In this document: positions 1 to 64,000 of the stretch, one piece after another | How positions within the stretch are numbered: the stretch's first letter is position 1 | Layout: each line of letters begins with the position of its first letter | NCBI GenBank assembly: GCA_024640985.1 | Contig: JAHEDY010000002.1 | Location: 23,365 to 87,364 of the forward strand | Source: Gammaproteobacteria bacterium | GTDB taxonomy: Bacteria; Pseudomonadota; Gammaproteobacteria; Pseudomonadales; Litorivicinaceae | Direction of reading: 5' to 3' | Length of the DNA: 64,000 nt | Notes under the pieces: model-generated | Databases searched by the model: none | What the model saw: only the letters and a program-made list of their open reading frames with translations | Told to the model about the DNA's origin: nothing | Made by a program: the position numbers and the translations under genes

Positions 1-606
1 GTGGTTGCCAAGAGCGGAAGTTCTAAAACTATTGGTCACATGGAATCATCGGGAAACGCGAATGTTCAATCCATTGAACCCGCGCCATCGGATCTTGTGT
101 CGCAGCTGTTATCGACGTCACTCTCTGAGAGTCCGGTCACTGAGGAGCATGATGATGATTCAGAGGGTGACTCAAGTGCGGAGACTGAGTCGCAGCCAAC
201 GCTCGCACTGAGTCCAGAGGCATGGGTGTTTGAGTGCCGGTTGCTTCCCGTGAAAGGAATGACGGCATCGCTGTTGGCACAAACGGTCTTGGTTTCAGCT
301 TCTTCCGAGAAAGTGCTCCTTGCCACCAATGCGCATACCGATAGTTTACTCAACGAGATGCATCGGCGGCGAGTGACGGATGCGTTTGCGACGCAATTGG
401 GAGGGGCCCCTGATCTCGTGATTGAAGTTCGCGATCAGTTGGGGGAGACGCCTGAATCTTATCGTCTCCGTTTGAAGGAAGAGCGTCTTCATTTGGCGCA
501 ATCGCAGTTCAAGGACGATCCATTTATTACAGCGCTAACTGAGCGATTTGATGCCTCTGTTCGCATTGATACGATTCAACCACGAAATGGAGATCACCAT
601 GTTTGA
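1..606 (+). CDS. dnaX: DNA polymerase III subunit gamma/tau, C-terminal part (partial)
   Basis: The window opens inside this gene; only about the last 200 residues are present, so the GTG at base 1 is not its start. The visible part has a low-complexity acidic/serine-rich linker (about residues 25-70) followed by a compact alpha/beta segment that should correspond to the C-terminal tau region contacting the polymerase alpha subunit. The ATPase and clamp-loader domains would lie upstream. The assignment rests mainly on context: the order dnaX-ybaB-recR is one of the most conserved in Proteobacteria, and the stop overlaps the ybaB start. The sequence itself is too divergent to name alone. Confidence 0.8.
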   Translation: MVAKSGSSKTIGHMESSGNANVQSIEPAPSDLVSQLLSTSLSESPVTEEHDDDSEGDSSAETESQPTLALSPEAWVFECRLLPVKGMTASLLAQTVLVSASSEKVLLATNAHTDSLLNEMHRRRVTDAFATQLGGAPDLVIEVRDQLGETPESYRLRLKEERLHLAQSQFKDDPFITALTERFDASVRIDTIQPRNGDHHV

Positions 607-928
607 TGGCCCCTTACAGGAAATGATGAAGCAGGCGCAGAAAGTCGCTGAACAAATGAAAGAGGCACAAGCGAAGCTCTCCGATCAAGAAGTGACTGGT
701 GAGTCAGGTGCCGGTCTTGTGACTGTCACCTTAAATGGGCGAGGCGATTGCACAAATGTCTTCATTAACCCCAATGTGTTGGCCGATGAGGCTGCCATCG
801 TCGGCGAATTGGTTGCGTCGGCGATCAATGATGCGAATCAGAAACTGGAAGCGCTCAAGCAAGACAGCATGGGCTCATTAACTCAGGGCTTGAACCTACC
901 ACCCGGATTTAAGTTCCCGTTCTCATGA
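599..928 (+). CDS. ybaB: YbaB/EbfC nucleoid-associated protein
   Basis: A 109-residue protein of usual family length. It begins MFDGPLQEMMKQAQKVAEQM, the long N-terminal helix typical of YbaB/EbfC, and ends with the proline/glycine-rich tail LNLPPGFKFPFS. Family members are dimeric DNA-binding proteins, often co-encoded with RecR. The ATG at 599 is preferred over upstream in-frame starts because GGAG lies 7-8 bases before it; it overlaps the dnaX end by 8 bases. The stop overlaps the recR start (ATGA), so dnaX, ybaB and recR are probably co-translated. Confidence 0.95.
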   Translation: MFDGPLQEMMKQAQKVAEQMKEAQAKLSDQEVTGESGAGLVTVTLNGRGDCTNVFINPNVLADEAAIVGELVASAINDANQKLEALKQDSMGSLTQGLNLPPGFKFPFS

Positions 929-1524
929 GCATTTCTCCACTTTTGGTCAGTCTGGAAAAAGCGCTTCGGTGTCTACCTGGCGTCGGCCCACGTTCAGCCT
1001 CTCGAATGGCTTTGCATTTATTGGAGAGAGATCGAGGGCGTGGTTTACACTTAGCAGCCACATTAACCCAAGCGCTCGAGCAGATTGAGCATTGTGAGAA
1101 GTGTCAGAATCTCACCGAAATTCAACCCTGTCGGATCTGTCAAGACGATACACGAGATCAGCAATTGCTCTGTGTTGTCTCCTCGCCCAGCGATATTTTA
1201 GCGATCGAACAGTCAGGCTTGTTTCAGGGGCGATATCATTGTCTGTCAGGACTTTTGAACCCTCTTGATGGTCTAGGACCCAATGAAATCGGGTTGTCAG
1301 ATCTCGTGATGCGAGTTGAACGCGAGCAACCGACTGAGTGCCTCGTGGCATTGGCTTCGACGGTGGAAGGTGAGGCGACCACTCACCAAATCGTCAGTCA
1401 ATTGCGATCGATTACTCGAATCACTCGACTTGCTCAAGGTGTACCTGTTGGTGGAGAATTAGATCATCTGGATATTTCGACGCTGTCACAGGCGTTGGCA
1501 TCACGAACTGAGATCCAGTTGTGA
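925..1524 (+). CDS. recR: Recombination mediator protein RecR
   Basis: 199 residues, the family length. In order: an N-terminal helix-hairpin-helix (LPGVGPRSASRMALHLL, about residues 17-33), a four-cysteine zinc finger (C57, C60, C69, C72), then a Toprim domain and C-terminal Walker-B-like part. RecR works with RecF/RecO to load RecA onto SSB-coated single-stranded DNA at gaps. The start overlaps ybaB by ATGA and the stop overlaps the following GTG start by GTGA, so it sits in a tightly coupled operon with dnaX and ybaB. Confidence 0.97.
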   Translation: MSISPLLVSLEKALRCLPGVGPRSASRMALHLLERDRGRGLHLAATLTQALEQIEHCEKCQNLTEIQPCRICQDDTRDQQLLCVVSSPSDILAIEQSGLFQGRYHCLSGLLNPLDGLGPNEIGLSDLVMRVEREQPTECLVALASTVEGEATTHQIVSQLRSITRITRLAQGVPVGGELDHLDISTLSQALASRTEIQL

Positions 1525-2609
1525 GAGTCATCGGGTGGATCGATCATCAAGCAGAACTCGATGCGTTAGTTGAGCAGGTGGCTGATGCAAACGCGATTGG
1601 GTTAGATACTGAGTTTGTCAGAGTCTCGACCTTTCACCCGAAACCAGGGCTAATCCAGATCGCATTGCAGGACCAAGCCTATCTGATTGATCCACTCGCT
1701 GAGATTGATCTCAAACCCCTCGGCTTGACGCTCAAACGCAGTGCGACCTCAGTGTTGCATGCAGCGCAGGAGGATTATGAAGTCTTGTTCCGACTCACTG
1801 GGTGTGTGCCAACCCCGGTTTTTGATACGCAAATCGCTTACGCCTTATTGCACGACAAGATTTCGATGAGTCTATCGGCCTTAGTCTTGGAATTGTTGGG
1901 AAAGGAGTTGTCCAAAGAGCAAACCCGTTCGGACTGGACCAAACGCCCTCTCTCTGAAGCGCAATGCCATTATGCGAAGGAGGATGTCTTGGTGTTGCAA
2001 CCGTTGTATGAAATCCTCGCCGAGGAATTGGAGCGGTCCGGTCGTCTTCCATGGATGCAAGAAGAAATGGCTTCGATTCAAGAGCGTAATGCATTGGTCT
2101 TGATGGATGGGGATGTTGAAACACAAGTACATCGGTTTGGTAACGCCTGGCGTCTCAGTCCCGAAGGGATGTCGCGCCTGGTGCATCTGGTTCAATGGCG
2201 AGAAGACACTGCGCGACGAGTGGACAAACCGCGCAAGCAAGTCTTGAGTGACCAATCATTGTTTTCACTGGCAGCCGCAGGCCAAGTTGGCCGGCATCAT
2301 CAGTTAGTGAGTCAACATGGATTAACCGATAAACAGGCGGATCGCTTTGGCAGTCAACTGCAAAAAGTCCTTGAAGATGCCTCGGAGGCTGGACCCATTG
2401 AGACCCCTCCGCCACCCCTGTCGAAGCGATTAAAGGAGGCCCTGAAGGATCGGCAAACTCGGGTCGAGAAAATCGCAAAAGCGCTCGGTATTGCGCCTGA
2501 AATGCTGGTGAAAAAGCGGCAATTGATTGCGTCACTTGATGGGCGTCAGTGGGAGCCTGTGGGTTGGCGACGAACATTATTAGAGGAAGTATTTCATGCG
2601 GGTTATTGA
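1521..2609 (+). CDS. rnd: Ribonuclease D
   Basis: 362 residues. The N-terminal DEDD exonuclease domain shows GLDTEFVR (D29, E31), VLHAAQEDYEVL and FDTQIAYALL; a C-terminal HRDC domain follows from about residue 208 (LVHLVQWREDTARRVDKPR). RNase D trims tRNA and other stable RNA precursors from the 3' end. The GTG start overlaps the recR stop (GTGA). The 3' end overlaps ycgL by 14 bases, an arrangement common in gammaproteobacteria. Confidence 0.95.
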   Translation: MRVIGWIDHQAELDALVEQVADANAIGLDTEFVRVSTFHPKPGLIQIALQDQAYLIDPLAEIDLKPLGLTLKRSATSVLHAAQEDYEVLFRLTGCVPTPVFDTQIAYALLHDKISMSLSALVLELLGKELSKEQTRSDWTKRPLSEAQCHYAKEDVLVLQPLYEILAEELERSGRLPWMQEEMASIQERNALVLMDGDVETQVHRFGNAWRLSPEGMSRLVHLVQWREDTARRVDKPRKQVLSDQSLFSLAAAGQVGRHHQLVSQHGLTDKQADRFGSQLQKVLEDASEAGPIETPPPPLSKRLKEALKDRQTRVEKIAKALGIAPEMLVKKRQLIASLDGRQWEPVGWRRTLLEEVFHAGY

Positions 2610-2916
2610 GATTTTTAAAGGCCACAAAAAAGAAGAAATGTATCTTTATGTCGAGCAAAAGAACGGACTGAAGTCGGTTCCTGAAGATTTGTTGGCAACC
2701 TTTGGTCAGACTGAGTCAGTGATGGTTTTGCTACTCACGAAAGATAAGAAATTGGCCCGAGTACAGGCATCGGATGTTCTGGCTGCGATTGAGAATCAGG
2801 GCTATTTTTTACAAATGCCACCACCACCTGAAGCCCTAGCTGAGGCGCAAATTGCGGCGATGGTAGAAGCAGAGGAAAAATTGGCCGATGCTCAGAAGCA
2901 ACAACCAGATTTGTAA
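2596..2916 (+). CDS. ycgL: YcgL domain protein
   Basis: 106 residues. It begins MRVIEIFKGHKKEEMYLYVE and contains VPEDLLATFG, both typical of the YcgL family, which is usually found right after rnd. The function of the family is not settled. The tail (ALAEAQIAAMVEAEEKLADA) is a predicted helix. The gene overlaps rnd by 14 bases and its last 81 bases overlap, in the opposite direction, the 3' end of the transporter gene starting at 3993. Confidence 0.92.
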   Translation: MRVIEIFKGHKKEEMYLYVEQKNGLKSVPEDLLATFGQTESVMVLLLTKDKKLARVQASDVLAAIENQGYFLQMPPPPEALAEAQIAAMVEAEEKLADAQKQQPDL

Positions 2917-3993
2917 TGGTAATTCGAGCAAACCAACGACGATCAACGATGTCATCGCGGTTGCAATCATCATCAGCGCGTTGGCGATATTATTGACAGC
3001 GATTCGCTCGGCGACGGCCATAAGGTCGTCTTGCAGTAAGGTGTACAAAGGGAGCGCCAAAAACCCGCCGCCTGCACTGGTTAACATCAGTCCAATCGAA
3101 GCGATCTGATAGTCATTCACCTGAACCATAGAACCCCCGATTACCATCGCGATGGCTCCAATGAAGATTCGTTGAATAAGGGGTAAGCGCTTCATCAAAA
3201 CTCCAGCAAATGCGCCGAGAGAGATTCCAAGGACAAAGTGGCTCAGCAAGGTGGATACCGAGCTTGGAGATAGCTGCCAAACGTCAACTGCTAACACCGG
3301 TAGATGAGTTAACCACACAGATCCAAGGCCCCAAAATCCACTCAAGCACCAAATCGCAGCCATCGAGCGGTGGTCTTGACGCTGTTGGTGAATTAATTCT
3401 GGAAGCGTCTTTTGAATGCTCTGAGAATACCCACTGAGCGATGGCATCATGACAATGCACAGACAGCCGATCAGCGCGAGCACCACGATCATTACGACTA
3501 AAAGCCAAGGGGCGGCGATGATCCAGTCTGCTGCCAGCAGTGTTCCGATTAAAATTGCGACAAATGTGCCGGTTTCCATCCAAGCATTTTTCTCAACGAT
3601 TTGGCTGGGGGTGACCAAGCGCGGGATCAGCGAATACTTCAATGGACCGATCAGGGCCGATTGAACTCCAAACCCGGCGACGCAAAAGAGAAGCAGCCCG
3701 GGCAGTTCCTCGATAATTGCCAAGCAGGCCAAAAGGGCAAGACCGAGCTCCGTGACTTTTAAGATCAGAAGCCAGCGTTTCGGGGGTTGCTGGTTGGCCT
3801 TATGTGCAGCAAATCCGGCTAAAACAACAAAAGGAAAGATAAAGGATAAGGCTGCAAGATTTGCTAAAACAACGGCATCAAGCCCATAAAGATTCCATGA
3901 CAGTGCAGAAATTGCGACAACAAATGCCGTTTTGATGAGGTTGTCGTTGGCTGCTCCGGCGATCATGATCGCAAGCAGGCCAGCAAAAGGCAT
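2836..3993 (-). CDS. MFS transporter, LplT (lysophospholipid transporter)-like
   Basis: 385 residues with about 11-12 hydrophobic membrane segments. The N-terminal AANDNLIKTA and the later QSALIGPLKYSLIPRLV resemble the NDN and GPxKY motifs of LplT and of the transporter domain fused to Aas acyltransferases. LplT flips lysophospholipid across the inner membrane for re-acylation. No Aas/PlsC partner is adjacent, so the substrate is uncertain. It follows fnr on the same strand with an 8-base gap, suggesting co-transcription. Its 3' end overlaps ycgL by 81 bases. The N-terminus is shorter than in E. coli LplT. Confidence 0.7.
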   Translation of the reverse strand: MPFAGLLAIMIAGAANDNLIKTAFVVAISALSWNLYGLDAVVLANLAALSFIFPFVVLAGFAAHKANQQPPKRWLLILKVTELGLALLACLAIIEELPGLLLFCVAGFGVQSALIGPLKYSLIPRLVTPSQIVEKNAWMETGTFVAILIGTLLAADWIIAAPWLLVVMIVVLALIGCLCIVMMPSLSGYSQSIQKTLPELIHQQRQDHRSMAAIWCLSGFWGLGSVWLTHLPVLAVDVWQLSPSSVSTLLSHFVLGISLGAFAGVLMKRLPLIQRIFIGAIAMVIGGSMVQVNDYQIASIGLMLTSAGGGFLALPLYTLLQDDLMAVAERIAVNNIANALMMIATAMTSLIVVGLLELPLQIWLLLLSIGQFFLCFYHRRNLRLS

Positions 3994-4001
3994 CGTTGTT
4001 T

Positions 4002-4733
4002 TCAGTCCAGCGCCTCACAGGCATTCTCAAGGGCTGGCTTGTCAAGAATGTAGACGGTTTTCCCCTCGACTTTGAGAACAGTTTTTTTGGTCAATGATGC
4101 GATCAGGCGACTAATTGTTTCGGGGGCCAACCCCAGAAAATCAGCGATATCGGTTCGCGCCATGGGTAGATCGAATTCAGACTCGGATAAATGTCGTTTT
4201 TGGTGATGCGAACTGATGTCTTTGATAAATAGTGCAAAACGTGCGATCGCTGGGAGATTCGTTCTTGTGACCTGACGTTGTGCCTGCGCAGCCTGATTTG
4301 AGAGGGCCTGTAGTAAACCCTGCGTTAACATCGGTTGCCTCAATTGTGCTTCTCGAAGACGATCGAGAGGCAGTCGGCACACAGTGGCTCGATCCAGTGC
4401 TTGAGCGGTAAAGGCATATTGCCCGCAGGTCAGTCCACATGCGCCGACAAGATCCCCAGGCATCCGGAAACCGGAAACATGCGCGTCGTGCCCGCATAGG
4501 GGAGTCATAATTTTGAACGCGCCACTTTTGACCACGTAGAGGTTGTCGGCGCGATCACCTGATCGGTACAAGGATTGTCCCTTGTTGACTTTAATATCAT
4601 CTGCAACAACAGGGCCGAGTGCAGAATTGAAGCATCCAACTATCCCTGGAAGACACAGAGCATGTAATGCACAGTGATTGCATCGTGCCGATTCCGTCGA
4701 CTCAAGATGCTTGAATTGCTGTTCAGATCCCAT
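4002..4733 (-). CDS. fnr: FNR/Anr-type oxygen-sensing transcriptional regulator
   Basis: 243 residues from the ATG at 4733; the open frame runs further upstream but that part has no family similarity. C18, C21 and C27 (C-x2-C-x5-C) plus C119 match the four cysteines that hold the oxygen-labile [4Fe-4S] cluster of FNR. A cyclic-nucleotide-type beta barrel is followed by a helix-turn-helix with ETISR (E205, S208, R209), the residues that read TTGAT half-sites. It is therefore expected to bind TTGAT-N4-ATCAA under low oxygen. It is divergent from the phasin-like gene and likely co-transcribed with the downstream transporter. Confidence 0.93.
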   Translation of the reverse strand: MGSEQQFKHLESTESARCNHCALHALCLPGIVGCFNSALGPVVADDIKVNKGQSLYRSGDRADNLYVVKSGAFKIMTPLCGHDAHVSGFRMPGDLVGACGLTCGQYAFTAQALDRATVCRLPLDRLREAQLRQPMLTQGLLQALSNQAAQAQRQVTRTNLPAIARFALFIKDISSHHQKRHLSESEFDLPMARTDIADFLGLAPETISRLIASLTKKTVLKVEGKTVYILDKPALENACEALD

Positions 4734-4875
4734 AACCCACCCTGGTCCTTGGCTTCTTCTGCATTGTGACCGACTTTTGTGTAAGGTCAATATACCGATT
4801 TTTGTTGCATCGCAAAAAAACCATGGTATGTTTGCTTTATTGTGCAGTGCAATAACCCAAATCGTGGAGGCAACT

Positions 4876-5343
4876 ATGTACCAATTTGACACATCTTTGG
4901 CGGTTTACACGCTAAAGCAGGCAGAAGCCGTCTTGAATCAATCCAACGCCATGTTTGCAAAGATGATTGACGATTCGCTCGAATTTAATCGTGCGATGTT
5001 AAATCTTGAGTTTGTTGATATGACGCCAACCGACACACTCGCCACCTTATTTCCGTCCGCCACAGCCAGTGGCGCGAAAAAAAAATCAGCGAAGCCGCAA
5101 CGTGCACCGCAAGCCAAAGCGATTGCACAGGCGCCGGTTCGTCAGGACGATCTGAAAATGATTTCGGGTGTCGGCCCAGGCCTGGAGAAAAAGCTGCAAG
5201 ATGCGGGCATCGTTTCTTATGCTCAAATCGCAGCATTAACCGATGCAGAAATCACTGAGTTGGAAACAAACGTGATCAAGTTTGCCGGACGCATCAAGCG
5301 TGACGACTGGATTGGTCAGGCAACGCAATTGATGGCGCAGTAA
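4876..5343 (+). CDS. Phasin-like protein with C-terminal helix-hairpin-helix domain
   Basis: 155 residues from the ATG at 4876, which has GTGGAGG 5-6 bases upstream; the longer open frame into the fnr promoter is rejected. Residues 1-60 are helical and resemble the amphipathic N-terminus of phasins. Residues 61-90 are a Lys/Ala/Pro-rich linker. Residues 91-155 form a helix-hairpin-helix module (MISGVGPGLEKKLQDAGI) ending FAGRIKRDDWIGQA, a module seen attached to varied bacterial proteins. Phasins coat polyhydroxyalkanoate granules, and hbdH at 20.7 kb supports such metabolism. The role of the HhH part is unknown. A strong terminator follows. Confidence 0.6.
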   Translation: MYQFDTSLAVYTLKQAEAVLNQSNAMFAKMIDDSLEFNRAMLNLEFVDMTPTDTLATLFPSATASGAKKKSAKPQRAPQAKAIAQAPVRQDDLKMISGVGPGLEKKLQDAGIVSYAQIAALTDAEITELETNVIKFAGRIKRDDWIGQATQLMAQ

Positions 5344-5375
5344 CGCTCAAGTCGCTAATCACAAGTTTAAATTTT

Positions 5376-5400
5376 GCCGGGCATCGCCCGGCTTTTTTTT
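5376..5400 (+). terminator. Rho-independent terminator after the phasin-like gene
   Basis: GCCGGGC (5376-5382), a 3-base loop, then GCCCGGC (5386-5392) followed by eight T. The last two T of the tract are also part of the nhaA stop codon (TTA on the plus strand, 5399-5401), so the convergent gene ends directly at the terminator. Confidence 0.9.
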
Positions 5401-6625
5401 AACGCAATGGTTTCGCACCGAGAATGCAGAAGGAGCGTTCAGGCAATGCTTTCTTCAACACGATAAATCCAACTACTGCAGAAATAATTGAGCCTGTCAG
5501 AATGCCGAGTCGATCTAACCCTGCTAACGGATTGCCCATGCCTCCAAAGGCCAACGATCCAATAAAGAGCGACATGGTAAATCCAATTCCGCAAAGGAAG
5601 GCGACACCGAGCAATTGGCCCCAATTGACATGGCGGGGCATGCTTGCAATGCCAAGCTTAATGATGATGTAGCAGAACAACATCACGCCAATCGGTTTTC
5701 CGATTAAAAGTCCTGCTGCAATACCCAATGGGACAGGATGGCCCAAGATCGATAGACCTTGTTCGCCAATCGCTACACCGGCGTTAGCAAATGCGAAGAG
5801 CGGGAGCACGAGATAACTTGAAAACCCGTGCAGTTCATGTTCTAGCCGAACAACAGGTGATGACTCTTGCTTGGGCAAGGTGTACGGAATGCAAAATCCG
5901 AGCGCGACTCCCGCGAGGGTGGCATGGACACCTGATTTTAGGACAGCAACCCACATGATAAAACCGACAAAAAGATAAGCGGACTTATTACCGACATTGG
6001 AATAATTCATTGCAATCAGGGCCCCGAGTGCCGCAAATGCAATGCCTAACGATCCAACGCTCAGTTGCTCGGTGTAAAAAAGAGCAATGATGATAATTGC
6101 ACCTAAGTCGTCGGCGACCGCCAGCGTTAACAAAAAGACTTTGAGTGGAACCGGGACTCGAGGCCCCAATAAGGCTAAAACGCCAATCGCAAAGGCGATA
6201 TCGGTTGCCGCAGGAATCGCCCAACCTGCGGACGCACCCTCGGTTCCACTGGTCACGATTAAATACACGATAGCCGGTGCTGCCATGCCTCCCACAGCGG
6301 CTCCAAGCGGTAGGAACGCTTGGCGGATATCTGACAAATGTCCGACCATTAATTCTCGTTTGATCTCTAATCCGATCAAAAAGAAGAAGATAGCCATTAA
6401 TCCATCGTTGACCCACAGCAGGAAGGGTTTATCAATCACGATAGGGCCGATTCCAAAAACCACTTTCGTGCGAAACACATCCTCGTAGTAGGATGCGAGC
6501 GGCGAATTCATGATCGTCATGGCTAAAACAGCCATAATAACGAGCAAAATTCCGGGTCCGACCTCGGAGTGGAGAATCGATTGAAGCTTTTTAATGGGCC
6601 CTAAACTTTGATTTGGAGATTCCAT
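5399..6625 (-). CDS. nhaA: Na+/H+ antiporter NhaA
   Basis: 408 residues with about 12 membrane segments. The paired aspartates in LAVADDLGAI (D172, D173) are the sodium/proton-binding pair of NhaA; TDIAFAIG (D142) and GLEIKREL are also family motifs. It exchanges internal Na+ for external H+ and matters for salt and alkaline pH tolerance, fitting a marine habitat. The ATG at 6625 is chosen with AAGGAG about 12 bases upstream; a TTG at 6634 lies only 3 bases after that site and is less likely. It converges on the terminator after the phasin-like gene. Confidence 0.96.
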   Translation of the reverse strand: MESPNQSLGPIKKLQSILHSEVGPGILLVIMAVLAMTIMNSPLASYYEDVFRTKVVFGIGPIVIDKPFLLWVNDGLMAIFFFLIGLEIKRELMVGHLSDIRQAFLPLGAAVGGMAAPAIVYLIVTSGTEGASAGWAIPAATDIAFAIGVLALLGPRVPVPLKVFLLTLAVADDLGAIIIIALFYTEQLSVGSLGIAFAALGALIAMNYSNVGNKSAYLFVGFIMWVAVLKSGVHATLAGVALGFCIPYTLPKQESSPVVRLEHELHGFSSYLVLPLFAFANAGVAIGEQGLSILGHPVPLGIAAGLLIGKPIGVMLFCYIIIKLGIASMPRHVNWGQLLGVAFLCGIGFTMSLFIGSLAFGGMGNPLAGLDRLGILTGSIISAVVGFIVLKKALPERSFCILGAKPLR

Positions 6626-6680
6626 GTGCGTCAATGTCTCCTTATAAACGCAATTTTCTAGTTATGAGTGCACAAAATTT

Positions 6681-7643
6681 ATGCGCGTATTAAGTGTGAA
6701 TAATGCGAAGGCTGAGGCCGAATGGCAAGAGTTGCCTTCGCCTAAGGTCGAAAAAGGTGAAATTCGAATTCAGGTGGAGGCGGCTGGATTAAACCGAGCT
6801 GATCTCCTGCAGATCAAAGGTCTATACCCAGGAAAGGTCGATAACCCGATACTCGGACTCGAATGTTCCGGCATCATCGACCAAGTTGGTGAGGGGATCG
6901 ATGAAGCTTGGCTCGGTCGGAAAGTGTGCGCGCTTCTTCGCGGTGGTGGAATTGCGGATTATGTCGTGTGTTCGCCATCGGTCGTCGTTTCAGCGCCTAG
7001 CGGCATCGAGTTGTCGCTGGCCGCTGGACTCTGTGAAACCTGGTGTACGGCATTATTCAATCTCTGGGACCAGGCAAAATTGGTTCCGAAAGAACGTGTG
7101 TTGATCCATGCCGGAGCGTCGGGTGTTGGGGTTGCGGCCATTCAGTTGGCGCGTCTTCTGGGTGCAACGCCGTTCATCACCTGTGGATCTGAAAAGAAAC
7201 TTCAATATTGCTTGGATCGAGGTGCGGAAGCTGGAGTGTTGCGAACGCAAGACTGGGCCGCTTATTTCCGTGGGCTTGGACTTCAATTCGATGTGATCCT
7301 TGATCCAGTCGGCGCCGGTTATCTGAACAAAGATCTGAGTGTCGCAGGCAATGCCGCGAGAATCGCGGTGATTGGGTTACTCGGCGGAATTCAGACCGAA
7401 TGCAATCTTGTCGAATTTTTATCGAAAAACATCACCCTGTTTGGGCGGACGTTGAGAACACAGCCAGACTCCGTAAAACGGCGGTTACTCGCTGAGTTAG
7501 AGACCATTGTTTGGCCAGCGGTTGCGCGACACAAAGTGCATCATGGTGTGGAGCAAATTGTGATGCCCGATGAAGTGCTAGAAGCGTACCAGACGATGCA
7601 GCAAGGCGATCAGTTCGGCAAAACCATTGTTTTGATGAGATGA
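6681..7643 (+). CDS. NAD(P)H quinone oxidoreductase, PIG3/QOR type
   Basis: 320 residues, medium-chain dehydrogenase/reductase fold without zinc cysteines. Visible are the N-terminal GroES-like domain (AAGLNRADLLQIKGLYP), the hinge CETWCTALFNL and the Rossmann motif HAGASGVGVAAIQLA. Family members reduce quinones or other carbonyl compounds with NADPH. Divergent from nhaA and followed after 7 bases by glutathione reductase, so both may belong to one oxidative-stress operon. The exact substrate cannot be read from sequence. Confidence 0.88.
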   Translation: MRVLSVNNAKAEAEWQELPSPKVEKGEIRIQVEAAGLNRADLLQIKGLYPGKVDNPILGLECSGIIDQVGEGIDEAWLGRKVCALLRGGGIADYVVCSPSVVVSAPSGIELSLAAGLCETWCTALFNLWDQAKLVPKERVLIHAGASGVGVAAIQLARLLGATPFITCGSEKKLQYCLDRGAEAGVLRTQDWAAYFRGLGLQFDVILDPVGAGYLNKDLSVAGNAARIAVIGLLGGIQTECNLVEFLSKNITLFGRTLRTQPDSVKRRLLAELETIVWPAVARHKVHHGVEQIVMPDEVLEAYQTMQQGDQFGKTIVLMR

Positions 7644-7650
7644 GGAAGTG

Positions 7651-9018
7651 ATGAGTCAGTATGATCTAGTTGTCATTGGCGCGGGGAGTGGGGGCGTTCG
7701 GGCAGCCCGCATGGCGGCAAGCTTTGGGGCCAAAGTGGCTGTCATTGAAGATCGTTATCTTGGTGGAACCTGTGTCAACGTGGGATGTGTTCCAAAGAAA
7801 CTCTATGTGTTTGGTTCTGGGTTCTCTGAGACGATTGAGGATGCTCAAGGCTATGGTTGGAATGTCACCAATCATGGGTTTGACTGGCCAAGGCTTAGAG
7901 ACAATAAAATCCAGGAAATCAAGCGTTTAAATGGAATTTATGATCGATTACTTAAGGGATCTGGTGCTGAGTTAATTGATGGTCGTGGAACCATTGTTGA
8001 CGCCAACACGGTTCGTGTCGGCCATCGAGTATTGCACACGCAACGCATCTTAATCGCAACTGGCGGATGGCCGCGTCAACCGGAGATGCCTGGGATCGGG
8101 TTGACCAAGACCAGTAATGAGATCTTCGATCTCAAGGAGTTACCCAAGCGAATTTTGATTGTGGGTGGCGGATATATCGCCGTTGAATTTGCTGGAATAT
8201 TCGCTGGTATGGGCGTGCAGACAACTTTGTCTTATCGAGGGCCAAATTTACTGAAGGAATTTGACCGTGAAATCGTCAATCAGTTGCTGGAAGAAATGAA
8301 AGCCAAAGGCGTTGATGTGCGGCTTGACCATCGACTTTTCGGCTTTGAATCGATCGCTGAGGGCATCCGAGTCAACCACTCAGGACATGACGGTGACGAA
8401 TTGATTGTCGACGATGTCCTGATGGCGGTCGGGCGTGTGCCGAATACCATGGGATTGGGCCTCGAGAACACGCAAGTGACGACCCGAGACGATGGCACGA
8501 TTGAGGTATTTGAGAATTTTCAGACAAAAGAGCCGTCCATTTACGCGGTTGGCGATGTGACAGGAACGGTCGCCTTAACTCCTGTTGCACTCGCTGAAGG
8601 GATGGCGCTCGCAAGACATCTGTTTGCGGGAGATGCCTCAGCAGCAGTGGATTATGCATTGATCCCAACGACGATTTTTAGCCAGCCAAACATTGGCACA
8701 ATTGGCTTATCGGAAGAGGCTGTGATTGAAAGCGGACGGAAAGCAAAAGTCTTCGTCAGTCGATTTAAGCCAATGAAACACACGCTTAGTGGGCGTCTTG
8801 AACAAAGTATCTTCAAGCTGATTGTGGATGACGATACAGATCAGATCTTAGGCCTACATCTTTTGGCTCCGGACGCGGGTGAGATCCTACAAGGATTCGG
8901 GGTCGCCCTAAAAGCAGGTGCCACCAAGGAGGATTTTGATCGGACCATCGGCATTCATCCAACAGCTGCTGAGGAGTTCGTGACCATGAGAGAGCCAACA
9001 CGGGTCATTGGTGAATAA
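7651..9018 (+). CDS. gorA: Glutathione-disulfide reductase
   Basis: 455 residues with the layout of class I pyridine nucleotide-disulfide reductases. FAD motif GAGSGGVRAAR is near the start, the redox-active disulfide is in GGTCVNVGCVPKK (C41, C46), a second nucleotide site is VGGGYIAVEFAGIFAGMG, and the C-terminal interface carries HPTAAEE. It regenerates glutathione from GSSG using NADPH. The ATG at 7651, with GAGGA 5 bases upstream, is preferred over the GTG one codon earlier. Its end overlaps the SelD fusion by 8-11 bases, suggesting translational coupling and a possible role in reducing selenite-glutathione adducts. Confidence 0.94.
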   Translation: MSQYDLVVIGAGSGGVRAARMAASFGAKVAVIEDRYLGGTCVNVGCVPKKLYVFGSGFSETIEDAQGYGWNVTNHGFDWPRLRDNKIQEIKRLNGIYDRLLKGSGAELIDGRGTIVDANTVRVGHRVLHTQRILIATGGWPRQPEMPGIGLTKTSNEIFDLKELPKRILIVGGGYIAVEFAGIFAGMGVQTTLSYRGPNLLKEFDREIVNQLLEEMKAKGVDVRLDHRLFGFESIAEGIRVNHSGHDGDELIVDDVLMAVGRVPNTMGLGLENTQVTTRDDGTIEVFENFQTKEPSIYAVGDVTGTVALTPVALAEGMALARHLFAGDASAAVDYALIPTTIFSQPNIGTIGLSEEAVIESGRKAKVFVSRFKPMKHTLSGRLEQSIFKLIVDDDTDQILGLHLLAPDAGEILQGFGVALKAGATKEDFDRTIGIHPTAAEEFVTMREPTRVIGE

Positions 9019-11092
9019 CACCTCTCAAAATGCCGCCCAGGTTCTGGTCCTCGTCGGGGCCGGACACGCGAATATCGCATTGATTCGGCGCTTTGCGATG
9101 GAGCCTTTGGTCGGAACTCGACTGGTGGTTGTGAATCCGTATTCGGTGACACCATATTCTGGAATGTTGCCTGGCTTTTTATCTGGGCAATATAGGGAAG
9201 ACGAGCTCTTTATCGACATTGCCCGTTTGTGCAAACAAGCCGGTGCACGGTTCATTCGTGGTTCTCTCACCAAAGTGGACACAGGTCTACGCCAACTGAC
9301 CATCCGACATCAAGTGAGATTCAATCAGACAGAACTGCAGATCGGTTTTGATGCCTGTGTGTTAAATACGGGTGCTGTCCCTGGTCATGATTTCCCAACG
9401 AAGCATCCACACTATTATCCGGTGAAACCGATTCGAGAGCTCTTGACTGCACTTCCGCAGATTGATCAGCAAATGTCGCCTGATGGAGCATCCATGGTTG
9501 TTGTGGGTGGCGGAGCTGGTGGGATCGAGCTAGCTTTTGCTTTCCGAACTCGGTTTGGAAATGCCGCCCGTGTGACTCTGATCTCAAAGCGTCGCTTTGA
9601 GGCTGATGCTGCGCTTTCTGCTGCAGCGAAATGGATCAGGCGAGTGTTGGTCGATCGAGGTATTACATGCATCGAGGGACAGGCGGTTGTTGAGGCGACT
9701 GAGAATTCGGTTGTGCTCAGTGACGGACGATCGGTCGCGGCTGACGTCATCTGTGCTGCGACACCCGTGCATCCACCAGACTGGATTCTTGACTCAGCAC
9801 TTCCTACCGACCAAGGATTTCTGGCAGTGAATAATTTTCTTCAGGTTCAGAATCAGTCATCGCTATTTGCAGCCGGAGATATCGTATCGCTGGCCTCACC
9901 GAGAGGACGTTCGGGAGTGATGGCTGTGCGGGCCGGTCAATACCTGGCTGATGCGATCTGGAAACGACTGCAAGGCACAACGCCTTATCCCTTCAAGCCA
10001 CAAAAGCGTTGGCTGACTTTATTGAATCTAGGTAACGGTAGTGCAATCGCTACGAAAGGCCGTTTTGCTCTTGAGTCGCCACACCTATTGCGCTTGAAAG
10101 ATCGGATTGATCGGCAATTTATGCAGAGGTTTCAAGGACGATCCATGCAATTTGAGCATGGCATGCGTTGCGAAGGTTGCGCAGCGAAACTTTCTGGCCA
10201 AACACTACAAGCAGTATTTCCTGGAGTCTTTGAGGATGCAGCGATCGAAAATCTTGAAGGTCGGATGCGTGTTCGGTCAATTGATGCTCTCACTTACTTA
10301 GTTAACGATCCCTATGTCATGGGCGCCTTAAGTGTCCGCCATGCGATGAGTGATATTTGGGCGATGGGGGCGCGTCCCACGCAGTGTTTGTCACTCATCG
10401 GGATTCAACGCGCCAACAACGAACCGTTGGAAGCTGATGAATTTCAGCAATGCGTCAGTGGCGTCAAAGACGCATCAAAGCGTTATGAGGTCTCGTTGGC
10501 AGGAGGGCATAGCTTGGCACTCGAGCAACCTTTGGTTGCGATCTCAATCGAAGGCGAAGCTGATCGGTTGATTCCCAAGCAAGGTGCGCGTCCTGGCGAT
10601 GAAGTGTGGTTGACGGGGCCAATTGGTTCGGGAGTCTTGTTTGCCGCCGAAGCAGCTGGCGAACCCGTCGGTCAAGCGATTGATCGATGGCTTCACCAGG
10701 CTTTGGAGTCACTGTTTGCGGCGAGCCAGGCAGCATCTGCGTTAGGTGTTCATGCGATGACGGATGTGACAGGCTTTGGTCTTGCCGGGCACCTGAAAGA
10801 AATGCTGGATGGGAGTGGATGTGGTCTGAGCTGGGCCGACAACATAGAAATGTTCGAAGGGGTGTCGATCGCTTTGGCCCGTGGGATTCGCTCATCAGCA
10901 CATCACGAGAATCAAATCTATGCAGGAAAATTCGGTGACAGTGCGCCTAGTTCAGTTGTTTTTGATCCACAAACCTGCGGGCCATTAATGGTGGCCGTGT
11001 GTCCGACAAAAGCGTCAACATTGATCAATCAATGGACGACACTGGGACTCAGTCCACAACGAATCGGAAGCATTACCACCGAAACGTCGTAA
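9008..11092 (+). CDS. selD: NADH dehydrogenase-like/selenophosphate synthetase fusion
   Basis: 694 residues in two parts. Residues 1 to about 375 form an FAD/NADH two-dinucleotide-binding flavoprotein related to NDH-2 (VLVGAGHANIALI; VVVGGGAGGIELA; LFAAGDIV). From about 380 the SelD domain begins; C388-E-G-C391-A-A-K394 holds the equivalents of E. coli C17 and K20, so it is a cysteine form. SelD makes selenophosphate from selenide and ATP. Such fusions are known in cyanobacteria and proteobacteria; the flavoprotein is thought to supply reduced selenium, but this is unproven. The start is TTG 9008 or GTG 9011, inside the end of gorA. selU lies downstream on the other strand. Confidence 0.93.
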   Translation: MVNNTSQNAAQVLVLVGAGHANIALIRRFAMEPLVGTRLVVVNPYSVTPYSGMLPGFLSGQYREDELFIDIARLCKQAGARFIRGSLTKVDTGLRQLTIRHQVRFNQTELQIGFDACVLNTGAVPGHDFPTKHPHYYPVKPIRELLTALPQIDQQMSPDGASMVVVGGGAGGIELAFAFRTRFGNAARVTLISKRRFEADAALSAAAKWIRRVLVDRGITCIEGQAVVEATENSVVLSDGRSVAADVICAATPVHPPDWILDSALPTDQGFLAVNNFLQVQNQSSLFAAGDIVSLASPRGRSGVMAVRAGQYLADAIWKRLQGTTPYPFKPQKRWLTLLNLGNGSAIATKGRFALESPHLLRLKDRIDRQFMQRFQGRSMQFEHGMRCEGCAAKLSGQTLQAVFPGVFEDAAIENLEGRMRVRSIDALTYLVNDPYVMGALSVRHAMSDIWAMGARPTQCLSLIGIQRANNEPLEADEFQQCVSGVKDASKRYEVSLAGGHSLALEQPLVAISIEGEADRLIPKQGARPGDEVWLTGPIGSGVLFAAEAAGEPVGQAIDRWLHQALESLFAASQAASALGVHAMTDVTGFGLAGHLKEMLDGSGCGLSWADNIEMFEGVSIALARGIRSSAHHENQIYAGKFGDSAPSSVVFDPQTCGPLMVAVCPTKASTLINQWTTLGLSPQRIGSITTETS

Positions 11093-11159
11093 AGACATTG
11101 GTGAAGTTTTGGTTCACATTTCACCGATGAAGACATTGAAGCCAAATTAAGGACCGCAG

Positions 11160-13028
11160 ATGAGCTATCAGAGTGAGTACGATCAATCCATTCAGGATCC
11201 GCATGGATTTTGGCTGGATAAAGCCAACCTGGTCGAATGGGCTCAAAAGCCACAGGTTGCTCTTGCTGAAGATATGAATGGGATTGAGCGCTGGTATCCT
11301 GATGGAACGCTCAACACTTGTCACAACGCAATTGACCGGCATGTACAAGCAGGTCGAGGTGATCAGGTGGCAATTTACTATGATTCGCCTGTGACCGACA
11401 CCAAGCAAGCGATCACTTATGCGCAGTTGCAGGATGAGGTTTCTCGATTTGCCGGAGGGTTGGCATCTCTGGGTGTGACCACCGGTGATCGGGTAGTCAT
11501 TTACATGCCCATGGTTCCTGAAGCATTGATTGCCATGTTTGCTTGTGCACGAATTGGCGCGATTCATTCGGTGGTTTTTGGTGGTTTTGCGGCCAATGAG
11601 CTTGCGGTCCGTCTCTCGGATGCTGCTCCAAAAGCGATTGTGACGGCCACATGCGGAATCGAAGTCAGTAAAGTGATTGAGTACATGCCGATTGTGAATC
11701 AAGCAATCGAGATGTCGGATAAAAAACCATCGTCAGTCGTGGTTTTGGATCGACCACAGGCTCAATTTGAACCAGTCGAGGGACGGGATGTCATTTGGAC
11801 TGATCTGATGGCCGACGCTCAGCCGATTGATTGTGTGCCAGTCAGCGCAACGCATCCTCTGTACATTCTTTACACGTCAGGGACGACAGGAAAACCCAAA
11901 GGTGTGGTTCGAGATCACGGCGGACATGCGGTTGCGATGACCTATTCAATGCAAGCGGTTTATGACATGAAGCCTGGAGAAGTCTTTTGGGCCGCCAGCG
12001 ATGTCGGTTGGGTTGTTGGACACTCCTATATCGTTTATGCGCCTCTACTGTTTGGATGCTCTACAGTGCTTTACGAAGGTAAACCCGTGCGTACGCCCGA
12101 CGCAGGGGCATTTTGGCGCGTTGTCGAAGAGTATAAAGTGAAAGTTTTATTCTCGGCGCCGACCGCCTTCCGAGCCGTTCGTAAGGAAGATCCAGATGGT
12201 CAGCTCTACAAAAAGTATGATTTGAGTTCGCTAGAGGCACTCTATCTAGCTGGCGAGCGTCTCGATCCTCCTACCTACCATTGGCTCGATGAATTAACCG
12301 GTCTTCCCGTGGTTGATCATTGGTGGCAAACAGAGACTGGCTGGGCGATTGCCTGCAATCCCCGTGGGTTGGACTCGTTCCCACCGAAAGCGGGTTCTGC
12401 GACCAAACCAACTCCAGGGTTTAAAGTGGAAATCTTGGATCCTGCCGGCCAGCAGGTTGAGGCAGGCGAGCAGGGGAGCGTGGTGATTAAACGGCCGCTT
12501 CCGCCAAGTTGTTTACCGACTGTCTGGGGGAATCATTCGCGATTTGAAGAAAGCTATCTGAACCCCTATCCAGGCTACTATTTGACTGGCGACGGGGGCT
12601 ATATCGACCAAGAAGGCTACGTGTTCGTCATGGGACGAACCGATGATGTTATCAATGTTGCGGGGCATCGCCTGTCAACCGGCGAAATGGAAGAAATTGT
12701 TGCTGCACACCCTGCAGTTGCTGAATGCGCGGTCATTGGGATTGCTGATGAACTGAAAGGGCAGTTGCCGCTTGGCTTTGTGATATTGAAAGACGGGGTC
12801 AGTCAATCTCATGAAGAGGTCGTGAACGAGCTGATAGCCTCTGTAAGGAGCTCGATCGGTGCGGTTGCTTGTTTTAATCAAGCGATGGTCGTCGAACGTC
12901 TACCGAAAACACGATCAGGTAAGATCCTCCGGGCAATACTTCGCAAAATCGCAGATGGAGAGCCTTACACTCCTCCGTCCACGATCGAAGATCCGGCTGT
13001 GCTTGAGGAAATTAGTCAGCGGTTTTGA
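11160..13028 (+). CDS. prpE: Propionate-CoA ligase (PrpE-like acyl-CoA synthetase)
   Basis: 622 residues, AMP-forming acetyl/propionyl-CoA synthetase family. Motifs: YTSGTTGKPKGVVRDHGGH (phosphate binding), WWQTETGW, YLTGDGGYIDQEGYVFVMGR, and the catalytic lysine in LPKTRSGKILR (about K588). Length and the DHWWQTETG context fit PrpE better than the longer Acs. It would activate propionate, possibly acetate or 3-carbon acids. AAGGA precedes the ATG by 6-7 bases. It lies 67 bases after selD and converges with selU; a link to selenium metabolism is not evident. Confidence 0.85.
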   Translation: MSYQSEYDQSIQDPHGFWLDKANLVEWAQKPQVALAEDMNGIERWYPDGTLNTCHNAIDRHVQAGRGDQVAIYYDSPVTDTKQAITYAQLQDEVSRFAGGLASLGVTTGDRVVIYMPMVPEALIAMFACARIGAIHSVVFGGFAANELAVRLSDAAPKAIVTATCGIEVSKVIEYMPIVNQAIEMSDKKPSSVVVLDRPQAQFEPVEGRDVIWTDLMADAQPIDCVPVSATHPLYILYTSGTTGKPKGVVRDHGGHAVAMTYSMQAVYDMKPGEVFWAASDVGWVVGHSYIVYAPLLFGCSTVLYEGKPVRTPDAGAFWRVVEEYKVKVLFSAPTAFRAVRKEDPDGQLYKKYDLSSLEALYLAGERLDPPTYHWLDELTGLPVVDHWWQTETGWAIACNPRGLDSFPPKAGSATKPTPGFKVEILDPAGQQVEAGEQGSVVIKRPLPPSCLPTVWGNHSRFEESYLNPYPGYYLTGDGGYIDQEGYVFVMGRTDDVINVAGHRLSTGEMEEIVAAHPAVAECAVIGIADELKGQLPLGFVILKDGVSQSHEEVVNELIASVRSSIGAVACFNQAMVVERLPKTRSGKILRAILRKIADGEPYTPPSTIEDPAVLEEISQRF

Positions 13029-13074
13029 CGAGCATTGGATAGTGCCGAGACAACTGTCTTGGGGTGTTCTCGGA

Positions 13075-14118
13075 TTACGCCTCGATCCTTTCGAAGACCG
13101 AATGATCAGCGAGTTCGCCTGGACACTGTAGCTTACAGTGTTCGGTGACCCGCAATCGTTTTTGCGACCGTTCATACGCTGGATCATAGTGATGTTCGAG
13201 AAGACTGGTCGCAAGAGCTAACCAATTGTGGGTCTTAATATAGGTGACCCATTCCGCAATTTGTTGTTTTTCATGTCTGAAAGCGAGTCGCTCCACGAGT
13301 TGTGTGGTGTCTTCAATTGATTGGGTCAGGTGTCGATAGCGTTGAACGAGATATTGAGCGCGCTGACAGCGATCACAGGACAAGACAATCGCATTTGAAG
13401 TGATTAAGTTTTTAAAAAGCGCGGTCGGTAAATGAATCTCTCCGATTTTGGACGATTCTGACTCGACATAAATTGGCTTTTCCAGATCAAATTGACAGAG
13501 TTCACGATACAGAGACGATTCAAACCATTTTTGTGAGGGCTGGCAGACACCTGGCTCTCGACCCAGTAAAGATCCGCGATGATTGGCAAGACTTTCCAGA
13601 TCGAGTACCTGACGGCCTTGGATTTGCAACTGATGCAGTAGATCTGTCTTGCCACAACCGGTTGGACCTGCGACCACAATGAGTCGAAGTCGTGGTAACA
13701 AGCGATCTAATTCGTGTTGAACGTGCCGTCGATAGGTCTTGTAGCCTCCTTGCAGTAGCGTGACACTCCAACCAATCTCATGCATGACCAGCGCTAAAGA
13801 TCCTGATCGCTGTCCTCCGCGCCAGCAGTAGACGAGAGGTTTCCAGTCCTTCCCGCGGTCGTTCAAAGTTGAAATATGTTGAGCGATGTTTTGGCTTGTG
13901 AGTACAGCACCCGTCTTTCGAGCAGTAAAGGGATCGACTTGTTTATAAATCGTCCCCACTTCGGCACGTTCTTGATCACTCAGAACCGGTAAATTAATAG
14001 CGCCTGGGATGTGGTCTTCATGAAATTCCGATGGCGAACGAACGTCGATCAAGCAGTCGTAGTCCTCTGGATGACTCAGAAGTTCGGCGATTTCGGTTAC
14101 TTGAATCTTGCGTTGCAT
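13075..14118 (-). CDS. selU: tRNA 2-selenouridine synthase
   Basis: 347 residues (also called MnmH/YbbB). An N-terminal rhodanese domain carries the active cysteine C98 in VYCWRGGQRSGS; a C-terminal P-loop domain has GPTGCGKT (151-158). The enzyme geranylates 2-thiouridine at the wobble position of tRNA Lys/Glu/Gln and then replaces sulfur with selenium from selenophosphate. The SelD fusion 2 kb away supplies the selenium donor, with prpE between. The last 70 bases contain a perfect 8-bp inverted repeat (13123-13141). Converges with prpE, 46 bases apart. Confidence 0.94.
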   Translation of the reverse strand: MQRKIQVTEIAELLSHPEDYDCLIDVRSPSEFHEDHIPGAINLPVLSDQERAEVGTIYKQVDPFTARKTGAVLTSQNIAQHISTLNDRGKDWKPLVYCWRGGQRSGSLALVMHEIGWSVTLLQGGYKTYRRHVQHELDRLLPRLRLIVVAGPTGCGKTDLLHQLQIQGRQVLDLESLANHRGSLLGREPGVCQPSQKWFESSLYRELCQFDLEKPIYVESESSKIGEIHLPTALFKNLITSNAIVLSCDRCQRAQYLVQRYRHLTQSIEDTTQLVERLAFRHEKQQIAEWVTYIKTHNWLALATSLLEHHYDPAYERSQKRLRVTEHCKLQCPGELADHSVFERIEA

Positions 14119-14159
14119 GTTGACTTGATGCGTTCAGACCTTAATAATCCCGCACCCAT

Positions 14160-14235
<76 letters not shown>

Positions 14236-14563
14236 TTTAAATCAATGATTTAAGCGCATCTCGCCGTAACTATCTGCAAACTTCACCCGTAATCTCGCCC
14301 ATGTTTTTCGAATGATCATCCAAATGATCAGATTGTAAAGGTTACCAAAAAGCCTCTAGGCTCGGGCTGCAGACTAAGACGATAATTGGTTTTCCATACA
14401 TAAGGCAAGGTTGAAAAGTCATTAGCCCAGCGCAGTCGGCATTGCGCTACTGGTGGAAATTTTGGTCTGGTTTTTTTCCTGTAGCGCTTTTGTTAGGCAC
14501 TTTAATTCAATCATTCGAGACTTGATACAACCCATTATTGGTGATTTGAATCCATTAACTTGG
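14236..14563 (+). other. Intergenic stretch between two tRNA genes
   Basis: No convincing gene in 328 bases. It holds two perfect inverted repeats: TTAAATCA-A-TGATTTAA (14237-14253) directly after tRNA-Thr, and TGATCAT-N4-ATGATCA (14313-14330). Neither is followed by a T-run, so they are not typical terminators. A start codon at 14453 opens a frame that runs through the downstream tRNA, which argues against it being used. Confidence 0.6.
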
Positions 14564-14637
14564 GTGCCAGTGGCAGAGTGGTTATGCACCGGATTGCAAA
14601 TCCGTGGACATCGGTTCGATTCCGGTACGAGCCTCCA
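14564..14637 (+). tRNA. tRNA-Cys-like gene (GCA) with unpaired acceptor stem
   Basis: Exactly 74 bases, as in normal tRNA-Cys. The D-arm (GGCAGAGTGGTTATGC), anticodon loop TTGCAAA, T-arm (ATCGG-TTCGATT-CCGGT), U73 and CCA are all typical. However, positions 1-7 read GTGCCAG and face ACGAGCC at 66-72, giving only two of seven pairs; a partner such as GGCTCGT would be expected. Position 27-43 is C-T, also unpaired. It may be a decaying copy or a local rearrangement. Whether it is functional is open. Confidence 0.6.
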
Positions 14638-14785
14638 CTCCGTGATTGGGCGTCTTGTCGAATCCATTGATTATGGAGTGTCGTATGACAATGGACCTGT
14701 TCGTGAGTACATGATTCCTATATCTCGTGCGTGTCCGACACTTTGGCGATACGCTCTTCGCCGCTTAGGTTCGGATCCTCTCGTC

Positions 14786-15661
14786 ATGCTATTTACAATC
14801 ATTAATATTACGCTACCGATTTTCACGATTGCGTTGGTTGGGTTGCTGTATGGGCGCCATACCAAGCCCGACATGAGCGCTGCAAATAAATTGGTGGTGG
14901 ACTTAGCGCTGCCATGTTTGGTTTTTATCTCGTTGAGCAACAAATCATTTGATCCGATTTCCGCTACACAGTTTACCGGGAATGCAGTCTTAATTGTGGT
15001 CTTGAGTGGTCTGATTGCGTATGGGTTGGCCCGTTTTTCGGGCTTATCAGATAAAGCATTTATCCCCTGTGTGATGTTTGGAAACGTCGGGCCTGTTGGA
15101 ATCCCGCTCATCGCTCTGGCCTATGGCGTGGAAGCAGTGCCGTTTTCTATCGTTCTTGTTGTGCTGTCGAATGTGCTTCATTTCACTGTTGGGGCCGGCA
15201 TCATGGGTGGGCGCATCGACTGGAAGCTGATTTATGCGAACCCGCTGGTCTGGGCTACTGTATTAGGCCTTATTTTCTCTCATTTTGGGTTACAACTGCC
15301 GGAGGCGGTTGACACGTCCGTTGCACTGATCGCCGATGCGTTGGTTCCGTTAATGCTCTTGTCGCTAGGTGTTCGGCTGTCGGGTGCTGAATTTAGCGAT
15401 GTGAGTGCGGGAGCCCAGTCGTCGCTGATGGCGATTGTGGTGCGTTTGTTGGCCACTTATGCGGTGTTGATGATTTCTCCGATTGGCGCGTTGGAACAGG
15501 GAATTCTGATCCTGTTTGCATGTCTTCCTCCTGCGATCTTCAACTTTATGTTGGCTGATAAATTTTCCGTGCAGCCAGATAAAGTGGCGTCGACCGTGAT
15601 TGTCGGTCATCTGATCAGCGTGCTTGCTTTGCCATTTGGTCTTTGGCTTGCGTTGCAATGA
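14786..15661 (+). CDS. AEC-family membrane transporter
   Basis: 291 residues with about ten hydrophobic helices in two halves, as in the auxin efflux carrier family. Motifs include the conserved DLALPCLVF after helix 1-2 and the NVGPVGIPL turn. Bacterial members export or import malonate, malate or other organic anions; the substrate here is unknown. The frame is open to 14453 but that part covers the tRNA, so the ATG at 14786 is chosen; only a weak ribosome-binding site is seen. Confidence 0.82.
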   Translation: MLFTIINITLPIFTIALVGLLYGRHTKPDMSAANKLVVDLALPCLVFISLSNKSFDPISATQFTGNAVLIVVLSGLIAYGLARFSGLSDKAFIPCVMFGNVGPVGIPLIALAYGVEAVPFSIVLVVLSNVLHFTVGAGIMGGRIDWKLIYANPLVWATVLGLIFSHFGLQLPEAVDTSVALIADALVPLMLLSLGVRLSGAEFSDVSAGAQSSLMAIVVRLLATYAVLMISPIGALEQGILILFACLPPAIFNFMLADKFSVQPDKVASTVIVGHLISVLALPFGLWLALQ

Positions 15662-15811
15662 CAGATCACGGGAGGATGGGTGCTCCGCATTTGAGCGGAT
15701 CATTCTTCGCGTGCGTTCGCTGATTAGGTACCAACACAGCTCTACAACATCGTGAAGTTCAGGCATCATGAGCTGAGTCAAACCAATCAATAATGAAAAT
15801 CTCGACGAATC

Positions 15812-17485
15812 ATGCTGATATCTCCATTTGTTCAATCCGTCAACGAAGCACCTGACGCGGCCTGTTTGTATCGCCTCGACGGGGATGCTTGGACTGCGTT
15901 CTCACGTCAGACAGTTTTCGACGCTGCACTGAAACTCTGTGGGCGATGGAAGCACGATGGGCTGAACCCTGGCGATCGGATTCTTTTGCTGATGGAAAAT
16001 CGTCCAGAGTGGGCTGTGACCGCTATTGCCAGTGGCCTTTATGGATTAGTGCTCGTTCCAGCCTATACCACGCATCTACCGCATGAAATTGAGTATTTAT
16101 TGGTTCGATCTGAGGCGTCTGCTGTCATGACATCAGACGGAGAGCTTCTCGCGCGCATCCAAACGCTTTCGATCACAACCTCTGTCCACCTGTACGTTGC
16201 AACCAATGATAAGCCTTCACTGTTTGGTGAGATTGTCGGCGCGCCATTTCAACTGAGATCTGAAGATCTGTTTGAACACGATCGTCTATATGCGTTGATC
16301 GCGACCTCGGGGACCAATGGTCTACCAAAATTGGTGGAGTTGACCCACCAGAATCTGATGTCTAACGTAACAGGGATTCTCACGATCTTACATGAAGCAC
16401 ACATCGATCAACCGCATCGATTTTTGTCGTTTTTACCGTTGGCGCATGCCTATGAGCATATGGCTGGATTGTATTTACCCTTGCATTTGCGAGGCGAAAT
16501 TTTTTATTGCGAGCGTTTGGATAAGCTGGCTCACTTGATGGCTGAAGTCAAGCCGACACTGATGACGGCTGTGCCGAGATTATATGAGTTGCTGTACGGC
16601 CGTATCACAACTCAAGTGGCGAAAGGCGGCGCGATCAAACAATGGCTATTCGAGACGACGTTGCGTCTCGGGAATGCGCCACAGTTAAATCTTATCGACC
16701 GGATGCTGAACGTGATCTGTGAACGGCTGGTCCGCGAAAAAGTGCGTCAGCGCTTTGGTGGGCGTTTGCAGTATTTTGTCTCCGGTGGTGCGGCGCTCAA
16801 TCCAGAGATCTCACGATTTTTTACAGGTCTCGGCATCGGGATTTTGCAAGGATACGGGCAGACAGAGGCGTCACCTGTGATCAGTGTCAATCGCCCAGGA
16901 TCTGCCCGAGCAGAAACGGTTGGCCCTGCCTTGCCTGACGTTCAAGTCAAGTTGTCTGAAGAAGGGGAGTTGTTAGTTCGGGGTCCGAATGTGATGCGAG
17001 GCTACTGGCGGGATCAAGAGGCAACCACTCAAGTTCTGCGGGATGGTTGGCTGCATACCGGTGACTTGGCTGACATTGATCCAGATGGTCACATTCGTAT
17101 TGTCGGTCGACTCAAAGATCTGATTGTGAATTCAGGAGGTGACAACATTGCACCTGCGCCCATCGAGCAGGAAATCACTCTCTATCCTGAAGTCGATCAA
17201 ATTGTAGTGGTTGGCGATGCCAAGCCTTGGTTGAGTGCGGTGATTTGTTTGAATCCTGATTTTGAAACCCAAGATCCACAAGCCTTGGTGTACGACATAT
17301 TGAAGCGATACAACAAGGACAAACCATCATTAGTCCAGTTGCGTAAAGCGATTGTGATGGATGAACCCTGTTCGATCGAAAATGGATTATTAACACCCAC
17401 GCAAAAAATTAAACGTCCCAAACTGATTGCTCTCTATCGCGAGGCGATTGATGCCCTCTATGGACCGATGGCGTCATCACAATGA
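15812..17485 (+). CDS. Long-chain acyl-CoA ligase (AMP-forming)
   Basis: 557 residues of the FadD/FAA1-type branch. The phosphate-binding loop reads IATSGTNGLPKLVELTH (usually TSGTTGxPK), followed by FLPLAHAYEH, GYGQTEASPVISVN, and WLHTGDLADIDPDGHIRIVGRLKD. The C-terminal TPTQKIKRPK holds a likely catalytic lysine. It would activate fatty acids with ATP and CoA. The N-terminus is short and the Shine-Dalgarno is weak. An isolated gene between the AEC transporter and chrA. Confidence 0.85.
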   Translation: MLISPFVQSVNEAPDAACLYRLDGDAWTAFSRQTVFDAALKLCGRWKHDGLNPGDRILLLMENRPEWAVTAIASGLYGLVLVPAYTTHLPHEIEYLLVRSEASAVMTSDGELLARIQTLSITTSVHLYVATNDKPSLFGEIVGAPFQLRSEDLFEHDRLYALIATSGTNGLPKLVELTHQNLMSNVTGILTILHEAHIDQPHRFLSFLPLAHAYEHMAGLYLPLHLRGEIFYCERLDKLAHLMAEVKPTLMTAVPRLYELLYGRITTQVAKGGAIKQWLFETTLRLGNAPQLNLIDRMLNVICERLVREKVRQRFGGRLQYFVSGGAALNPEISRFFTGLGIGILQGYGQTEASPVISVNRPGSARAETVGPALPDVQVKLSEEGELLVRGPNVMRGYWRDQEATTQVLRDGWLHTGDLADIDPDGHIRIVGRLKDLIVNSGGDNIAPAPIEQEITLYPEVDQIVVVGDAKPWLSAVICLNPDFETQDPQALVYDILKRYNKDKPSLVQLRKAIVMDEPCSIENGLLTPTQKIKRPKLIALYREAIDALYGPMASSQ

Positions 17486-17537
17486 CCACAGACAATGATT
17501 TGATGTGATCTGACAAGATGGAATTTCAGGAGCGCTC

Positions 17538-18698
17538 GTGACAGCAAACTTCACGCGGATTTTATTTCAGTTTCTCTGGCTTGGGTGCACGTCATTCGGT
17601 GGACCCACGGCACACATTGGGATTTTTCGTCGTCAATTTGTCGAAAAAGAAAAGCGGTTCAGCGAAGAAGAGTACGCAACCCTTGTGGCGCTTTGTCAGA
17701 TGATTCCGGGACCAGCGTCATCGCAGGTCGGCATGGGGCTTGGTTATCGGATAGGGGGGTTCTCCGGGAGTCTGGCCGCTTGGGTTGGTTTTACGCTACC
17801 AAGCGCAATTCTCATGTACTTGGGTGCTTTGTGGATTCTAGAGGACGGTTCTCTCACTGGCGGTTGGTTTGTGGTGGCCATGAAATTAGTCGCCGTCGGC
17901 ATCGTGACTCAAGCAGTCCTTGGAATGTGGTCTCAGCTGTGTGTGACTCGTGAAACGAAGCTTGTTGCATTGATTGCCGCGGTCATCTTTTATTCAGCAC
18001 CTGTTGCTTTCACTCAGGTGGGGCTCATAGTGGCTGCCCTGATCGCAGGTTATGTCAGTCAGCCGATTGAGGCGCCAAAAGTCTCTGCCAAGCCACGTTA
18101 CTGGAAGGTGGCTATGTGGGGACTATTGATCTGGGCCGTTGGCGTTGGTGCTAGCGGATGGGTGGGATCAGACAATACTTGGCTATCCATGATTGCGGGG
18201 CATTATTCGAGTGGCGCCTTGGTGTTTGGCGGGGGCCATGTTGTGTTACCGCTTCTGGAGGCCGAATTTGTTCCGCCTTTGCAGGTCGATACCTTTCTTG
18301 CAGGCTATGGATTTGCGCAGGCGATGCCCGGTCCGCTGTTTACTCTCGCTTCCTATTTGGGGCCGGTCTTAATTCCCGAGTCGACACTCTTAGCGGCAGT
18401 GGTTGCCACGGCAGCAATTTTTCTACCGGGTGCGATTGTCTTACTGGTTGCCTTGTCGATTGGACAGCAGTTGATGCATTGGAAATCACGGTTAGTCTTC
18501 GTGAACGCAGTGGTGGTTGGCCTGTTGTTTGCGATTTTGGTGAATCCCATTTTTACAGAAGCTGTCGATTCGGAAGTGACGACAGCACTGGCTGTCTTGA
18601 GTTTAATCGTCGCAGTCGCTCTGAAGCGCTCCCCACTTGAATTGGTTGCGATTATGATTGGCGCGACGTTTTTTGTTGATCAATTGGGATGGATTTAA
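17538..18698 (+). CDS. chrA: Chromate transporter ChrA
   Basis: 386 residues with two homologous CHR halves. Each half has the signature: FGGPTAHIGIFRRQF and MIPGPASSQVGMGLGY in the first, GGGHVVLPLLEAEF and QAMPGPLFTLASYLG in the second. Long-chain CHR proteins export chromate in exchange for sulfate or protons; in non-contaminated marine bacteria the natural substrate may be another oxyanion. The start is GTG with AGGAG 5 bases upstream. The stop is directly followed by the next ATG. Confidence 0.92.
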   Translation: MTANFTRILFQFLWLGCTSFGGPTAHIGIFRRQFVEKEKRFSEEEYATLVALCQMIPGPASSQVGMGLGYRIGGFSGSLAAWVGFTLPSAILMYLGALWILEDGSLTGGWFVVAMKLVAVGIVTQAVLGMWSQLCVTRETKLVALIAAVIFYSAPVAFTQVGLIVAALIAGYVSQPIEAPKVSAKPRYWKVAMWGLLIWAVGVGASGWVGSDNTWLSMIAGHYSSGALVFGGGHVVLPLLEAEFVPPLQVDTFLAGYGFAQAMPGPLFTLASYLGPVLIPESTLLAAVVATAAIFLPGAIVLLVALSIGQQLMHWKSRLVFVNAVVVGLLFAILVNPIFTEAVDSEVTTALAVLSLIVAVALKRSPLELVAIMIGATFFVDQLGWI

Positions 18699-19109
18699 AT
18701 GGCAATTCCTGTGGTTACGCTTCTAATAACGAGCCTTTTAATTGGACTGCAACTGTTTTTGACGTTCCAGGTGATCGGCAGGCGACGTCAAGCCAAAGTT
18801 GCGATTGGGACAGCCGATTCTGATGAACTGTCTCGAACGGTTCGCGCGCATGGGAATTTCACCGAGGTCACGCCCATCTTCCTCATTAGTCTCCTGATTC
18901 TTGAATTGGTGGATAGTTACCTGTGGTGGGTCGCGATACTTGGGATTCTTTTCATTGCAGGCCGAATCCTTCATGCGCGCTCAATCTTGGTGGTGGAAGC
19001 CCAGCGGGGTTCATACTCGTTACGAGTTGCAGGGATGATGCTGACTCTCATCCCACTTGCGATGAGTGCGGTCAGTGGTGTGGTTTGGGTCGTCTGGAAT
19101 TTGAGTTAG
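18699..19109 (+). CDS. MAPEG family membrane protein
   Basis: 136 residues with four hydrophobic helices. RAHGNFTEVTPIFLISLLILEL matches the conserved RAHxNxxE segment of MAPEG proteins (membrane-associated proteins in eicosanoid and glutathione metabolism, YecN branch). Activity in bacteria is poorly known; some bind glutathione. It begins immediately after the chrA stop and ends in a long hairpin (19109-19131). Confidence 0.85.
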   Translation: MAIPVVTLLITSLLIGLQLFLTFQVIGRRRQAKVAIGTADSDELSRTVRAHGNFTEVTPIFLISLLILELVDSYLWWVAILGILFIAGRILHARSILVVEAQRGSYSLRVAGMMLTLIPLAMSAVSGVVWVVWNLS

Positions 19110-19131
19110 CTCTGCCCGTTGCGGGCAGAGC
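19109..19131. terminator. Long hairpin between convergent genes
   Basis: GCTCTGCCCG (19109-19118), 3-base loop, CGGGCAGAGC (19122-19131): a perfect 10-bp stem. There is no clear T-run on either side. Its place between the convergent MAPEG and dienelactone hydrolase genes suggests a bidirectional terminator or transcript 3' stabiliser. Confidence 0.6.
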
Positions 19132-19139
19132 CTGCATCC

Positions 19140-19958
19140 TTAGCCTCGAAGATGTGATTCGAGGAAAGTGAGAGTTCTCGCTAACGCAAGAGCAGCGTCA
19201 TCTTCGTCATACCGCCCACCGGTTGGGTTGGCGAAAGCATGATTGGCTGTGTACCAATGTGTGGTCAAAAGATCATCTTTGCCCACTTCACGCAGTGTTT
19301 GCTGGAATGCACCAACCATTTTTGGGTTAATGCTCTTATCGAGTGTTCCAAAATGACCGAGCAGGGGTGTGCTGAGGCCTTGGAGATCACTGGCGGATCC
19401 GCCGACACGTCCATAGTAGATCACACTGGCGTCAGGTCCTGCTGATAGTGCCGTTTGCAAACTCCACCCGCCACCAAAGCACCAACCACAGGTGCCGACT
19501 TTGCCGTTACCTTGTTGACGCGCCCATTCGACCCAGGCATTCATCGTGTCGGTCGCCTCATCGGGATTGAGTGCCTTGATTTGTGCCATCGCACCATCGC
19601 GATCACTGGCAACGGATCCTTTAAATAAATCGACGGCAATTGCTCGAAACCCCTTCGCTTTGAATTCCTGAGCGACCGCTTTGATGTGGTCATTCAGGCC
19701 CCACCATTCGTGGATGAGAATGACGGTGGGTGCATTTTTATCTTCTGGCTCGGCCAGGTAACCACTGGCTTTGCCTGCGAGGTCGGTAGCGATTGTGACG
19801 GTGTCACCGCCGTGTGCAGCTGCTTTCGCTAGCTCGACATCGGCCAATACGTAGGCAAGCGGCAGCGAGGCAACGCCTTTTAAAAATAACCGGCGACTTT
19901 CTGGGTCGACTGTTAGAGCAGGTTTATTCGATTCATAACAACTTATTTCATTACACAT
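19140..19958 (-). CDS. Dienelactone hydrolase family protein, Tat-exported
   Basis: 272 residues. A twin-arginine signal (SRRLFLKGVA, residues 21-30) precedes a hydrophobic stretch and an alanine-rich cleavage zone, so the enzyme is probably periplasmic. The alpha/beta-hydrolase core has LIHEWWGLNDHI, the nucleophile cysteine C160 in GWCFGGGW, D207 in TLDKS and H240 in NHAFANP: the complete Cys-Asp-His triad of the family. The substrate is unknown; family members open lactones and cleave ester-like bonds. It is 18 bases downstream of hbdH on the same strand. Confidence 0.9.
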   Translation of the reverse strand: MCNEISCYESNKPALTVDPESRRLFLKGVASLPLAYVLADVELAKAAAHGGDTVTIATDLAGKASGYLAEPEDKNAPTVILIHEWWGLNDHIKAVAQEFKAKGFRAIAVDLFKGSVASDRDGAMAQIKALNPDEATDTMNAWVEWARQQGNGKVGTCGWCFGGGWSLQTALSAGPDASVIYYGRVGGSASDLQGLSTPLLGHFGTLDKSINPKMVGAFQQTLREVGKDDLLTTHWYTANHAFANPTGGRYDEDDAALALARTLTFLESHLRG

Positions 19959-19976
19959 TGATGATGTTTCCTTCAG

Positions 19977-20753
19977 TTATTGTGCGGTCCAACCCCCATC
20001 GACTGGTAATTGAGCTCCAGTGATTTGGGATGCTGCATCCGTGCAAAGAAAACGGGTCAGCGCTCCTAACTGATCCGTGGTAACAAACTGTTCTGAGGGT
20101 TGTTTTTCAGTCAGCAGCGCGCGGCCGCCTTCCTCAATGCTCACACCCATATCATTGGCCCGCTGTTCGATCTGGGTTTGAATGAGCGGAGTATGTGTCC
20201 ATCCAGGACAAATGGCATTACAAGTGATATTGCTTTTCGCTGTTTCAAGCGCTGTCGCTTTGGTGAAGCCGACTAATCCATGCTTTGCGGCGACATAGGC
20301 CGACTTATTCACTGATGCGACCAGTCCATGGACACTGGCGATGTTGATGATCCGGCCATAGTTCTGATTCCGCATCGCCGGCAAACACAACCGCGTCGTA
20401 TGAAAGGCCGCACTTAAATTCAGCGCGATAATCTGATCCCATTTGTCGACTGGAAAGTCTTCAATGGATGCGGTGAACTGCATTCCCGCATTATTGACTA
20501 AAACACTGATCGGGCCCTCGGAATGGATGACTTCTCTGAGCGCAAGCTCAATGGCCGATGCATCGGTCAGATCGGTCCCGAGATAGAGCGGGGATGGTGA
20601 ACCCAATTGACCAATCTCGTCGAGCGCAGCATCGATCTGGTCGGGTTCGCCGAATCCATTCAGCACGAGGCGATATCCAGCCTCCGCCAGAGCTCTGGCT
20701 ATTCCGAGTCCGATACCGCTTGTACTGCCAGTGACTAGTGCGAGCTGTGCCAT
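19977..20753 (-). CDS. 3-hydroxybutyrate dehydrogenase
   Basis: 258 residues of the short-chain dehydrogenase family. Visible are the cofactor loop TGSTSGIGLGIA, NNAG, the catalytic stretch IASVHGLVASVNKSAYVAAKHG (S, Y and K), and the C-terminal LPVDGGWTAQ, all matching bacterial HbdH/BdhA. It oxidises D-3-hydroxybutyrate to acetoacetate with NAD+ during polyhydroxybutyrate use. The phasin-like gene at 4876 is a distant partner; no phaC or phaZ is in the window. Confidence 0.9.
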   Translation of the reverse strand: MAQLALVTGSTSGIGLGIARALAEAGYRLVLNGFGEPDQIDAALDEIGQLGSPSPLYLGTDLTDASAIELALREVIHSEGPISVLVNNAGMQFTASIEDFPVDKWDQIIALNLSAAFHTTRLCLPAMRNQNYGRIINIASVHGLVASVNKSAYVAAKHGLVGFTKATALETAKSNITCNAICPGWTHTPLIQTQIEQRANDMGVSIEEGGRALLTEKQPSEQFVTTDQLGALTRFLCTDAASQITGAQLPVDGGWTAQ

Positions 20754-20828
20754 GAAAACCGTTGATTGAGTATCTTAATATGCATGTGTTTTTGTCTCAG
20801 ACAAATGACAGCTTGAGTATCCCATGAC

Positions 20829-21824
20829 CTAGGTTTCCAAGGTAGTGTTTTCAGCCGCAAGAATACGTCGTTCAAACTCTCTTAAGCGTTTGTACACGGA
20901 AACCAATTCAACGATTTTTAACCAACTGCGGATGATGTATTGAAGACTTTCCGCAACCTTACCCATCGCCCGAACCGTTTGACTGACGACGCCGAGCGTA
21001 ATGGCACCTGTGATGATGGTTGGTCCCAGTGCAAAATAGGGAACAATCACCATGCCTTGAAGGTAGCTCCACTTTGCCATGTTGAAATAGAAATAGTGGA
21101 GATAGGCTTTGAAATGAATCTTGCGAACATCATCGAATAAGAAATCCACTTGGTCAGGCTTGGCTCGGGTTGCATCATCTTCACCGAGCACGAGCTCTTT
21201 CCGGTAAGCAGCCTCATTTTTTTGGATGTCATACTCAATGCCCGGGAGCTTGGAGCCGACTAAACCTAAAACGACGGTTCCCCCAATCGCTGTCAGCAAA
21301 ACAACCCAAACCAGACCATGATCGACAGGGCCAATAATGGGTAGTTCAGTCACGTTCTTCGATAGTCCATGCAGGATTGGAATGAACGCTACAAGCATCA
21401 GAATGGTTTCCAGGAGACCGACCCCTAAATCTTCAGTAATCCGTGCAAATTTTAACGTATCTTCTTGCACGCGCTGACTTGCACCTTCGATCAATCTCGC
21501 TTTTTCCCAGTGCTCTTGATAGTACTCCGCGATACTTTGCCGCCACCGAAATGTCCAATGGTTGACTAAAAAACCATTAAAGATTACGACTACGATGATG
21601 TAGATACCCGCGATGCTAAAAAATTCGTACAAATATTCGTTGAATTCCTCAATCGTGAGCGCTCCAGGAGTAGCTAGCGCTTTTTGGAGAGCATCATAAA
21701 ATCGGCCGAACCACTCGTTGATTTGCACATCGAGCTGAACGCTGTACCAAACAGCAATGACGATGACTATTGTTCCGCCGATACTCCAAGGCCACCATTT
21801 TCGGTCGTAAAAAAATCTGAACAT
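20829..21824 (-). CDS. SbmA/BacA-family transporter, short N-terminus
   Basis: 331 residues from the ATG at 21824 (GGGA about 8 bases upstream); the TTG at 21857 is less likely. The core agrees with SbmA: NHWTFRWRQSIAEYYQEHW, EGASQRVQEDTLKFA, KNEAAYRKELVLGEDDATRA, LVSVYKRLREFE. SbmA/BacA proteins form dimers in the inner membrane that import peptides and related drugs using the proton gradient. E. coli SbmA has about 60 more residues at the N-terminus, including a membrane helix, which are missing here. Confidence 0.85.
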   Translation of the reverse strand: MFRFFYDRKWWPWSIGGTIVIVIAVWYSVQLDVQINEWFGRFYDALQKALATPGALTIEEFNEYLYEFFSIAGIYIIVVVIFNGFLVNHWTFRWRQSIAEYYQEHWEKARLIEGASQRVQEDTLKFARITEDLGVGLLETILMLVAFIPILHGLSKNVTELPIIGPVDHGLVWVVLLTAIGGTVVLGLVGSKLPGIEYDIQKNEAAYRKELVLGEDDATRAKPDQVDFLFDDVRKIHFKAYLHYFYFNMAKWSYLQGMVIVPYFALGPTIITGAITLGVVSQTVRAMGKVAESLQYIIRSWLKIVELVSVYKRLREFERRILAAENTTLET

Positions 21825-21981
21825 TCTTTTGATCCCATGTTTGCCGAGGTTTGGCAACGCGTTACTTTCACACCCAAGTGTATTCTGGATTCTTGCACCA
21901 GTCGGGCTTTTTTTTACTCGGCCCTTTGTTCTTGTCTTAATGTTTGTAAGACTATGGCGTCACGTCTAGAAGGATGCAAGA

Positions 21982-22692
21982 TTGCAAGCGCTCGAACTCT
22001 TTGATGATGCTCCGCATACGGAACATGCGGTGACTTTGGTCAATCAAGATTTTCGTCATGCGGGTCAAACCGATGATTTGACTATTTACCAAGCGGAATA
22101 CGCCCTGAAATCGCCCGATCTTGATTGCTTGCATTGTCTTTTGGCCGATCAGCTCGTGGGAGAGGACGACGAAACTCCATGGCTGAGTGCTCCAGTCATG
22201 GCAGCCTACGTTTCCCTTGCCGAGCGCGAAGACGGAGTTCCCGTCCGCTTGGATGATGCGATCTGTATTTTCGAAAACCGTCAACGACTCTATCTGGTCC
22301 GCATGATTCTGCGTCAATCCACCCTTGAGCCCTGGAGCGATGATGCAGATTTGAGTATCACCGTCTACCGTGCTGAATCCAAAGACGGGGTACACCAAGG
22401 GTTTTATGATCAAGTCGCCAACGAGGCGCATGATGCCATGGCCGCCTGTTTGTACTGGCACGGGCAAATGGATATTGAGGACGACGCAATCCGCGAAAAC
22501 CATCAAATTGCTGTCGAAGCTCTGCAAACCGTCGTTCGGGACTTGATTGAGGAATTCAATCAACAAATGCCCGAAGGCCTGGTTGCTAATCTTGAACAAG
22601 CCGGGATGTTTGATGAAGACTACGACGATGAGCTTGAAGAGGCCGAAGAGGATGATGGCTCATCAGAATCCGGACCACCAATTATCCACTGA
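21982..22692 (+). CDS. Hypothetical acidic protein upstream of pgi
   Basis: 236 residues, not recognised. It starts at TTG 21982 (AAGGA 7-8 bases upstream), contains a mixed alpha/beta body, [12 protein letters not shown]-like cysteines near residue 50, and ends in a very acidic tail ([16 protein letters not shown], about 211-226). No signal peptide or membrane segment is seen. It precedes pgi by 8 bases, so the two are likely co-transcribed, but that alone gives no function. Confidence 0.75.
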
Positions 22693-22700
22693 GAACGATT

Positions 22701-24308
22701 TTGAACGACCAATTATCAACCCTATCAAGACAATGGAATCAATCACTTAGAACGCTTTTTGAGCGCGACTCCGATCGTGGCTCGAGATACGTTGCCAAAG
22801 GCGCTGGACTCCGACTGGATTATTCGAAGCATTGGGTCGACGATGCGGTGCTTGAGGCGCTTCTTCGGCTGCTTGACGAGTGCCATTTTTCGGCTCAACG
22901 CGCGAAGCTATTTTCCGGTGAGCGGATCAACTCCACCGAGAATCGTGCCGTGTTGCATGCGGCACTGCGGGCTCAATCGACTGATGAGTATGGGATTGAT
23001 GGCCAATCGGTGATGGCTGAAGTCTTTCAGGCGAGAGGGGATACGTATGCCTTTGCTGAGGATATCCGCGAAGGACGAGTGTTGGGATCGACCGGCGAGA
23101 CCTTGACTGATGTAGTGAATATCGGGATCGGAGGCTCTGATTTAGGCCCGCTCATGGTGAGTGAGGCTTTAAAACCCCTGATTGATGGGCCGCGACCCCA
23201 CTATGTCTCGAACGTCGATGGCGCCCATTTGCATGATGTACTCGCATCGTTGAATCCAGCCACTACGTTGATTTTAGTCGCATCGAAAACCTTTACGACG
23301 CAAGAAACGATGCACAACGCGATGAAGGCGAAGCGATGGATTACAGAGGCTTTGGGTGATCAGGCGGTGAGTCATCACTTTGCTGCGCTGTCGACAAACG
23401 CCGAGGCTGTTGCCGCATTTGGCATTTCAGAGTCGCGGATGTTCGGGTTCTGGGACTGGGTCGGTGGTCGATATTCGGTGTGGTCAAGTATTGGTTTATC
23501 GCTTGTCATCGCGCTTGGACCTGAGGTGTTTGGGCGATTCCTAGACGGTGCTCGGGCAATGGATCAGCACTTTCAAAAAGCGCCTGCGAAAGACAATATT
23601 CCGGTTCTGATGGCGCTACTCGGTATTTGGTATCGCAATGGGTTTGGTCTCGAGACCTTGGCTGTCCTTCCTTATGAACAACGACTTCATCGTTTTGCCG
23701 CGTACTTACAACAAATGGAGATGGAGTCGAACGGCAAGCGAGTGGATCGGGAGGGGGCTCCCGTCAACTACGATACTTGCCCGGTGATTTGGGGGGAGCC
23801 AGGGACCAATGGTCAACATGCATTTTTTCAATTGCTTCACCAAGGAACACTCATCTGTCCTGCCGACTTCATCTTAACCGCCAATCCGACCAATACCGAT
23901 GCTGAATCCCATGCGCTGTTGAATGCCAATTGCCTTGCCCAAGCTGAGTCCTTGGCATTTGGAAAGACAGAGGATGCTGTATATCGAGAAATGATCGAAC
24001 ACGGACAGTCTGAATCAGAAGCCCTGCGTTTAGCCCCGCATCGCACGTTTCCGGGAAACCGACCCTCGTCCTTGATCATGATGGATGCTCTGACTCCCGA
24101 AAACTTAGGAGCTCTGATTGCCGCTTATGAACATAAGGTTTTCACGCAGGGCGTGATCTGGAACATTAATTCTTATGACCAGTGGGGTGTTGAGCTCGGT
24201 AAGGCTCAGTGCAACGCATTGCGCCCAAGCTTTGATTCAGGTGATGCATCAGCATTCTCGACCTCCACGCAAGAGACATTGAAATGGCTACTCAGTCAAA
24301 AACCTTAA
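22701..24308 (+). CDS. pgi: Glucose-6-phosphate isomerase
   Basis: 535 residues. The family signatures are present: [44 protein letters not shown], and [18 protein letters not shown] with the catalytic histidine; the C-terminal VELGKAQ holds the active lysine. It interconverts glucose-6-phosphate and fructose-6-phosphate. The start is TTG at 22701. The 3' end overlaps the next gene by 25 bases. Confidence 0.96.
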
Positions 24309-24547
24309 CAGTAGATGAAGTCAGTCGAGTGATTGAGATGGCGTGGGAGGATCGGACGCCATTTGAAGCCATTGAGTCAAGTTTTGGATTGAATGAGGCT
24401 CAAGTGATCGACCTGATGCGGCGTGAGATGAAAATCTCGAGTTTTAAGATGTGGCGCGCACGGGTATCTGGACGCAAGACCAAGCATTTGGCTCGACGTG
24501 GCTTTGCGGTCGGTCGTCATGTTTGTCCGACTCAGCGCAATCGGTAA
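24284..24547 (+). CDS. TIGR03643-type small basic protein
   Basis: 87 residues. [55 protein letters not shown] is typical of the TIGR03643/DUF2805 family. Members look like a small helix-turn-helix protein with a basic tail, but no function has been established. It overlaps the pgi 3' end by 25 bases in another frame. RNA or DNA binding is only inferred from the fold and charge. Confidence 0.85.
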
Positions 24548-24560
24548 AACAAAAAGTTAT

Positions 24561-24582
24561 AAGAATAAAAAAACATATTCTT
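24561..24582. promoter_or_regulatory. Inverted repeat, candidate operator of the rhodanese-yeeE series
   Basis: AAGAATA (24561-24567), 8 bases all but one A, TATTCTT (24576-24582): perfect 7-bp arms. It lies 57 bases before the rhodanese ATG in an A/T-rich promoter-like stretch. ArsR-type persulfide sensors (BigR, SqrR, YgaV) use ATTC/GAAT half-sites and often govern rhodanese-YeeE operons, although the half-site order here is reversed. Binding is inference. Confidence 0.45.
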
Positions 24583-24639
24583 TTGAGATCTAACGACTGG
24601 CGGCTAGCATATCGCCATTGTTGATTAAGGATCTTAACC

Positions 24640-25590
24640 ATGACTGTATGGAAATCATTACTGGGGGCATCAGCCTTTGTGATTGGGTCGATCGCTCAGG
24701 CTTCAACGTTGGAACCTGTGATCGATAGTTTTCGACTTGCGGATTTGCTGGAGTCTCAGCAAGTCAAAGTGCTTGAGATTCGCAGTGAAGAAAAAGCGTA
24801 TCTGGCTAGCCACATTCCGGGCTCTGTCTATATTCCTTACGGTGAATTCCGCGGACCAAAAACGAACCCTGGAAAACTTCCTGAGCTGAAACAACTGGCG
24901 AAGTCTCTTGGATCTCGAGGCATTGATACATTGGATTCGGTTGTCATCGTGCATGATGGTGTGACCACAACCGATTTCGGAGCCGCCGCTCGCGTTTACT
25001 GGACGTTGAAGAGCGTCGGTTTTGAATCCCTTGCGATCTTAAATGGTGGTTTTCGGGGATATCAAAAAGACGGATTTGAGTTGGCGTCGGGGTGGACGGC
25101 AGTAGAACCTGCCAATCCTCAACTGGTCTTTAACGCGACCTGGTACGCGGATACGACTGAAGTTGCGAAACAAGTTGCAGGGCAGGGCAATGCGAAACTC
25201 TTAGATGCGCGCCTCGACGCCTTTTATGCCGGTAAGGCATGGCACGACGCAGCTGCACGTCCGGGAATTTTGCCGGGTGCTGAACAGTTCGCTTTCGAGG
25301 CATTCTTCGATAAGAATACGCCGTTGTTAAAGCATGCCAACGAAGTGCAATCAATTGTGACTAGCCAACAACTCAACCAGCCGGGCACGATTTCCTATTG
25401 CAATACCGGTCATTGGGCCGCAACCAACTGGTTTGTCTTGAGCGAAGTGGCGAAGGTTCCAGATGTTAAGCTCTATGCAGAATCGATGGTTGAATGGTCG
25501 GCATTGAACAAACCCATGGAAAATGTACCGACTTCAGTCCAGTTTGCGATCTTGAAGACGAAAAAATGGTTTGGCAATTTGGTGAATTAA
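24640..25590 (+). CDS. Periplasmic tandem-rhodanese sulfurtransferase
   Basis: 316 residues. A signal peptide (about 1-21, cut after IAQA) is followed by two rhodanese domains. The first (about 30-150) has HIPGSVYIPYGEF but D106 in VIVHDGVTT where the active cysteine would be. The second (about 165-300) has C254 in SYCNTGHWA and is probably the active one. Such thiosulfate sulfurtransferases move sulfane sulfur. The gene precedes a YeeE-type transporter by 3 bases, suggesting they handle thiosulfate or persulfide together at the membrane. Confidence 0.88.
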   Translation: MTVWKSLLGASAFVIGSIAQASTLEPVIDSFRLADLLESQQVKVLEIRSEEKAYLASHIPGSVYIPYGEFRGPKTNPGKLPELKQLAKSLGSRGIDTLDSVVIVHDGVTTTDFGAAARVYWTLKSVGFESLAILNGGFRGYQKDGFELASGWTAVEPANPQLVFNATWYADTTEVAKQVAGQGNAKLLDARLDAFYAGKAWHDAAARPGILPGAEQFAFEAFFDKNTPLLKHANEVQSIVTSQQLNQPGTISYCNTGHWAATNWFVLSEVAKVPDVKLYAESMVEWSALNKPMENVPTSVQFAILKTKKWFGNLVN

Positions 25591-25593
25591 TTT

Positions 25594-26688
25594 TTGGTTA
25601 TACGAACACTTCTGATTGTTGGTCTCCTTTCAACGCTCGCTGTTTCAGCGGGCGTTCGTTTTTCTCTCCTGTTAGGCCTTGGACTACTGATCGGCTTCAG
25701 TCTTGAGCGAATGGGCTTTGGTTTTGCAGGTCCGTGGCGTCGGTTAATTCGAGATCGCAATGCCCAGGGAATGATGGCACAACTGCTGGCGATTGGTCTG
25801 ACAGCGATCGTGATTCAACCCATTATTGCTGATGCGCCAGGGTCATTTTTAGGGGCAATTGCTCCGGTATCAGTCACTATGGTGATGGCGGCCTTTGTGT
25901 TCGGCCTTTCCATGCAAATGATCTTGGGTTGTGGGTCCGGAACGCTAATCAATGCAGGTTCAGGGAATGTGATTGCTTTGGTCGCACTTCCGTTATTTTG
26001 TCTCGGAAGCTTTTTAGGGACCTTGCTGGTGCCAATCGCAATCGAGTCAACACCACATATTCCGGTGAGTTTGCCTGCATTGTTTGGCGTCAAGGGAAGT
26101 GTCGGCGTCACTGTAATCGGGCTCGTTGCGGTCGGGTTGGTTGCCTCTCGATATAGCCAAGCTCCGTTATGGAATCGACGGCTTTTGACCGCTGCTGTCA
26201 TTTTAGCAGGGCTTGCGATCCTTCATGTTCTCGTTGCCGGGCAGCCCTGGGGCGTGGTTTATGGGTTAGGTCTTTGGGTTGCAAAAGCAGCACAAGGGTT
26301 CGGCTGGGATCCCGCGACCGCAGCTTTTTGGACGCACCCAATCAATGTCGCGGCACTGGAAAGTTCGATTTTGACCGATACAACCTCGCTGACCAGTCTC
26401 GGGTTAGTCGGTGGTGCGGCCTTGGCTGCCTGGAAAGAGTCAACGAATCGTCCGCTCGGACAATCCGTTGCCTTGTGGTTTTATCTGGTTGCGGCGCTTT
26501 TTGGTCTATTGCTGGGAGTTTCGTCAAGGCTTGCTTTTGGCTGTAATGTCGGCGCGCTATTCAGCGGCATTGCATCTGGCTCATTGCATGGTTGGGCGTG
26601 GTTATTAGCGGGTTTCATTGGCAGTATCGTGGGCGTTCGATTACGAGATCAACTCTGGTCGCTTGCACAAACGAGTCGGCAGTCATGA
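25594..26688 (+). CDS. YeeE/YedE (TsuA)-family sulfur-compound transporter
   Basis: 364 residues with about 9-11 hydrophobic helices in two related halves. Each half carries a conserved cysteine: C113 in LGCGSGTLINAG and C317 in FGCNVGALFSGI, as in the thiosulfate transporter YeeE/TsuA, which passes thiosulfate along cysteines. It starts at TTG 25594, three bases after the rhodanese stop, and its stop overlaps a 58-codon gene by ATGA. Import of thiosulfate or a related sulfur compound is likely; direction and substrate are inferred. Confidence 0.87.
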   Translation: MVIRTLLIVGLLSTLAVSAGVRFSLLLGLGLLIGFSLERMGFGFAGPWRRLIRDRNAQGMMAQLLAIGLTAIVIQPIIADAPGSFLGAIAPVSVTMVMAAFVFGLSMQMILGCGSGTLINAGSGNVIALVALPLFCLGSFLGTLLVPIAIESTPHIPVSLPALFGVKGSVGVTVIGLVAVGLVASRYSQAPLWNRRLLTAAVILAGLAILHVLVAGQPWGVVYGLGLWVAKAAQGFGWDPATAAFWTHPINVAALESSILTDTTSLTSLGLVGGAALAAWKESTNRPLGQSVALWFYLVAALFGLLLGVSSRLAFGCNVGALFSGIASGSLHGWAWLLAGFIGSIVGVRLRDQLWSLAQTSRQS

Positions 26689-26861
26689 CTCGGCGATTCG
26701 GAATCATCGTGGCACTGCTCGGTGCCTTAGGGGTGGTCGTTATTGACTGGACGCTTGGCGTCCCACCTGATCCATTTCGAGCTCCAGATCCCATGGCATT
26801 CGGTTCGACATCTGGCGCGTCTGGTGCGATTTGCACCTTTGCCCCTGGAGCTCAGGAATGA
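26685..26861 (+). CDS. Small hypothetical exported or membrane-anchored protein (58 aa)
   Basis: 58 residues from the ATG at 26685. It is not recognised. Residues 1-20 (MTRRFGIIVALLGALGVVVI) look like a signal anchor or signal peptide; the rest is Pro/Gly/Ser-rich with one cysteine (FGSTSGASGAICTFAPGAQE). Its start overlaps the yeeE stop (ATGA) and its stop overlaps the methyltransferase start (ATGA). Such exact coupling on both sides argues it is a real gene. It may assist the transporter, but nothing in the sequence proves this. Confidence 0.6.
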   Translation: MTRRFGIIVALLGALGVVVIDWTLGVPPDPFRAPDPMAFGSTSGASGAICTFAPGAQE

Positions 26862-27325
26862 AGCACGTTTTTATCACGTCTAACTTTGGCCCGATTCGTC
26901 TTGATTTTGATGGAGAGAGCTTGTTGCGCGTGACACAGGTCAGCCGAAAAGGAGCGAGCGATATCATCGATCCAGACCTCCTGAATCCTGTCATTCAATG
27001 TATCAATGGCGAACGTGATGGACTTGGAATCCCTGTGAGGTTTGAAGGGACTCCCTTCCAAATCAAAGTTTGGGAAGCGATGCGACAGATTCCCCCTGGT
27101 GAAGTGTTGAGCTATTCCGAGTTAGCGAAGCGAGCGGGCAATATGAGAGCGACGCGCGCGGTCGCATCAGCTTGCGGACATAATCCTTGCGCAATTGTTG
27201 TTCCTTGTCATCGAGTCGTAAGGCGAGACCACGGTCTAGGTGGGTTCTTCTGGGGCCTCAATGTCAAAAAAACATTACTCACGCGAGAGGGAATCAGAAT
27301 TAACGCCGATGGCTACATTGTCTAG
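26858..27325 (+). CDS. Methylated-DNA-protein cysteine methyltransferase
   Basis: 155 residues from the ATG at 26858. The C-terminal half has the signature IVVPCHRVV with acceptor cysteine C117, the winged-helix stretch YSELAKRAGNMRATRAVASA with the arginine finger, and GLGGFFWGLNVKKTLLTREG. It removes O6-alkyl groups from guanine by suicide transfer. The open frame upstream is rejected because the ATG overlaps the preceding stop. It is the last gene of the rhodanese-yeeE series; its 3' end overlaps the convergent cbb-linked gene by 4 bases. Confidence 0.94.
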   Translation: MKHVFITSNFGPIRLDFDGESLLRVTQVSRKGASDIIDPDLLNPVIQCINGERDGLGIPVRFEGTPFQIKVWEAMRQIPPGEVLSYSELAKRAGNMRATRAVASACGHNPCAIVVPCHRVVRRDHGLGGFFWGLNVKKTLLTREGIRINADGYIV

Positions 27326-27627
27326 TCTGATTTGAGCTCGTCTTCACCGCTCCATCCGGCCGCCTTTGCACGCTTGACGGCTTCTCCATGGATGCGCAAG
27401 AAGCGTTCTTGTAGGTCAGCAGGCAGAGCCCCCACGCGATACCCATAGGGCTGCCAAGCTTTTTCTGTTTGGTCCCATAATTGCTCAATTCCTTGAGAAA
27501 GCCAGCCTTCACAGGTTTCCGATTCATCGATGATGCCAAAAATCTGAGCATCCCGAATGATTTTTCCAGTGGCCGTCATTCCACCATTGATGTCGTTTTG
27601 AATGCCAACATATCGCTTTTCGCTCAT
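27322..27627 (-). CDS. Conserved hypothetical protein, fifth gene of the cbb operon
   Basis: 101 residues, no function recognised. It begins MSEKRYVGIQNDINGGMTAT and contains DAQIFGIIDESETCEGW; the C-terminus is helical (ERFLRIHGEAVKRAKAAGW). No signal peptide or membrane helix. It starts 8 bases after cbbO, and its ribosome-binding site AGGAC overlaps the cbbO stop, so translation is likely coupled. The position suggests a role with RuBisCO or its activase, but similar proteins may also occur elsewhere. Confidence 0.75.
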   Translation of the reverse strand: MSEKRYVGIQNDINGGMTATGKIIRDAQIFGIIDESETCEGWLSQGIEQLWDQTEKAWQPYGYRVGALPADLQERFLRIHGEAVKRAKAAGWSGEDELKSD

Positions 27628-27635
27628 AGAATGTC

Positions 27636-29978
27636 CTAGCTGGTTAGACTTGCAAAGAGTGTCGGAAGTTGTTCAGGAAGTCGATTCACGTGATCGAGAA
27701 TCATGTAATTATTTTGCCCAAAAATCCGCTTCACATATTGATCAGCGTGCGGATCGAGGGTTAAGCAGTAGGTGAACACTCCCTGTGTTGCTAACTCATC
27801 GACCGCTTTTTTTGCATCATGTCGAAGGTGTTGAGGATCACGCTCATCGACATCGGCAGGAGCGCCATCAGTGACTAATAAGATCAGCTTTCTTTTTTCT
27901 GGTTGTTTCAAAAGCCCGCGAGCAGCATGTCGCAAGGCAGCACCCATGCGTGTCGATAAGCCACCCTGCATCCCATCAAGGCGGGCTTTCGCCTCTTCGT
28001 CGAAGCGTTGGTTAAACTGTTTGAATGTGCAGTAACGGACATCATGGCGTCCATCTGATGCAAATCCGGCGATTGAGAAAGGATCTCCGATGCCCTGAAT
28101 TGCCGTTGCAACCAGTGTTGCTGCCTCTTTAGTGAGATCTAAGACGGTTTGCTCTGTGCCATCAACGAAATCGTTGGTGCTTTCTGATAGGTCAAGGAGT
28201 ACGGTCACAGATAGGTCGCGTGAATGGATTTGATTTCGCATCGTGATTCTAGGGTCTGGCTGTTGACCCATGCGAATTGCAACCAATGCGTCGATCGCAG
28301 CATTTAAATCGATTTCTTCACCATCTTCCATGTGCCGGATTCGCTGCACTCCAGAAGGACTTAACAAATCAATGATCTGGCGGATCCGATTTGCAACGGG
28401 TTTGTATTTCAACAGGATTTGATCAATCACAGCGGGATCGCCTCGGGTCGCTCGGCGTTCATACAATGTCACCCAGTCAGGTCGAAACAACTGAACTTGG
28501 TAATCCCATTCTCGATAATGATAAGGTGCTGAGATAGGCTCTTTTCCCCACATCGCATTAAAACTGACGGTGGCCTCTCCAGCATCCTCATAGGGCATGA
28601 ATTCATCCCGGCAAACCCAGATCTCCTGAGCATCGTCCCCTGCAAGCTCGCAATCAACTTCATGTGCCATTTCAAGAACGGAGACATATTTCCGAACCTG
28701 GCGTTGTGATGCAGGGATGTACTCGGCGCCATGCCTGGCCCAGTCAAAAGCTTCAAATTCCCACATAAAACGATTGTCATCACGATAAGGAATGCGAATC
28801 GTATTTAAAACCCTGAGGCTTGGTACGTCCTGCGTCGACGCAAAATACTGATAGATCCGCAACCCTAAATCCCTAGAAATTGAATTCGTTAGAGGGTTTT
28901 TCACAACCAGAAGGTGGAATTGCTCGACGATCTGGTCGAGTTCTGATGTGCCAGTTTTCATGGCCGGATCATTGAGAGAGATGGCAACTTTCTCGAGTGC
29001 CTCGACGGTTGTGTGTTCCAGGGAGTGGTTATGGTTTAGCTGGAGTAAAGAACCCCACAGTTTCCGTAACCCAGGGAACTCTTGAATTGCATTCCATTCA
29101 ACTCGGGCATCTTCAACTAGACCGATAAAAAACAGATGTGCCTGAGACAGTTGTTCAGCAGGCAGTACCTCGAGCGTGTAATGGATATGCGCTGCTTGAT
29201 GAGCTGCCATCGCTCGGTAGATGTCGTAACCACTGACGTCTCCGAGATCGTCGAGCGCGTCAGGTAAATGCATCACGTAATGTTCAAGATAAGGTCTGAA
29301 ACCTTCGTAATCAGCAGCTGTTGGGCGAAGAAAAAAGTCTCTTCCCCATAATGCGCGAAGATAAAAGTTAATTTTCCTCTGCGAATCAACAAATAAGGTG
29401 CCGCGACGCTCTTGGGCTAGCATGGTTTGCGAGTCAGCAGTTTCGAGCGAGAAATATCGGGTTAGATTCGGAAGATCTTTCCGATACGCCTCGGCACCGT
29501 AATTGGCCCAACGCTTCAATCCGGAGAGCGTAAGTTTGGAGAGTAATTCATCAATGTGCGTCAGCATCGGGCGCAATCCTCGAGCGGCCTTCGCTGAGAG
29601 CTGATGGATCAAGGCCAGATAACCTTTTAAGAGTTCAGGGTCTCCTAATCGCCTCGCGGCTGTTGGCAATGATGAAAAGAGAAGGGTAATCACTTCACCA
29701 CTGGTCATCGAAGCGAGTTTCATTGCGGCGCCAAGGCAATCTCGTAAGCTGTCTTCACCACACTCTTTCACAACATCTGGCATATGCTCAAGCCAGGCGA
29801 GCGACAAATCATAGCCTCGTCCAAGCTGTACGAGACCTCTTGCACCCTCCGCATAATCAGAGAGTCCTTGTGAGGAAAGCGATCGCGCGGCTTCGTGAAA
29901 ACACGCCTCGAAGGTTTGACAAAATCCTTCAGGAGCATCTTGAAAGCTATCGAGATAGTGGTCGAGATTGACACTCAT
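27636..29978 (-). CDS. cbbO: RuBisCO activase component CbbO (VWA protein)
   Basis: 780 residues. A long helical N-terminal part is followed by a C-terminal von Willebrand factor A domain with the metal-binding motif LLDLSESTN (D596, S598, S600) and LVTDGAPADVDE. CbbO binds RuBisCO through its VWA metal site and, with the CbbQ hexamer, pulls inhibitory sugar phosphates off the enzyme. Length matches known CbbO. It is 9 bases after cbbQ. The related NorD lacks this context, so CbbO is preferred. Confidence 0.93.
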   Translation of the reverse strand: MSVNLDHYLDSFQDAPEGFCQTFEACFHEAARSLSSQGLSDYAEGARGLVQLGRGYDLSLAWLEHMPDVVKECGEDSLRDCLGAAMKLASMTSGEVITLLFSSLPTAARRLGDPELLKGYLALIHQLSAKAARGLRPMLTHIDELLSKLTLSGLKRWANYGAEAYRKDLPNLTRYFSLETADSQTMLAQERRGTLFVDSQRKINFYLRALWGRDFFLRPTAADYEGFRPYLEHYVMHLPDALDDLGDVSGYDIYRAMAAHQAAHIHYTLEVLPAEQLSQAHLFFIGLVEDARVEWNAIQEFPGLRKLWGSLLQLNHNHSLEHTTVEALEKVAISLNDPAMKTGTSELDQIVEQFHLLVVKNPLTNSISRDLGLRIYQYFASTQDVPSLRVLNTIRIPYRDDNRFMWEFEAFDWARHGAEYIPASQRQVRKYVSVLEMAHEVDCELAGDDAQEIWVCRDEFMPYEDAGEATVSFNAMWGKEPISAPYHYREWDYQVQLFRPDWVTLYERRATRGDPAVIDQILLKYKPVANRIRQIIDLLSPSGVQRIRHMEDGEEIDLNAAIDALVAIRMGQQPDPRITMRNQIHSRDLSVTVLLDLSESTNDFVDGTEQTVLDLTKEAATLVATAIQGIGDPFSIAGFASDGRHDVRYCTFKQFNQRFDEEAKARLDGMQGGLSTRMGAALRHAARGLLKQPEKRKLILLVTDGAPADVDERDPQHLRHDAKKAVDELATQGVFTYCLTLDPHADQYVKRIFGQNNYMILDHVNRLPEQLPTLFASLTS

Positions 29979-29987
29979 AAGATCGCC

Positions 29988-30797
29988 CTAGGTGAAGAAT
30001 GTCTCCACAGCCGCTTCGAGTGTCTGACGCATATCTGGATCATCGGTTAGCGGTGTAACGAGTGTCATCTGACAGGCTAACTTAGCGTCAATCCCTTCGT
30101 TGATCATCTGTGCAGCATAGACGAGAAGTCGTGTCGAGATGCCCTCATCCAACCCGTGACCCTTGAGATTTCGCGTCCGGTGCGCGATTTGAACCAGTTT
30201 CTGCGCGACACTCGAATCCACGCCGGCTTCCTGGGCAACGATTTGCGCTTCCGCGTCGTCCGTCGGGTAATCAAAATCCATGGCCGCAAAGCGTTGTTTT
30301 GTAGATTGCTTCAAATCCTTCATCAATGACTGATAACCAGGATTGTATGAAATCACCAATTGAAAGTCAGGATGGGCTTCAACGAGCTCTCCCTTCTTAT
30401 CCAGTGGCAGTTGTCTACGGTGGTCTGTGAGAGGATGAATGACAACTGTCGTATCTTGACGCGCTTCAACAATTTCATCGAGATAACAGATTGCTCCAAT
30501 TCGCGCCGCGGTGGTTAGCGGTCCGTCGTGCCAGTGCGTTCCGTCTTGATCCAGCAGAAATCGACCGACAAGATCGGACGCGGTCATGTCTTCGTTACAG
30601 GCGACGGTAATCAAAGGGCGTCCTAATTTCCACGCCATATACTCAACGAACCGTGACTTACCACATCCCGTTGGCCCTTTGAGCATAACAGGCATGCGGC
30701 GCGCGTAGGCGGCTTCGTAAAGAATGTCTTCACCTGAGGTGACTTGATAGAAGGGTTCTTGTGCGATGCGATATTGATCAGTCGATTCCTGACTCAT
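29988..30797 (-). CDS. cbbQ: RuBisCO activase ATPase CbbQ (MoxR-type AAA+)
   Basis: 269 residues from the ATG at 30797, which has GGGAG 7 bases upstream; the longer frame to 30818 enters the intergenic hairpin. Walker A GPTGCGKS (41-48), Walker [10 protein letters not shown] (D107, E108), and [21 protein letters not shown] with sensor and arginine-finger residues. CbbQ forms a hexameric ring driving RuBisCO remodelling with CbbO. It lies downstream of cbbS, separated by a small hairpin that could set its lower expression. Confidence 0.95.
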
Positions 30798-30819
30798 AGT
30801 GAAACTCCCTAAACACAAT

Positions 30820-30839
30820 GACCCCAGCGAACCGGGGTC
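30820..30839 (-). terminator. Hairpin between cbbS and cbbQ (possible attenuator)
   Basis: On the minus strand GACCCC (30839-30834) and GGGGTC (30825-30820) form a 6-bp stem around an 8-base loop, followed by a weak T-rich stretch (ATTGTGTTT). It is 10 bases after the cbbS stop. It could end most cbbLS transcripts and let fewer reach cbbQO, or stabilise the cbbLS message. Confidence 0.5.
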
Positions 30840-30848
30840 TGTGTCATA

Positions 30849-31205
30849 TCAAACCGGATTGCCGCGATAAACAACCATTTCAGCGCCTTTCGATTGCGCA
30901 TAGTTGTCATAGCCGACTAAGCGGACATGATTGTTTGGATGGGCTTTATGACAGGCGTCAGCCTCACCTAAAATCCGATCCACATCCGACTCACCAAACA
31001 TCGGGAGTTTCCACATATACCAGTAATGATGCATCGCATTTTCTGGCTCTGTGTGCTCAATCGCTGGATTCCAGCCTTGAGAGACAATGTATTCCACTTG
31101 CTTACGAATACGCTCAGCATCCATTTCAGGCAAATACGAGAAAGTCTCAAATTTGCGGCTTGTCACGTCTGAGAGAGACGATTTGTAATCTTGAATAGCG
31201 CTCAT
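30849..31205 (-). CDS. cbbS: RuBisCO small subunit
   Basis: 118 residues. [35 protein letters not shown] and the C-terminal VRLVGYDN are form I small-subunit motifs. Eight copies cap the L8 core. The gene follows cbbL by 21 bases. With cbbQO directly downstream and no carboxysome genes, it fits the form IA type found free in the cytoplasm (IAq). Confidence 0.97.
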
Positions 31206-31226
31206 TATGTATTCCTTCTTCTCTGA

Positions 31227-32657
31227 TCAACGGTGCTGAACATCAAGCTTGTCGACAGTATCGAACTCAAACTTAATTTCTTTCCATGTTTCCATCGCGG
31301 TTGCAAGCTCAGGACTCGACTTGGCGGCTTCCTGAAGGATTTCCTTACCTTCCTTTTCTAGTTCGCGACCCTGGTTCCGCGCCTCAACACAGGCTTCCAG
31401 AGCGACGCGGTTCGCTGCAGCACCAGCGGCATTGCCCCACGGATGTCCCAGAGTCCCTCCGCCGAACTGGAGAACCGCATCATCACCAAAGATGGTGACC
31501 AAGGCAGGCATGTGCCACACATGGATGCCACCAGAGGCAACGGCCAACCCGCCAGGCATTGCACCCCAGTCTTGATCAAAGAAAATCCCACGAGAACGAT
31601 CTTCTTTGACGTAACTTTCTCGTAATAGGTCAATCCACCCCAAAGTGGAGGCCCGATCACCTTCCAATTTGCCGACGACCGTTCCTGTGTGTAGATGGTC
31701 GCCTCCTGAGAGACGTAACATTTTGGTTAATACCCGGAAGTGGATCCCATGATTTGGATTTCGGTCAAGGACAGCATGCATTGCTCGGTGAATATGAAGC
31801 AGCATGCCATTATCGCGACACCAATTCGCCAAACCAGTATTGGCTGTGAAACCGCCGGTTAAGTAGTCATGCATGATGATTGGCGCGCCGATTTCTTTGG
31901 CATATTCCGCACGCTTATACATTTCTTCAGGTGTTGGTGCGGTAACGTTGAGGTAGTGCCCCTTGCGCTCGCCAGTTTCAACTTCTGCTTTATTGATCGC
32001 TTCCATCACAAAGTCAAAGCGTTGACGCCAGCGCATGAAGGGTTGCGAATTCACGTTTTCATCGTCTTTGGTAAAATCGAGACCTCCTCGCAGACACTCA
32101 TAGACCGCACGTCCGTAGTTTTTCCCCGATAAACCAAGCTTTGGCTTGATGGTACAGCCGAGGAGGGGGCGGCCATATTTGTTCATGAGGTCGCGCTCGA
32201 CTTGGATACCGTGTGGTGGGCCGCCACAGGTCATGACGTAGGCGATTGGGATTCGAACGTCTTCTAGGCGTAACGCTCGGACTGCCTTAAATCCAAACAC
32301 ATTACCGACCAGCGAGGTCAATACGTTCACCACAGACCCTTCCTCAAACAGATCAATTGGGTATGCGATGAAGGCATAATAGGCATCGTCGCTTCCTGGC
32401 ACATCTTCGATCGCGTAAGCGCGCCCTTTATAGTGATCAAGATCTGTGAGTAGATCCGTCCATACAGTGGTCCAAGTTCCTGTGGAGCTCTCAGCCGCTA
32501 CTGCGGCTGCAGCTTCCTCGCGAGGAACGCCTTCCTGAGGAGTGATTTTAAAGCACGCCAGGAAATCTGTATCTTTCGGCACATACTCCGGCATCCAATA
32601 CGTCTCGCGGTATTCTTTAACACCCGCGCTGTAGCTTTTCCCTTGATCTTTTGACAT
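31227..32657 (-). CDS. cbbL: RuBisCO large subunit, form IA
   Basis: 476 residues. Active-site features are intact: [13 protein letters not shown] (K171, K173), [11 protein letters not shown] with the carbamylated lysine K197 and its metal-binding D/E, the mobile loop 6 ([10 protein letters not shown]), and [10 protein letters not shown]. It fixes CO2 onto ribulose-1,5-bisphosphate. The N-terminal stretch [11 protein letters not shown] is typical of proteobacterial form IA. AAGGA precedes the ATG by 6 bases. First gene of cbbL-S-Q-O-X, divergent from its regulator cbbR. Confidence 0.98.
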
Positions 32658-32705
32658 TTTTTATCCTTTTCCTTGGCTGAAAGAATGCAGTGGAGATTAG
32701 GTCAG

Positions 32706-32734
32706 TTGATCGATCAGTAAAAATAGATTATTTA
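32706..32734 (+). promoter_or_regulatory. cbbL/cbbR divergent control region
   Basis: The 101 bases between the two starts hold a perfect palindrome TGATCGATCA (32707-32716). It overlaps a plausible cbbR promoter, TTGATC (32706-32711), 17 bases, TATTTA (32729-32734). A/T-rich dyads follow (TTTATATGCAATATATA). CbbR, a LysR-type protein, usually binds such T-N11-A sites here and activates cbbL; the exact site is inferred. Confidence 0.5.
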
Positions 32735-32758
32735 TATGCAATATATAGAGAAATACTT

Positions 32759-33682
32759 ATGCATAAGATCTATCTTCCAACGATTCAGCAAATGAAGTTG
32801 TTCGAAGCAGTCGCTCGACTTCGGTCCGTCACTCGCGCAGCAGAGGAGGTAAGCCTGACACAGCCATCGGTCTCCATGCAGGTTAAGGCACTCGAAGAAA
32901 AAATTGGAATGCCATTAATCGACCAGATCGGAAAGAATTTATTTTTAACTCGGGCAGGGGAAGAGGTTGCAAACACGTCGCGAGAAATTCTTGATCGCCT
33001 TGACGTGATGAAAACGAATCTGGCAAGTGTGAATAATGAGATTGCAGGTTCCTTAAATCTTGCGGTCGTTACCACCACCAAATATTTTTTGCCGCAACGT
33101 ATCGGTGAATTCAAGCGGCGTTATCCAGGGGTTGAGCCCCGCGTTAACATGGGTAATCGAGAGCAAATTATGCAGCGCCTCGCCAATAATCTTGACGATG
33201 TCTACATTATGGGCACTCCACCGGATCAAAAAGTATTAGCCTATGCTCCGATTTCAACGAACGAAATTGTGTTTGTTGCTCATCCTTACCATCCATTGGC
33301 CGCACTGCCATCGATGACGCTCGATCAACTCCTGTCTGCGGATATCATTAGCCGTGAGAGGGGTTCAGGGACCCGTCAGGCGATCGAAAGACGGTTTGCC
33401 GAAAACGGGTTGCAGTTGAACCCATTGATGGAATTTGAAGATAGTGAGGCGATTAAGCTTGCGGCAATTTCCGGTTTGGGTATTGCTTATCTACCCATTC
33501 AGTCGATGCGACTTGAACTCGCCGCACGAGAGCTTGTGATATTAAATGTGCAAGGATTTCCGTTAAAAAGACAGTGGTATGCGATGCACCACCGGGCAAA
33601 GCACCTCTCTCGCGTGGCTGAACGTTTCCTTGAGTTTCTTCAGGAACCCGATGCCGATAAAATCATTCACGACTCGCTTTAA
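32759..33682 (+). CDS. cbbR: LysR-type regulator CbbR
   Basis: 307 residues from the ATG at 32759; upstream in-frame codons lie in the promoter region. The N-terminal winged helix-turn-helix (LFEAVARLRSVTRAAEEVSLTQPSVSMQVKALEEKIG) and the effector domain (RERGSGTRQAIERRF, SGLGIAYLP) agree with CbbR. CbbR senses metabolites such as RuBP or NADPH and controls the cbb operon. It is divergent from cbbL, the standard arrangement. Its 3' end overlaps the convergent DNA glycosylase gene by 20 bases. Confidence 0.95.
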   Translation: MHKIYLPTIQQMKLFEAVARLRSVTRAAEEVSLTQPSVSMQVKALEEKIGMPLIDQIGKNLFLTRAGEEVANTSREILDRLDVMKTNLASVNNEIAGSLNLAVVTTTKYFLPQRIGEFKRRYPGVEPRVNMGNREQIMQRLANNLDDVYIMGTPPDQKVLAYAPISTNEIVFVAHPYHPLAALPSMTLDQLLSADIISRERGSGTRQAIERRFAENGLQLNPLMEFEDSEAIKLAAISGLGIAYLPIQSMRLELAARELVILNVQGFPLKRQWYAMHHRAKHLSRVAERFLEFLQEPDADKIIHDSL

Positions 33683-34271
33683 GGGAGTCGTTTAATCGCC
33701 ACGCATACAGCGCCAGGTATGAACGGAAGGGGGACGCAGCTGCAATCAACATGATTCGATCAGAGCCTGCATCCGCCGCTAATTCTTCGCTAACCCGCCG
33801 CAATATGAGGTCGTTATCACTCCATTGGTCCTGATGACCAAGGACGAACAGCTCCCACATCGCAACGCTCCAAGGGCCGATTCCCCAAACATTTAACAAC
33901 ATCTGAGATCGTTGTTCTGCATCAAGCTTCGAGATCCTCAGGATCCATTCATCGCCAAGTCCCATGATTTGACCCAGAGTTCGCTGTTTTGATGCGGATA
34001 AGCCGGTATTTGGGGTAGCCACATCGGCAAGCGCAACAAGCAGTCTGGATCGTTGAGGATAGGCGGTTTCCAACCGGCGCCAGATAGAGGCAGCGGCTTG
34101 GTTTGATAGTTGTTGGCCGACAATGATCCGCGCAAGACCGAGCAATAGATCATCACCATAGCGTCTTGGGATGTCGATTGGCCCAGTTTTTTCAATAAAT
34201 TGAGATAGCTTTTTTGAGCCGAGCTTGGTTAGATGTTGGCTAGCGTCAAACGCTGAATCAGAAGACATCAT
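33663..34271 (-). CDS. DNA-3-methyladenine glycosylase, HhH-GPD (AlkA-type)
   Basis: 202 residues from ATG-ATG at 34271. LARIIVGQQLSNQAAASIWRRL is the usual entry helix; the helix-hairpin-helix LLNVWGIGPWSVAMWELFVLG is followed by the catalytic aspartate in WSDNDLILRR. These are features of the AlkA/Mag branch that removes alkylated bases. It lacks the N-terminal domain of E. coli AlkA, like many short family members. The start codon is uncertain because the Shine-Dalgarno is weak. It pairs in theme with the alkyltransferase at 26858. Confidence 0.85.
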   Translation of the reverse strand: MMSSDSAFDASQHLTKLGSKKLSQFIEKTGPIDIPRRYGDDLLLGLARIIVGQQLSNQAAASIWRRLETAYPQRSRLLVALADVATPNTGLSASKQRTLGQIMGLGDEWILRISKLDAEQRSQMLLNVWGIGPWSVAMWELFVLGHQDQWSDNDLILRRVSEELAADAGSDRIMLIAAASPFRSYLALYAWRLNDSLKASRE

Positions 34272-34296
34272 ATTAAGAAAAAAAGGAATCCCTACA

Positions 34297-34590
34297 ATGG
34301 TTCGCATGATCGCATTAATTCGTATTAATAACTTGTCCGATTTCAATTCCTACCGAGAACAGGTTCCCGCAACGCTCGAGCCTTACGGTGGAGAGATCCG
34401 ATTTCGCGCCGAAAAACCGATGACATTAGATGATGAGAATGGATTGGGCGATTTTTCTCAGGTGGCGTTATTTTGGTTTCCGACCCAAGCTGCCATGACT
34501 GACTGGTACGAGTCCGATGCCTATCATGACTTGTTGAGTCTTCGAGCCAGCGCTGGCACCTTTACGATTATCGGCGTTGACCCCGAATAG
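34297..34590 (+). CDS. DUF1330-like dimeric alpha-beta barrel protein
   Basis: 97 residues from the ATG at 34297 (AAGGA 9 bases upstream). IRINNLSDFNSYREQVPATLEPYGGEIRFRAE and WFPTQAAMTDWYESDAYHDLLSLRA are typical of the DUF1330 group of ferredoxin-like, dimeric alpha-beta barrel proteins. No reaction is established for the family. Divergent from the glycosylase, 25 bases apart. Confidence 0.8.
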   Translation: MVRMIALIRINNLSDFNSYREQVPATLEPYGGEIRFRAEKPMTLDDENGLGDFSQVALFWFPTQAAMTDWYESDAYHDLLSLRASAGTFTIIGVDPE

Positions 34591-34667
34591 TTTGCGCATA
34601 ATCATTATTATGTTAAATAAGAGAGATGGTGAAGAATCAGTCTCGCCATCCAGTGGAGACCCCTCTC

Positions 34668-34946
34668 ATGCAAGTGAATCGATATTTTGATGACCAGGTC
34701 TTGTCCCTCGGATTTGAAAATTCCAACGGTGAAAGCTCGGTCGGCGTCATGACACCTGGATCTTATGAATTTTCAACATCAAAAAATGAGCGAATGGTGG
34801 TGATCAGTGGCGCTCTTGTAGTACAACGAACTGACGATCCAGAACCTTTACTCTATTCTGATGGCGAGGAGTTTCATGTTCCAGCAGATCAAACGTTTGC
34901 TGTCGAGGTTACAGAGCCAACCGCTTACCTCTGCGAGTACTCCTGA
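34668..34946 (+). CDS. ppnP: Pyrimidine/purine nucleoside phosphorylase
   Basis: 92 residues from the ATG at 34668 (GGAG about 9 bases upstream). A single cupin fold with GVMTPGSYEFSTSKNERMVVISG and FHVPADQTFAVEV, matching PpnP/YaiE (DUF1255). These enzymes split several nucleosides with phosphate. Family length is about 94. The last 71 bases overlap the start of the alpha/beta hydrolase in another frame. Confidence 0.92.
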   Translation: MQVNRYFDDQVLSLGFENSNGESSVGVMTPGSYEFSTSKNERMVVISGALVVQRTDDPEPLLYSDGEEFHVPADQTFAVEVTEPTAYLCEYS

Positions 34947-35808
34947 AGTTCGCCCGCTCATCGCGGGCTGCGGGTTTAGCGAACATCTGATCCACGTTCA
35001 AGGGATCAATGTCTTCGTCAGAACCCTCGGGCATCCATCCAACAAGGCAGTGGTTTGTTGGCATGGTTTTGCGCGCAATGGGTCGGATTTTCTGACGCTC
35101 GCCCGCAGTCTCGCGTCTCATTATTTCGTCATCTGTCCGGATACTCCGGGTCGCGGTTATAGCGATTGGATTGATCCCGATCATTATCAATTTTCGTTTT
35201 ATCAATCAGTTGCCGTCGATTTGCTGAAAAGTTTTAAAGTGTCTGGTCGGGTACACTGGATCGGAACCAGCATGGGTGGTGTGCTTGGGATGATGATGGC
35301 GTCAAGCCCGCAAACCCGAGGATTGATTGATCGATTGGTGATCAACGATATAGGTCCCGAGGTCCCCGAGGACGCCATCAATCGAATCCGGGAATACAGC
35401 TCAGACAAACAGTTGTTTCGACACTTATCTGAAGCAAGAGTCTATTTTGAAGAAATTTATGCTCCCTTCGGCGATTTATCCTCGGAAGAATGGGATTTGT
35501 TGTTGGTTCATTCGTTACGACGATTGGATAACGGGTCACTCACTCAACATTACGATCCGGCAATTCTCAAACAATTCGGGGGCAGCCAAAACCCGACCCT
35601 AGCTTGGGCGATGTTTGCCTCGATTACCTGTCGTATGTTGGTGATTCGGGGTATGGATTCTGATGTTCTGCCCGCAGATATTGCCGATAAAATGGTGCAT
35701 AGCGCGCTTCGAGTTGAACGACTCGAGATTCCCAACACAGGCCATGCCCCCTTTCTAAATACCCAAGAGCAAATATCCGAAATTCAATCGTTTCTATCGA
35801 ATGGATAG
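34876..35808 (+). CDS. Alpha/beta hydrolase
   Basis: 310 residues from the ATG at 34876, which has GAGGAG 4 bases upstream; a further ATG at 34861 is possible. The fold motifs are CWHGFARNGSDF (oxyanion region), DTPGRGYSDW, the nucleophile elbow GTSMGG (S132), GMDSDVL with a likely acid residue, and TGHAPF with the histidine. It may be an esterase or thioesterase; the substrate is unknown. The first 71 bases lie inside ppnP, an unusually long same-strand overlap, so the true start could be later. Confidence 0.8.
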   Translation: MFQQIKRLLSRLQSQPLTSASTPEVRPLIAGCGFSEHLIHVQGINVFVRTLGHPSNKAVVCWHGFARNGSDFLTLARSLASHYFVICPDTPGRGYSDWIDPDHYQFSFYQSVAVDLLKSFKVSGRVHWIGTSMGGVLGMMMASSPQTRGLIDRLVINDIGPEVPEDAINRIREYSSDKQLFRHLSEARVYFEEIYAPFGDLSSEEWDLLLVHSLRRLDNGSLTQHYDPAILKQFGGSQNPTLAWAMFASITCRMLVIRGMDSDVLPADIADKMVHSALRVERLEIPNTGHAPFLNTQEQISEIQSFLSNG

Positions 35809-35809
35809 A

Positions 35810-36244
35810 TTAAGAGTCGCTCGCTTTGATTCGAACAATGAAGTCGACATCCGCTGTTGCTAAACGATCGGAAATGGCCCAATCGCCGACCACGTACCCA
35901 CCCTTCTCCATGGCTGCACGATTTCCTGTTCGCAAAGGATGCCATTGGGGGAGCGGTCGTTGTTCATGAATCCGTCGGTAGGCACAACTCTCGGGTAACC
36001 ATCGATAATACTCGGGATCGAGATCGCGAACATTCAGGCAATCTTCGACCAAATTGACACGCTCTTCGTACACTTCGCATGAACGATTGTGATCGAGATA
36101 CCGACATTTCACGCAGGTAAACTCCACCTCTAAGGTCTCGATGTCTTCGAGCTTGTGTAGGCAACACAGCCCGCAACCATCGCACAGCGATTCCCATTCC
36201 GAATCGGACATCTCGTGCAGTTGCTTCTCTTCCCAAAAAGCCAT
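35810..36244 (-). CDS. YcgN/UPF0260 cysteine-cluster protein
   Basis: 144 residues. Cysteine motifs LCDGCGLCCLHK, EFTCVKCRYL and later CEVYEER, CLNVRDL, SCAYRRI are characteristic of the YcgN (UPF0260) family. The pattern suggests metal or Fe-S binding, but the function is not known. Convergent with the hydrolase, one base apart. Confidence 0.92.
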   Translation of the reverse strand: MAFWEEKQLHEMSDSEWESLCDGCGLCCLHKLEDIETLEVEFTCVKCRYLDHNRSCEVYEERVNLVEDCLNVRDLDPEYYRWLPESCAYRRIHEQRPLPQWHPLRTGNRAAMEKGGYVVGDWAISDRLATADVDFIVRIKASDS

Positions 36245-36329
36245 TGAAGACTTTGCCTCTGCGTAGTTTCTGTGGTCATTTTATGACACACTTCGACTTT
36301 AGTTGTCGATCCTTGGAGAGCCCCGCTCG

Positions 36330-39300
36330 ATGATTCCGCGCCTTGACCATCGCGAGCCTGTTTCTGAAACTGTTCAAAAGTATGTGCGCGATCTTCATGC
36401 ATTGGGTTTTGAGGGCGAAATTCATTGTGACGATGCGACTCGCACAGTGCTTTCCACCGATAACAGCATCTACCAGGTGTATCCACAGGTTGTTGTATGT
36501 CCGAAGGATCACGAGGACCTCTGTCGTATCGTTCGCGCAGCCCATGACCATGAAATCACGCTCTATCCCCGCGGTGGCGGGACCGGAACCAATGCGCAAA
36601 GTCTTGGCGCGGGCGTTGTGGTCGACACCAGTAAACATATGAACCAGATCCTCGAGATCAACGTTGAACAACGGTGGGCACGGGTTCAATGTGGCGCTGT
36701 TAAAGATCATCTGAACGCCGAAATTCGCCAACATGGACTCTTTTTTGCACCGGATCTGTCAACATCCAATCGAGCGACTATTGGTGGCATGATCAACACC
36801 GACGCAAGTGGGCAAGGATCCGTCAGATATGGAAAGACACGAGACCATGTTCTGAATCTCAAGGCGGTGCTATTGACCGGAGAAACCCTGGAAACCAGCG
36901 TGCTTTCAGATGATGAATTAGATCAGTTGTCGCACTCATCGCCTGAATACCGTGTCGGGCACGCACTCCGTGAACTCCACGACACCAACCAACAAGCGAT
37001 TAATGACAGCTTCCCCAAACTGAATCGATGTCTTACTGGCTACGATTTGAAACACGTGCGCACCGATGACGGGCAGATTGATTTAAATGCTGTGCTCTGT
37101 GGTTCCGAAGGGACCCTGGCGCTCATTAGCGAGGCGAGGATTAACTTAGAGCCTCTACCAACGGAAGTGGCCTTGGTTGCTGTGCAGTACGAATCATTCA
37201 TGGATGCTCTGTTTGATGCCAGAGAGCTCATGACTCATGGGGCAACGTCGATCGAAACCGTTGACTCCAAAGTTCTGAATTTAGCGATGAATGATTTCAT
37301 TTGGGACAGTGTCGCTGATTATTTCCCGGCATCTGACCGAACTCTTCAGGGCATTAATTTGGTGGAGTTCACAGATTTTGATGCAGCCAAACTCGCTGCT
37401 ACTGTGGATCAATTTAGTCGATACCTTGAACAGGTTGCAGCCGATCATGGTCGGTCCTTTGCTCATGCGATCGCACGCGGACGCGCGCAAGTCTCTCAAG
37501 TCTGGGCGATGCGCAAACGAGCAGTGGGTTTATTGGGTGGAGTTGAAGGTGCGAAAAAGCCGGTTGCCTTTGTTGAGGATACCTGTGTTCCCCCAGAAAA
37601 CTTAGCGCCTTACATCGGTGAGTTCCGCCAGCTTCTCGATGATCATGATCTGGATTATGGGATGTTTGGTCATGTTGACGCCGGTGTTCTCCATGTTCGT
37701 CCGCTACTCGACCTGAAAGCCCCAGAAACCATGGAGATGGTCCGCACAATTACTGATAAAGTTGTTGATTTAACAAAGAAATATCACGGTCTCCTTTGGG
37801 GTGAGCACGGGAAAGGTGTGCGATCCGAATATGCGCCGATCTTCTTTGGTTCGCTTTATCCGGCGATTTGCCAAGTCAAAGCACTGTTTGATCCATTAAA
37901 CCGATTGAATCCAGGAAAAATTGCAGGTCCATCAGCAGACTCGCCGCTCCTTAAGATTGATCAGGTCCCGACGCGTGGAGCGAGTGACCGCACGATCGCG
38001 CCGAGCCTCCAGTCTTCTGCAAGTACCGCCCTTCTTTGTAATGGAAATGGTGCTTGTCATAATTACGACTTGGACGATCGGATGTGTCCAAGTTGGAAGG
38101 CAACGCGTGATCGCCGATACACACCCAAAGGTCGTGCGGGCTTGATGCGCGAATGGGTCACGCGCCTGTCAGACCAAGGTGTTCAGTCACTTCCGTCCTT
38201 GTCGATTGGCGAGCACATTCTTGGAGCTCCGGCGCGGATTGTGCGGACCTGGAAAAAATCGGACGCAAACTATGACTTTAACCACGAAGTTTTTGAATCG
38301 ATGTCGACGTGTTTGGCCTGTAAATCCTGCACTGGCCAATGTCCGATTAAAGTCAGTGTTCCGACGTTCCGGAGTCATTTTTTAAGCGCGTATTACACCC
38401 GATATTCCCGTCCAATGAAGGACTGGATTGTTGGTACGCTTGAATACGCACTCCCGATCGCGGCGCAGGTGCCTAAGCTCTACAACCTGTTAGTCGAGTC
38501 GCGGCTCGGTCGCAGCTTGTTTTCAATGCTCGGATTGGTGGACTCCCCCTCTCTGTCTGGGATAGACCCTCATCGAGCCATCGCCGAAGCAGGCTTTCAA
38601 GTTGCCGACACGAGCCGACTCAATGAGATGAAAGACGCCGACCCTGAACGATTCAGTCGTCAAGTGGTCGTGGTTCAAGATGCTTTTACCAGCTATTTCG
38701 AAACCGACGCCGTGGTTGACCTATTTGAGTTACTCAAGCTTCTGGATTTTGAACCCACATTGATGCCGTTTCATGCCAACGGGAAGCCGCTACACGTCCA
38801 TGGTTTCCTCAAATGGTTCAAACGCCTTGGCGAATCCAATGCCGAAAAACTCCGAGCCATCGATGCCATCGGCGTGCCAATGATTGGGTTAGATCCATCC
38901 ATGACGATGACCTATCGCTCTGAATATAAAGAAGCACACATTGAGACGCCTCCAGTACTTCTCGTCCAAGAGTTCATTGCAAACCGTTTGGTTGAAGGGG
39001 CTATTGCGACGACTTTGCCGGTGAAACGTTTCCGTCTTTTTGCACATTGTACTGAGGCGACAAATGCCAAAGAATCTCTCGCATTATGGAAACCAATCTT
39101 TGCCATGGCTGGTCAATCGCTGGATATTGAATCTGTCGGGTGTTGTGGTATGGCCGGCACCTATGGCCATGAGAAAGCGAACGTTGAGACCTCTTTAACG
39201 ATTTATGCACAAAGCTGGAAACCCAAAGTTGACGATCAGGCTCAAGTCGATGGAGAGATTTTGGCGACCGGTTACTCGTGTCGATCTCAGGTTAAACGCT

Positions 39301-39380
39301 TCTCCAATCAGACGATGCGTCATCCGGTTTCTGCACTACGCGCAATATTGGCTTCCGCCGCATCCCGACAGCCGGCTTAA
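36330..39380 (+). CDS. ydiJ: FAD/Fe-S D-2-hydroxyglutarate dehydrogenase, YdiJ-type
   Basis: 1016 residues from the ATG at 36330 (GGAGAG about 9 bases upstream); E. coli YdiJ is 1018. Domains: FAD-binding type 4 (YPRGGGTGTNAQSLGAGVVVD), FAD-oxidase C-terminal half, a ferredoxin-like segment with CLACKSCTGQCPIKV, and C-terminal CCG-type cysteine-rich motifs (LFAHCTEATN, VGCCGMAGTYGHE). YdiJ oxidises D-2-hydroxyglutarate and similar acids, passing electrons to the membrane chain. The 3' end overlaps the convergent methyltransferase by 89 bases, an unusually long overlap. Confidence 0.92.
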   Translation: MIPRLDHREPVSETVQKYVRDLHALGFEGEIHCDDATRTVLSTDNSIYQVYPQVVVCPKDHEDLCRIVRAAHDHEITLYPRGGGTGTNAQSLGAGVVVDTSKHMNQILEINVEQRWARVQCGAVKDHLNAEIRQHGLFFAPDLSTSNRATIGGMINTDASGQGSVRYGKTRDHVLNLKAVLLTGETLETSVLSDDELDQLSHSSPEYRVGHALRELHDTNQQAINDSFPKLNRCLTGYDLKHVRTDDGQIDLNAVLCGSEGTLALISEARINLEPLPTEVALVAVQYESFMDALFDARELMTHGATSIETVDSKVLNLAMNDFIWDSVADYFPASDRTLQGINLVEFTDFDAAKLAATVDQFSRYLEQVAADHGRSFAHAIARGRAQVSQVWAMRKRAVGLLGGVEGAKKPVAFVEDTCVPPENLAPYIGEFRQLLDDHDLDYGMFGHVDAGVLHVRPLLDLKAPETMEMVRTITDKVVDLTKKYHGLLWGEHGKGVRSEYAPIFFGSLYPAICQVKALFDPLNRLNPGKIAGPSADSPLLKIDQVPTRGASDRTIAPSLQSSASTALLCNGNGACHNYDLDDRMCPSWKATRDRRYTPKGRAGLMREWVTRLSDQGVQSLPSLSIGEHILGAPARIVRTWKKSDANYDFNHEVFESMSTCLACKSCTGQCPIKVSVPTFRSHFLSAYYTRYSRPMKDWIVGTLEYALPIAAQVPKLYNLLVESRLGRSLFSMLGLVDSPSLSGIDPHRAIAEAGFQVADTSRLNEMKDADPERFSRQVVVVQDAFTSYFETDAVVDLFELLKLLDFEPTLMPFHANGKPLHVHGFLKWFKRLGESNAEKLRAIDAIGVPMIGLDPSMTMTYRSEYKEAHIETPPVLLVQEFIANRLVEGAIATTLPVKRFRLFAHCTEATNAKESLALWKPIFAMAGQSLDIESVGCCGMAGTYGHEKANVETSLTIYAQSWKPKVDDQAQVDGEILATGYSCRSQVKRFSNQTMRHPVSALRAILASAASRQPA

Positions 39381-40128
39381 GCGTCTGACCGACGTTTGCG
39401 AAACGCCCAAGAGGGCTTGGTTTTCCTTGAATGTAGGCATTTCGCTCTTTCTTTGCACGCAAGCAATAGACGGCTCCAACCGGCCATTCTTTCCGTGCCA
39501 TCGAGTGCTCGATGCGCTTAAACAGTTTCCGCATACCTGTTTTAGCGAGCGGTAAACTGTACACCGCGTGTCGCGAGAGCTCAGGAACTAAATTCAACAA
39601 GCGACACCAGTCTTCAATCTGGCTTCGACGCATAAATCTGGCATGCCAAGGTAGCAAGCTATCCAAGGGCGTACTGATGAGCTTCCTCAATCCCCAACTG
39701 GATGCGGGATTAAAACCAAATAATAACAATCGTCCCCCAGGGCGAAGAACACGTTCTGCTTCGCGCAATACCTGATGTGGATGAGCGCTAATATCGAGGG
39801 AATGCTGCAATACTAAAATATCGACTGAGTCGGTTGGAAAAGGAAGCAGATTGTCTTCCGCTAAAATCACGGGGCAATGTGAGGTTTTCGGAACCTCCCC
39901 TCCAAACACAACGTGCAAACGAACGGGGGCAAGTGAATCGGCAATTAGTGGGAAACCGGCTGTGCCACCGACTTGAAGGACCACCTGTCCGAACAACCGT
40001 CGAAGCTCACGACGAGCCAATCGCCGCTCCTCGACTTGAATTCGATGACCAAGACGACCACCAATCCAGCGATCCCAAGCTCGCTGTTTATCATGCACGC
40101 CTAGTCGAAACACGCTCTGAACTGCCAT
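39292..40128 (-). CDS. SAM-dependent methyltransferase, YafS-like
   Basis: 278 residues. The class I motifs are degenerate at the start ([13 protein letters not shown]), then [20 protein letters not shown] and [19 protein letters not shown]. It resembles YafS, which neighbours gloB, rnhA and dnaQ in E. coli; here the same genes lie nearby with fabI and nudC interposed. The methylated substrate is unknown. The last 89 bases are antisense to the end of ydiJ and encode an Arg/Lys-rich tail (residues about 250-278). Confidence 0.82.
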
Positions 40129-40182
40129 GAGTTCATGGTAACATTACCCGATGTCGCTTCAACACAAGAAAAAGGATATGCA

Positions 40183-40980
40183 ATGGGAATGCTCTCCGGT
40201 AAACGCGCACTGATTGTGGGTGTCGCAAGCAAACTGTCGATCGCTTATGGGATTGCTCAGGCGATGCATCGCGAAGGTGCAGAGCTTGCGTTTACCTACC
40301 AAAATGACAAGCTTAAAGATCGCGTTTTAGGATTTTCCGAAGGTTGGGGCACCCCGCCTGAGCTGTGTTTCCCATGTGACGTTGGAAGTGACGAAGAAAT
40401 TGATGCGGTCTTTGAAGGGTTAGCCAAGCATTGGGACGGAATTGATATCGTCGTTCATGCGGTTGGCTTTGCTCCTGGTGATCAGTTAAGTGGCAGCTTC
40501 GTCGATGCAACGACGCGCGAAGGATTCCGCATCGCTCATGACATCTCATCCTACAGTTTGGTGGCTCTTGCGAAGGCGGCTCAACCACTACTCGAGGGGC
40601 GTCAAGGAAGCATTATTACGCTGTCCTACCTTGGGGCTGTTCAGACGATGCCGAATTACAATGTGATGGGGTTGGCAAAAGCGTCACTCGAAGCCGGTGT
40701 TCGTTTTCTGGCCACTTCAATGGGACCCAAGGGTCACCGCGTCAATGCGATCTCAGCAGGCCCAATTCGGACATTAGCGGCCAGTGGGATCAAGGATTTT
40801 CGTTCCATGCTGAACTACAACGCGTCCCGTACCCCACTCCGCCGCAACACAACGATCGAAGAAGTCGGGAATACAGCCGCATTCTTAGCATCCGATCTCG
40901 CCGCGGGTATCACAGGCCAGACCATTTATGTCGATAACGGCTTCAATATCACCGCGATGGCTGACTCGGATAACGCTTAA
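40183..40980 (+). CDS. fabI: Enoyl-ACP reductase FabI
   Basis: 265 residues from the ATG at 40183 (AAAGGA 6-7 bases upstream). [21 protein letters not shown] is the NADH-binding loop; [23 protein letters not shown] has Y149, Y159 and K166, equal to E. coli Y146, Y156 and K163. It reduces the double bond in each round of fatty-acid elongation. The stop and the gloB start share one base (TAATG). It is placed inside an otherwise YafS-gloB-mltD neighbourhood. Confidence 0.96.
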
Positions 40981-41702
40981 TGCTCAAGATTCACCGGGTT
41001 CACGCATTTGATGACAACTATATCTGGGTCATTGCCGATCATGAGAATGCCTGGGTGGTTGATCCTGGTGATGCCGCACCCGTGATCGCTTTTTTGGAGA
41101 GTCATACGCTGACCCTCCAAGGCATTTTGTTGACGCATTGGCATGGTGATCATCAAGGCGGTGTTCTCGATTTGTGCTCACGCTTCGCTGGAATCGAGGT
41201 TATCGGCTCACATCAACCACTGAAAGGGCCGTCAAAGCCAGTTTCCGAAGGTGACATCATCCGTGTTTTAGGTGCTAACTTCGAAGTCATCGAAGTTCCC
41301 GGCCATACCTTAGATCATGTGGCCTACGCCTCAGTATCCGATCAATTCCAGCAGCCTGTCGCATTTACCGGAGATACATTATTTGCCGCCGGATGCGGCA
41401 GATTGTTTGAAGGAAGTGCAGAGAATATGTTCTCGAGTCTTCATAAAATCAATCAGTTACCAGAGAATACTGAGATTTATTGTGCGCATGAATACACATT
41501 GGCAAATCTCAATTTTGCGGTTGTCGCTGAGCCTGATAATCAAAATGCTCAGAAGAGGCAGCAACAGGTCAGTGAGATGAGAGCGCAAGGCGTGGCCACA
41601 GTCCCAACGACGCTAGAACTTGAACGACTGACGAACCCATTTTTACGTGCAACCACTGTTGCCCAATTGGCTGAGCGCCGCTTACAAAAAGACCGGTTTT
41701 AA
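40980..41702 (+). CDS. gloB: Hydroxyacylglutathione hydrolase (glyoxalase II)
   Basis: 240 residues, slightly shorter than the usual 251-258. The metallo-beta-lactamase metal site is LTHWHGDHQGGV, with later EVPGHTLDHVAY, FTGDTLFAAGCGRLFEG and CAHEYTLANL. It hydrolyses S-D-lactoylglutathione in methylglyoxal detoxification. It joins fabI and mltD by TAATG overlaps, so three unrelated functions may share one transcript. Confidence 0.95.
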   Translation: MLKIHRVHAFDDNYIWVIADHENAWVVDPGDAAPVIAFLESHTLTLQGILLTHWHGDHQGGVLDLCSRFAGIEVIGSHQPLKGPSKPVSEGDIIRVLGANFEVIEVPGHTLDHVAYASVSDQFQQPVAFTGDTLFAAGCGRLFEGSAENMFSSLHKINQLPENTEIYCAHEYTLANLNFAVVAEPDNQNAQKRQQQVSEMRAQGVATVPTTLELERLTNPFLRATTVAQLAERRLQKDRF

Positions 41703-43183
41703 TGCAAATGATCAATAATCGTCACAGCGCCTGGTTCGCGATTGTCTTGTTGATGGCGGGTTGTCAAACCGTACAACAAAGCCCGGAGACGATGAGCGAG
41801 ACCGCGGTTTCAAGCGTGAGCGTTGAGCCTCAGTCAAGTGAAGAGACCCTCCCTTCCGTTGAGCAAGACCCTCTGGAGGCCAAGGACGATTCGGCTCTTT
41901 ATGATCCCTTGGCGATTATTCGCGAGCTAGGCGAAGCAATCGATAGCCCAAATATCTCCGAACCTGAAACTCAAGAAGACCTACCTATTGAGTCAACAAC
42001 GGATTTAGCAGCGATTGAGACCACAATCTGGGCGGACATTATCCAAGGCTTCGCGTTGAGTGAGCTGAAAGAAACGAAATATGCCGATCTACATCGCCGT
42101 CGGTTGACCCACAGTCCAGGGTTTTTCTCTGATTTTCTCGTTAAAGCAGATATCTATCTGCCCTATGTTTGGGATGAAGTGAAGCGTCGTGGTTTGCCTT
42201 CAGAGCTCGCGCTGTTGCCGTACGTCGAGTCAGCCTATAGCCCTTGGGCAGTGTCACGGATGGGAGCGGTTGGGATGTGGCAGATTATGCCTGGAACAGC
42301 CCGTGTCCTGAAATTAAAACTGGGTCAAACCTGTGATCAACGTCGTGATGTGATTCACTCGACCCGAGCAGCACTGGACTACCTTGAACAAATGCACGCA
42401 AAGTTTGGTGATTGGCTTTTGGCCATTGCCGCTTATAACGCGGGCCCTGGCCGCATTGATCGCGCAATTCGCCAGAATAAGCGAGCCGGAAAAGCGACCG
42501 ACTTCTGGTCACTCAAGCTGCCTCGTGAGACCCGTCGATACGTCCCACGCCTGCTGGTCACTCGAGATCTCATTCTTGATGCCAACGATCAAGGAATAGA
42601 ATTGCCTGATATCGATCCTTCAATTCCATTTAAAACCCTGACACTAGAGGCGCCGATGGAGGTATCTCTGGTCCAAGAATTAAGTGGACTACCGCTTGAA
42701 GACATCCGGCGTTACAACCCCTGTATTCGTTCATGGATCACCCCGGCACAGGAACCGTATCAGTTGGTTCTCCCCAACACGGCAGTTCAAGAATTTTCCA
42801 CGCGCTTGGTCAGTGTGTCGGTGCGGGACTACGTGAGAACTCGACCTTATGAAGTCAAATCCGGTGATACATTGAGTGAAATTGCGGGACGCATTGGGGC
42901 CACTGTGCCTGAGCTCATGATGCTCAATGGCATGACGAATTCTCGAATCGTCGCAGGCAGGACCATTCGAGTCCCAAGTACCAGCGAAAATATTTCGAAA
43001 CAATTAGTGAACTTAGAGTTAGGTAACGATTACGGAGAAACCATTCGCTATAAAGTGCGAAGCGGAGACTCTCTGTGGAAAATCGCCAGACGATTTCAGA
43101 CGACCGTCAAAAATCTCAGAAAGCTCAATGCCACGTCAAACCTGATTCGGCCCGGTGAATGGCTGGTTGTCCCCGTTAACTGA
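41702..43183 (+). CDS. mltD: Membrane-bound lytic murein transglycosylase D
   Basis: 493 residues. A lipoprotein signal ends at C21 (VLLMAGC), followed by an acidic linker, a lysozyme-like SLT domain (LLPYVESAYSPWAVSRMGAVGMWQIMPGTA; AIAAYNAGPGRIDRAI) and two LysM repeats (YEVKSGDTLSEIAGR about 382; YKVRSGDSLWKIARR about 450). It cleaves peptidoglycan glycan strands at the outer membrane. TAATG overlap with gloB; the 3' end overlaps nudC by 8 bases. Confidence 0.95.
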   Translation: MQMINNRHSAWFAIVLLMAGCQTVQQSPETMSETAVSSVSVEPQSSEETLPSVEQDPLEAKDDSALYDPLAIIRELGEAIDSPNISEPETQEDLPIESTTDLAAIETTIWADIIQGFALSELKETKYADLHRRRLTHSPGFFSDFLVKADIYLPYVWDEVKRRGLPSELALLPYVESAYSPWAVSRMGAVGMWQIMPGTARVLKLKLGQTCDQRRDVIHSTRAALDYLEQMHAKFGDWLLAIAAYNAGPGRIDRAIRQNKRAGKATDFWSLKLPRETRRYVPRLLVTRDLILDANDQGIELPDIDPSIPFKTLTLEAPMEVSLVQELSGLPLEDIRRYNPCIRSWITPAQEPYQLVLPNTAVQEFSTRLVSVSVRDYVRTRPYEVKSGDTLSEIAGRIGATVPELMMLNGMTNSRIVAGRTIRVPSTSENISKQLVNLELGNDYGETIRYKVRSGDSLWKIARRFQTTVKNLRKLNATSNLIRPGEWLVVPVN

Positions 43184-43985
43184 GGCGTTCAGCCACGTAC
43201 GCATCAATCATCCCACGAGAGATCGAGGCTTTTGGTGGTAGTTTCGGTAACCGATCGATAGAAAACCACTGTGCATCAACAATCTCTTCGCCATCAATCT
43301 GTATGTCTCCAGACTTCCATTCAGCTCGGTATCCGAGCATCAATGAGTGCTTAAACGGCCAACTTTGACTGCCCTGGAATATGGGTTGTTTGATTGATAC
43401 CCCCACCTCCTCAAAAATTTCGCGATGGCAAGCGTGCTCAGCCGACTCGCCTGCTTCAACAAAACCAGCCAGTGTAGAATACATTCCCTCAACGAATCGC
43501 GGAGCTCGTGCCAACAAAATATCATCACCACGAGTAATTAACACGATGACACATGGTGAAATCCGTGGGTATTGGGTCAAACGACAAGGCTCACAATGCA
43601 ACCCTCGATCGGATCGCGATGCTTCGGTCGGCTGACCACAGCGCCCGCAGTATTGATGCTCTTCAAGAAAATCCAGAACCTGTATCGCGGTACTGACAGG
43701 AATAAATTGGCGACTGTCCATTTGAATCAGCGCAGGCCTGAGCGCTTCATACGTCAGGGATTGAATGGGCCGTGCGCGAACGCCGTAATAAGTCATGCCA
43801 TCCAATGTCCCTGCAAGCACTGGGTCAAGGCCTCGGATCAGCGCATCATCGAGTTCGAACAAACAAGGAGCCCCGCTATCTGTGACAGCGACTGACCGCT
43901 CGTTTGAAGTCACGACAACACGTGATGAATGGCCAGTATCCAACCCAGGTAACCAACTCACCTCATGATCGCCTAGCCAGTTCAT
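43176..43985 (-). CDS. nudC: NADH pyrophosphatase / RNA decapping hydrolase NudC
   Basis: 269 residues from the ATG at 43985, which overlaps the dnaQ stop (ATGA); the GTG at 44003 is rejected. A four-cysteine zinc site (C113, C116, C131, C134) is followed by a complete Nudix box GFVEAGESAEHACHREIFEEVGV (174-196) and the NudC motif SQSWPFKHS (usually SQPWPFPxS). It hydrolyses NADH and removes NAD caps from RNA. Encoded with dnaQ, rnhA and sohB. Confidence 0.93.
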   Translation of the reverse strand: MNWLGDHEVSWLPGLDTGHSSRVVVTSNERSVAVTDSGAPCLFELDDALIRGLDPVLAGTLDGMTYYGVRARPIQSLTYEALRPALIQMDSRQFIPVSTAIQVLDFLEEHQYCGRCGQPTEASRSDRGLHCEPCRLTQYPRISPCVIVLITRGDDILLARAPRFVEGMYSTLAGFVEAGESAEHACHREIFEEVGVSIKQPIFQGSQSWPFKHSLMLGYRAEWKSGDIQIDGEEIVDAQWFSIDRLPKLPPKASISRGMIDAYVAERLS

Positions 43986-44698
43986 GACTGGGATCGATCC
44001 CACACAATGTCTGCTTTCGACTCTCGTAATGTGTCAAGAAACGCTTGGTGGTTAGAAAGCTCCTCATCGCTCGGAGGGATAACGCGTTGTTGCCGGGCAG
44101 CATCGGTCAATTTCTGGATCGGCTCAAATCTGGAGCCTTGTTGGAGATTCTCAGAACCACCAAACATTCGGCTCTGCTCGCGAGTCATCGCCAGATAGAC
44201 GCGAGTCAGGAGCTCGGCATCCAGTAGCGCGCCATGCAGTGTTCGCTCACTGGCATCGATCTTGTAATCCCGGCAGAGTGCATCCAGCGAATTCCGCTTT
44301 CCAGGCCGCTTCTCTTTTGCCATTGCCAAGGTATCAACCGGCGCTCCGCCATACATCAAGTCGACCATGCTGGGTGCGCGTGGAATTCGTTTGAGTTCAG
44401 CCTCTAAAAAATTCACGTCGAATGACGCATTGTGGGCAATCAATTCTGCGCCGCGAATAAACTCAATAAACTCATCAACAATTCCGGCAAAATTTGGCTT
44501 GTCGGTCAGAAATTCATTGGTGATCCCATGAACTTCGATCGCCTCATGATCAATCGCTCGTTCAGGATTGATGTACGCGTGAAAATGACGATCGGTCAGA
44601 CGTCGATTCACCATTTCAATACACCCAATTTCAATCACACGGTGACCCTGATTGGGGTCGAGGCCGGTGGTTTCAGTATCTAGAATGATTTGCCGCAT
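43982..44698 (-). CDS. dnaQ: DNA polymerase III epsilon subunit (3'-5' proofreading)
   Basis: 238 residues. Exonuclease motifs: [10 protein letters not shown] (D7, E9), [16 protein letters not shown], and [17 protein letters not shown] with the catalytic H and D. The C-terminus should carry the sliding-clamp and alpha-subunit contacts. The start lies 19 bases inside rnhA, and here both genes run in the same direction, unlike the divergent E. coli pair. Confidence 0.96.
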
Positions 44699-45132
44699 AG
44701 CTCGCTCACCCCTTGATTAGCCAATTCATCGGCACGCTCGTTGCCAGGGTGACCGGCGTGCCCCTTGACCCAATGCCAATGCACCTGATGACAGGATGCC
44801 GCATTATCCAGTCGTTGCCAGAGATCTTGATTGGAGACGGGTTTTCTTGACGCCGTTTTCCAACCATTCTTCTTCCAATTGGCGAGCCATTTGGTGATTC
44901 CGTCTTTCACGTAAACGGAATCGGTAAACACATGGACGGTGCAAGAACCTTTCAGCGCCGAAAGTCCTTCAATGGCAGCCATCAGTTCCATCCGGTTGTT
45001 GGTGGTTTCGGGATCACAACCGCTGAGCTCTTTGCGATGCTCGCCATACTCCATCAAAACGCCCCATCCACCAATGCCGGGATTCCCTTTGCATGCGCCG
45101 TCGGTGTAGAGCGTGACAACTTTCTCAGTCAC
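44680..45132 (-). CDS. rnhA: Ribonuclease HI
   Basis: 150 residues. [17 protein letters not shown] (first catalytic D), [15 protein letters not shown] (E), [12 protein letters not shown] (D) and the basic protrusion [10 protein letters not shown], then [17 protein letters not shown]. It degrades RNA in RNA-DNA hybrids. Its start overlaps the sohB stop by ATGA and its 3' end overlaps dnaQ by 19 bases. Confidence 0.97.
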
Positions 45133-46169
45133 AACCGAGTAAAATCCTGATTGGAGCGATTGATGTAGGCATCGACTTGATCAGTAATCGCTGCCGATGC
45201 CTCCCGACTGAGCCGTGCTGCCAACGATTTCTTTTCATGCCACTTCAAAGCGATGAGATGATGGTCTTGGTTGAGTGTCATCAGCACATCATCAGAGGTT
45301 GCAATTTGGTCGCAAAGCCCTTTAGTCAGCGCATCGGTTCCATAGAAAATGGATCCATCGGCAACCGCGTCAAGGTCCAGTTCAGGCCGACGCTCTGCGA
45401 TCCATGCCTTAAAGAGATCATGGGTTTGTTCGAGATCTTCTTTGAACTTCTTACGTCCTTCCGGCGTGTTTTCACCTAAGAGCGTTAACGTCCGTTTGTT
45501 CGCCCCAGCGGTGTGTAACTCAACATCAACATCACGATTTTTCAAAAAGCGATAGATATTCGGAATCTGTGCAACGACACCGATCGAACCAAGAACTGCA
45601 AACGGTGCCGCGACAATTCGGTCGGCACAGACAGCCATCATATACCCGCCGCTTGCTGCGACTGTGTCCACGCAAGCAATCGACTCAACACCAGCATCTC
45701 GCAAACGCGCAAGTTGAGAGCTTGCTAACCCATAAGTGTGAACCAATCCACCGGGAGAGGTTAGCTTCAGGACCACAAGATCTGGGATTGGATCCATCAG
45801 AAGGATGGCGGACACCTCTTCTCGCAAACCGTTCACTTGTGATGCTTTCATGTCCCCTTTGAATTCAAGAACCACAGCGAGCTTCTGATGAGCGCTCTCT
45901 GCTGTTGATTTCTTCGGCGACTTCTTTTTCAGTCGATTTTTCAATCGTTCAAGAACCGATGGCTGATCACTATTCAAGGCCGCTTCAACAAATGTACCCA
46001 CATATTGTTTTTGTTCAGCAATCTTTTTTGAGAGATCGGTGACTTTAATCGTCCCCTTCGCCTCGTCGCCACCCGACATTTTTGAACTGACCGCAATCAC
46101 AAGAACGATTGCAACCACGACAGTCAGTGTCTGCAACAAAAACAAACCGTATTCGGCCACGAAATCCAT
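45129..46169 (-). CDS. sohB: Protease SohB (S49 family)
   Basis: 346 residues. An N-terminal membrane anchor (about 9-28), a SohB-specific N-terminal domain, then the S49 protease fold. The Ser-Lys pair is S173 in [12 protein letters not shown] and K225 in [10 protein letters not shown]. It is a periplasmic-facing inner-membrane peptidase of signal-peptide-peptidase type. One-base overlap with the ppiD stop and ATGA overlap with rnhA put it in the ppiD-sohB-rnhA-dnaQ-nudC series. Confidence 0.93.
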
Positions 46170-48016
46170 TAGCGTTTAACCATCTCAGCCGCCGAGGTCA
46201 CGATTGACCAGAACTCGCTGCCTTCTTGCGTCGTTCTCAATTGAGCCAATGCAGCCTCGAGATTCGATTCATTGGTCGTGCCCTTCTCCAAACTCAGAGC
46301 GTCCACTCGCGCCACAACCACTGTGTCGGCAGCGATTTCAGCGACAAAAGTCGATGAGCGATCCTGGGTTGGTGCGGGGGCTGCGAAGGCAACAGAAAGA
46401 ATGTCGCGAGCAATTGAATCATCACCGTTCCGATCAAGTTGATTAAACGACTGCGTCACGATTCCTGCGGCTGTGGTTGGCAGGTCTTTTTCACCAGCCT
46501 TCCAGTGCGTTTGGATTGCATCGGCTAACGCTTTGGCATTCGATTGCGCCTTGTCATTGCGCAATCGGTCGATGATGGTATCACGCACCTCAGCTAACGG
46601 ACGCACAGCTTTTGGCTCATACGCATTCACTCGAAATGTCATCCACAAACCAGGTTCAGCTTCGAACACTTCTGCGTTTAATTCACCGCTATAGAGAGTT
46701 TCATTAAAGACTCGTCGAAGAACAGCCTCTTGCGAAAAAAGCCCCGTTGCTGTCGATCGACCGAAGAGATCTGTGGACTGAATCTTGACCCCATAGACGC
46801 TATTGAGCTCATTCAGCGTTCCACTGAAGGCTATATTTGAAAACTCTTCAAGATTATTCGCCAATAGCTGTGACGCCTCCCGATCCACTAATTCTTCCAG
46901 CAAGCGTGGCGCTCTTGTGTCAAAGCTCTCGACTGGCTTAGCGCGGCTTTCCAAGAGTTCAATTAGATGATACCCATATTGAGTTTTGACAGGATCTGAG
47001 ACGGTATTTGGTGTCAGTGCGTTAAGAGCCGCTTCAAATTCAGGGACAAAGGTTCCGCTTGGAGCAAAGCCGAGATCACCTCCGGTTTCTTTGCTGGCAA
47101 TGTCGTCAGAATATTCAGACGCCAGTTCAGCGAAATCGGCTCCATTATCGATTTTCTGTTTCAGATCCATCGCTTTTTCAAGCGCATCGTCACTATCTGC
47201 AATCAGGATGTGCCGTGCACGACGTTCAGACTCATTGGCAGCCTGTGCAACCTCTGCGTCGTAAGCATCGCGCAAGTCGTCACTGCTAATGGTGACTTGT
47301 TCACGGAAGTCATCAGAGCTTAACAAGACATACTCAAGAGCCACCGATTCATCGGTCACAAATTGCGACGAATTTGCGTCATAAAATGATGTGATTTCCT
47401 CATCGGCGACCGTCACCTGATCAAGAAACTGATCTGCTTTCACGACCACCAACTCACCCGATCGTTTCTGATTTTGCAGAACGTCTAATCGTGCAAGCTC
47501 GGACGGCGTGACCAGCGTCGAGGTCTCCACAGCACCTTTCACCTGGTACTCGATTAAATTACGCTTGAGTTCGTCTCTAAAATCGAGTCGAGACATTCCC
47601 ATTTGACCGATTGCACGGTCAAAGGCTCTTGGATCAAATCGGCCCTCTGTTTGAAACTGTGGGATCTCAACAATGACCTGATCTACCAATTGATCAGTCA
47701 CTCCAAAAGCGAGCTTCTCCGAATAACTGGTGGCAGCGGCTTCTTCAACTAGTGCATTTAATACACTCTGACGGAGCAGATCTTCATTGATCGCACCTGG
47801 ATCACCCAAGATACTCAACAGTTGCCGACGTTCTTGCTCAAGCTTGCTTACAAAGCGACGCTCGGTAATTTCTACACCATCAACTTCGGCGATCACTGTG
47901 TCGCCATCGCTGCCACTCATAAAATTGACGCCTGTGATGACAAAAGTGACCGCGATCAGACCGACAATAATCTTGGCGATAATGCCGCTTGAGTTATCTC
48001 GAATATTTTGAAGCAT
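46169..48016 (-). CDS. ppiD: Periplasmic folding chaperone PpiD
   Basis: 615 residues. An N-terminal membrane anchor (IIVGLIAVTFVITGVNFM), a SurA-like chaperone part (residues 35-220), a parvulin domain (RRARHILIADSDDALEKAMDL ... GGDLGFAPSGTFVPEFE ... QYGYHLIELLES, about 265-355) and a C-terminal chaperone part. It assists outer-membrane and periplasmic protein folding near the translocon. It follows hupB but a terminator (48040-48060) separates them. Confidence 0.92.
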   Translation of the reverse strand: MLQNIRDNSSGIIAKIIVGLIAVTFVITGVNFMSGSDGDTVIAEVDGVEITERRFVSKLEQERRQLLSILGDPGAINEDLLRQSVLNALVEEAAATSYSEKLAFGVTDQLVDQVIVEIPQFQTEGRFDPRAFDRAIGQMGMSRLDFRDELKRNLIEYQVKGAVETSTLVTPSELARLDVLQNQKRSGELVVVKADQFLDQVTVADEEITSFYDANSSQFVTDESVALEYVLLSSDDFREQVTISSDDLRDAYDAEVAQAANESERRARHILIADSDDALEKAMDLKQKIDNGADFAELASEYSDDIASKETGGDLGFAPSGTFVPEFEAALNALTPNTVSDPVKTQYGYHLIELLESRAKPVESFDTRAPRLLEELVDREASQLLANNLEEFSNIAFSGTLNELNSVYGVKIQSTDLFGRSTATGLFSQEAVLRRVFNETLYSGELNAEVFEAEPGLWMTFRVNAYEPKAVRPLAEVRDTIIDRLRNDKAQSNAKALADAIQTHWKAGEKDLPTTAAGIVTQSFNQLDRNGDDSIARDILSVAFAAPAPTQDRSSTFVAEIAADTVVVARVDALSLEKGTTNESNLEAALAQLRTTQEGSEFWSIVTSAAEMVKR

Positions 48017-48039
48017 GTTGAGTTGTAACCTATAGATTC

Positions 48040-48060
48040 AAAAAAGGGGCCTAGGGCCCC
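48040..48060 (-). terminator. Rho-independent terminator after hupB
   Basis: On the minus strand GGGGCC (48060-48055), loop CTA, GGCCCC (48051-48046), then six T. It lies 26 bases after the hupB stop and 24 bases before the ppiD start codon. Confidence 0.92.
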
Positions 48061-48085
48061 TCTATGATAAAAGACAATTGTTAAC

Positions 48086-48358
48086 TTAGTTAACAGCGTC
48101 TTTCAGTGCCTTACCTGCTTTGAAGCCAGGAACTTGAGCTGCAGCAATCTGGATCGTCGCACCAGTTTGTGGATTACGGCCTGTGCGAGCAGCACGTGCC
48201 TTCACCTGAAATGTACCAAACCCGACCAATGAAACAGTGTCACCATTTTTCAAAGCACCGGTAACTGCACCCAGAGTCGCATCCAGAGCTTTACCCGCAT
48301 CGGCTTTCGATAAACCTGCATCAGCAGCGATTGCATCAATTAATTCTGATTTATTCAC
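48086..48358 (-). CDS. hupB: DNA-binding protein HU-beta
   Basis: 90 residues, GTG start. [46 protein letters not shown] and [12 protein letters not shown] are HU signatures; the proline-containing beta arm (RNPQTG) inserts into the minor groove. A histone-like nucleoid protein. It lies downstream of lon as in many gammaproteobacteria, with its own 123-base leader and terminator. Confidence 0.97.
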
Positions 48359-48481
48359 TCGTAGTACCCCTATTGGTTTTTTTGTAAGTAATTTTGTGGC
48401 GCCGGATTGATATAGTTCAAAAACGACCTCGAAAACTAGCGCCTATCATTTATACCAACGCTGATTGCATGAAACAACCTG

Positions 48482-50899
48482 TTAATGCGCTCTTGGCGTG
48501 TTTTTTTCCGTTCTCTGTTCTGTTTCTGAACCATTTGCACTTTCTGCAATGACAAAAGGCTCAGGGATGTACGCCAGCGCAATGTCGAAAACTTGGTCAA
48601 TCCAAGAGACCGCTTTGATCTCCAAATCGGCCTTCACATTGTCTGGGATCTCCTTCAAATCAGACACATTTTCTTCCGGAATAATGACGGTCTTAATTCC
48701 CCCGCGATGGGCAGCGAGAAGTTTTTCCTTTAACCCACCGATCTGTAATACCTGACCTCGCAAGGTAATCTCTCCAGTCATTGCAACATCGGCTTTGACT
48801 GGCACATTGGCGAGGACTGACACGAGCGCTGTACACATTCCGATGCCTGCGCTTGGACCATCTTTTGGAGTCGCTCCTTCAGGCACGTGGATGTGAAGAT
48901 CCATTTTTTCATGGAAATTCGGATCAATCCCAAGACTAACCGCACGGCTGCGAGCGACGGTCAGTGCAGCCTGAATAGACTCTTGCATGACATCACCAAG
49001 TGAACCCGTACGTATTTGTTTGCCCTTACCCGGCATCGCAACCGCTTCGATGGTTAATAATTCACCACCAACGCTAGTCCAGGCCAAACCAGTCACTTGT
49101 CCGATCCGATCTTCCGTTTCTTTCAGTCCGTAGGTGTACTTACGAACACCTGAATAATCCTCAAGGACGTCCGGTGAAATGACCATGGTCTCTGAATCAT
49201 TTCCACCAATCTTTTTGTGCCCATCTTCAATCCGCCGACGGACAACCTTCCGCGCTAGTTTCGACACTTCTCGGTCCAGTCCGCGAACACCAGCCTCTTT
49301 GGTGTAATAACGAATGAGATCCGTCAGAGTTGCATCAGGCACTTCAATTTCTTTAGCGCCGAGCCCGTTGTTCTTAATTTGCTTTGGAACCAAATATTTT
49401 TTCGCAATATTGAGCTTCTCGTCCTCGGTGTAACCTGGAATACGGATGATTTCCATCCGATCAAGCAATGGTGCCGGCATGTTCATCGAGTTGGATGTGC
49501 AAACAAACATGACCTCAGACAAATCGAAATCGACCTCGAGATAATGATCGTTAAAAGTATGATTTTGCTCAGGATCCAAGACTTCCAGCAAGGCTGATGC
49601 CGGATCTCCACGATGATCCATGCCCATTTTATCGATCTCGTCGAGCAAAAATAGCGGGTTTTTCACCCCGGCTTTGGACAATTTCTGAATAATCTTGCCT
49701 GGCATCGATCCAATGTAGGTCCGGCGATGACCTCGAATCTCAGACTCGTCCCGAACTCCGCCAAGAGCCATACGAACAAACTCTCGGTTTGTCGCTCTTG
49801 CGATCGATTCACCCAGCGAGGTCTTACCAACACCAGGAGGTCCGACAAGGCACAACACGGGACTTTTAGATTTTTTCACCCGCATTTGTACAGCCAGATA
49901 CTCAAGGATCCGCTCCTTCACTTCCTCGAGACCATAATGATCCGCCTCAAGAATGTCTCCCGCCTTGATTAAATCGTGACGAACTCGAGAACGCTTAGTC
50001 CACGGACAGCCTAACAACCAATCTAAATAGGCGCGAACCACTGTGGCTTCAGCCGACATCGGAGACATCATTTTCAGTTTTTGGAGCTCACCCTCGGCTT
50101 TTTCTTTGCCTTCTTTCGATAAACCAGACTCTTCGATTCGAGCCTGTAAGGCATCGACTTCATTTGGCGCCTCATCGAGGTCATTCATCTCTTTCTGAAT
50201 CGCTTTCATTTGCTCATTCAGATAGTACTCACGCTGACTCTTCTCCATTTGTTCTTTCACGCGTCCACGGATGCGCTTTTCAACTTGCAGAAGATCTAAT
50301 TCGGATTCCATCAATGCAACTAGATACTCAAGGCGTTCCTTCACTTCGTGATGAGCAAGCAGCGCCTGTTTCTCTTTCAGGGGAAGCGTCAGATGCGCAG
50401 CCATGGTGTCACATAGACGGCCTGGCTCTTCGATACTTTGCAGCGAGGCTAAGACTTCGGCTGGGATTTTTTTGGATGCTTTGACGTACTTGTCAAACTG
50501 ATCCATCAAGACACGGAGTAGCGCCTCTTGGTGATGTTCTTTTAACGGAATAGACTCAACGATCTTGGCTTCTGCGCGATAATGCTCGCCGTCGAGATCA
50601 AAGTTCGACACAGTCGCGCGCTGACCACCCTCGATCAGGACTTTCACGGTTCCATCCGGGAGCTTGAGTAATTGAAGAATGGAAGCAACGGTGCCAACGT
50701 CGTACAGTTCACCCGCACGTGGCTCATCTTCACCGGCGACTTTCTGAGCCACCAGTAAAATTTCCTTGCCTCCATCCATGGCGCTCTGCAAGGCTTTGAT
50801 CGACTTGTCTCGACCAACAAATAGAGGGAGAACCATGTGGGGATAGACGACCACATCCCTCAGCGGGAGTAAAGGGAGATCCAGCTGCTGGCTACTCAT
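48482..50899 (-). CDS. lon: ATP-dependent protease Lon
   Basis: 805 residues. The N-terminal LON substrate domain (LPLLPLRDVVVYPHMVLPLFVGR), a coiled-coil region, AAA+ with Walker A GPPGVGKTS and Walker B LFLLDEIDKM, and the C-terminal protease with the catalytic serine in PKDGPSAGIGM and a lysine in GLKEKLLAAHRGG. It degrades misfolded and regulatory proteins. 14 bases after clpX. Confidence 0.98.
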   Translation of the reverse strand: MSSQQLDLPLLPLRDVVVYPHMVLPLFVGRDKSIKALQSAMDGGKEILLVAQKVAGEDEPRAGELYDVGTVASILQLLKLPDGTVKVLIEGGQRATVSNFDLDGEHYRAEAKIVESIPLKEHHQEALLRVLMDQFDKYVKASKKIPAEVLASLQSIEEPGRLCDTMAAHLTLPLKEKQALLAHHEVKERLEYLVALMESELDLLQVEKRIRGRVKEQMEKSQREYYLNEQMKAIQKEMNDLDEAPNEVDALQARIEESGLSKEGKEKAEGELQKLKMMSPMSAEATVVRAYLDWLLGCPWTKRSRVRHDLIKAGDILEADHYGLEEVKERILEYLAVQMRVKKSKSPVLCLVGPPGVGKTSLGESIARATNREFVRMALGGVRDESEIRGHRRTYIGSMPGKIIQKLSKAGVKNPLFLLDEIDKMGMDHRGDPASALLEVLDPEQNHTFNDHYLEVDFDLSEVMFVCTSNSMNMPAPLLDRMEIIRIPGYTEDEKLNIAKKYLVPKQIKNNGLGAKEIEVPDATLTDLIRYYTKEAGVRGLDREVSKLARKVVRRRIEDGHKKIGGNDSETMVISPDVLEDYSGVRKYTYGLKETEDRIGQVTGLAWTSVGGELLTIEAVAMPGKGKQIRTGSLGDVMQESIQAALTVARSRAVSLGIDPNFHEKMDLHIHVPEGATPKDGPSAGIGMCTALVSVLANVPVKADVAMTGEITLRGQVLQIGGLKEKLLAAHRGGIKTVIIPEENVSDLKEIPDNVKADLEIKAVSWIDQVFDIALAYIPEPFVIAESANGSETEQRTEKNTPRAH

Positions 50900-50913
50900 T
50901 GCGTGCTTCCTAT

Positions 50914-52206
50914 TTAGTCGGCAGCGTTTGCCGAGCGTTTTTCGTCTGATGATCCCGCGTAGATTTTCAGCGGTTCGCTGTCGCCTGTGACGACCCCTTC
51001 ATCGATGACGATTTTTGATACATCGTTCTCTGAAGGAATCTCAAACATGGGGTGTAAAAGAATACTTTCAAGAATGGACCTAAGGCCACGCGCACCTGTT
51101 TTTCGCTCCATCGCTTTCTTTGCAACGGCACGAAGTGCATCTGGACGAACGTCAAGCTCCACACCTTCCATGTCAAACAATTCTTTATACTGCTTAACCA
51201 AGGCGTTCTTTGGCTCAGATAAAATCTGGATCAATGCCTCTTCGTCGAGCTCTGTTAGGGTTGCAACTACCGGAAGACGTCCCACGAATTCTGGAATCAA
51301 GCCGTACTTCACTAAGTCTTCCGGTTCAACCTCAGCAAAGGCTTCTCCTATCGACTTGGATTCGTTTTTTGAGCGCACCTCAGCACCAAAGCCGATGCCA
51401 CCCTTTTCACTGCGATCACGAATGACCTTGTCGAGACCCGCGAATGCTCCGCCACAAATGAACAGAATATTTGAGGTGTCGACTTGTAAGAATTCTTGCT
51501 GAGGATGCTTACGTCCTCCCTGAGGAGGCACTGAGGCCACTGTCCCTTCGATGAGCTTAAGAAGGGCCTGCTGAACCCCTTCGCCCGAGACATCGCGAGT
51601 GATCGATGGGTTATCAGATTTCCTGGAAATCTTGTCGATTTCGTCAATATAAACAATGCCTTGTTGAGCTTTTTCAACATCATAATCGCATTTCTGAAGC
51701 AACTTCTGAATGATGTTTTCGACGTCTTCACCCACATACCCAGCTTCGGTTAAGGTGGTCGCATCAGCCATGGTAAAGGGCACGTTTAATAAACGAGCGA
51801 GTGTCTCAGCAAGTAAGGTCTTCCCTGAGCCAGTCGGTCCGATCAACAAAATATTCGATTTTCCGAGTTCGACGGAACGAGAATTCCTTTCGCCATGACG
51901 AAGTCGCTTGTAGTGGTTATAGACCGCAACTGCCAAGACCCGTTTCGCGCGATCTTGACCGATGACATAGTCATCCAATGTCGCTTTAATGACCTGAGGA
52001 ACAGGCAAACCATCTGACGACTCCGCATCATCAGATTCTTGAATCTCTTCGCGAATGATGTCGTTACACAGATCAACACACTCATCGCAAACAAACACGC
52101 TCGGCCCAGCGATGAGCTTACGCACTTCGTGCTGACTTTTGCCGCAAAAAGAGCAATACAAGACTTTGCCGTTACTGTCTGAAGATTGATCTGTCGTATC
52201 TGTCAT
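50914..52206 (-). CDS. clpX: ClpX, ATPase subunit of ClpXP
   Basis: 430 residues from the ATG at 52206; the GTG at 52218 sits on the ribosome-binding site. The zinc finger (C18, C21, C40, C43) recruits substrates; the AAA+ part has [23 protein letters not shown] and the sensor/arginine motifs, and the tripod for ClpP docking is the IGF loop ([11 protein letters not shown]). It unfolds proteins and feeds them to ClpP. Between clpP and lon, as usual. Confidence 0.98.
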
Positions 52207-52255
52207 TTTTTTACCCACTCCGTTGCGTCAACAGTGCGTTGTCGCCAACGGAAAA

Positions 52256-52858
52256 TCAAGCCTCTTTGGTCGAATCCGAACGATGTTCTAACACATCGTC
52301 GATCAGTCCATACTTCTTCGCCTCATCGGCATCCATAAAGCGATCGCGATCTGTGTCTTTCTCAATCTGCTTCATGGTTTGGCCGGTGTGCAGCGCCAAC
52401 TTTGAATTCAATTTCGTGCGAATCTTCAAGATCTCTTTCGCATGAATATCAATATCGGACGCTTGGCCTGAATATCCACCCAACGGCTGATGAATCATCA
52501 TCCGCGAGTTCGGTAACGCAAAACGCTTACCTTTGGCTCCACCTGCCAGCAAGAACGCCCCCATACTGGCCGCTTGACCAATACACAAGGTTGAGACATC
52601 CGGCTTGATGAATTGCATGGTGTCGTAAATCGCCATTCCAGCTGTCACCGACCCACCGGGCGAGTTAATATAGAGATGAATGTCCTTATCGGGATTTTCA
52701 GACTCTAAAAACAACAGCTGTGCAACAATCAGATTGGCCATGTGATCTTCCACCTGACCAACCATAAAGATGACGCGCTCTTTTAAAAGCCGGGAATAGA
52801 TGTCGTAAGAGCGCTCGCCACGCGAGCTCTGCTCAACAACAATCGGGACCAATGCCAT
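52256..52858 (-). CDS. clpP: ATP-dependent Clp protease proteolytic subunit ClpP
   Basis: 200 residues. The catalytic residues are S98 in [13 protein letters not shown] and H123 in [14 protein letters not shown], with the aspartate in [12 protein letters not shown]. It forms a double heptamer chamber. The N-terminal [22 protein letters not shown] is nearly invariant among gammaproteobacteria. 16 bases after tig, 49 bases before the clpX start codon. Confidence 0.98.
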
Positions 52859-52874
52859 GTAAATACCTCTAGTG

Positions 52875-54185
52875 TTAGCCCTGACGACTCTTCATGACGT
52901 CAGCGTATGACATATCAATGGTCTTAGCTTTCGCAGATTCAAGGAGTTTTTCGGCAACCTGCTCTTCTACCGCTAACGCCTCAACCTGCTTCAGGTTCTC
53001 GTCATTTGAATAGTAGAAGTTCACGACCTGCTCAGCATCATCATAAGCGGCAGCCATTTCATCAATCAGTGCGCGCACGCGATCTGGATCGGCCGCTAAA
53101 CCAAGCTTCTTCACGGTCGCGCCGAGCAAAATCCCTAATCGAACACGACGCTCTGCCTGCTCAGTAAACAATTCATCTGGAAGCTGATGCGGATCAAATT
53201 GTTGACCTCCACCAAATCGTTCAACAGCTTGATGCTTCAGTGTATGAATTTCGGATTTAATGGCTGACTCCGGGACTGGAGTGTCTGCATTTTTCTCGAG
53301 GAGCACATCAAACACTTTGGTCTTGTTCATATTTTTGAGCGTCAAAGACAGCTCGCGCTGCATTTGCTCTTTGAGCTCAGCTTTAAAATCTTTCTCATCG
53401 CCTGACTCAACGCCAAACGACTGAATGAATGCTTCATCAACTGTTGGCAGTTCTCCACGCTCGAGCTTGGTGACCTCAATCTTGAAGGTCGCCGCCTTAC
53501 CTTTTAGTTCTTCGGCCTGATAATCTTCTGGGAAAGTCACTTCGATATCACGCGAATCACCCTTTTTCATCCCAACGATGCCATCTTCGAATCCAGGAAT
53601 CATTGCACCTGAGCCGAGGACCAATGCGTGATCTTCGCCCTTGCCACCATCAAAGGCTTCGCCATCGATGAATCCCTCGAAATTGATCGTTACGCGATCA
53701 CCCTCTTTCGACGCCGCACGGGCCGATTCTTTCCAGCTCTTCCGCTGCTCACGCAAGGTTGCAATCATTTCTTTGATATCAGCGGCGCCCACTTTACAGG
53801 TGGTTTGCTCTATCTCATCACCATCGACAAGCGTTGGATCCAGCTCTGGAAAGACTTCAAATGTGGCCTTAAACGAGAAATCTGAGCCTTCTTCAAATTT
53901 CACATCGTCGATTTTCGGCTGTCCAATGGGCTTGACGTCGTGTTCGCTCAATGCCTCGCCGAGAGACTTTTCCATGAGGTCAGAGACAATTTCTTGACGA
54001 ATGGCCTGACCATATCGTTGACGCACGACTTTGGCGGGCACTTTGCCTGGGCGGAACCCATCAATACGCACGCGCTTCGCAGTCTCAGCCAATTTGGCTT
54101 CGAATTCGGTTTCAACATCCCCGGTTGGGATAGTGATCGTAAATTGGCGCTCTAATGCGCTCGGGGATTCCAGGACAACCTGCAT
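52875..54185 (-). CDS. tig: Trigger factor
   Basis: 436 residues. The N-terminal ribosome-binding signature [16 protein letters not shown], a central FKBP-like isomerase domain ([39 protein letters not shown]) and a helical C-terminal chaperone domain. It binds nascent chains at the ribosome exit. First gene of tig-clpP-clpX-lon; a small palindrome lies about 17 bases before its start codon. Confidence 0.98.
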
Positions 54186-54201
54186 GGATTAACCTCAGTT
54201 A

Positions 54202-54216
54202 TTCAAATCGTTTGAA
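54202..54216. promoter_or_regulatory. Palindrome in the tig leader
   Basis: TTCAAA (54202-54207), TCG, TTTGAA (54211-54216): a perfect 6-bp inverted repeat in the region between tRNA-Leu and tig. A second inverted repeat, TACTGCT (54233-54239) and AGCAGTA (54249-54255), lies closer to the tRNA end. The first could be an operator or leader hairpin for tig, the second a tRNA processing or termination structure. No function is proven. Confidence 0.35.
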
Positions 54217-54261
54217 ATTAAACGCGATAGGATACTGCTTTCAGTCCTAGCAGTACAGTGA

Positions 54262-54346
<85 letters not shown>

Positions 54347-54460
54347 AACAGAACGCAGAACGCGTTATGAGGCGGCGGATATTGAAGCATTTACCGTAAA
54401 ATATCAAGCAAAAATAACCCAAAGGCAGTAGTCTAATTGCACTCTTTTAAGGATGACGAC

Positions 54461-55261
54461 ATGCCTCTTGATTACTTAAGCTCATTGGTCCCAAGTAACA
54501 TCGAATCGATCTTCATGGTGATTTTGATCATCATATTAGGTTTGTTTTTGGGTTCAATGGCCAATCGAGCGGTGAATCTCGCGCTCAGTCGAACCAAGCT
54601 TGAAGGTCTTGCCTCTGCATTTTTAGCCCGCGCTGCCCGCATTGCCATCTATGTTGTCGCTGTCATCTCAGCTCTTGGAACGCTCGGTGTCGATACCACC
54701 AGTTTGATCGCAGCCCTTGGTGCTGCGGGTCTTGCCGTCGGCCTTGCATTAAGAGACACCTTAAGTAATTTAGCAGCAGGTTTAATCCTCGCTTTCAATG
54801 GCGCGTTTCGCCAAGGTGACACGATTGAAGTTAATTCGGTGGTTGGTACCGTGATGGAGATTGACTTGTTGACCACAGAACTCAAAACTCCTGACGCTAA
54901 GAAAGTGCTCATTCCAAACGGATCGCTGATGCAATCGAGCTTGATCAATTACAGCGCATACCCGTCGCGCCGGATCGACTTTCTCGTTGGTATTTCTTAC
55001 GACGACGACATTGAAAAAGCCGAACGCATCATCCGTGAAGTCATCGAGCTTCAGGATTTCTGCCTCAAGGATCCAGAGCCCTTGGTTGGCGCAGATAATT
55101 TGGGTGATTTTGGTCAGAACGTTTTGGTTCGCGTCTGGGTCGATAATGACTTTGTGATCACAGGGAAAATGGCACTGTTGAAAGAAATCAAGCGGGCCTT
55201 CGATCGAGAAAAGATCACGATCCCATTCCCTCGCTACGAAGTCTCAACGTTGCAACCCTAA
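54461..55261 (+). CDS. MscS-family mechanosensitive channel
   Basis: 266 residues from the ATG at 54461 (AAGGA 8 bases upstream). Three hydrophobic helices precede the pore helix (LIAALGAAGLAVGLALRDTLSNLAAGLIL), followed by the beta domain FRQGDTIEVNSVVGTVMEIDLLTTEL and LIPNGSLMQSSLINY. This is the small MscS architecture: a channel that opens on osmotic downshock and lets solutes out. Its last 4 bases overlap the convergent small gene. Confidence 0.92.
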   Translation: MPLDYLSSLVPSNIESIFMVILIIILGLFLGSMANRAVNLALSRTKLEGLASAFLARAARIAIYVVAVISALGTLGVDTTSLIAALGAAGLAVGLALRDTLSNLAAGLILAFNGAFRQGDTIEVNSVVGTVMEIDLLTTELKTPDAKKVLIPNGSLMQSSLINYSAYPSRRIDFLVGISYDDDIEKAERIIREVIELQDFCLKDPEPLVGADNLGDFGQNVLVRVWVDNDFVITGKMALLKEIKRAFDREKITIPFPRYEVSTLQP

Positions 55262-55539
55262 TTTTGTGCTTGAAATCCCTGGCTATTGCAGCGCTTCTCG
55301 AACGCTTCTGAGAACCGTTCTGACTCGTAGGTGACATACTCATATTTGGATTCAAGGTCAGAGTCAGGCGCCTGCCCTTCCATTTTCAGGTTGATGATTT
55401 GCTCTCTCGCTTGCCGAACCTGGTCGATCCAGACGGTCACCCAACCTTCTAAAACCTCACAATCCTCAGGAATCTCACGTTCTTGCGCCTGAGAAAAAAT
55501 CGGAAGTAATACAATGCTTAATATTAAAATTTGACGCAT
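55258..55539 (-). CDS. Hypothetical secreted protein (93 aa)
   Basis: 93 residues, not recognised. A signal peptide (MRQILILSIVLLPIFSQAQ, cut near residue 19) precedes a charged, helical mature part of about 74 residues with two cysteines (C27 and one near the end), which could form a disulfide in the periplasm. Convergent with mscS and an isolated gene. Coding status rests on the signal peptide and a clean frame. Confidence 0.65.
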   Translation of the reverse strand: MRQILILSIVLLPIFSQAQEREIPEDCEVLEGWVTVWIDQVRQAREQIINLKMEGQAPDSDLESKYEYVTYESERFSEAFEKRCNSQGFQAQN

Positions 55540-55694
55540 AAAGGCATCCTTTAGTTATCCAAGTTCAATCTTATAAAGCACTTTTGAAGCTCTCAGTTAT
55601 CTTTGCCTATGACAAGAAAAGCGTTCACAAATCAGCTGGCTCATTCGATTGTCTTGCGACCATGGATATATCGAAATGCGAATACCTGGAGATC

Positions 55695-56231
55695 TTAAGA
55701 GTTTGCCAAAAAGGTCGTAATCGCAGTGAGAGAGTCGACATGGACATTTCTCACCTTAAGCATCGCCTGAGGGCTAGAAGCATTTGGTAACGACCCCAAC
55801 TGCTCAAGAATAGCAAACGTTATCGTCCGCACAATATTGGCATCAACATCTTGGCGAACACTAAGGGTTAGATCGCCAAATTCGTAAAGAATTTTGCCTG
55901 GCAAGGGTTCTTTCTCTCGGAAACTGCCTTGGCTCGTTAACATCGCTACAGTGTCACGGCTAGGAAGTAACATGAATTGCATCTGGTCAGTCGCGAAAAG
56001 ATCATAACAACGCTGAAGATCCTGCGCCCGCGCAGGCCTGGCACTGGCGCTGGGCTCTTCTCGATTAATCGCTTGAATAAGTAATTCAGAATAAGGATAT
56101 GAATTTGGATCAGTCTTCGAACTCATGATCAGCAGATGTTTTTGTCGATATACGACGTAACGACTCCAAGGCGAGTGCGCCATCAGAGCCGGGCTAAACA
56201 GAAAAGCGCTCAAAAACAGACGTCTATTCAA
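55695..56231 (-). CDS. Hypothetical exported protein, binding-protein-like
   Basis: 178 residues. It starts at TTG with a signal-peptide-like N-terminus (MNRRLFLSAFLFSPALMAHS). The body (LQRCYDLFATDQMQFMLLPSRDTVAMLT; ILYEFGDLTLSVRQDVD; ITFAILEQL) resembles fragments of TAXI/phosphonate-type periplasmic binding proteins but is shorter than a full one. It is 42 bases downstream of the acetamidase-like gene on the same strand, which also encodes an exported protein, so they may act together. Confidence 0.6.
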   Translation of the reverse strand: MNRRLFLSAFLFSPALMAHSPWSRYVVYRQKHLLIMSSKTDPNSYPYSELLIQAINREEPSASARPARAQDLQRCYDLFATDQMQFMLLPSRDTVAMLTSQGSFREKEPLPGKILYEFGDLTLSVRQDVDANIVRTITFAILEQLGSLPNASSPQAMLKVRNVHVDSLTAITTFLANS

Positions 56232-56273
56232 TCCAATCAGAGGAAGAGTTTCCCCTTCCTCACTCCTAAGGGT

Positions 56274-57530
56274 TTAATAATGCCGATACTTGTCAAAGAC
56301 ATCCAAATTAAGCACTGCGGTCACGATATAGTTAGGAACATCGACTACCTGCCCAACACGAAGATCTACCGCCACTGAACTCAGAATATATGCCTGCTCT
56401 TTGGTCAGACCATGTTCGTTTACTAAGTAATCAAGCATTTGCAGGAGAGCATGACGGGCAGCAAGTGTTAGATCTTCATTCAAGTTTTCAAGATTCTCGA
56501 TCGGTGCTCCCGATAAATACTGATGCGTCGGAGGCAGCTCGTTATTCCCTTTCAATGGAATTCCGACCGTTTGGTAATAGCGAGTAGGCTCCATATCAAT
56601 GATTTGGTCGTTACCCAGAGTCACCGGCATTTGAAGCGTTTCACCTTTTCCTTTATGAATTTTATGCACGCGGATCGTTGTGATTGAACCCATTTCGATG
56701 GCTGTGCCACCCACTTCTCCGTCACCTTGGGCATAGTGCACGTCACCGATGAATACACCACATCCATCAATGAAACATGGGAACAAAAGCCTCGTTCCGA
56801 TTTGCATTTGCTGGACATCCATATTTCCACCGTTTTCACGTGGCGGAATCGTTCGTAAACAATCATTTTCAGCTCTGCCACCCTCGCCGCACAAGTCTGC
56901 AGGCAAAGCTCCAGCGCCAGAGGGACCTAGAACAGCTCCACCAATAGCCGCAAGACCAGCTTCGCGAGCCTTAATCTTCTCGACCTCAGGCATTCCAGGC
57001 ATGACCCCAATGGATCCCGGAAATGCCTCGTATGGAACCGTTATACCCGGCATCTGAGGAGAGACTGCTCCCGTCCTAGTTAAACGCCAATTGACGATAT
57101 ACGGCTCTGTGAAAATATCGCGAAGGAAACCAAACCCAGGTGCGATGACAGTGTAACCATATTGATCAGGCACGATGTCCACGATCTCGACTTCAATAGC
57201 GTCACCTCGCTGAGCACCATTGATATGAACGGGACCGGTCATCGGATGTACTAGACCAAGGTCCACTGTCGCTAAATCGGCTGGAATAGAATCGAGCGTG
57301 AATTTTGTGTCGAGTGCATCACGTGTGTGGTACACGATCATATCCCCGATATTCGCTGTCGCCTTTTCTGGGACTTCAGGATGGTAGCGGTTAAAACAGT
57401 TGGGGTCATCTGCACAGTGCTCACCCTGTTTTTCCAGCTCAATAATTGTCATCCACTTTTGGTCAGTGGTATCAGCAACTGCCTGAAAGGCGAGAGCACT
57501 GAATAAAGCAGAAGTAATGAGTTTATTCAT
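56274..57530 (-). CDS. Exported acetamidase/formamidase family protein
   Basis: 418 residues. A signal peptide (MNKLITSALFSALAFQAVA) is followed by a complete FmdA/AmdA-type body: HPMTGPVHINGAQRGDAIEVEI, PGFGFLRD, IPPRENGGNMDVQQMQIGTRLLFPCFIDG, IGDVHYAQGDGEVGGTAIEM. Family members hydrolyse formamide, acetamide or related amides to ammonia and acid; most are cytoplasmic, so export is notable. Several cysteines near the N-terminus (CADDPNCFNRYHPE) could form a disulfide. The substrate is not known. Confidence 0.85.
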   Translation of the reverse strand: MNKLITSALFSALAFQAVADTTDQKWMTIIELEKQGEHCADDPNCFNRYHPEVPEKATANIGDMIVYHTRDALDTKFTLDSIPADLATVDLGLVHPMTGPVHINGAQRGDAIEVEIVDIVPDQYGYTVIAPGFGFLRDIFTEPYIVNWRLTRTGAVSPQMPGITVPYEAFPGSIGVMPGMPEVEKIKAREAGLAAIGGAVLGPSGAGALPADLCGEGGRAENDCLRTIPPRENGGNMDVQQMQIGTRLLFPCFIDGCGVFIGDVHYAQGDGEVGGTAIEMGSITTIRVHKIHKGKGETLQMPVTLGNDQIIDMEPTRYYQTVGIPLKGNNELPPTHQYLSGAPIENLENLNEDLTLAARHALLQMLDYLVNEHGLTKEQAYILSSVAVDLRVGQVVDVPNYIVTAVLNLDVFDKYRHY

Positions 57531-57667
57531 TTTTATTTCCTTATTACATTGCCATGTAACCGAAGCATTACGCCTGTTCTAGAGAAAAGTCAAAGAGTTT
57601 AGATTGTCGCGATTTCGGCTTAGATAGATCGAGCAGGAAAGTGTGTCCAGACTCGCGAAAATAGAAT

Positions 57668-57744
57668 TGGGGTGGATGACGGGACTCGAACCCGCGACGA
57701 CCGGAATCACAATCCGGGGCTCTACCAACTGAGCTACACCCACC
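57668..57744 (-). tRNA. tRNA-His (GTG)
   Basis: 77 bases including the extra G at -1 and encoded CCA. GGTGGGTG pairs with CATCCACC; the anticodon loop ATTGTGAT presents GTG; T-arm GCGGG-TTCGAGT-CCCGT. Last of three tRNA genes on this strand. Confidence 0.97.
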
Positions 57745-57757
57745 GTCGACGCCAGGC

Positions 57758-57834
57758 TGGCACGCCTGGCAGGAATCGAACCTGCAACCTACGGCTTAGA
57801 AGGCCGTTGCTCTATCCGGTTGAGCTACAGGCGC
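57758..57834 (-). tRNA. tRNA-Arg (TCT)
   Basis: 77 bases with encoded CCA. Acceptor GCGCCTG pairs with CAGGCGT (first pair G-U); the anticodon loop CTTCTAA presents TCT; T-arm TGCAG-GTTCGAT-TCCTGC. It reads AGA codons. 13 bases from tRNA-His. Confidence 0.96.
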
Positions 57835-57845
57835 ATGGTCAGTAG

Positions 57846-57922
57846 TGGTCGGGGCAGCTGGATTCGAACCAACGACCCTCTGCTCCCAAAGCAGATGCGC
57901 TACCAGGCTGCGCTATACCCCG
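57846..57922 (-). tRNA. tRNA-Pro (TGG)
   Basis: 77 bases with encoded CCA. Acceptor CGGGGTA with TGCCCCG on the 3' side; the anticodon loop TTTGGGA presents TGG. First gene of a Pro-Arg-His tRNA cluster similar in content to the E. coli argX-hisR-leuT-proM locus (tRNA-Leu is elsewhere here). Confidence 0.96.
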
Positions 57923-57979
57923 ATTGCCTGACTGAGCACACAGGCGCTCAACAGTGGGTGCGGAGTATAGTCATCGACT

Positions 57980-58894
57980 TCAGGCTCTGCAAGAGGATTT
58001 TTGGACTTTGGACTTGGAAAGTGCGAGCCAATTTCCTGCCACAACCAAAGCAACAGCTACTAAGGCTAAAGGTGTGAGTCGATAGTCTTCAAACAGAACG
58101 CTGACTAAGATCGCGACAACCGGAAACACGATGGTGGCGTAGGCGGCGCGTCCGGGTCCGATGCGACCAACCAACGTCAAATAGGACCCAAACGCGATCA
58201 CAGATCCGAAGATCACCAAATATAGCAATGACCCAACATAGATCAATGTCCATTCAAATTGGATCGGATAGTTGGAAAGTCCAGCAAATCCAAAGGTGAG
58301 AGCCGTTCCGTACAGCATTCCATAGGCGGTCGAATTCCAAACGTTCATCGAGCGCTTTTGGAGAGCCGCCGAGACCAAATTCCCGGAACTTGCAGATAAG
58401 GTTCCTAGTAGGCAGAGAACAAGTGCTGACGAACCGCTATTGAGCCATGAAAACCGAAGTAACTCATCCCAAAAGAGAATCATGAGACCGAAAATACCGA
58501 TCACACCACCGGCTAACGCACGGTAATCGAGGGGTTGCTTCATGAGCCAGCGAGCTCCTAAAGCATTCCAAAACACCATGGTTGAAAAGACGATCGAAAC
58601 GAGACCCGTCGTGAGCGATAAGCTTGCGGTATAGAAAAGCCCGTAGTTTAAGCTAAACAGGAATAGGCCCAATAAGAGGCACAATCCGTGTTCCTCTGCT
58701 GACAATCTGAGCCGCTCAGCGCGGATCCAGCAAATGCCAAACACAACGCCCGCAGCCAATAAGAACCGCCAACCGACCGAGACAATTGGATGCACGACGC
58801 CCAATTGACCCAAAATGACGAACCAAGTGGTCCCCCACGTCAGGACTGTGACGGTAAATAAAACCGCATCGAAACGATTTATTTCCGATGCCAT
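57980..58894 (-). CDS. EamA-family (DMT) transporter
   Basis: 304 residues with ten hydrophobic helices in two EamA repeats. The N-terminal WGTTWFVI and the second-repeat IVFPVVAILVSVLFEDYRLTPLAL are typical. These permeases usually export amino acids or other metabolites; the substrate is unknown. The start lies 16 bases inside the cysS 3' end, so it is likely co-transcribed with cysS. Confidence 0.88.
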   Translation of the reverse strand: MASEINRFDAVLFTVTVLTWGTTWFVILGQLGVVHPIVSVGWRFLLAAGVVFGICWIRAERLRLSAEEHGLCLLLGLFLFSLNYGLFYTASLSLTTGLVSIVFSTMVFWNALGARWLMKQPLDYRALAGGVIGIFGLMILFWDELLRFSWLNSGSSALVLCLLGTLSASSGNLVSAALQKRSMNVWNSTAYGMLYGTALTFGFAGLSNYPIQFEWTLIYVGSLLYLVIFGSVIAFGSYLTLVGRIGPGRAAYATIVFPVVAILVSVLFEDYRLTPLALVAVALVVAGNWLALSKSKVQKSSCRA

Positions 58895-60237
58895 GATGTC
58901 CCGCCTGCAGCATCTTCAAGGACCACGCCTTGAGCTACAAGGTCATCACGAATCTTGTCAGCCGTTAAAAAATCACGATCTTTGCGTGCCTGTTCTCGAG
59001 CAGCGATCAGTGCGCCAATCGCCACATCACTTAGGCCACTGTTGGCCGCCTTCAATTGCTGTTGCTCAGCTAAAAACGTGGCTTTATCAGTTGCAAAGAG
59101 GCCAAGGACCTTGCCAATGGCAAGCAGGCTTGATGCAGATTCATCTGAGCCCTCAGAGGCCAACTCGAAGAGTAGAGCGATCGCCCTTGGCGTATTGAAG
59201 TCATCGTCCATCAATTGCTGGAACTCGAAAATGGCATCAGTATTAGGTGATGTCAGGTGGTCTGGGAGCGCCTGGACCAATCGCGTATAGGCAGCTTCCG
59301 CTTGCACCAGTGCATCATCTGAAAACGCAATCGCGCTCCGGTAGTGGCTCTGCAGCAAGAAAAACCGAATCACCTGAGGGTGAAACTCTCGAAACAGTGC
59401 CTCAAGCGTTACAAAATTCCCTAAGGATTTGGACATCTTTTCTTCATTCACACGGACCGCACCTGCGTGCATCCAATACTGCGCGAACCTGCAACCAGTT
59501 GCTGCTTCCGATTGGGCAATCTCATTCTCATGATGTGGGAATTTTAAATCTGGGCCACCACCATGAATATCGAAGGTTTCGCCCAGCGCATCCATGCTCA
59601 TCGCAGAACACTCGATGTGCCACCCTGGTCGACCCGGGCCGAACCTTGATGGCCATGACTCTTCTCCCGCTTTGGCCGATTTCCATAGCACGAAATCAGC
59701 CGGATGCTCTTTATCTTCGGCGACGGCAACGCGAGCGCCAGCAACCATATCATCCAAGTTTCGATTATTTAATTTGCCGTAATCCGGAAATGCGCCAACC
59801 CGAAAATACACATCACCGGAATGCCCTTGATAGGCAGCGCCCTGCTCGATCAAACGATCGATTAAACGCAACATCGAATCAATATTCGCTGTGGCACGTG
59901 GCTCATGATTCGGACGTTGACAGCCGAGTGTTGCTTCATCGGCATGCATTGCATCGATCATTTCAGCGGTGAGTTCTGAGAATGGGATATCTCGCTCGGC
60001 TGAACGCGCAAAAATCTTGTCATCGACATCAGTGATGTTTCTAACGTAATTGACTTCAAACCCTCGGAATCTGAGATAGCGCACGATGGCATCAAACGCC
60101 ACCATGACGCGGCCGTGACCCAAATGGCAGTGGTCGTAGACGGTCATCCCACAGACATACATACCAATTTTTTCAGCCTCCAATGGCTGAAAAACTCGCT
60201 TTTCTCTGGCTAGGGTGTCGAAGATCTGCAAACTCAC
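58879..60237 (-). CDS. cysS: Cysteinyl-tRNA synthetase
   Basis: 452 residues, GTG start with AAGGA upstream. Class I motifs: CGMTVYDHCHLGHGR (HIGH equivalent HLGH), the zinc-binding cysteine and histidines in WHIECSAMS and HHENEIAQSEA, and KMSKS (EEKMSKSLGNF). It charges tRNA-Cys; a tRNA-Cys-like gene with an odd acceptor stem lies at 14.6 kb in this window. Divergent from ppiB. Confidence 0.97.
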   Translation of the reverse strand: MSLQIFDTLAREKRVFQPLEAEKIGMYVCGMTVYDHCHLGHGRVMVAFDAIVRYLRFRGFEVNYVRNITDVDDKIFARSAERDIPFSELTAEMIDAMHADEATLGCQRPNHEPRATANIDSMLRLIDRLIEQGAAYQGHSGDVYFRVGAFPDYGKLNNRNLDDMVAGARVAVAEDKEHPADFVLWKSAKAGEESWPSRFGPGRPGWHIECSAMSMDALGETFDIHGGGPDLKFPHHENEIAQSEAATGCRFAQYWMHAGAVRVNEEKMSKSLGNFVTLEALFREFHPQVIRFFLLQSHYRSAIAFSDDALVQAEAAYTRLVQALPDHLTSPNTDAIFEFQQLMDDDFNTPRAIALLFELASEGSDESASSLLAIGKVLGLFATDKATFLAEQQQLKAANSGLSDVAIGALIAAREQARKDRDFLTADKIRDDLVAQGVVLEDAAGGTSWHRK

Positions 60238-60297
60238 GCGTTATTCCTTGTGGTGAAACCGGTATAGTACCGCCTTGTGTATAGAGGAGAAAAACCC

Positions 60298-60789
60298 GTG
60301 ATTCTATTTGAAACGACGCTTGGCAACATCACTTTAGAATTATTTGAGACTGATGCCCCCGAAACTACGGCGAATTTTAAGCAGTACGTCGAAGACGGTT
60401 TTTATGACGGAACGATCTTTCATCGTGTCATCGACGGGTTCATGATCCAAGGCGGTGGCTTTGAGCCAGGAATGGGCCAAAAAGACACACGTGACCCAAT
60501 CAAAAACGAAGCATCCAATGGTCTGGCCAACAATCGGGGAACCATTGCCATGGCTCGGACAATGGATCCTCATTCAGCGTCAGCGCAATTTTTCATCAAT
60601 GTCACCGATAATGATTTCTTAAACTTCCGCTCAGAAACACCTGATGGGTTCGGTTATTGCGTTTTTGGACGCGTCTTCGATGGAATGGATGTTGTGGATG
60701 CGATTAAGGCCGTCAGTACAACCTCCCGCGGTGGACACTCAGATGTTCCTGTCGATGATGTCATCATTCAAAAAGCTTCCGTGATCTAA
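60298..60789 (+). CDS. ppiB: Peptidyl-prolyl isomerase B (cyclophilin)
   Basis: 163 residues from the GTG at 60298, which has AGAGGAG 8 bases upstream. [38 protein letters not shown] and [18 protein letters not shown] are the active-site signature of cytoplasmic bacterial cyclophilins. Divergent from cysS (60 bases) and joined to lpxH by TAATG. Confidence 0.96.
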
Positions 60790-61547
60790 TGCGGCAGCTG
60801 GTTGTCTCTGACTTCCATTTAGATCCCACTGAGCCTGCGCGATATCGCGCAGCCATGGCATCGATCAATCGATGTCCTTGTGATCAATTAATCCTTGCCG
60901 GGGATATCTTTGACGCCTGGGTTGGTGATGATAATGCATCACCGTTGGACGAAGAGTTCCTTGATTTCTGCGGAAATCTCGGAGCCGACACCCAGTTCGT
61001 TGTGGGCAATCGAGATTTTTTGATTACTGAAGAGTATCTCGCTCAACGAGGAATTCGTCTGGTCGAAATGGTTGCCGAGTCTCAGCTGGTTGTCATCCAT
61101 GGTGACGAACTTTGCACCCTCGATCATGGCTACCAAGCCTTCAAACAAGAAGTCCGAGACCCAACGTGGATCGCAGAGTTTTTAGAAAAACCTCTGGGTG
61201 AGCGGCAGCAGATCGCCCAAGGTCTGCGGCAAGCATCTCGTGAAACACAAGCCAATCGCGCGGAGGCCATTGGCGATGCGGTTGAATCTGAAGTCAATGA
61301 TTGGATGATTCGATTTGATACCCGGTTACTGGTGCATGGCCACACACACCGTCCGGCTATCCATTCAACACCATTCGGCCTTCGAGCCGTCAGCTCGGAT
61401 TGGGGTGATTCTGGTGTTGGAGTGTTGATTGATCAACAGGATGCGCAACAGTCCGTCAGCCTCATTCACTTAGCACCGTCTGCGATGACTGAACACGAAC
61501 GGTGGAATCGTCAGGCCGGCACTCCTGAGTGGAAACGAAATTCCTGA
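60789..61547 (+). CDS. lpxH: UDP-2,3-diacylglucosamine hydrolase LpxH
   Basis: 252 residues. Calcineurin-like metal sites: VSDFHLD (D8, H10), AGDIFDAWVGDD, VGNRDFL, IHGDELCTLD and LLVHGHTHRPAIH. It makes lipid X in lipid A synthesis. One-base overlap with ppiB, a frequent partner in this class. The last 37 bases overlap convergent miaE; the extra C-terminal residues after about 240 lie in this overlap. Confidence 0.95.
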   Translation: MRQLVVSDFHLDPTEPARYRAAMASINRCPCDQLILAGDIFDAWVGDDNASPLDEEFLDFCGNLGADTQFVVGNRDFLITEEYLAQRGIRLVEMVAESQLVVIHGDELCTLDHGYQAFKQEVRDPTWIAEFLEKPLGERQQIAQGLRQASRETQANRAEAIGDAVESEVNDWMIRFDTRLLVHGHTHRPAIHSTPFGLRAVSSDWGDSGVGVLIDQQDAQQSVSLIHLAPSAMTEHERWNRQAGTPEWKRNS

Positions 61548-62158
61548 TCGGGGCTCTCGATCAGTGTCTGATCCAAAGTCAGGAAATGATCAAGTCTCAT
61601 CGCCACTTCACCGGCATCGCCGTGCTCATGCGCCAATGTGAGATAGTCCTGATAATGCCGGCCTTCAGATCGTAATAGTGATTTGTAGTACCGACCCAAC
61701 GAGTTCGGTAGATGCGGCCAGAGCGCGGCAAATCGTTCACAGGACCGCGCCTCAACAATGGCCCCCACCACAAGCAAATCAACGAGGCGTCCGTTCTCGT
61801 CGGTTCTGATGGATTCCCGCAGTGAGCGCGCGTAACGAGATGCCGTGAGGGGCCGATGCTCAACACCCATTTTCTCCATGAACATCAACACCTGTTCGTA
61901 ATGAAGCATCTCTTCTCGTACCAACCGCGCCATCAAGCGCTGGAGGCGTGGATACTGACGGTATTTGGTGATTAAACTCATTCCGGTCGCCGCAGCTTTG
62001 TATTCGCAGTTGGCGTGATCGACCAGCAAAGTTGAAAGATCGCCAAGCGCATGATCCACCCATGCACTCGGCGTCGGCGCTCTCAAAAATCCCTGAATCT
62101 CGTCAACAATGGCGTCGATGGACGCCACTTTCGAGACAATGTTACTTGTAGTAGGCAT
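61511..62158 (-). CDS. miaE: tRNA 2-methylthio-N6-isopentenyladenosine hydroxylase MiaE
   Basis: 215 residues, a helical diiron protein. Iron ligands appear as E/H pairs in the helices [37 protein letters not shown] and [13 protein letters not shown]. The enzyme hydroxylates ms2i6A37 of tRNAs using O2. The gene overlaps nfuA by 17 bases (same strand) and lpxH by 37 bases (convergent). NfuA supplies Fe-S clusters to enzymes such as MiaB, which makes the MiaE substrate. Confidence 0.92.
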
Positions 62159-62726
62159 TTTCGCGTTGGCTGTGGTCGGTCACGTCCCGTACGCCTTTGA
62201 GATCAGGAATTCGATCCATTAATGTTTTTTCAACCCCGTCTTTCAGGGTCATGTCAACCGCGCTACAGCCTTGACAACCACCACCAAATTGCAAAATCGC
62301 CACGTCCTCTTCCAAACGGATCAAACGGACTTCCCCACCGTGCGCAGCCAGCCCTGGGTTCACTTCTCCGGTCAGAATTTCAACAATCTGCTGCTCAATC
62401 GGCCCATCAAAAGCCACGGCTGGTTGCTTGGCTTTTGGCGCCTTAATGGTCAACTGTCCGCCAAGCTTGTCAGCCACATAATCGACCACTGCTTCATCCA
62501 AATAAGGAAGGCTTGGCTGATCCAAATATGCGGTAAAGCCATCACACGCAACACGCTCATCTTCAGGTTTTTCTTCGCCTGGACGACAGTAAGCGAGACA
62601 GGTCTCTGCATACATAGTCCCCGGCTGAGAGACGAATAAGCGAACACCCATTCCCTCAACGTTCTGTTTTTCAAGCAACCCGTTCAGGTAGGTTTGCGCG
62701 CTGTCTGTAATTGTAATGTCTGTCAT
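62142..62726 (-). CDS. nfuA: Fe-S cluster carrier NfuA
   Basis: 194 residues. An N-terminal degenerate A-type (HesB-like) domain (residues 1-100) is followed by the NifU-type domain with the cluster-binding CxxC in [10 protein letters not shown]. It delivers [4Fe-4S] clusters under oxidative or iron stress. Followed by overlapping miaE; divergent from the renalase-like gene, 82 bases apart. Confidence 0.96.
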
Positions 62727-62808
62727 GAGTTGAGAATGCCCTATAAAACCCTGATATCTTTCATTGGGGCATCTATTCTAATTACCACTGGGATCAAAAA
62801 ACCACTTT

Positions 62809-63786
62809 ATGAAACATACCGAAGTTGCAATCATCGGCGCGGGCGTCACAGGTCTCGCCGCCGCAGGTCGTTTATCTCCCAGAAACTATCGAATTTTCGA
62901 GAAAAGCCGTGGTCCCGGCGGGCGCTTAGCGTCCAAACGGATCGATGCCGTTCGCGCCGACATCGGAGCTCAATTTTTCACTGTCCGCGACAGTCGCTTT
63001 CAAGCCACCGTTGATTCAGCAATGGCGGCCGGGTTTGTGACGCCATGGCAGCCGAAAATGGGGACTTTTCAGGATCATCAACCGATCGCTTCCCCTGATC
63101 AACAAGCACGATTTGTGGGCCATCCGTATATGAATTCATTGGGTCGGTTTCTCTCTCAAGAGATTGAAATACAGACAGAAAGCAGGGTTCAAATGATTGA
63201 GCCAAGCGGCGATAGGTTCCGCTTAATCTTGACCTCTGGGGAATCCTGTACCGCCGATTGCGTGCTTGTCACTGCACCGGTTGATCAAATGGTTGCCATG
63301 CTTCAATACTTCGACGTCCAGCAACTCGGCTCGCGTTTTGCGATGGATCCAACCTGGACAACCGTGTTATCCCTTGAGGAGCCTCTACGTGGATCTGACG
63401 GAGAATCACTCGATGCTCTATTTGGGGGTGATCACCCCCTGTTCGACTTTATTGCGGTCGAAAACAGCAAACCTGGACGGCAATCGGATTTGCTCGTTGT
63501 TCATGCGACCCCAGAGTGGTCTCAACAGCACTTAGAGAGGGATTCAGCCGAGATCTCGGAGTTGATTCGTCAGGCGGTTTCGGCGACTTTTCAGGTAATA
63601 ACCCAAGCAAAGTTATCCCATCGCTGGCGATATGCACGCCCGACTGACCCCAAATTCACGGCTCAAAAAGGAATCTATCAGGTTGCTCCAAACCTATGGG
63701 TTGCTGGTGATTATTTGGCTGGCGGACGGGTGGAAGGTGCTTTTTTAAGCGGGCTTGAGGCAGCTGAGCGCATACTCGCTCGTTAG
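62809..63786 (+). CDS. Renalase-like FAD/NAD(P) amine-oxidase-fold oxidoreductase
   Basis: 325 residues. The N-terminal FAD motif VAIIGAGVTGLAAAGRL is followed by FEKSRGPGGRLASKR and ADIGAQFFTVRD; the C-terminal FAD stretch is LWVAGDYLAGGRVEGAFLSGLEAAERI. This matches the bacterial renalase/YPL branch, some of which oxidise dihydro-NAD(P) isomers. The exact reaction is not known. It is preceded by an A/T-rich leader and overlaps the next, convergent gene by 4 bases. Confidence 0.88.
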   Translation: MKHTEVAIIGAGVTGLAAAGRLSPRNYRIFEKSRGPGGRLASKRIDAVRADIGAQFFTVRDSRFQATVDSAMAAGFVTPWQPKMGTFQDHQPIASPDQQARFVGHPYMNSLGRFLSQEIEIQTESRVQMIEPSGDRFRLILTSGESCTADCVLVTAPVDQMVAMLQYFDVQQLGSRFAMDPTWTTVLSLEEPLRGSDGESLDALFGGDHPLFDFIAVENSKPGRQSDLLVVHATPEWSQQHLERDSAEISELIRQAVSATFQVITQAKLSHRWRYARPTDPKFTAQKGIYQVAPNLWVAGDYLAGGRVEGAFLSGLEAAERILAR

Positions 63787-64000
63787 AAGCTTGCTTCTTC
63801 TTGTCGGAAAAGCGTCCGTCCTCGTGGCCCATTGACTTGTCGTAAGGCGATCAAAACCAGAATCAGCATGGCCAATTCAAACCCCATATAGAGGTAGGTG
63901 GAATTGTCCTGCGACAACCCTTCAAGCAACCCGATACAACGGGTCAAAAGCCAAGCTGCGTTAATTGTGAACAGACCAATCAGTGAGCGTTTTGTCTTCC
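63783..64000 (-). CDS. Hypothetical membrane protein, C-terminal part (partial)
   Basis: Read directly from the minus strand: a frame open from the window end to TAA at 63785-63783 (72 codons). It has two hydrophobic helices, GLFTINAAWLLTRCIGLLEG and YLYMGFELAMLILVLIAL, joined by a short polar loop, and a charged tail (RQVNGPRGRTLFRQEEASF). The N-terminus lies outside the window. Not recognised. Confidence 0.55.
   Translation of the reverse strand, partial: KTKRSLIGLFTINAAWLLTRCIGLLEGLSQDNSTYLYMGFELAMLILVLIALRQVNGPRGRTLFRQEEASF

Follow-up and report, generated by a model that had tools for sequence, protein, structure and literature searches.

A conserved small gene associated with form I RuBisCO operons encodes a probable RuBisCO helper of an apparently undescribed family

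What is the function of the small gene that closes the RuBisCO operon at this locus? The window, by which we mean the whole analysed stretch of 64,000 nucleotides, belongs to a genome of 1.63 Mb (G000) and carries a cbb operon on its minus strand. The operon comprises cbbL (31227..32657; form I RuBisCO large subunit, matching PF00016 at 4.0e-141 and PF02788), cbbS (30849..31205; small subunit, PF00101), cbbQ (29988..30797; a MoxR-type AAA+ protein with CbbQ_C and AAA_5, the ATG at 30797 being taken as start although the longest ORF begins at 30818) and cbbO (27636..29978; 780 aa with a C-terminal VWA domain, matched over long stretches by other form-I genomes at 46-83% identity). A divergent, cbbR-like gene for a LysR-type regulator lies on the plus strand (32690..33682; longest ORF, start approximate). 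An earlier note on this DNA had reported an ORF of 101 residues at 27322-27627, without naming its strand, and had proposed it as a fifth gene of the operon. This ORF, here given the working name gene N, was found to be an open frame of 101 codons running from 27627 to 27322 on the minus strand, and its product is predicted to be mainly helical with an acidic C-terminal end; in the same register, the plus strand of 27322-27627 is interrupted by stops. The ATG of N begins at 27627 and cbbO ends at 27636, leaving 8 bases between them, and the ribosome-binding site placed by the earlier note on the cbbO stop codon can be read from the sequence: on the minus strand the junction runs ...AGCTAGGACATTCTATG..., in which a Shine-Dalgarno-like AGGA (27634..27637) overlaps the TAG stop (27636-27638), 6 nt before the ATG. 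At its other end, the stop codon of N (27322-27324) overlaps tail to tail with that of a convergent O6-alkylguanine alkyltransferase-like gene on the plus strand (26831..27325), which is outside the operon. Further along the plus strand, a DUF2805 gene (24284-24547) is followed by rhodanese and sulphur-transport (PF04143) genes (24640-26688).

A scan of genome contigs revealed 61 loci that encode relatives of N, and an alignment of 60 rows contains 12 invariant columns. The N-terminal half is very conserved (Y6, G8, GGMT, RDA, F30, E35, E37 and ETCEGW). In a wider set of 73 rows, made up of the 60 family rows, a Nitrobacter protein and 12 further copies, with one degenerate copy left out, Y6, G8, E35, G41, W42, W58, P69, G91 and W92 do not vary, and in 68 rows the final eight residues carry a net acidity of 3 or more. 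Between two congeners dN is 0.0126 against a dS of 0.439, a ratio that applies to this pair only, since two pairs including the window gave no dS estimate. With 61 loci encoding relatives, 12 invariant columns and a dN far below dS, N is a real and conserved gene rather than a chance reading frame. A tree of the family has many open forks, so that only its broad split (100/98) is usable; this separates 17 rows from 56, and the smaller clade unites the loci in which N follows cbbO, the window included, with some solitary loci.

As the earlier note had held, the protein contains no recognised domain. The best E values of the window protein, 0.052 in Pfam and 0.18 in NCBIfam, are far below cut-off, and those of the 60 alignment rows (0.011 and 0.039, respectively) are scattered over unrelated models. 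Among the Pfam and NCBIfam profiles, those of RbcX, Raf1, acRAF, CP12 and the RuBisCO small subunit gave no match above cut-off. The AAA+ ATPase module that marks activases of the CbbX/CbbQ type is absent from this 101-aa protein, which matches no AAA model. A resemblance to GpsB over residues of about 40-78 was too weak (E 0.31; in NCBIfam 4 of the 60 rows, best 0.11), and the single PDB profile match below 0.001, to 8fjg (H12; E 1.3e-4), taken to be a designed helical protein, was rejected as a reflection of helical composition. AlphaFold predicts a small helical fold (mean pLDDT 87, pTM 0.76) with main helices at 19-29, 44-61 and 70-89. More than half of the chain is predicted to be helical, and the C-terminal end, of low confidence, is read as a disordered acidic tail. 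Foldseek returned best E values of 1.9 from the PDB and 1.7 from BFVD, and VIA-align against 83 chains gave a Z of at most 2.9, matches so weak that they exclude nothing.

N is found mainly alongside RuBisCO of form-I level. Among 370 Gammaproteobacteria genomes of at least 90% completeness, N was found in 117 and PF00016 in 198. Taking a best PF00016 E value of 1e-130 or better, a cut of our own, as form-I-level RuBisCO, N is present in 107 of 146 form-I-level genomes and in 10 of 224 others (Fisher 4e-47, ignoring phylogeny). It occurs in 5 of 35 genomes with a best E value between 1e-130 and 1e-90, in 3 of 17 with a weaker match and in 2 of 172 with none. In a survey of 299 Pseudomonadota, all 10 genomes with N (two of them also in the class sample) are among the 33 at form-I level. 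Of the 23 remaining form-I-level genomes in this survey, 20 score 2.3e-136 or weaker, and we infer that these are mainly of the red type, form IC. In family f216, that of Mariprofundus, N is present in 7/7 form-I-level genomes and in 0/30 with lower-scoring PF00016 matches only; most of the latter are at form-II level, so that they presumably run a Calvin cycle, and a few are fragments. Thus, 107 of the 117 N genomes in the class survey and 10 of 10 in the phylum survey have form-I-level RuBisCO, and the wide spread through heterotrophs without RuBisCO and without a tie to cbbO, named in the earlier note as the contrary outcome, was not seen.

Gene order points in the same direction. In 44 of the 61 loci, N shares the strand of the cbb genes and has cbbS, cbbQ or cbbO no more than 2 kb away, the distance being about 250 bases or less in 43 of these 44. 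Within 2 kb of N, on one or both sides, 43 of the 44 have cbbQ or cbbO; in the remaining locus (L041) the contig ends behind N. Greedy ORF calling picks shadow ORFs in GC-rich loci. The position of N within these operons varies. The commonest order is S-N-Q, with 33 loci and one more in which N follows cbbS at a contig end, while Q-N-O occurs in two; none of the 44 has N between cbbL and cbbS. N follows cbbO in eight, with gaps of 12-29 bases in six, a gap of 1.4 kb in L009 and a cbbO match of only 39%, and partial, in L013. A place after cbbO is that of a minority, 8/61 loci. In two further loci, cbbO lies on the opposite strand, up to 2 kb away, and 15 have no cbb gene within 2 kb, one of them a relic (G015, below) and some near contig ends. 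Likewise, N is the fifth gene of a cbbLSQO operon in the window but not by any universal rule, since many such operons have no N and other form-I genomes carry it alone. The link of N to RuBisCO and its activase is well supported by these comparisons. Three side observations concern the same loci. In a Ca. Thioglobus genome, a single form I RuBisCO set with N lies between two cbbQ-cbbO pairs (L049:81-3152 and 3858-9407). A second uncharacterised family of about 115-150 aa ('...LYNLWRRA...LAW.DF...LH.PV...YYH...') is found downstream of cbbO, or of N in L009, in N-bearing operons (L020:9624-9977, L044:9519-9923 and 13 further ORFs, 14 loci), two tested members having no Pfam match. A third, similar to the second by eye, occurs near N or cbbO (L045:6307-6783, L016:9699-10157, L040:1833-2291 and four more), and the one member tested has no Pfam match.

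The most probable reading of these data, to which we assign a probability of roughly 45%, is that N encodes an accessory protein dedicated to RuBisCO of the green type (form IA), mostly in systems that use CbbQ/CbbO. More broadly, N is probably a helper of RuBisCO, and it is quite likely that its function lies on the RuBisCO/CbbQO machinery at all. In mechanistic terms, N would bind the RuBisCO large subunit and/or CbbO, a proposal whose odds we put at slightly less than even, and it may help the activase to engage the holoenzyme or help to keep the holoenzyme assembled and activatable. The partners were suggested by distance correlations in the 29 of the 61 loci whose N strand encodes at least 85% of each of the four cbb proteins; L047 and L049 had been removed by hand beforehand. 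The partial r of N was 0.405 with cbbL (1 of 500 permutations as high) and 0.407 with cbbO (0/500), against 0.085 with cbbS (109/500) and 0.073 with cbbQ (145/500), values that could arise from co-inheritance of linked genes as well as from contact and are noisier for the less diverged Q and the short S. These correlations thus point weakly at the large subunit and CbbO. As for the acidic tail, the VWA domain of CbbO carries a MIDAS, and, in the part of the source available, MIDAS contacts are generally mediated through a carboxylate (PMC4660213); for this reason the tail is one conceivable, if speculative, ligand of the CbbO MIDAS. A stronger version, in which N either joins CbbQ and CbbO as a third member of the rubisco-activase machine or connects CbbO to the large subunit as an adaptor specific to form IA, and in which it represents a new family and perhaps a new fold that was gained and lost with CbbQO-type RuBisCO in Gamma-, Zeta- and Alphaproteobacteria, seems to us somewhat unlikely.

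The correlation with cbbL would also suit an assembly chaperone of form IA RuBisCO, similar in action to RbcX, Raf1 or acRAF but unrelated to them, which would act independently of the activase on the newly folded large subunit before or while the small subunits bind. A protein predicted to be small and helical, whose gene lies most often directly after cbbS (33/61) and stands alone in carboxysome genomes, fits such a role. However, the partial correlation with cbbS is negligible, N matches no Pfam model and hence none for RbcX, Raf1 or pterin dehydratase, and E. coli, which presumably lacks N, yielded the A. ferrooxidans form I enzyme as L8S8, as far as the available part of that paper goes (PMC4660213). 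We regard a chaperone of this kind as fairly unlikely.

Gains and losses of N can be followed within the genus of the window and beyond it. RuBisCO was detected in six of the 22 genomes of the genus, some of which are incomplete. Three of them (G000, G001 and G013) combine CbbO with N and lack CsoS2; the other three (G002, G003 and G009), of carboxysome type, show the opposite pattern, with CsoS2 present and both CbbO and N missing. In a seventh genome (G015, 95% complete), no RuBisCO and no CbbO match were found, and a 5'-truncated N stands beside a truncated cbbR-like gene, an arrangement to be expected after one deletion across the operon. The apparent deletion (L004/L012) runs from the cbbR-like gene into the first third of N; cbbLSQO is gone, and the truncated N adjoins the alkyltransferase-like gene. 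A genome of another family (G385; L114, about 7700-8700, contig C13) contains the remains of a cbbO gene, interrupted by stops, and behind them a degenerate N in which two otherwise invariant glycines are changed; the genome also holds a second, intact N elsewhere, and RuBisCO was not found in it. As for transfer, linkage between N and cbb genes extends from Gammaproteobacteria to Mariprofundus and to Marimonas arenosa, an alphaproteobacterium (L007, L009). N is also present in one of 72,556 plasmid records, Nitrobacter hamburgensis X14 plasmid 1, where its product is 41.5% identical and annotated as hypothetical. Among 119 plasmids whose large subunit matches at 1e-50, this plasmid carries the large subunit closest to that of the window (85.3%). 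There N stands some 14 kb away from cbbL and diverges from a gene cluster for a DAB inorganic-carbon transporter (DabA, PF10070). It lies at the border of an island that holds carboxysome genes, an acRAF-type pterin-dehydratase gene, cbbQ and a gene annotated as NorD that by its place is cbbO. Between N and the LysR/cbbL genes (L136:1299-14104), two tandem DAB-type clusters are seen, each with a P-II-like gene. N is absent from the surroundings of close large subunits on a Cereibacter plasmid, with cbbL, S, Q and a VWA gene, and on a Thiodictyon plasmid, where the stretch read contains a carboxysome operon and lacks cbbQO; no viral N was found in IMG/VR by pattern search or in phage records. 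Transfer and loss of N together with the operon are each supported by a few cases. Taken together, co-occurrence, linkage and the plasmid data establish a genetic association of N with form IA RuBisCO genes, the form IA assignment being drawn from score level, cbbQO/cso context and host lineages.

The Nitrobacter island also bears on a regulatory role. CP12 is a small conserved partner of Calvin-cycle enzymes with a conserved redox cysteine pair, and N might similarly act on RuBisCO or the Calvin cycle, as an inhibitor or a receiver of signals, and adjust either to CO2, redox or energy state. N is small and acidic-tailed, its distribution is patchy with many lineages lacking it, its place in the gene order is not fixed, and in Nitrobacter it adjoins DAB transporter and P-II-like genes, all of which would be in keeping with a regulator. 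However, N has one conserved cysteine, C39, kept in 71 of the 73 rows and replaced by glycine in two, and no second conserved cysteine column exists over these rows, which makes a CP12-like disulfide switch unlikely. In contrast to CP12, N thus lacks a conserved cysteine pair, and it is predicted to be helical over more than half its length. As no Pfam match above cut-off is available either, we consider this role improbable.

The association of N with form I RuBisCO has exceptions in both directions. In the class survey, 39 of the 146 form-I-level genomes lack N; CsoS2 is present in 23 of the 39, and 20 of the 39 have a form-I-type CbbO, defined by at least 45% identity over at least 500 residues with pieces of one gene counted together. 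The idea that such operons carry a decayed N was rejected, as 13 loci from 11 of these CbbO genomes, 10 of them with a whole L-S-Q-O, gave no N signal (best E 0.33). Because form-I genomes, some of them with CbbO, do without N, the gene is not required by CbbQO and form IA RuBisCO but is associated with them. Conversely, five complete carboxysome genomes with CsoS2 and a CbbO of 46-49% identity have a solitary N more than 150 kb from the listed form-I RuBisCO. PF00016 is matched in 12 of 18 genomes whose N locus is distant, partial, without linkage or on the opposite strand. The six others include drafts whose contigs may be missing from the collection, and also the genome of L022, represented by a 2.5-Mb record that is titled as a chromosome and contains runs of undetermined bases. 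In the class survey, no PF00016 match was detected in the N genomes G337 and G385.

These solitary copies raise the alternative that N acts elsewhere in autotrophic metabolism, for example in carbon transport or on another Calvin-cycle enzyme, and is merely carried along with form IA operons. Solitary copies without cbb neighbours, intact N in genomes without detected RuBisCO (G385 and that of L022) and the DAB genes next to N on the Nitrobacter plasmid would all agree with this. On the other hand, none of the 30 f216 genomes in which all PF00016 matches score lower, mostly at form-II level, contains N, and neither do the three autotrophs of carboxysome type in the genus of the window; we judge this alternative very improbable. 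That a solitary N marks another conserved partner found no support in a comparison of 27 loci, where any one neighbour within 4.5 kb is shared by three loci at most. Three solitary loci from two families, L107 (about 4265-6339), L112 and L117, share their upstream and downstream genes, which by eye are rRNA methyltransferase-like and frataxin-like, respectively. A general linkage to DabA was also rejected, the DabA-sized neighbours being AcrB (L059) and a thermolysin-like protease (L015), and the other fetched N loci contain no DabA/DabB match at 1e-6, leaving the Nitrobacter plasmid as the one case of DAB linkage.

An accessory protein of form IA RuBisCO can be compared with several known systems. 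Like N, the CbbQ/CbbO activase is encoded in the same operon and linked to form IA RuBisCO; however, CbbQ is an AAA+ protein and CbbO has a VWA domain, and N has neither. RbcX, Raf1 and acRAF are modest-sized RuBisCO helpers encoded near rbc/cbb genes. N shares with them its modest size but no sequence match, and the Nitrobacter island holds a separate acRAF-type gene beside N. A gene named cbbN, the fifth of the Nitrosomonas europaea cbb operon and of unknown function, was reportedly described by Wei et al. in 2004; it resembles N, by description, as an extra gene in a cbbLSQO-type operon. A transcriptome paper of 2020 on N. europaea gives, in its accessible part, four genes, cbbOQSL (PMC6967387). 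The description of acRAF as a RuBisCO helper encoded near rbc/cbb genes is found in the accessible part of PMC12918739. In what is accessible of the A. ferrooxidans work, the form IAq operon is tabulated with only L, S, Q and O (PMC6458275), RuBisCO and activase were produced in E. coli from those genes (PMC4660213), and CbbQ/CbbO were accordingly studied with the proteins of an operon that lists no N. Strings of the cbbN type are used in the literature, as far as the texts could be seen, for the CBB cycle and for genes of cytochrome cbb3, and other occurrences look unrelated by title. A literature search, mostly of freely accessible papers, found no paper naming gene N. RuBisCO helpers are a known kind of protein, within which the N family appears undescribed, judging from Pfam, NCBIfam and the literature searched, with cbbN compared by description only.

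Sulfur-oxidising, iron-oxidising and symbiotic chemoautotrophs use form IA RuBisCO with CbbQO, an enzyme system that is also of engineering interest. Since the N family is absent from Pfam and NCBIfam, annotation pipelines built on them would call its members hypothetical. A conserved partner gene left out of in-vitro work, as the accessible parts of those studies indicate, could matter for the native yield, stability or activation of the enzyme, and pointing it out makes its role testable with one small gene.
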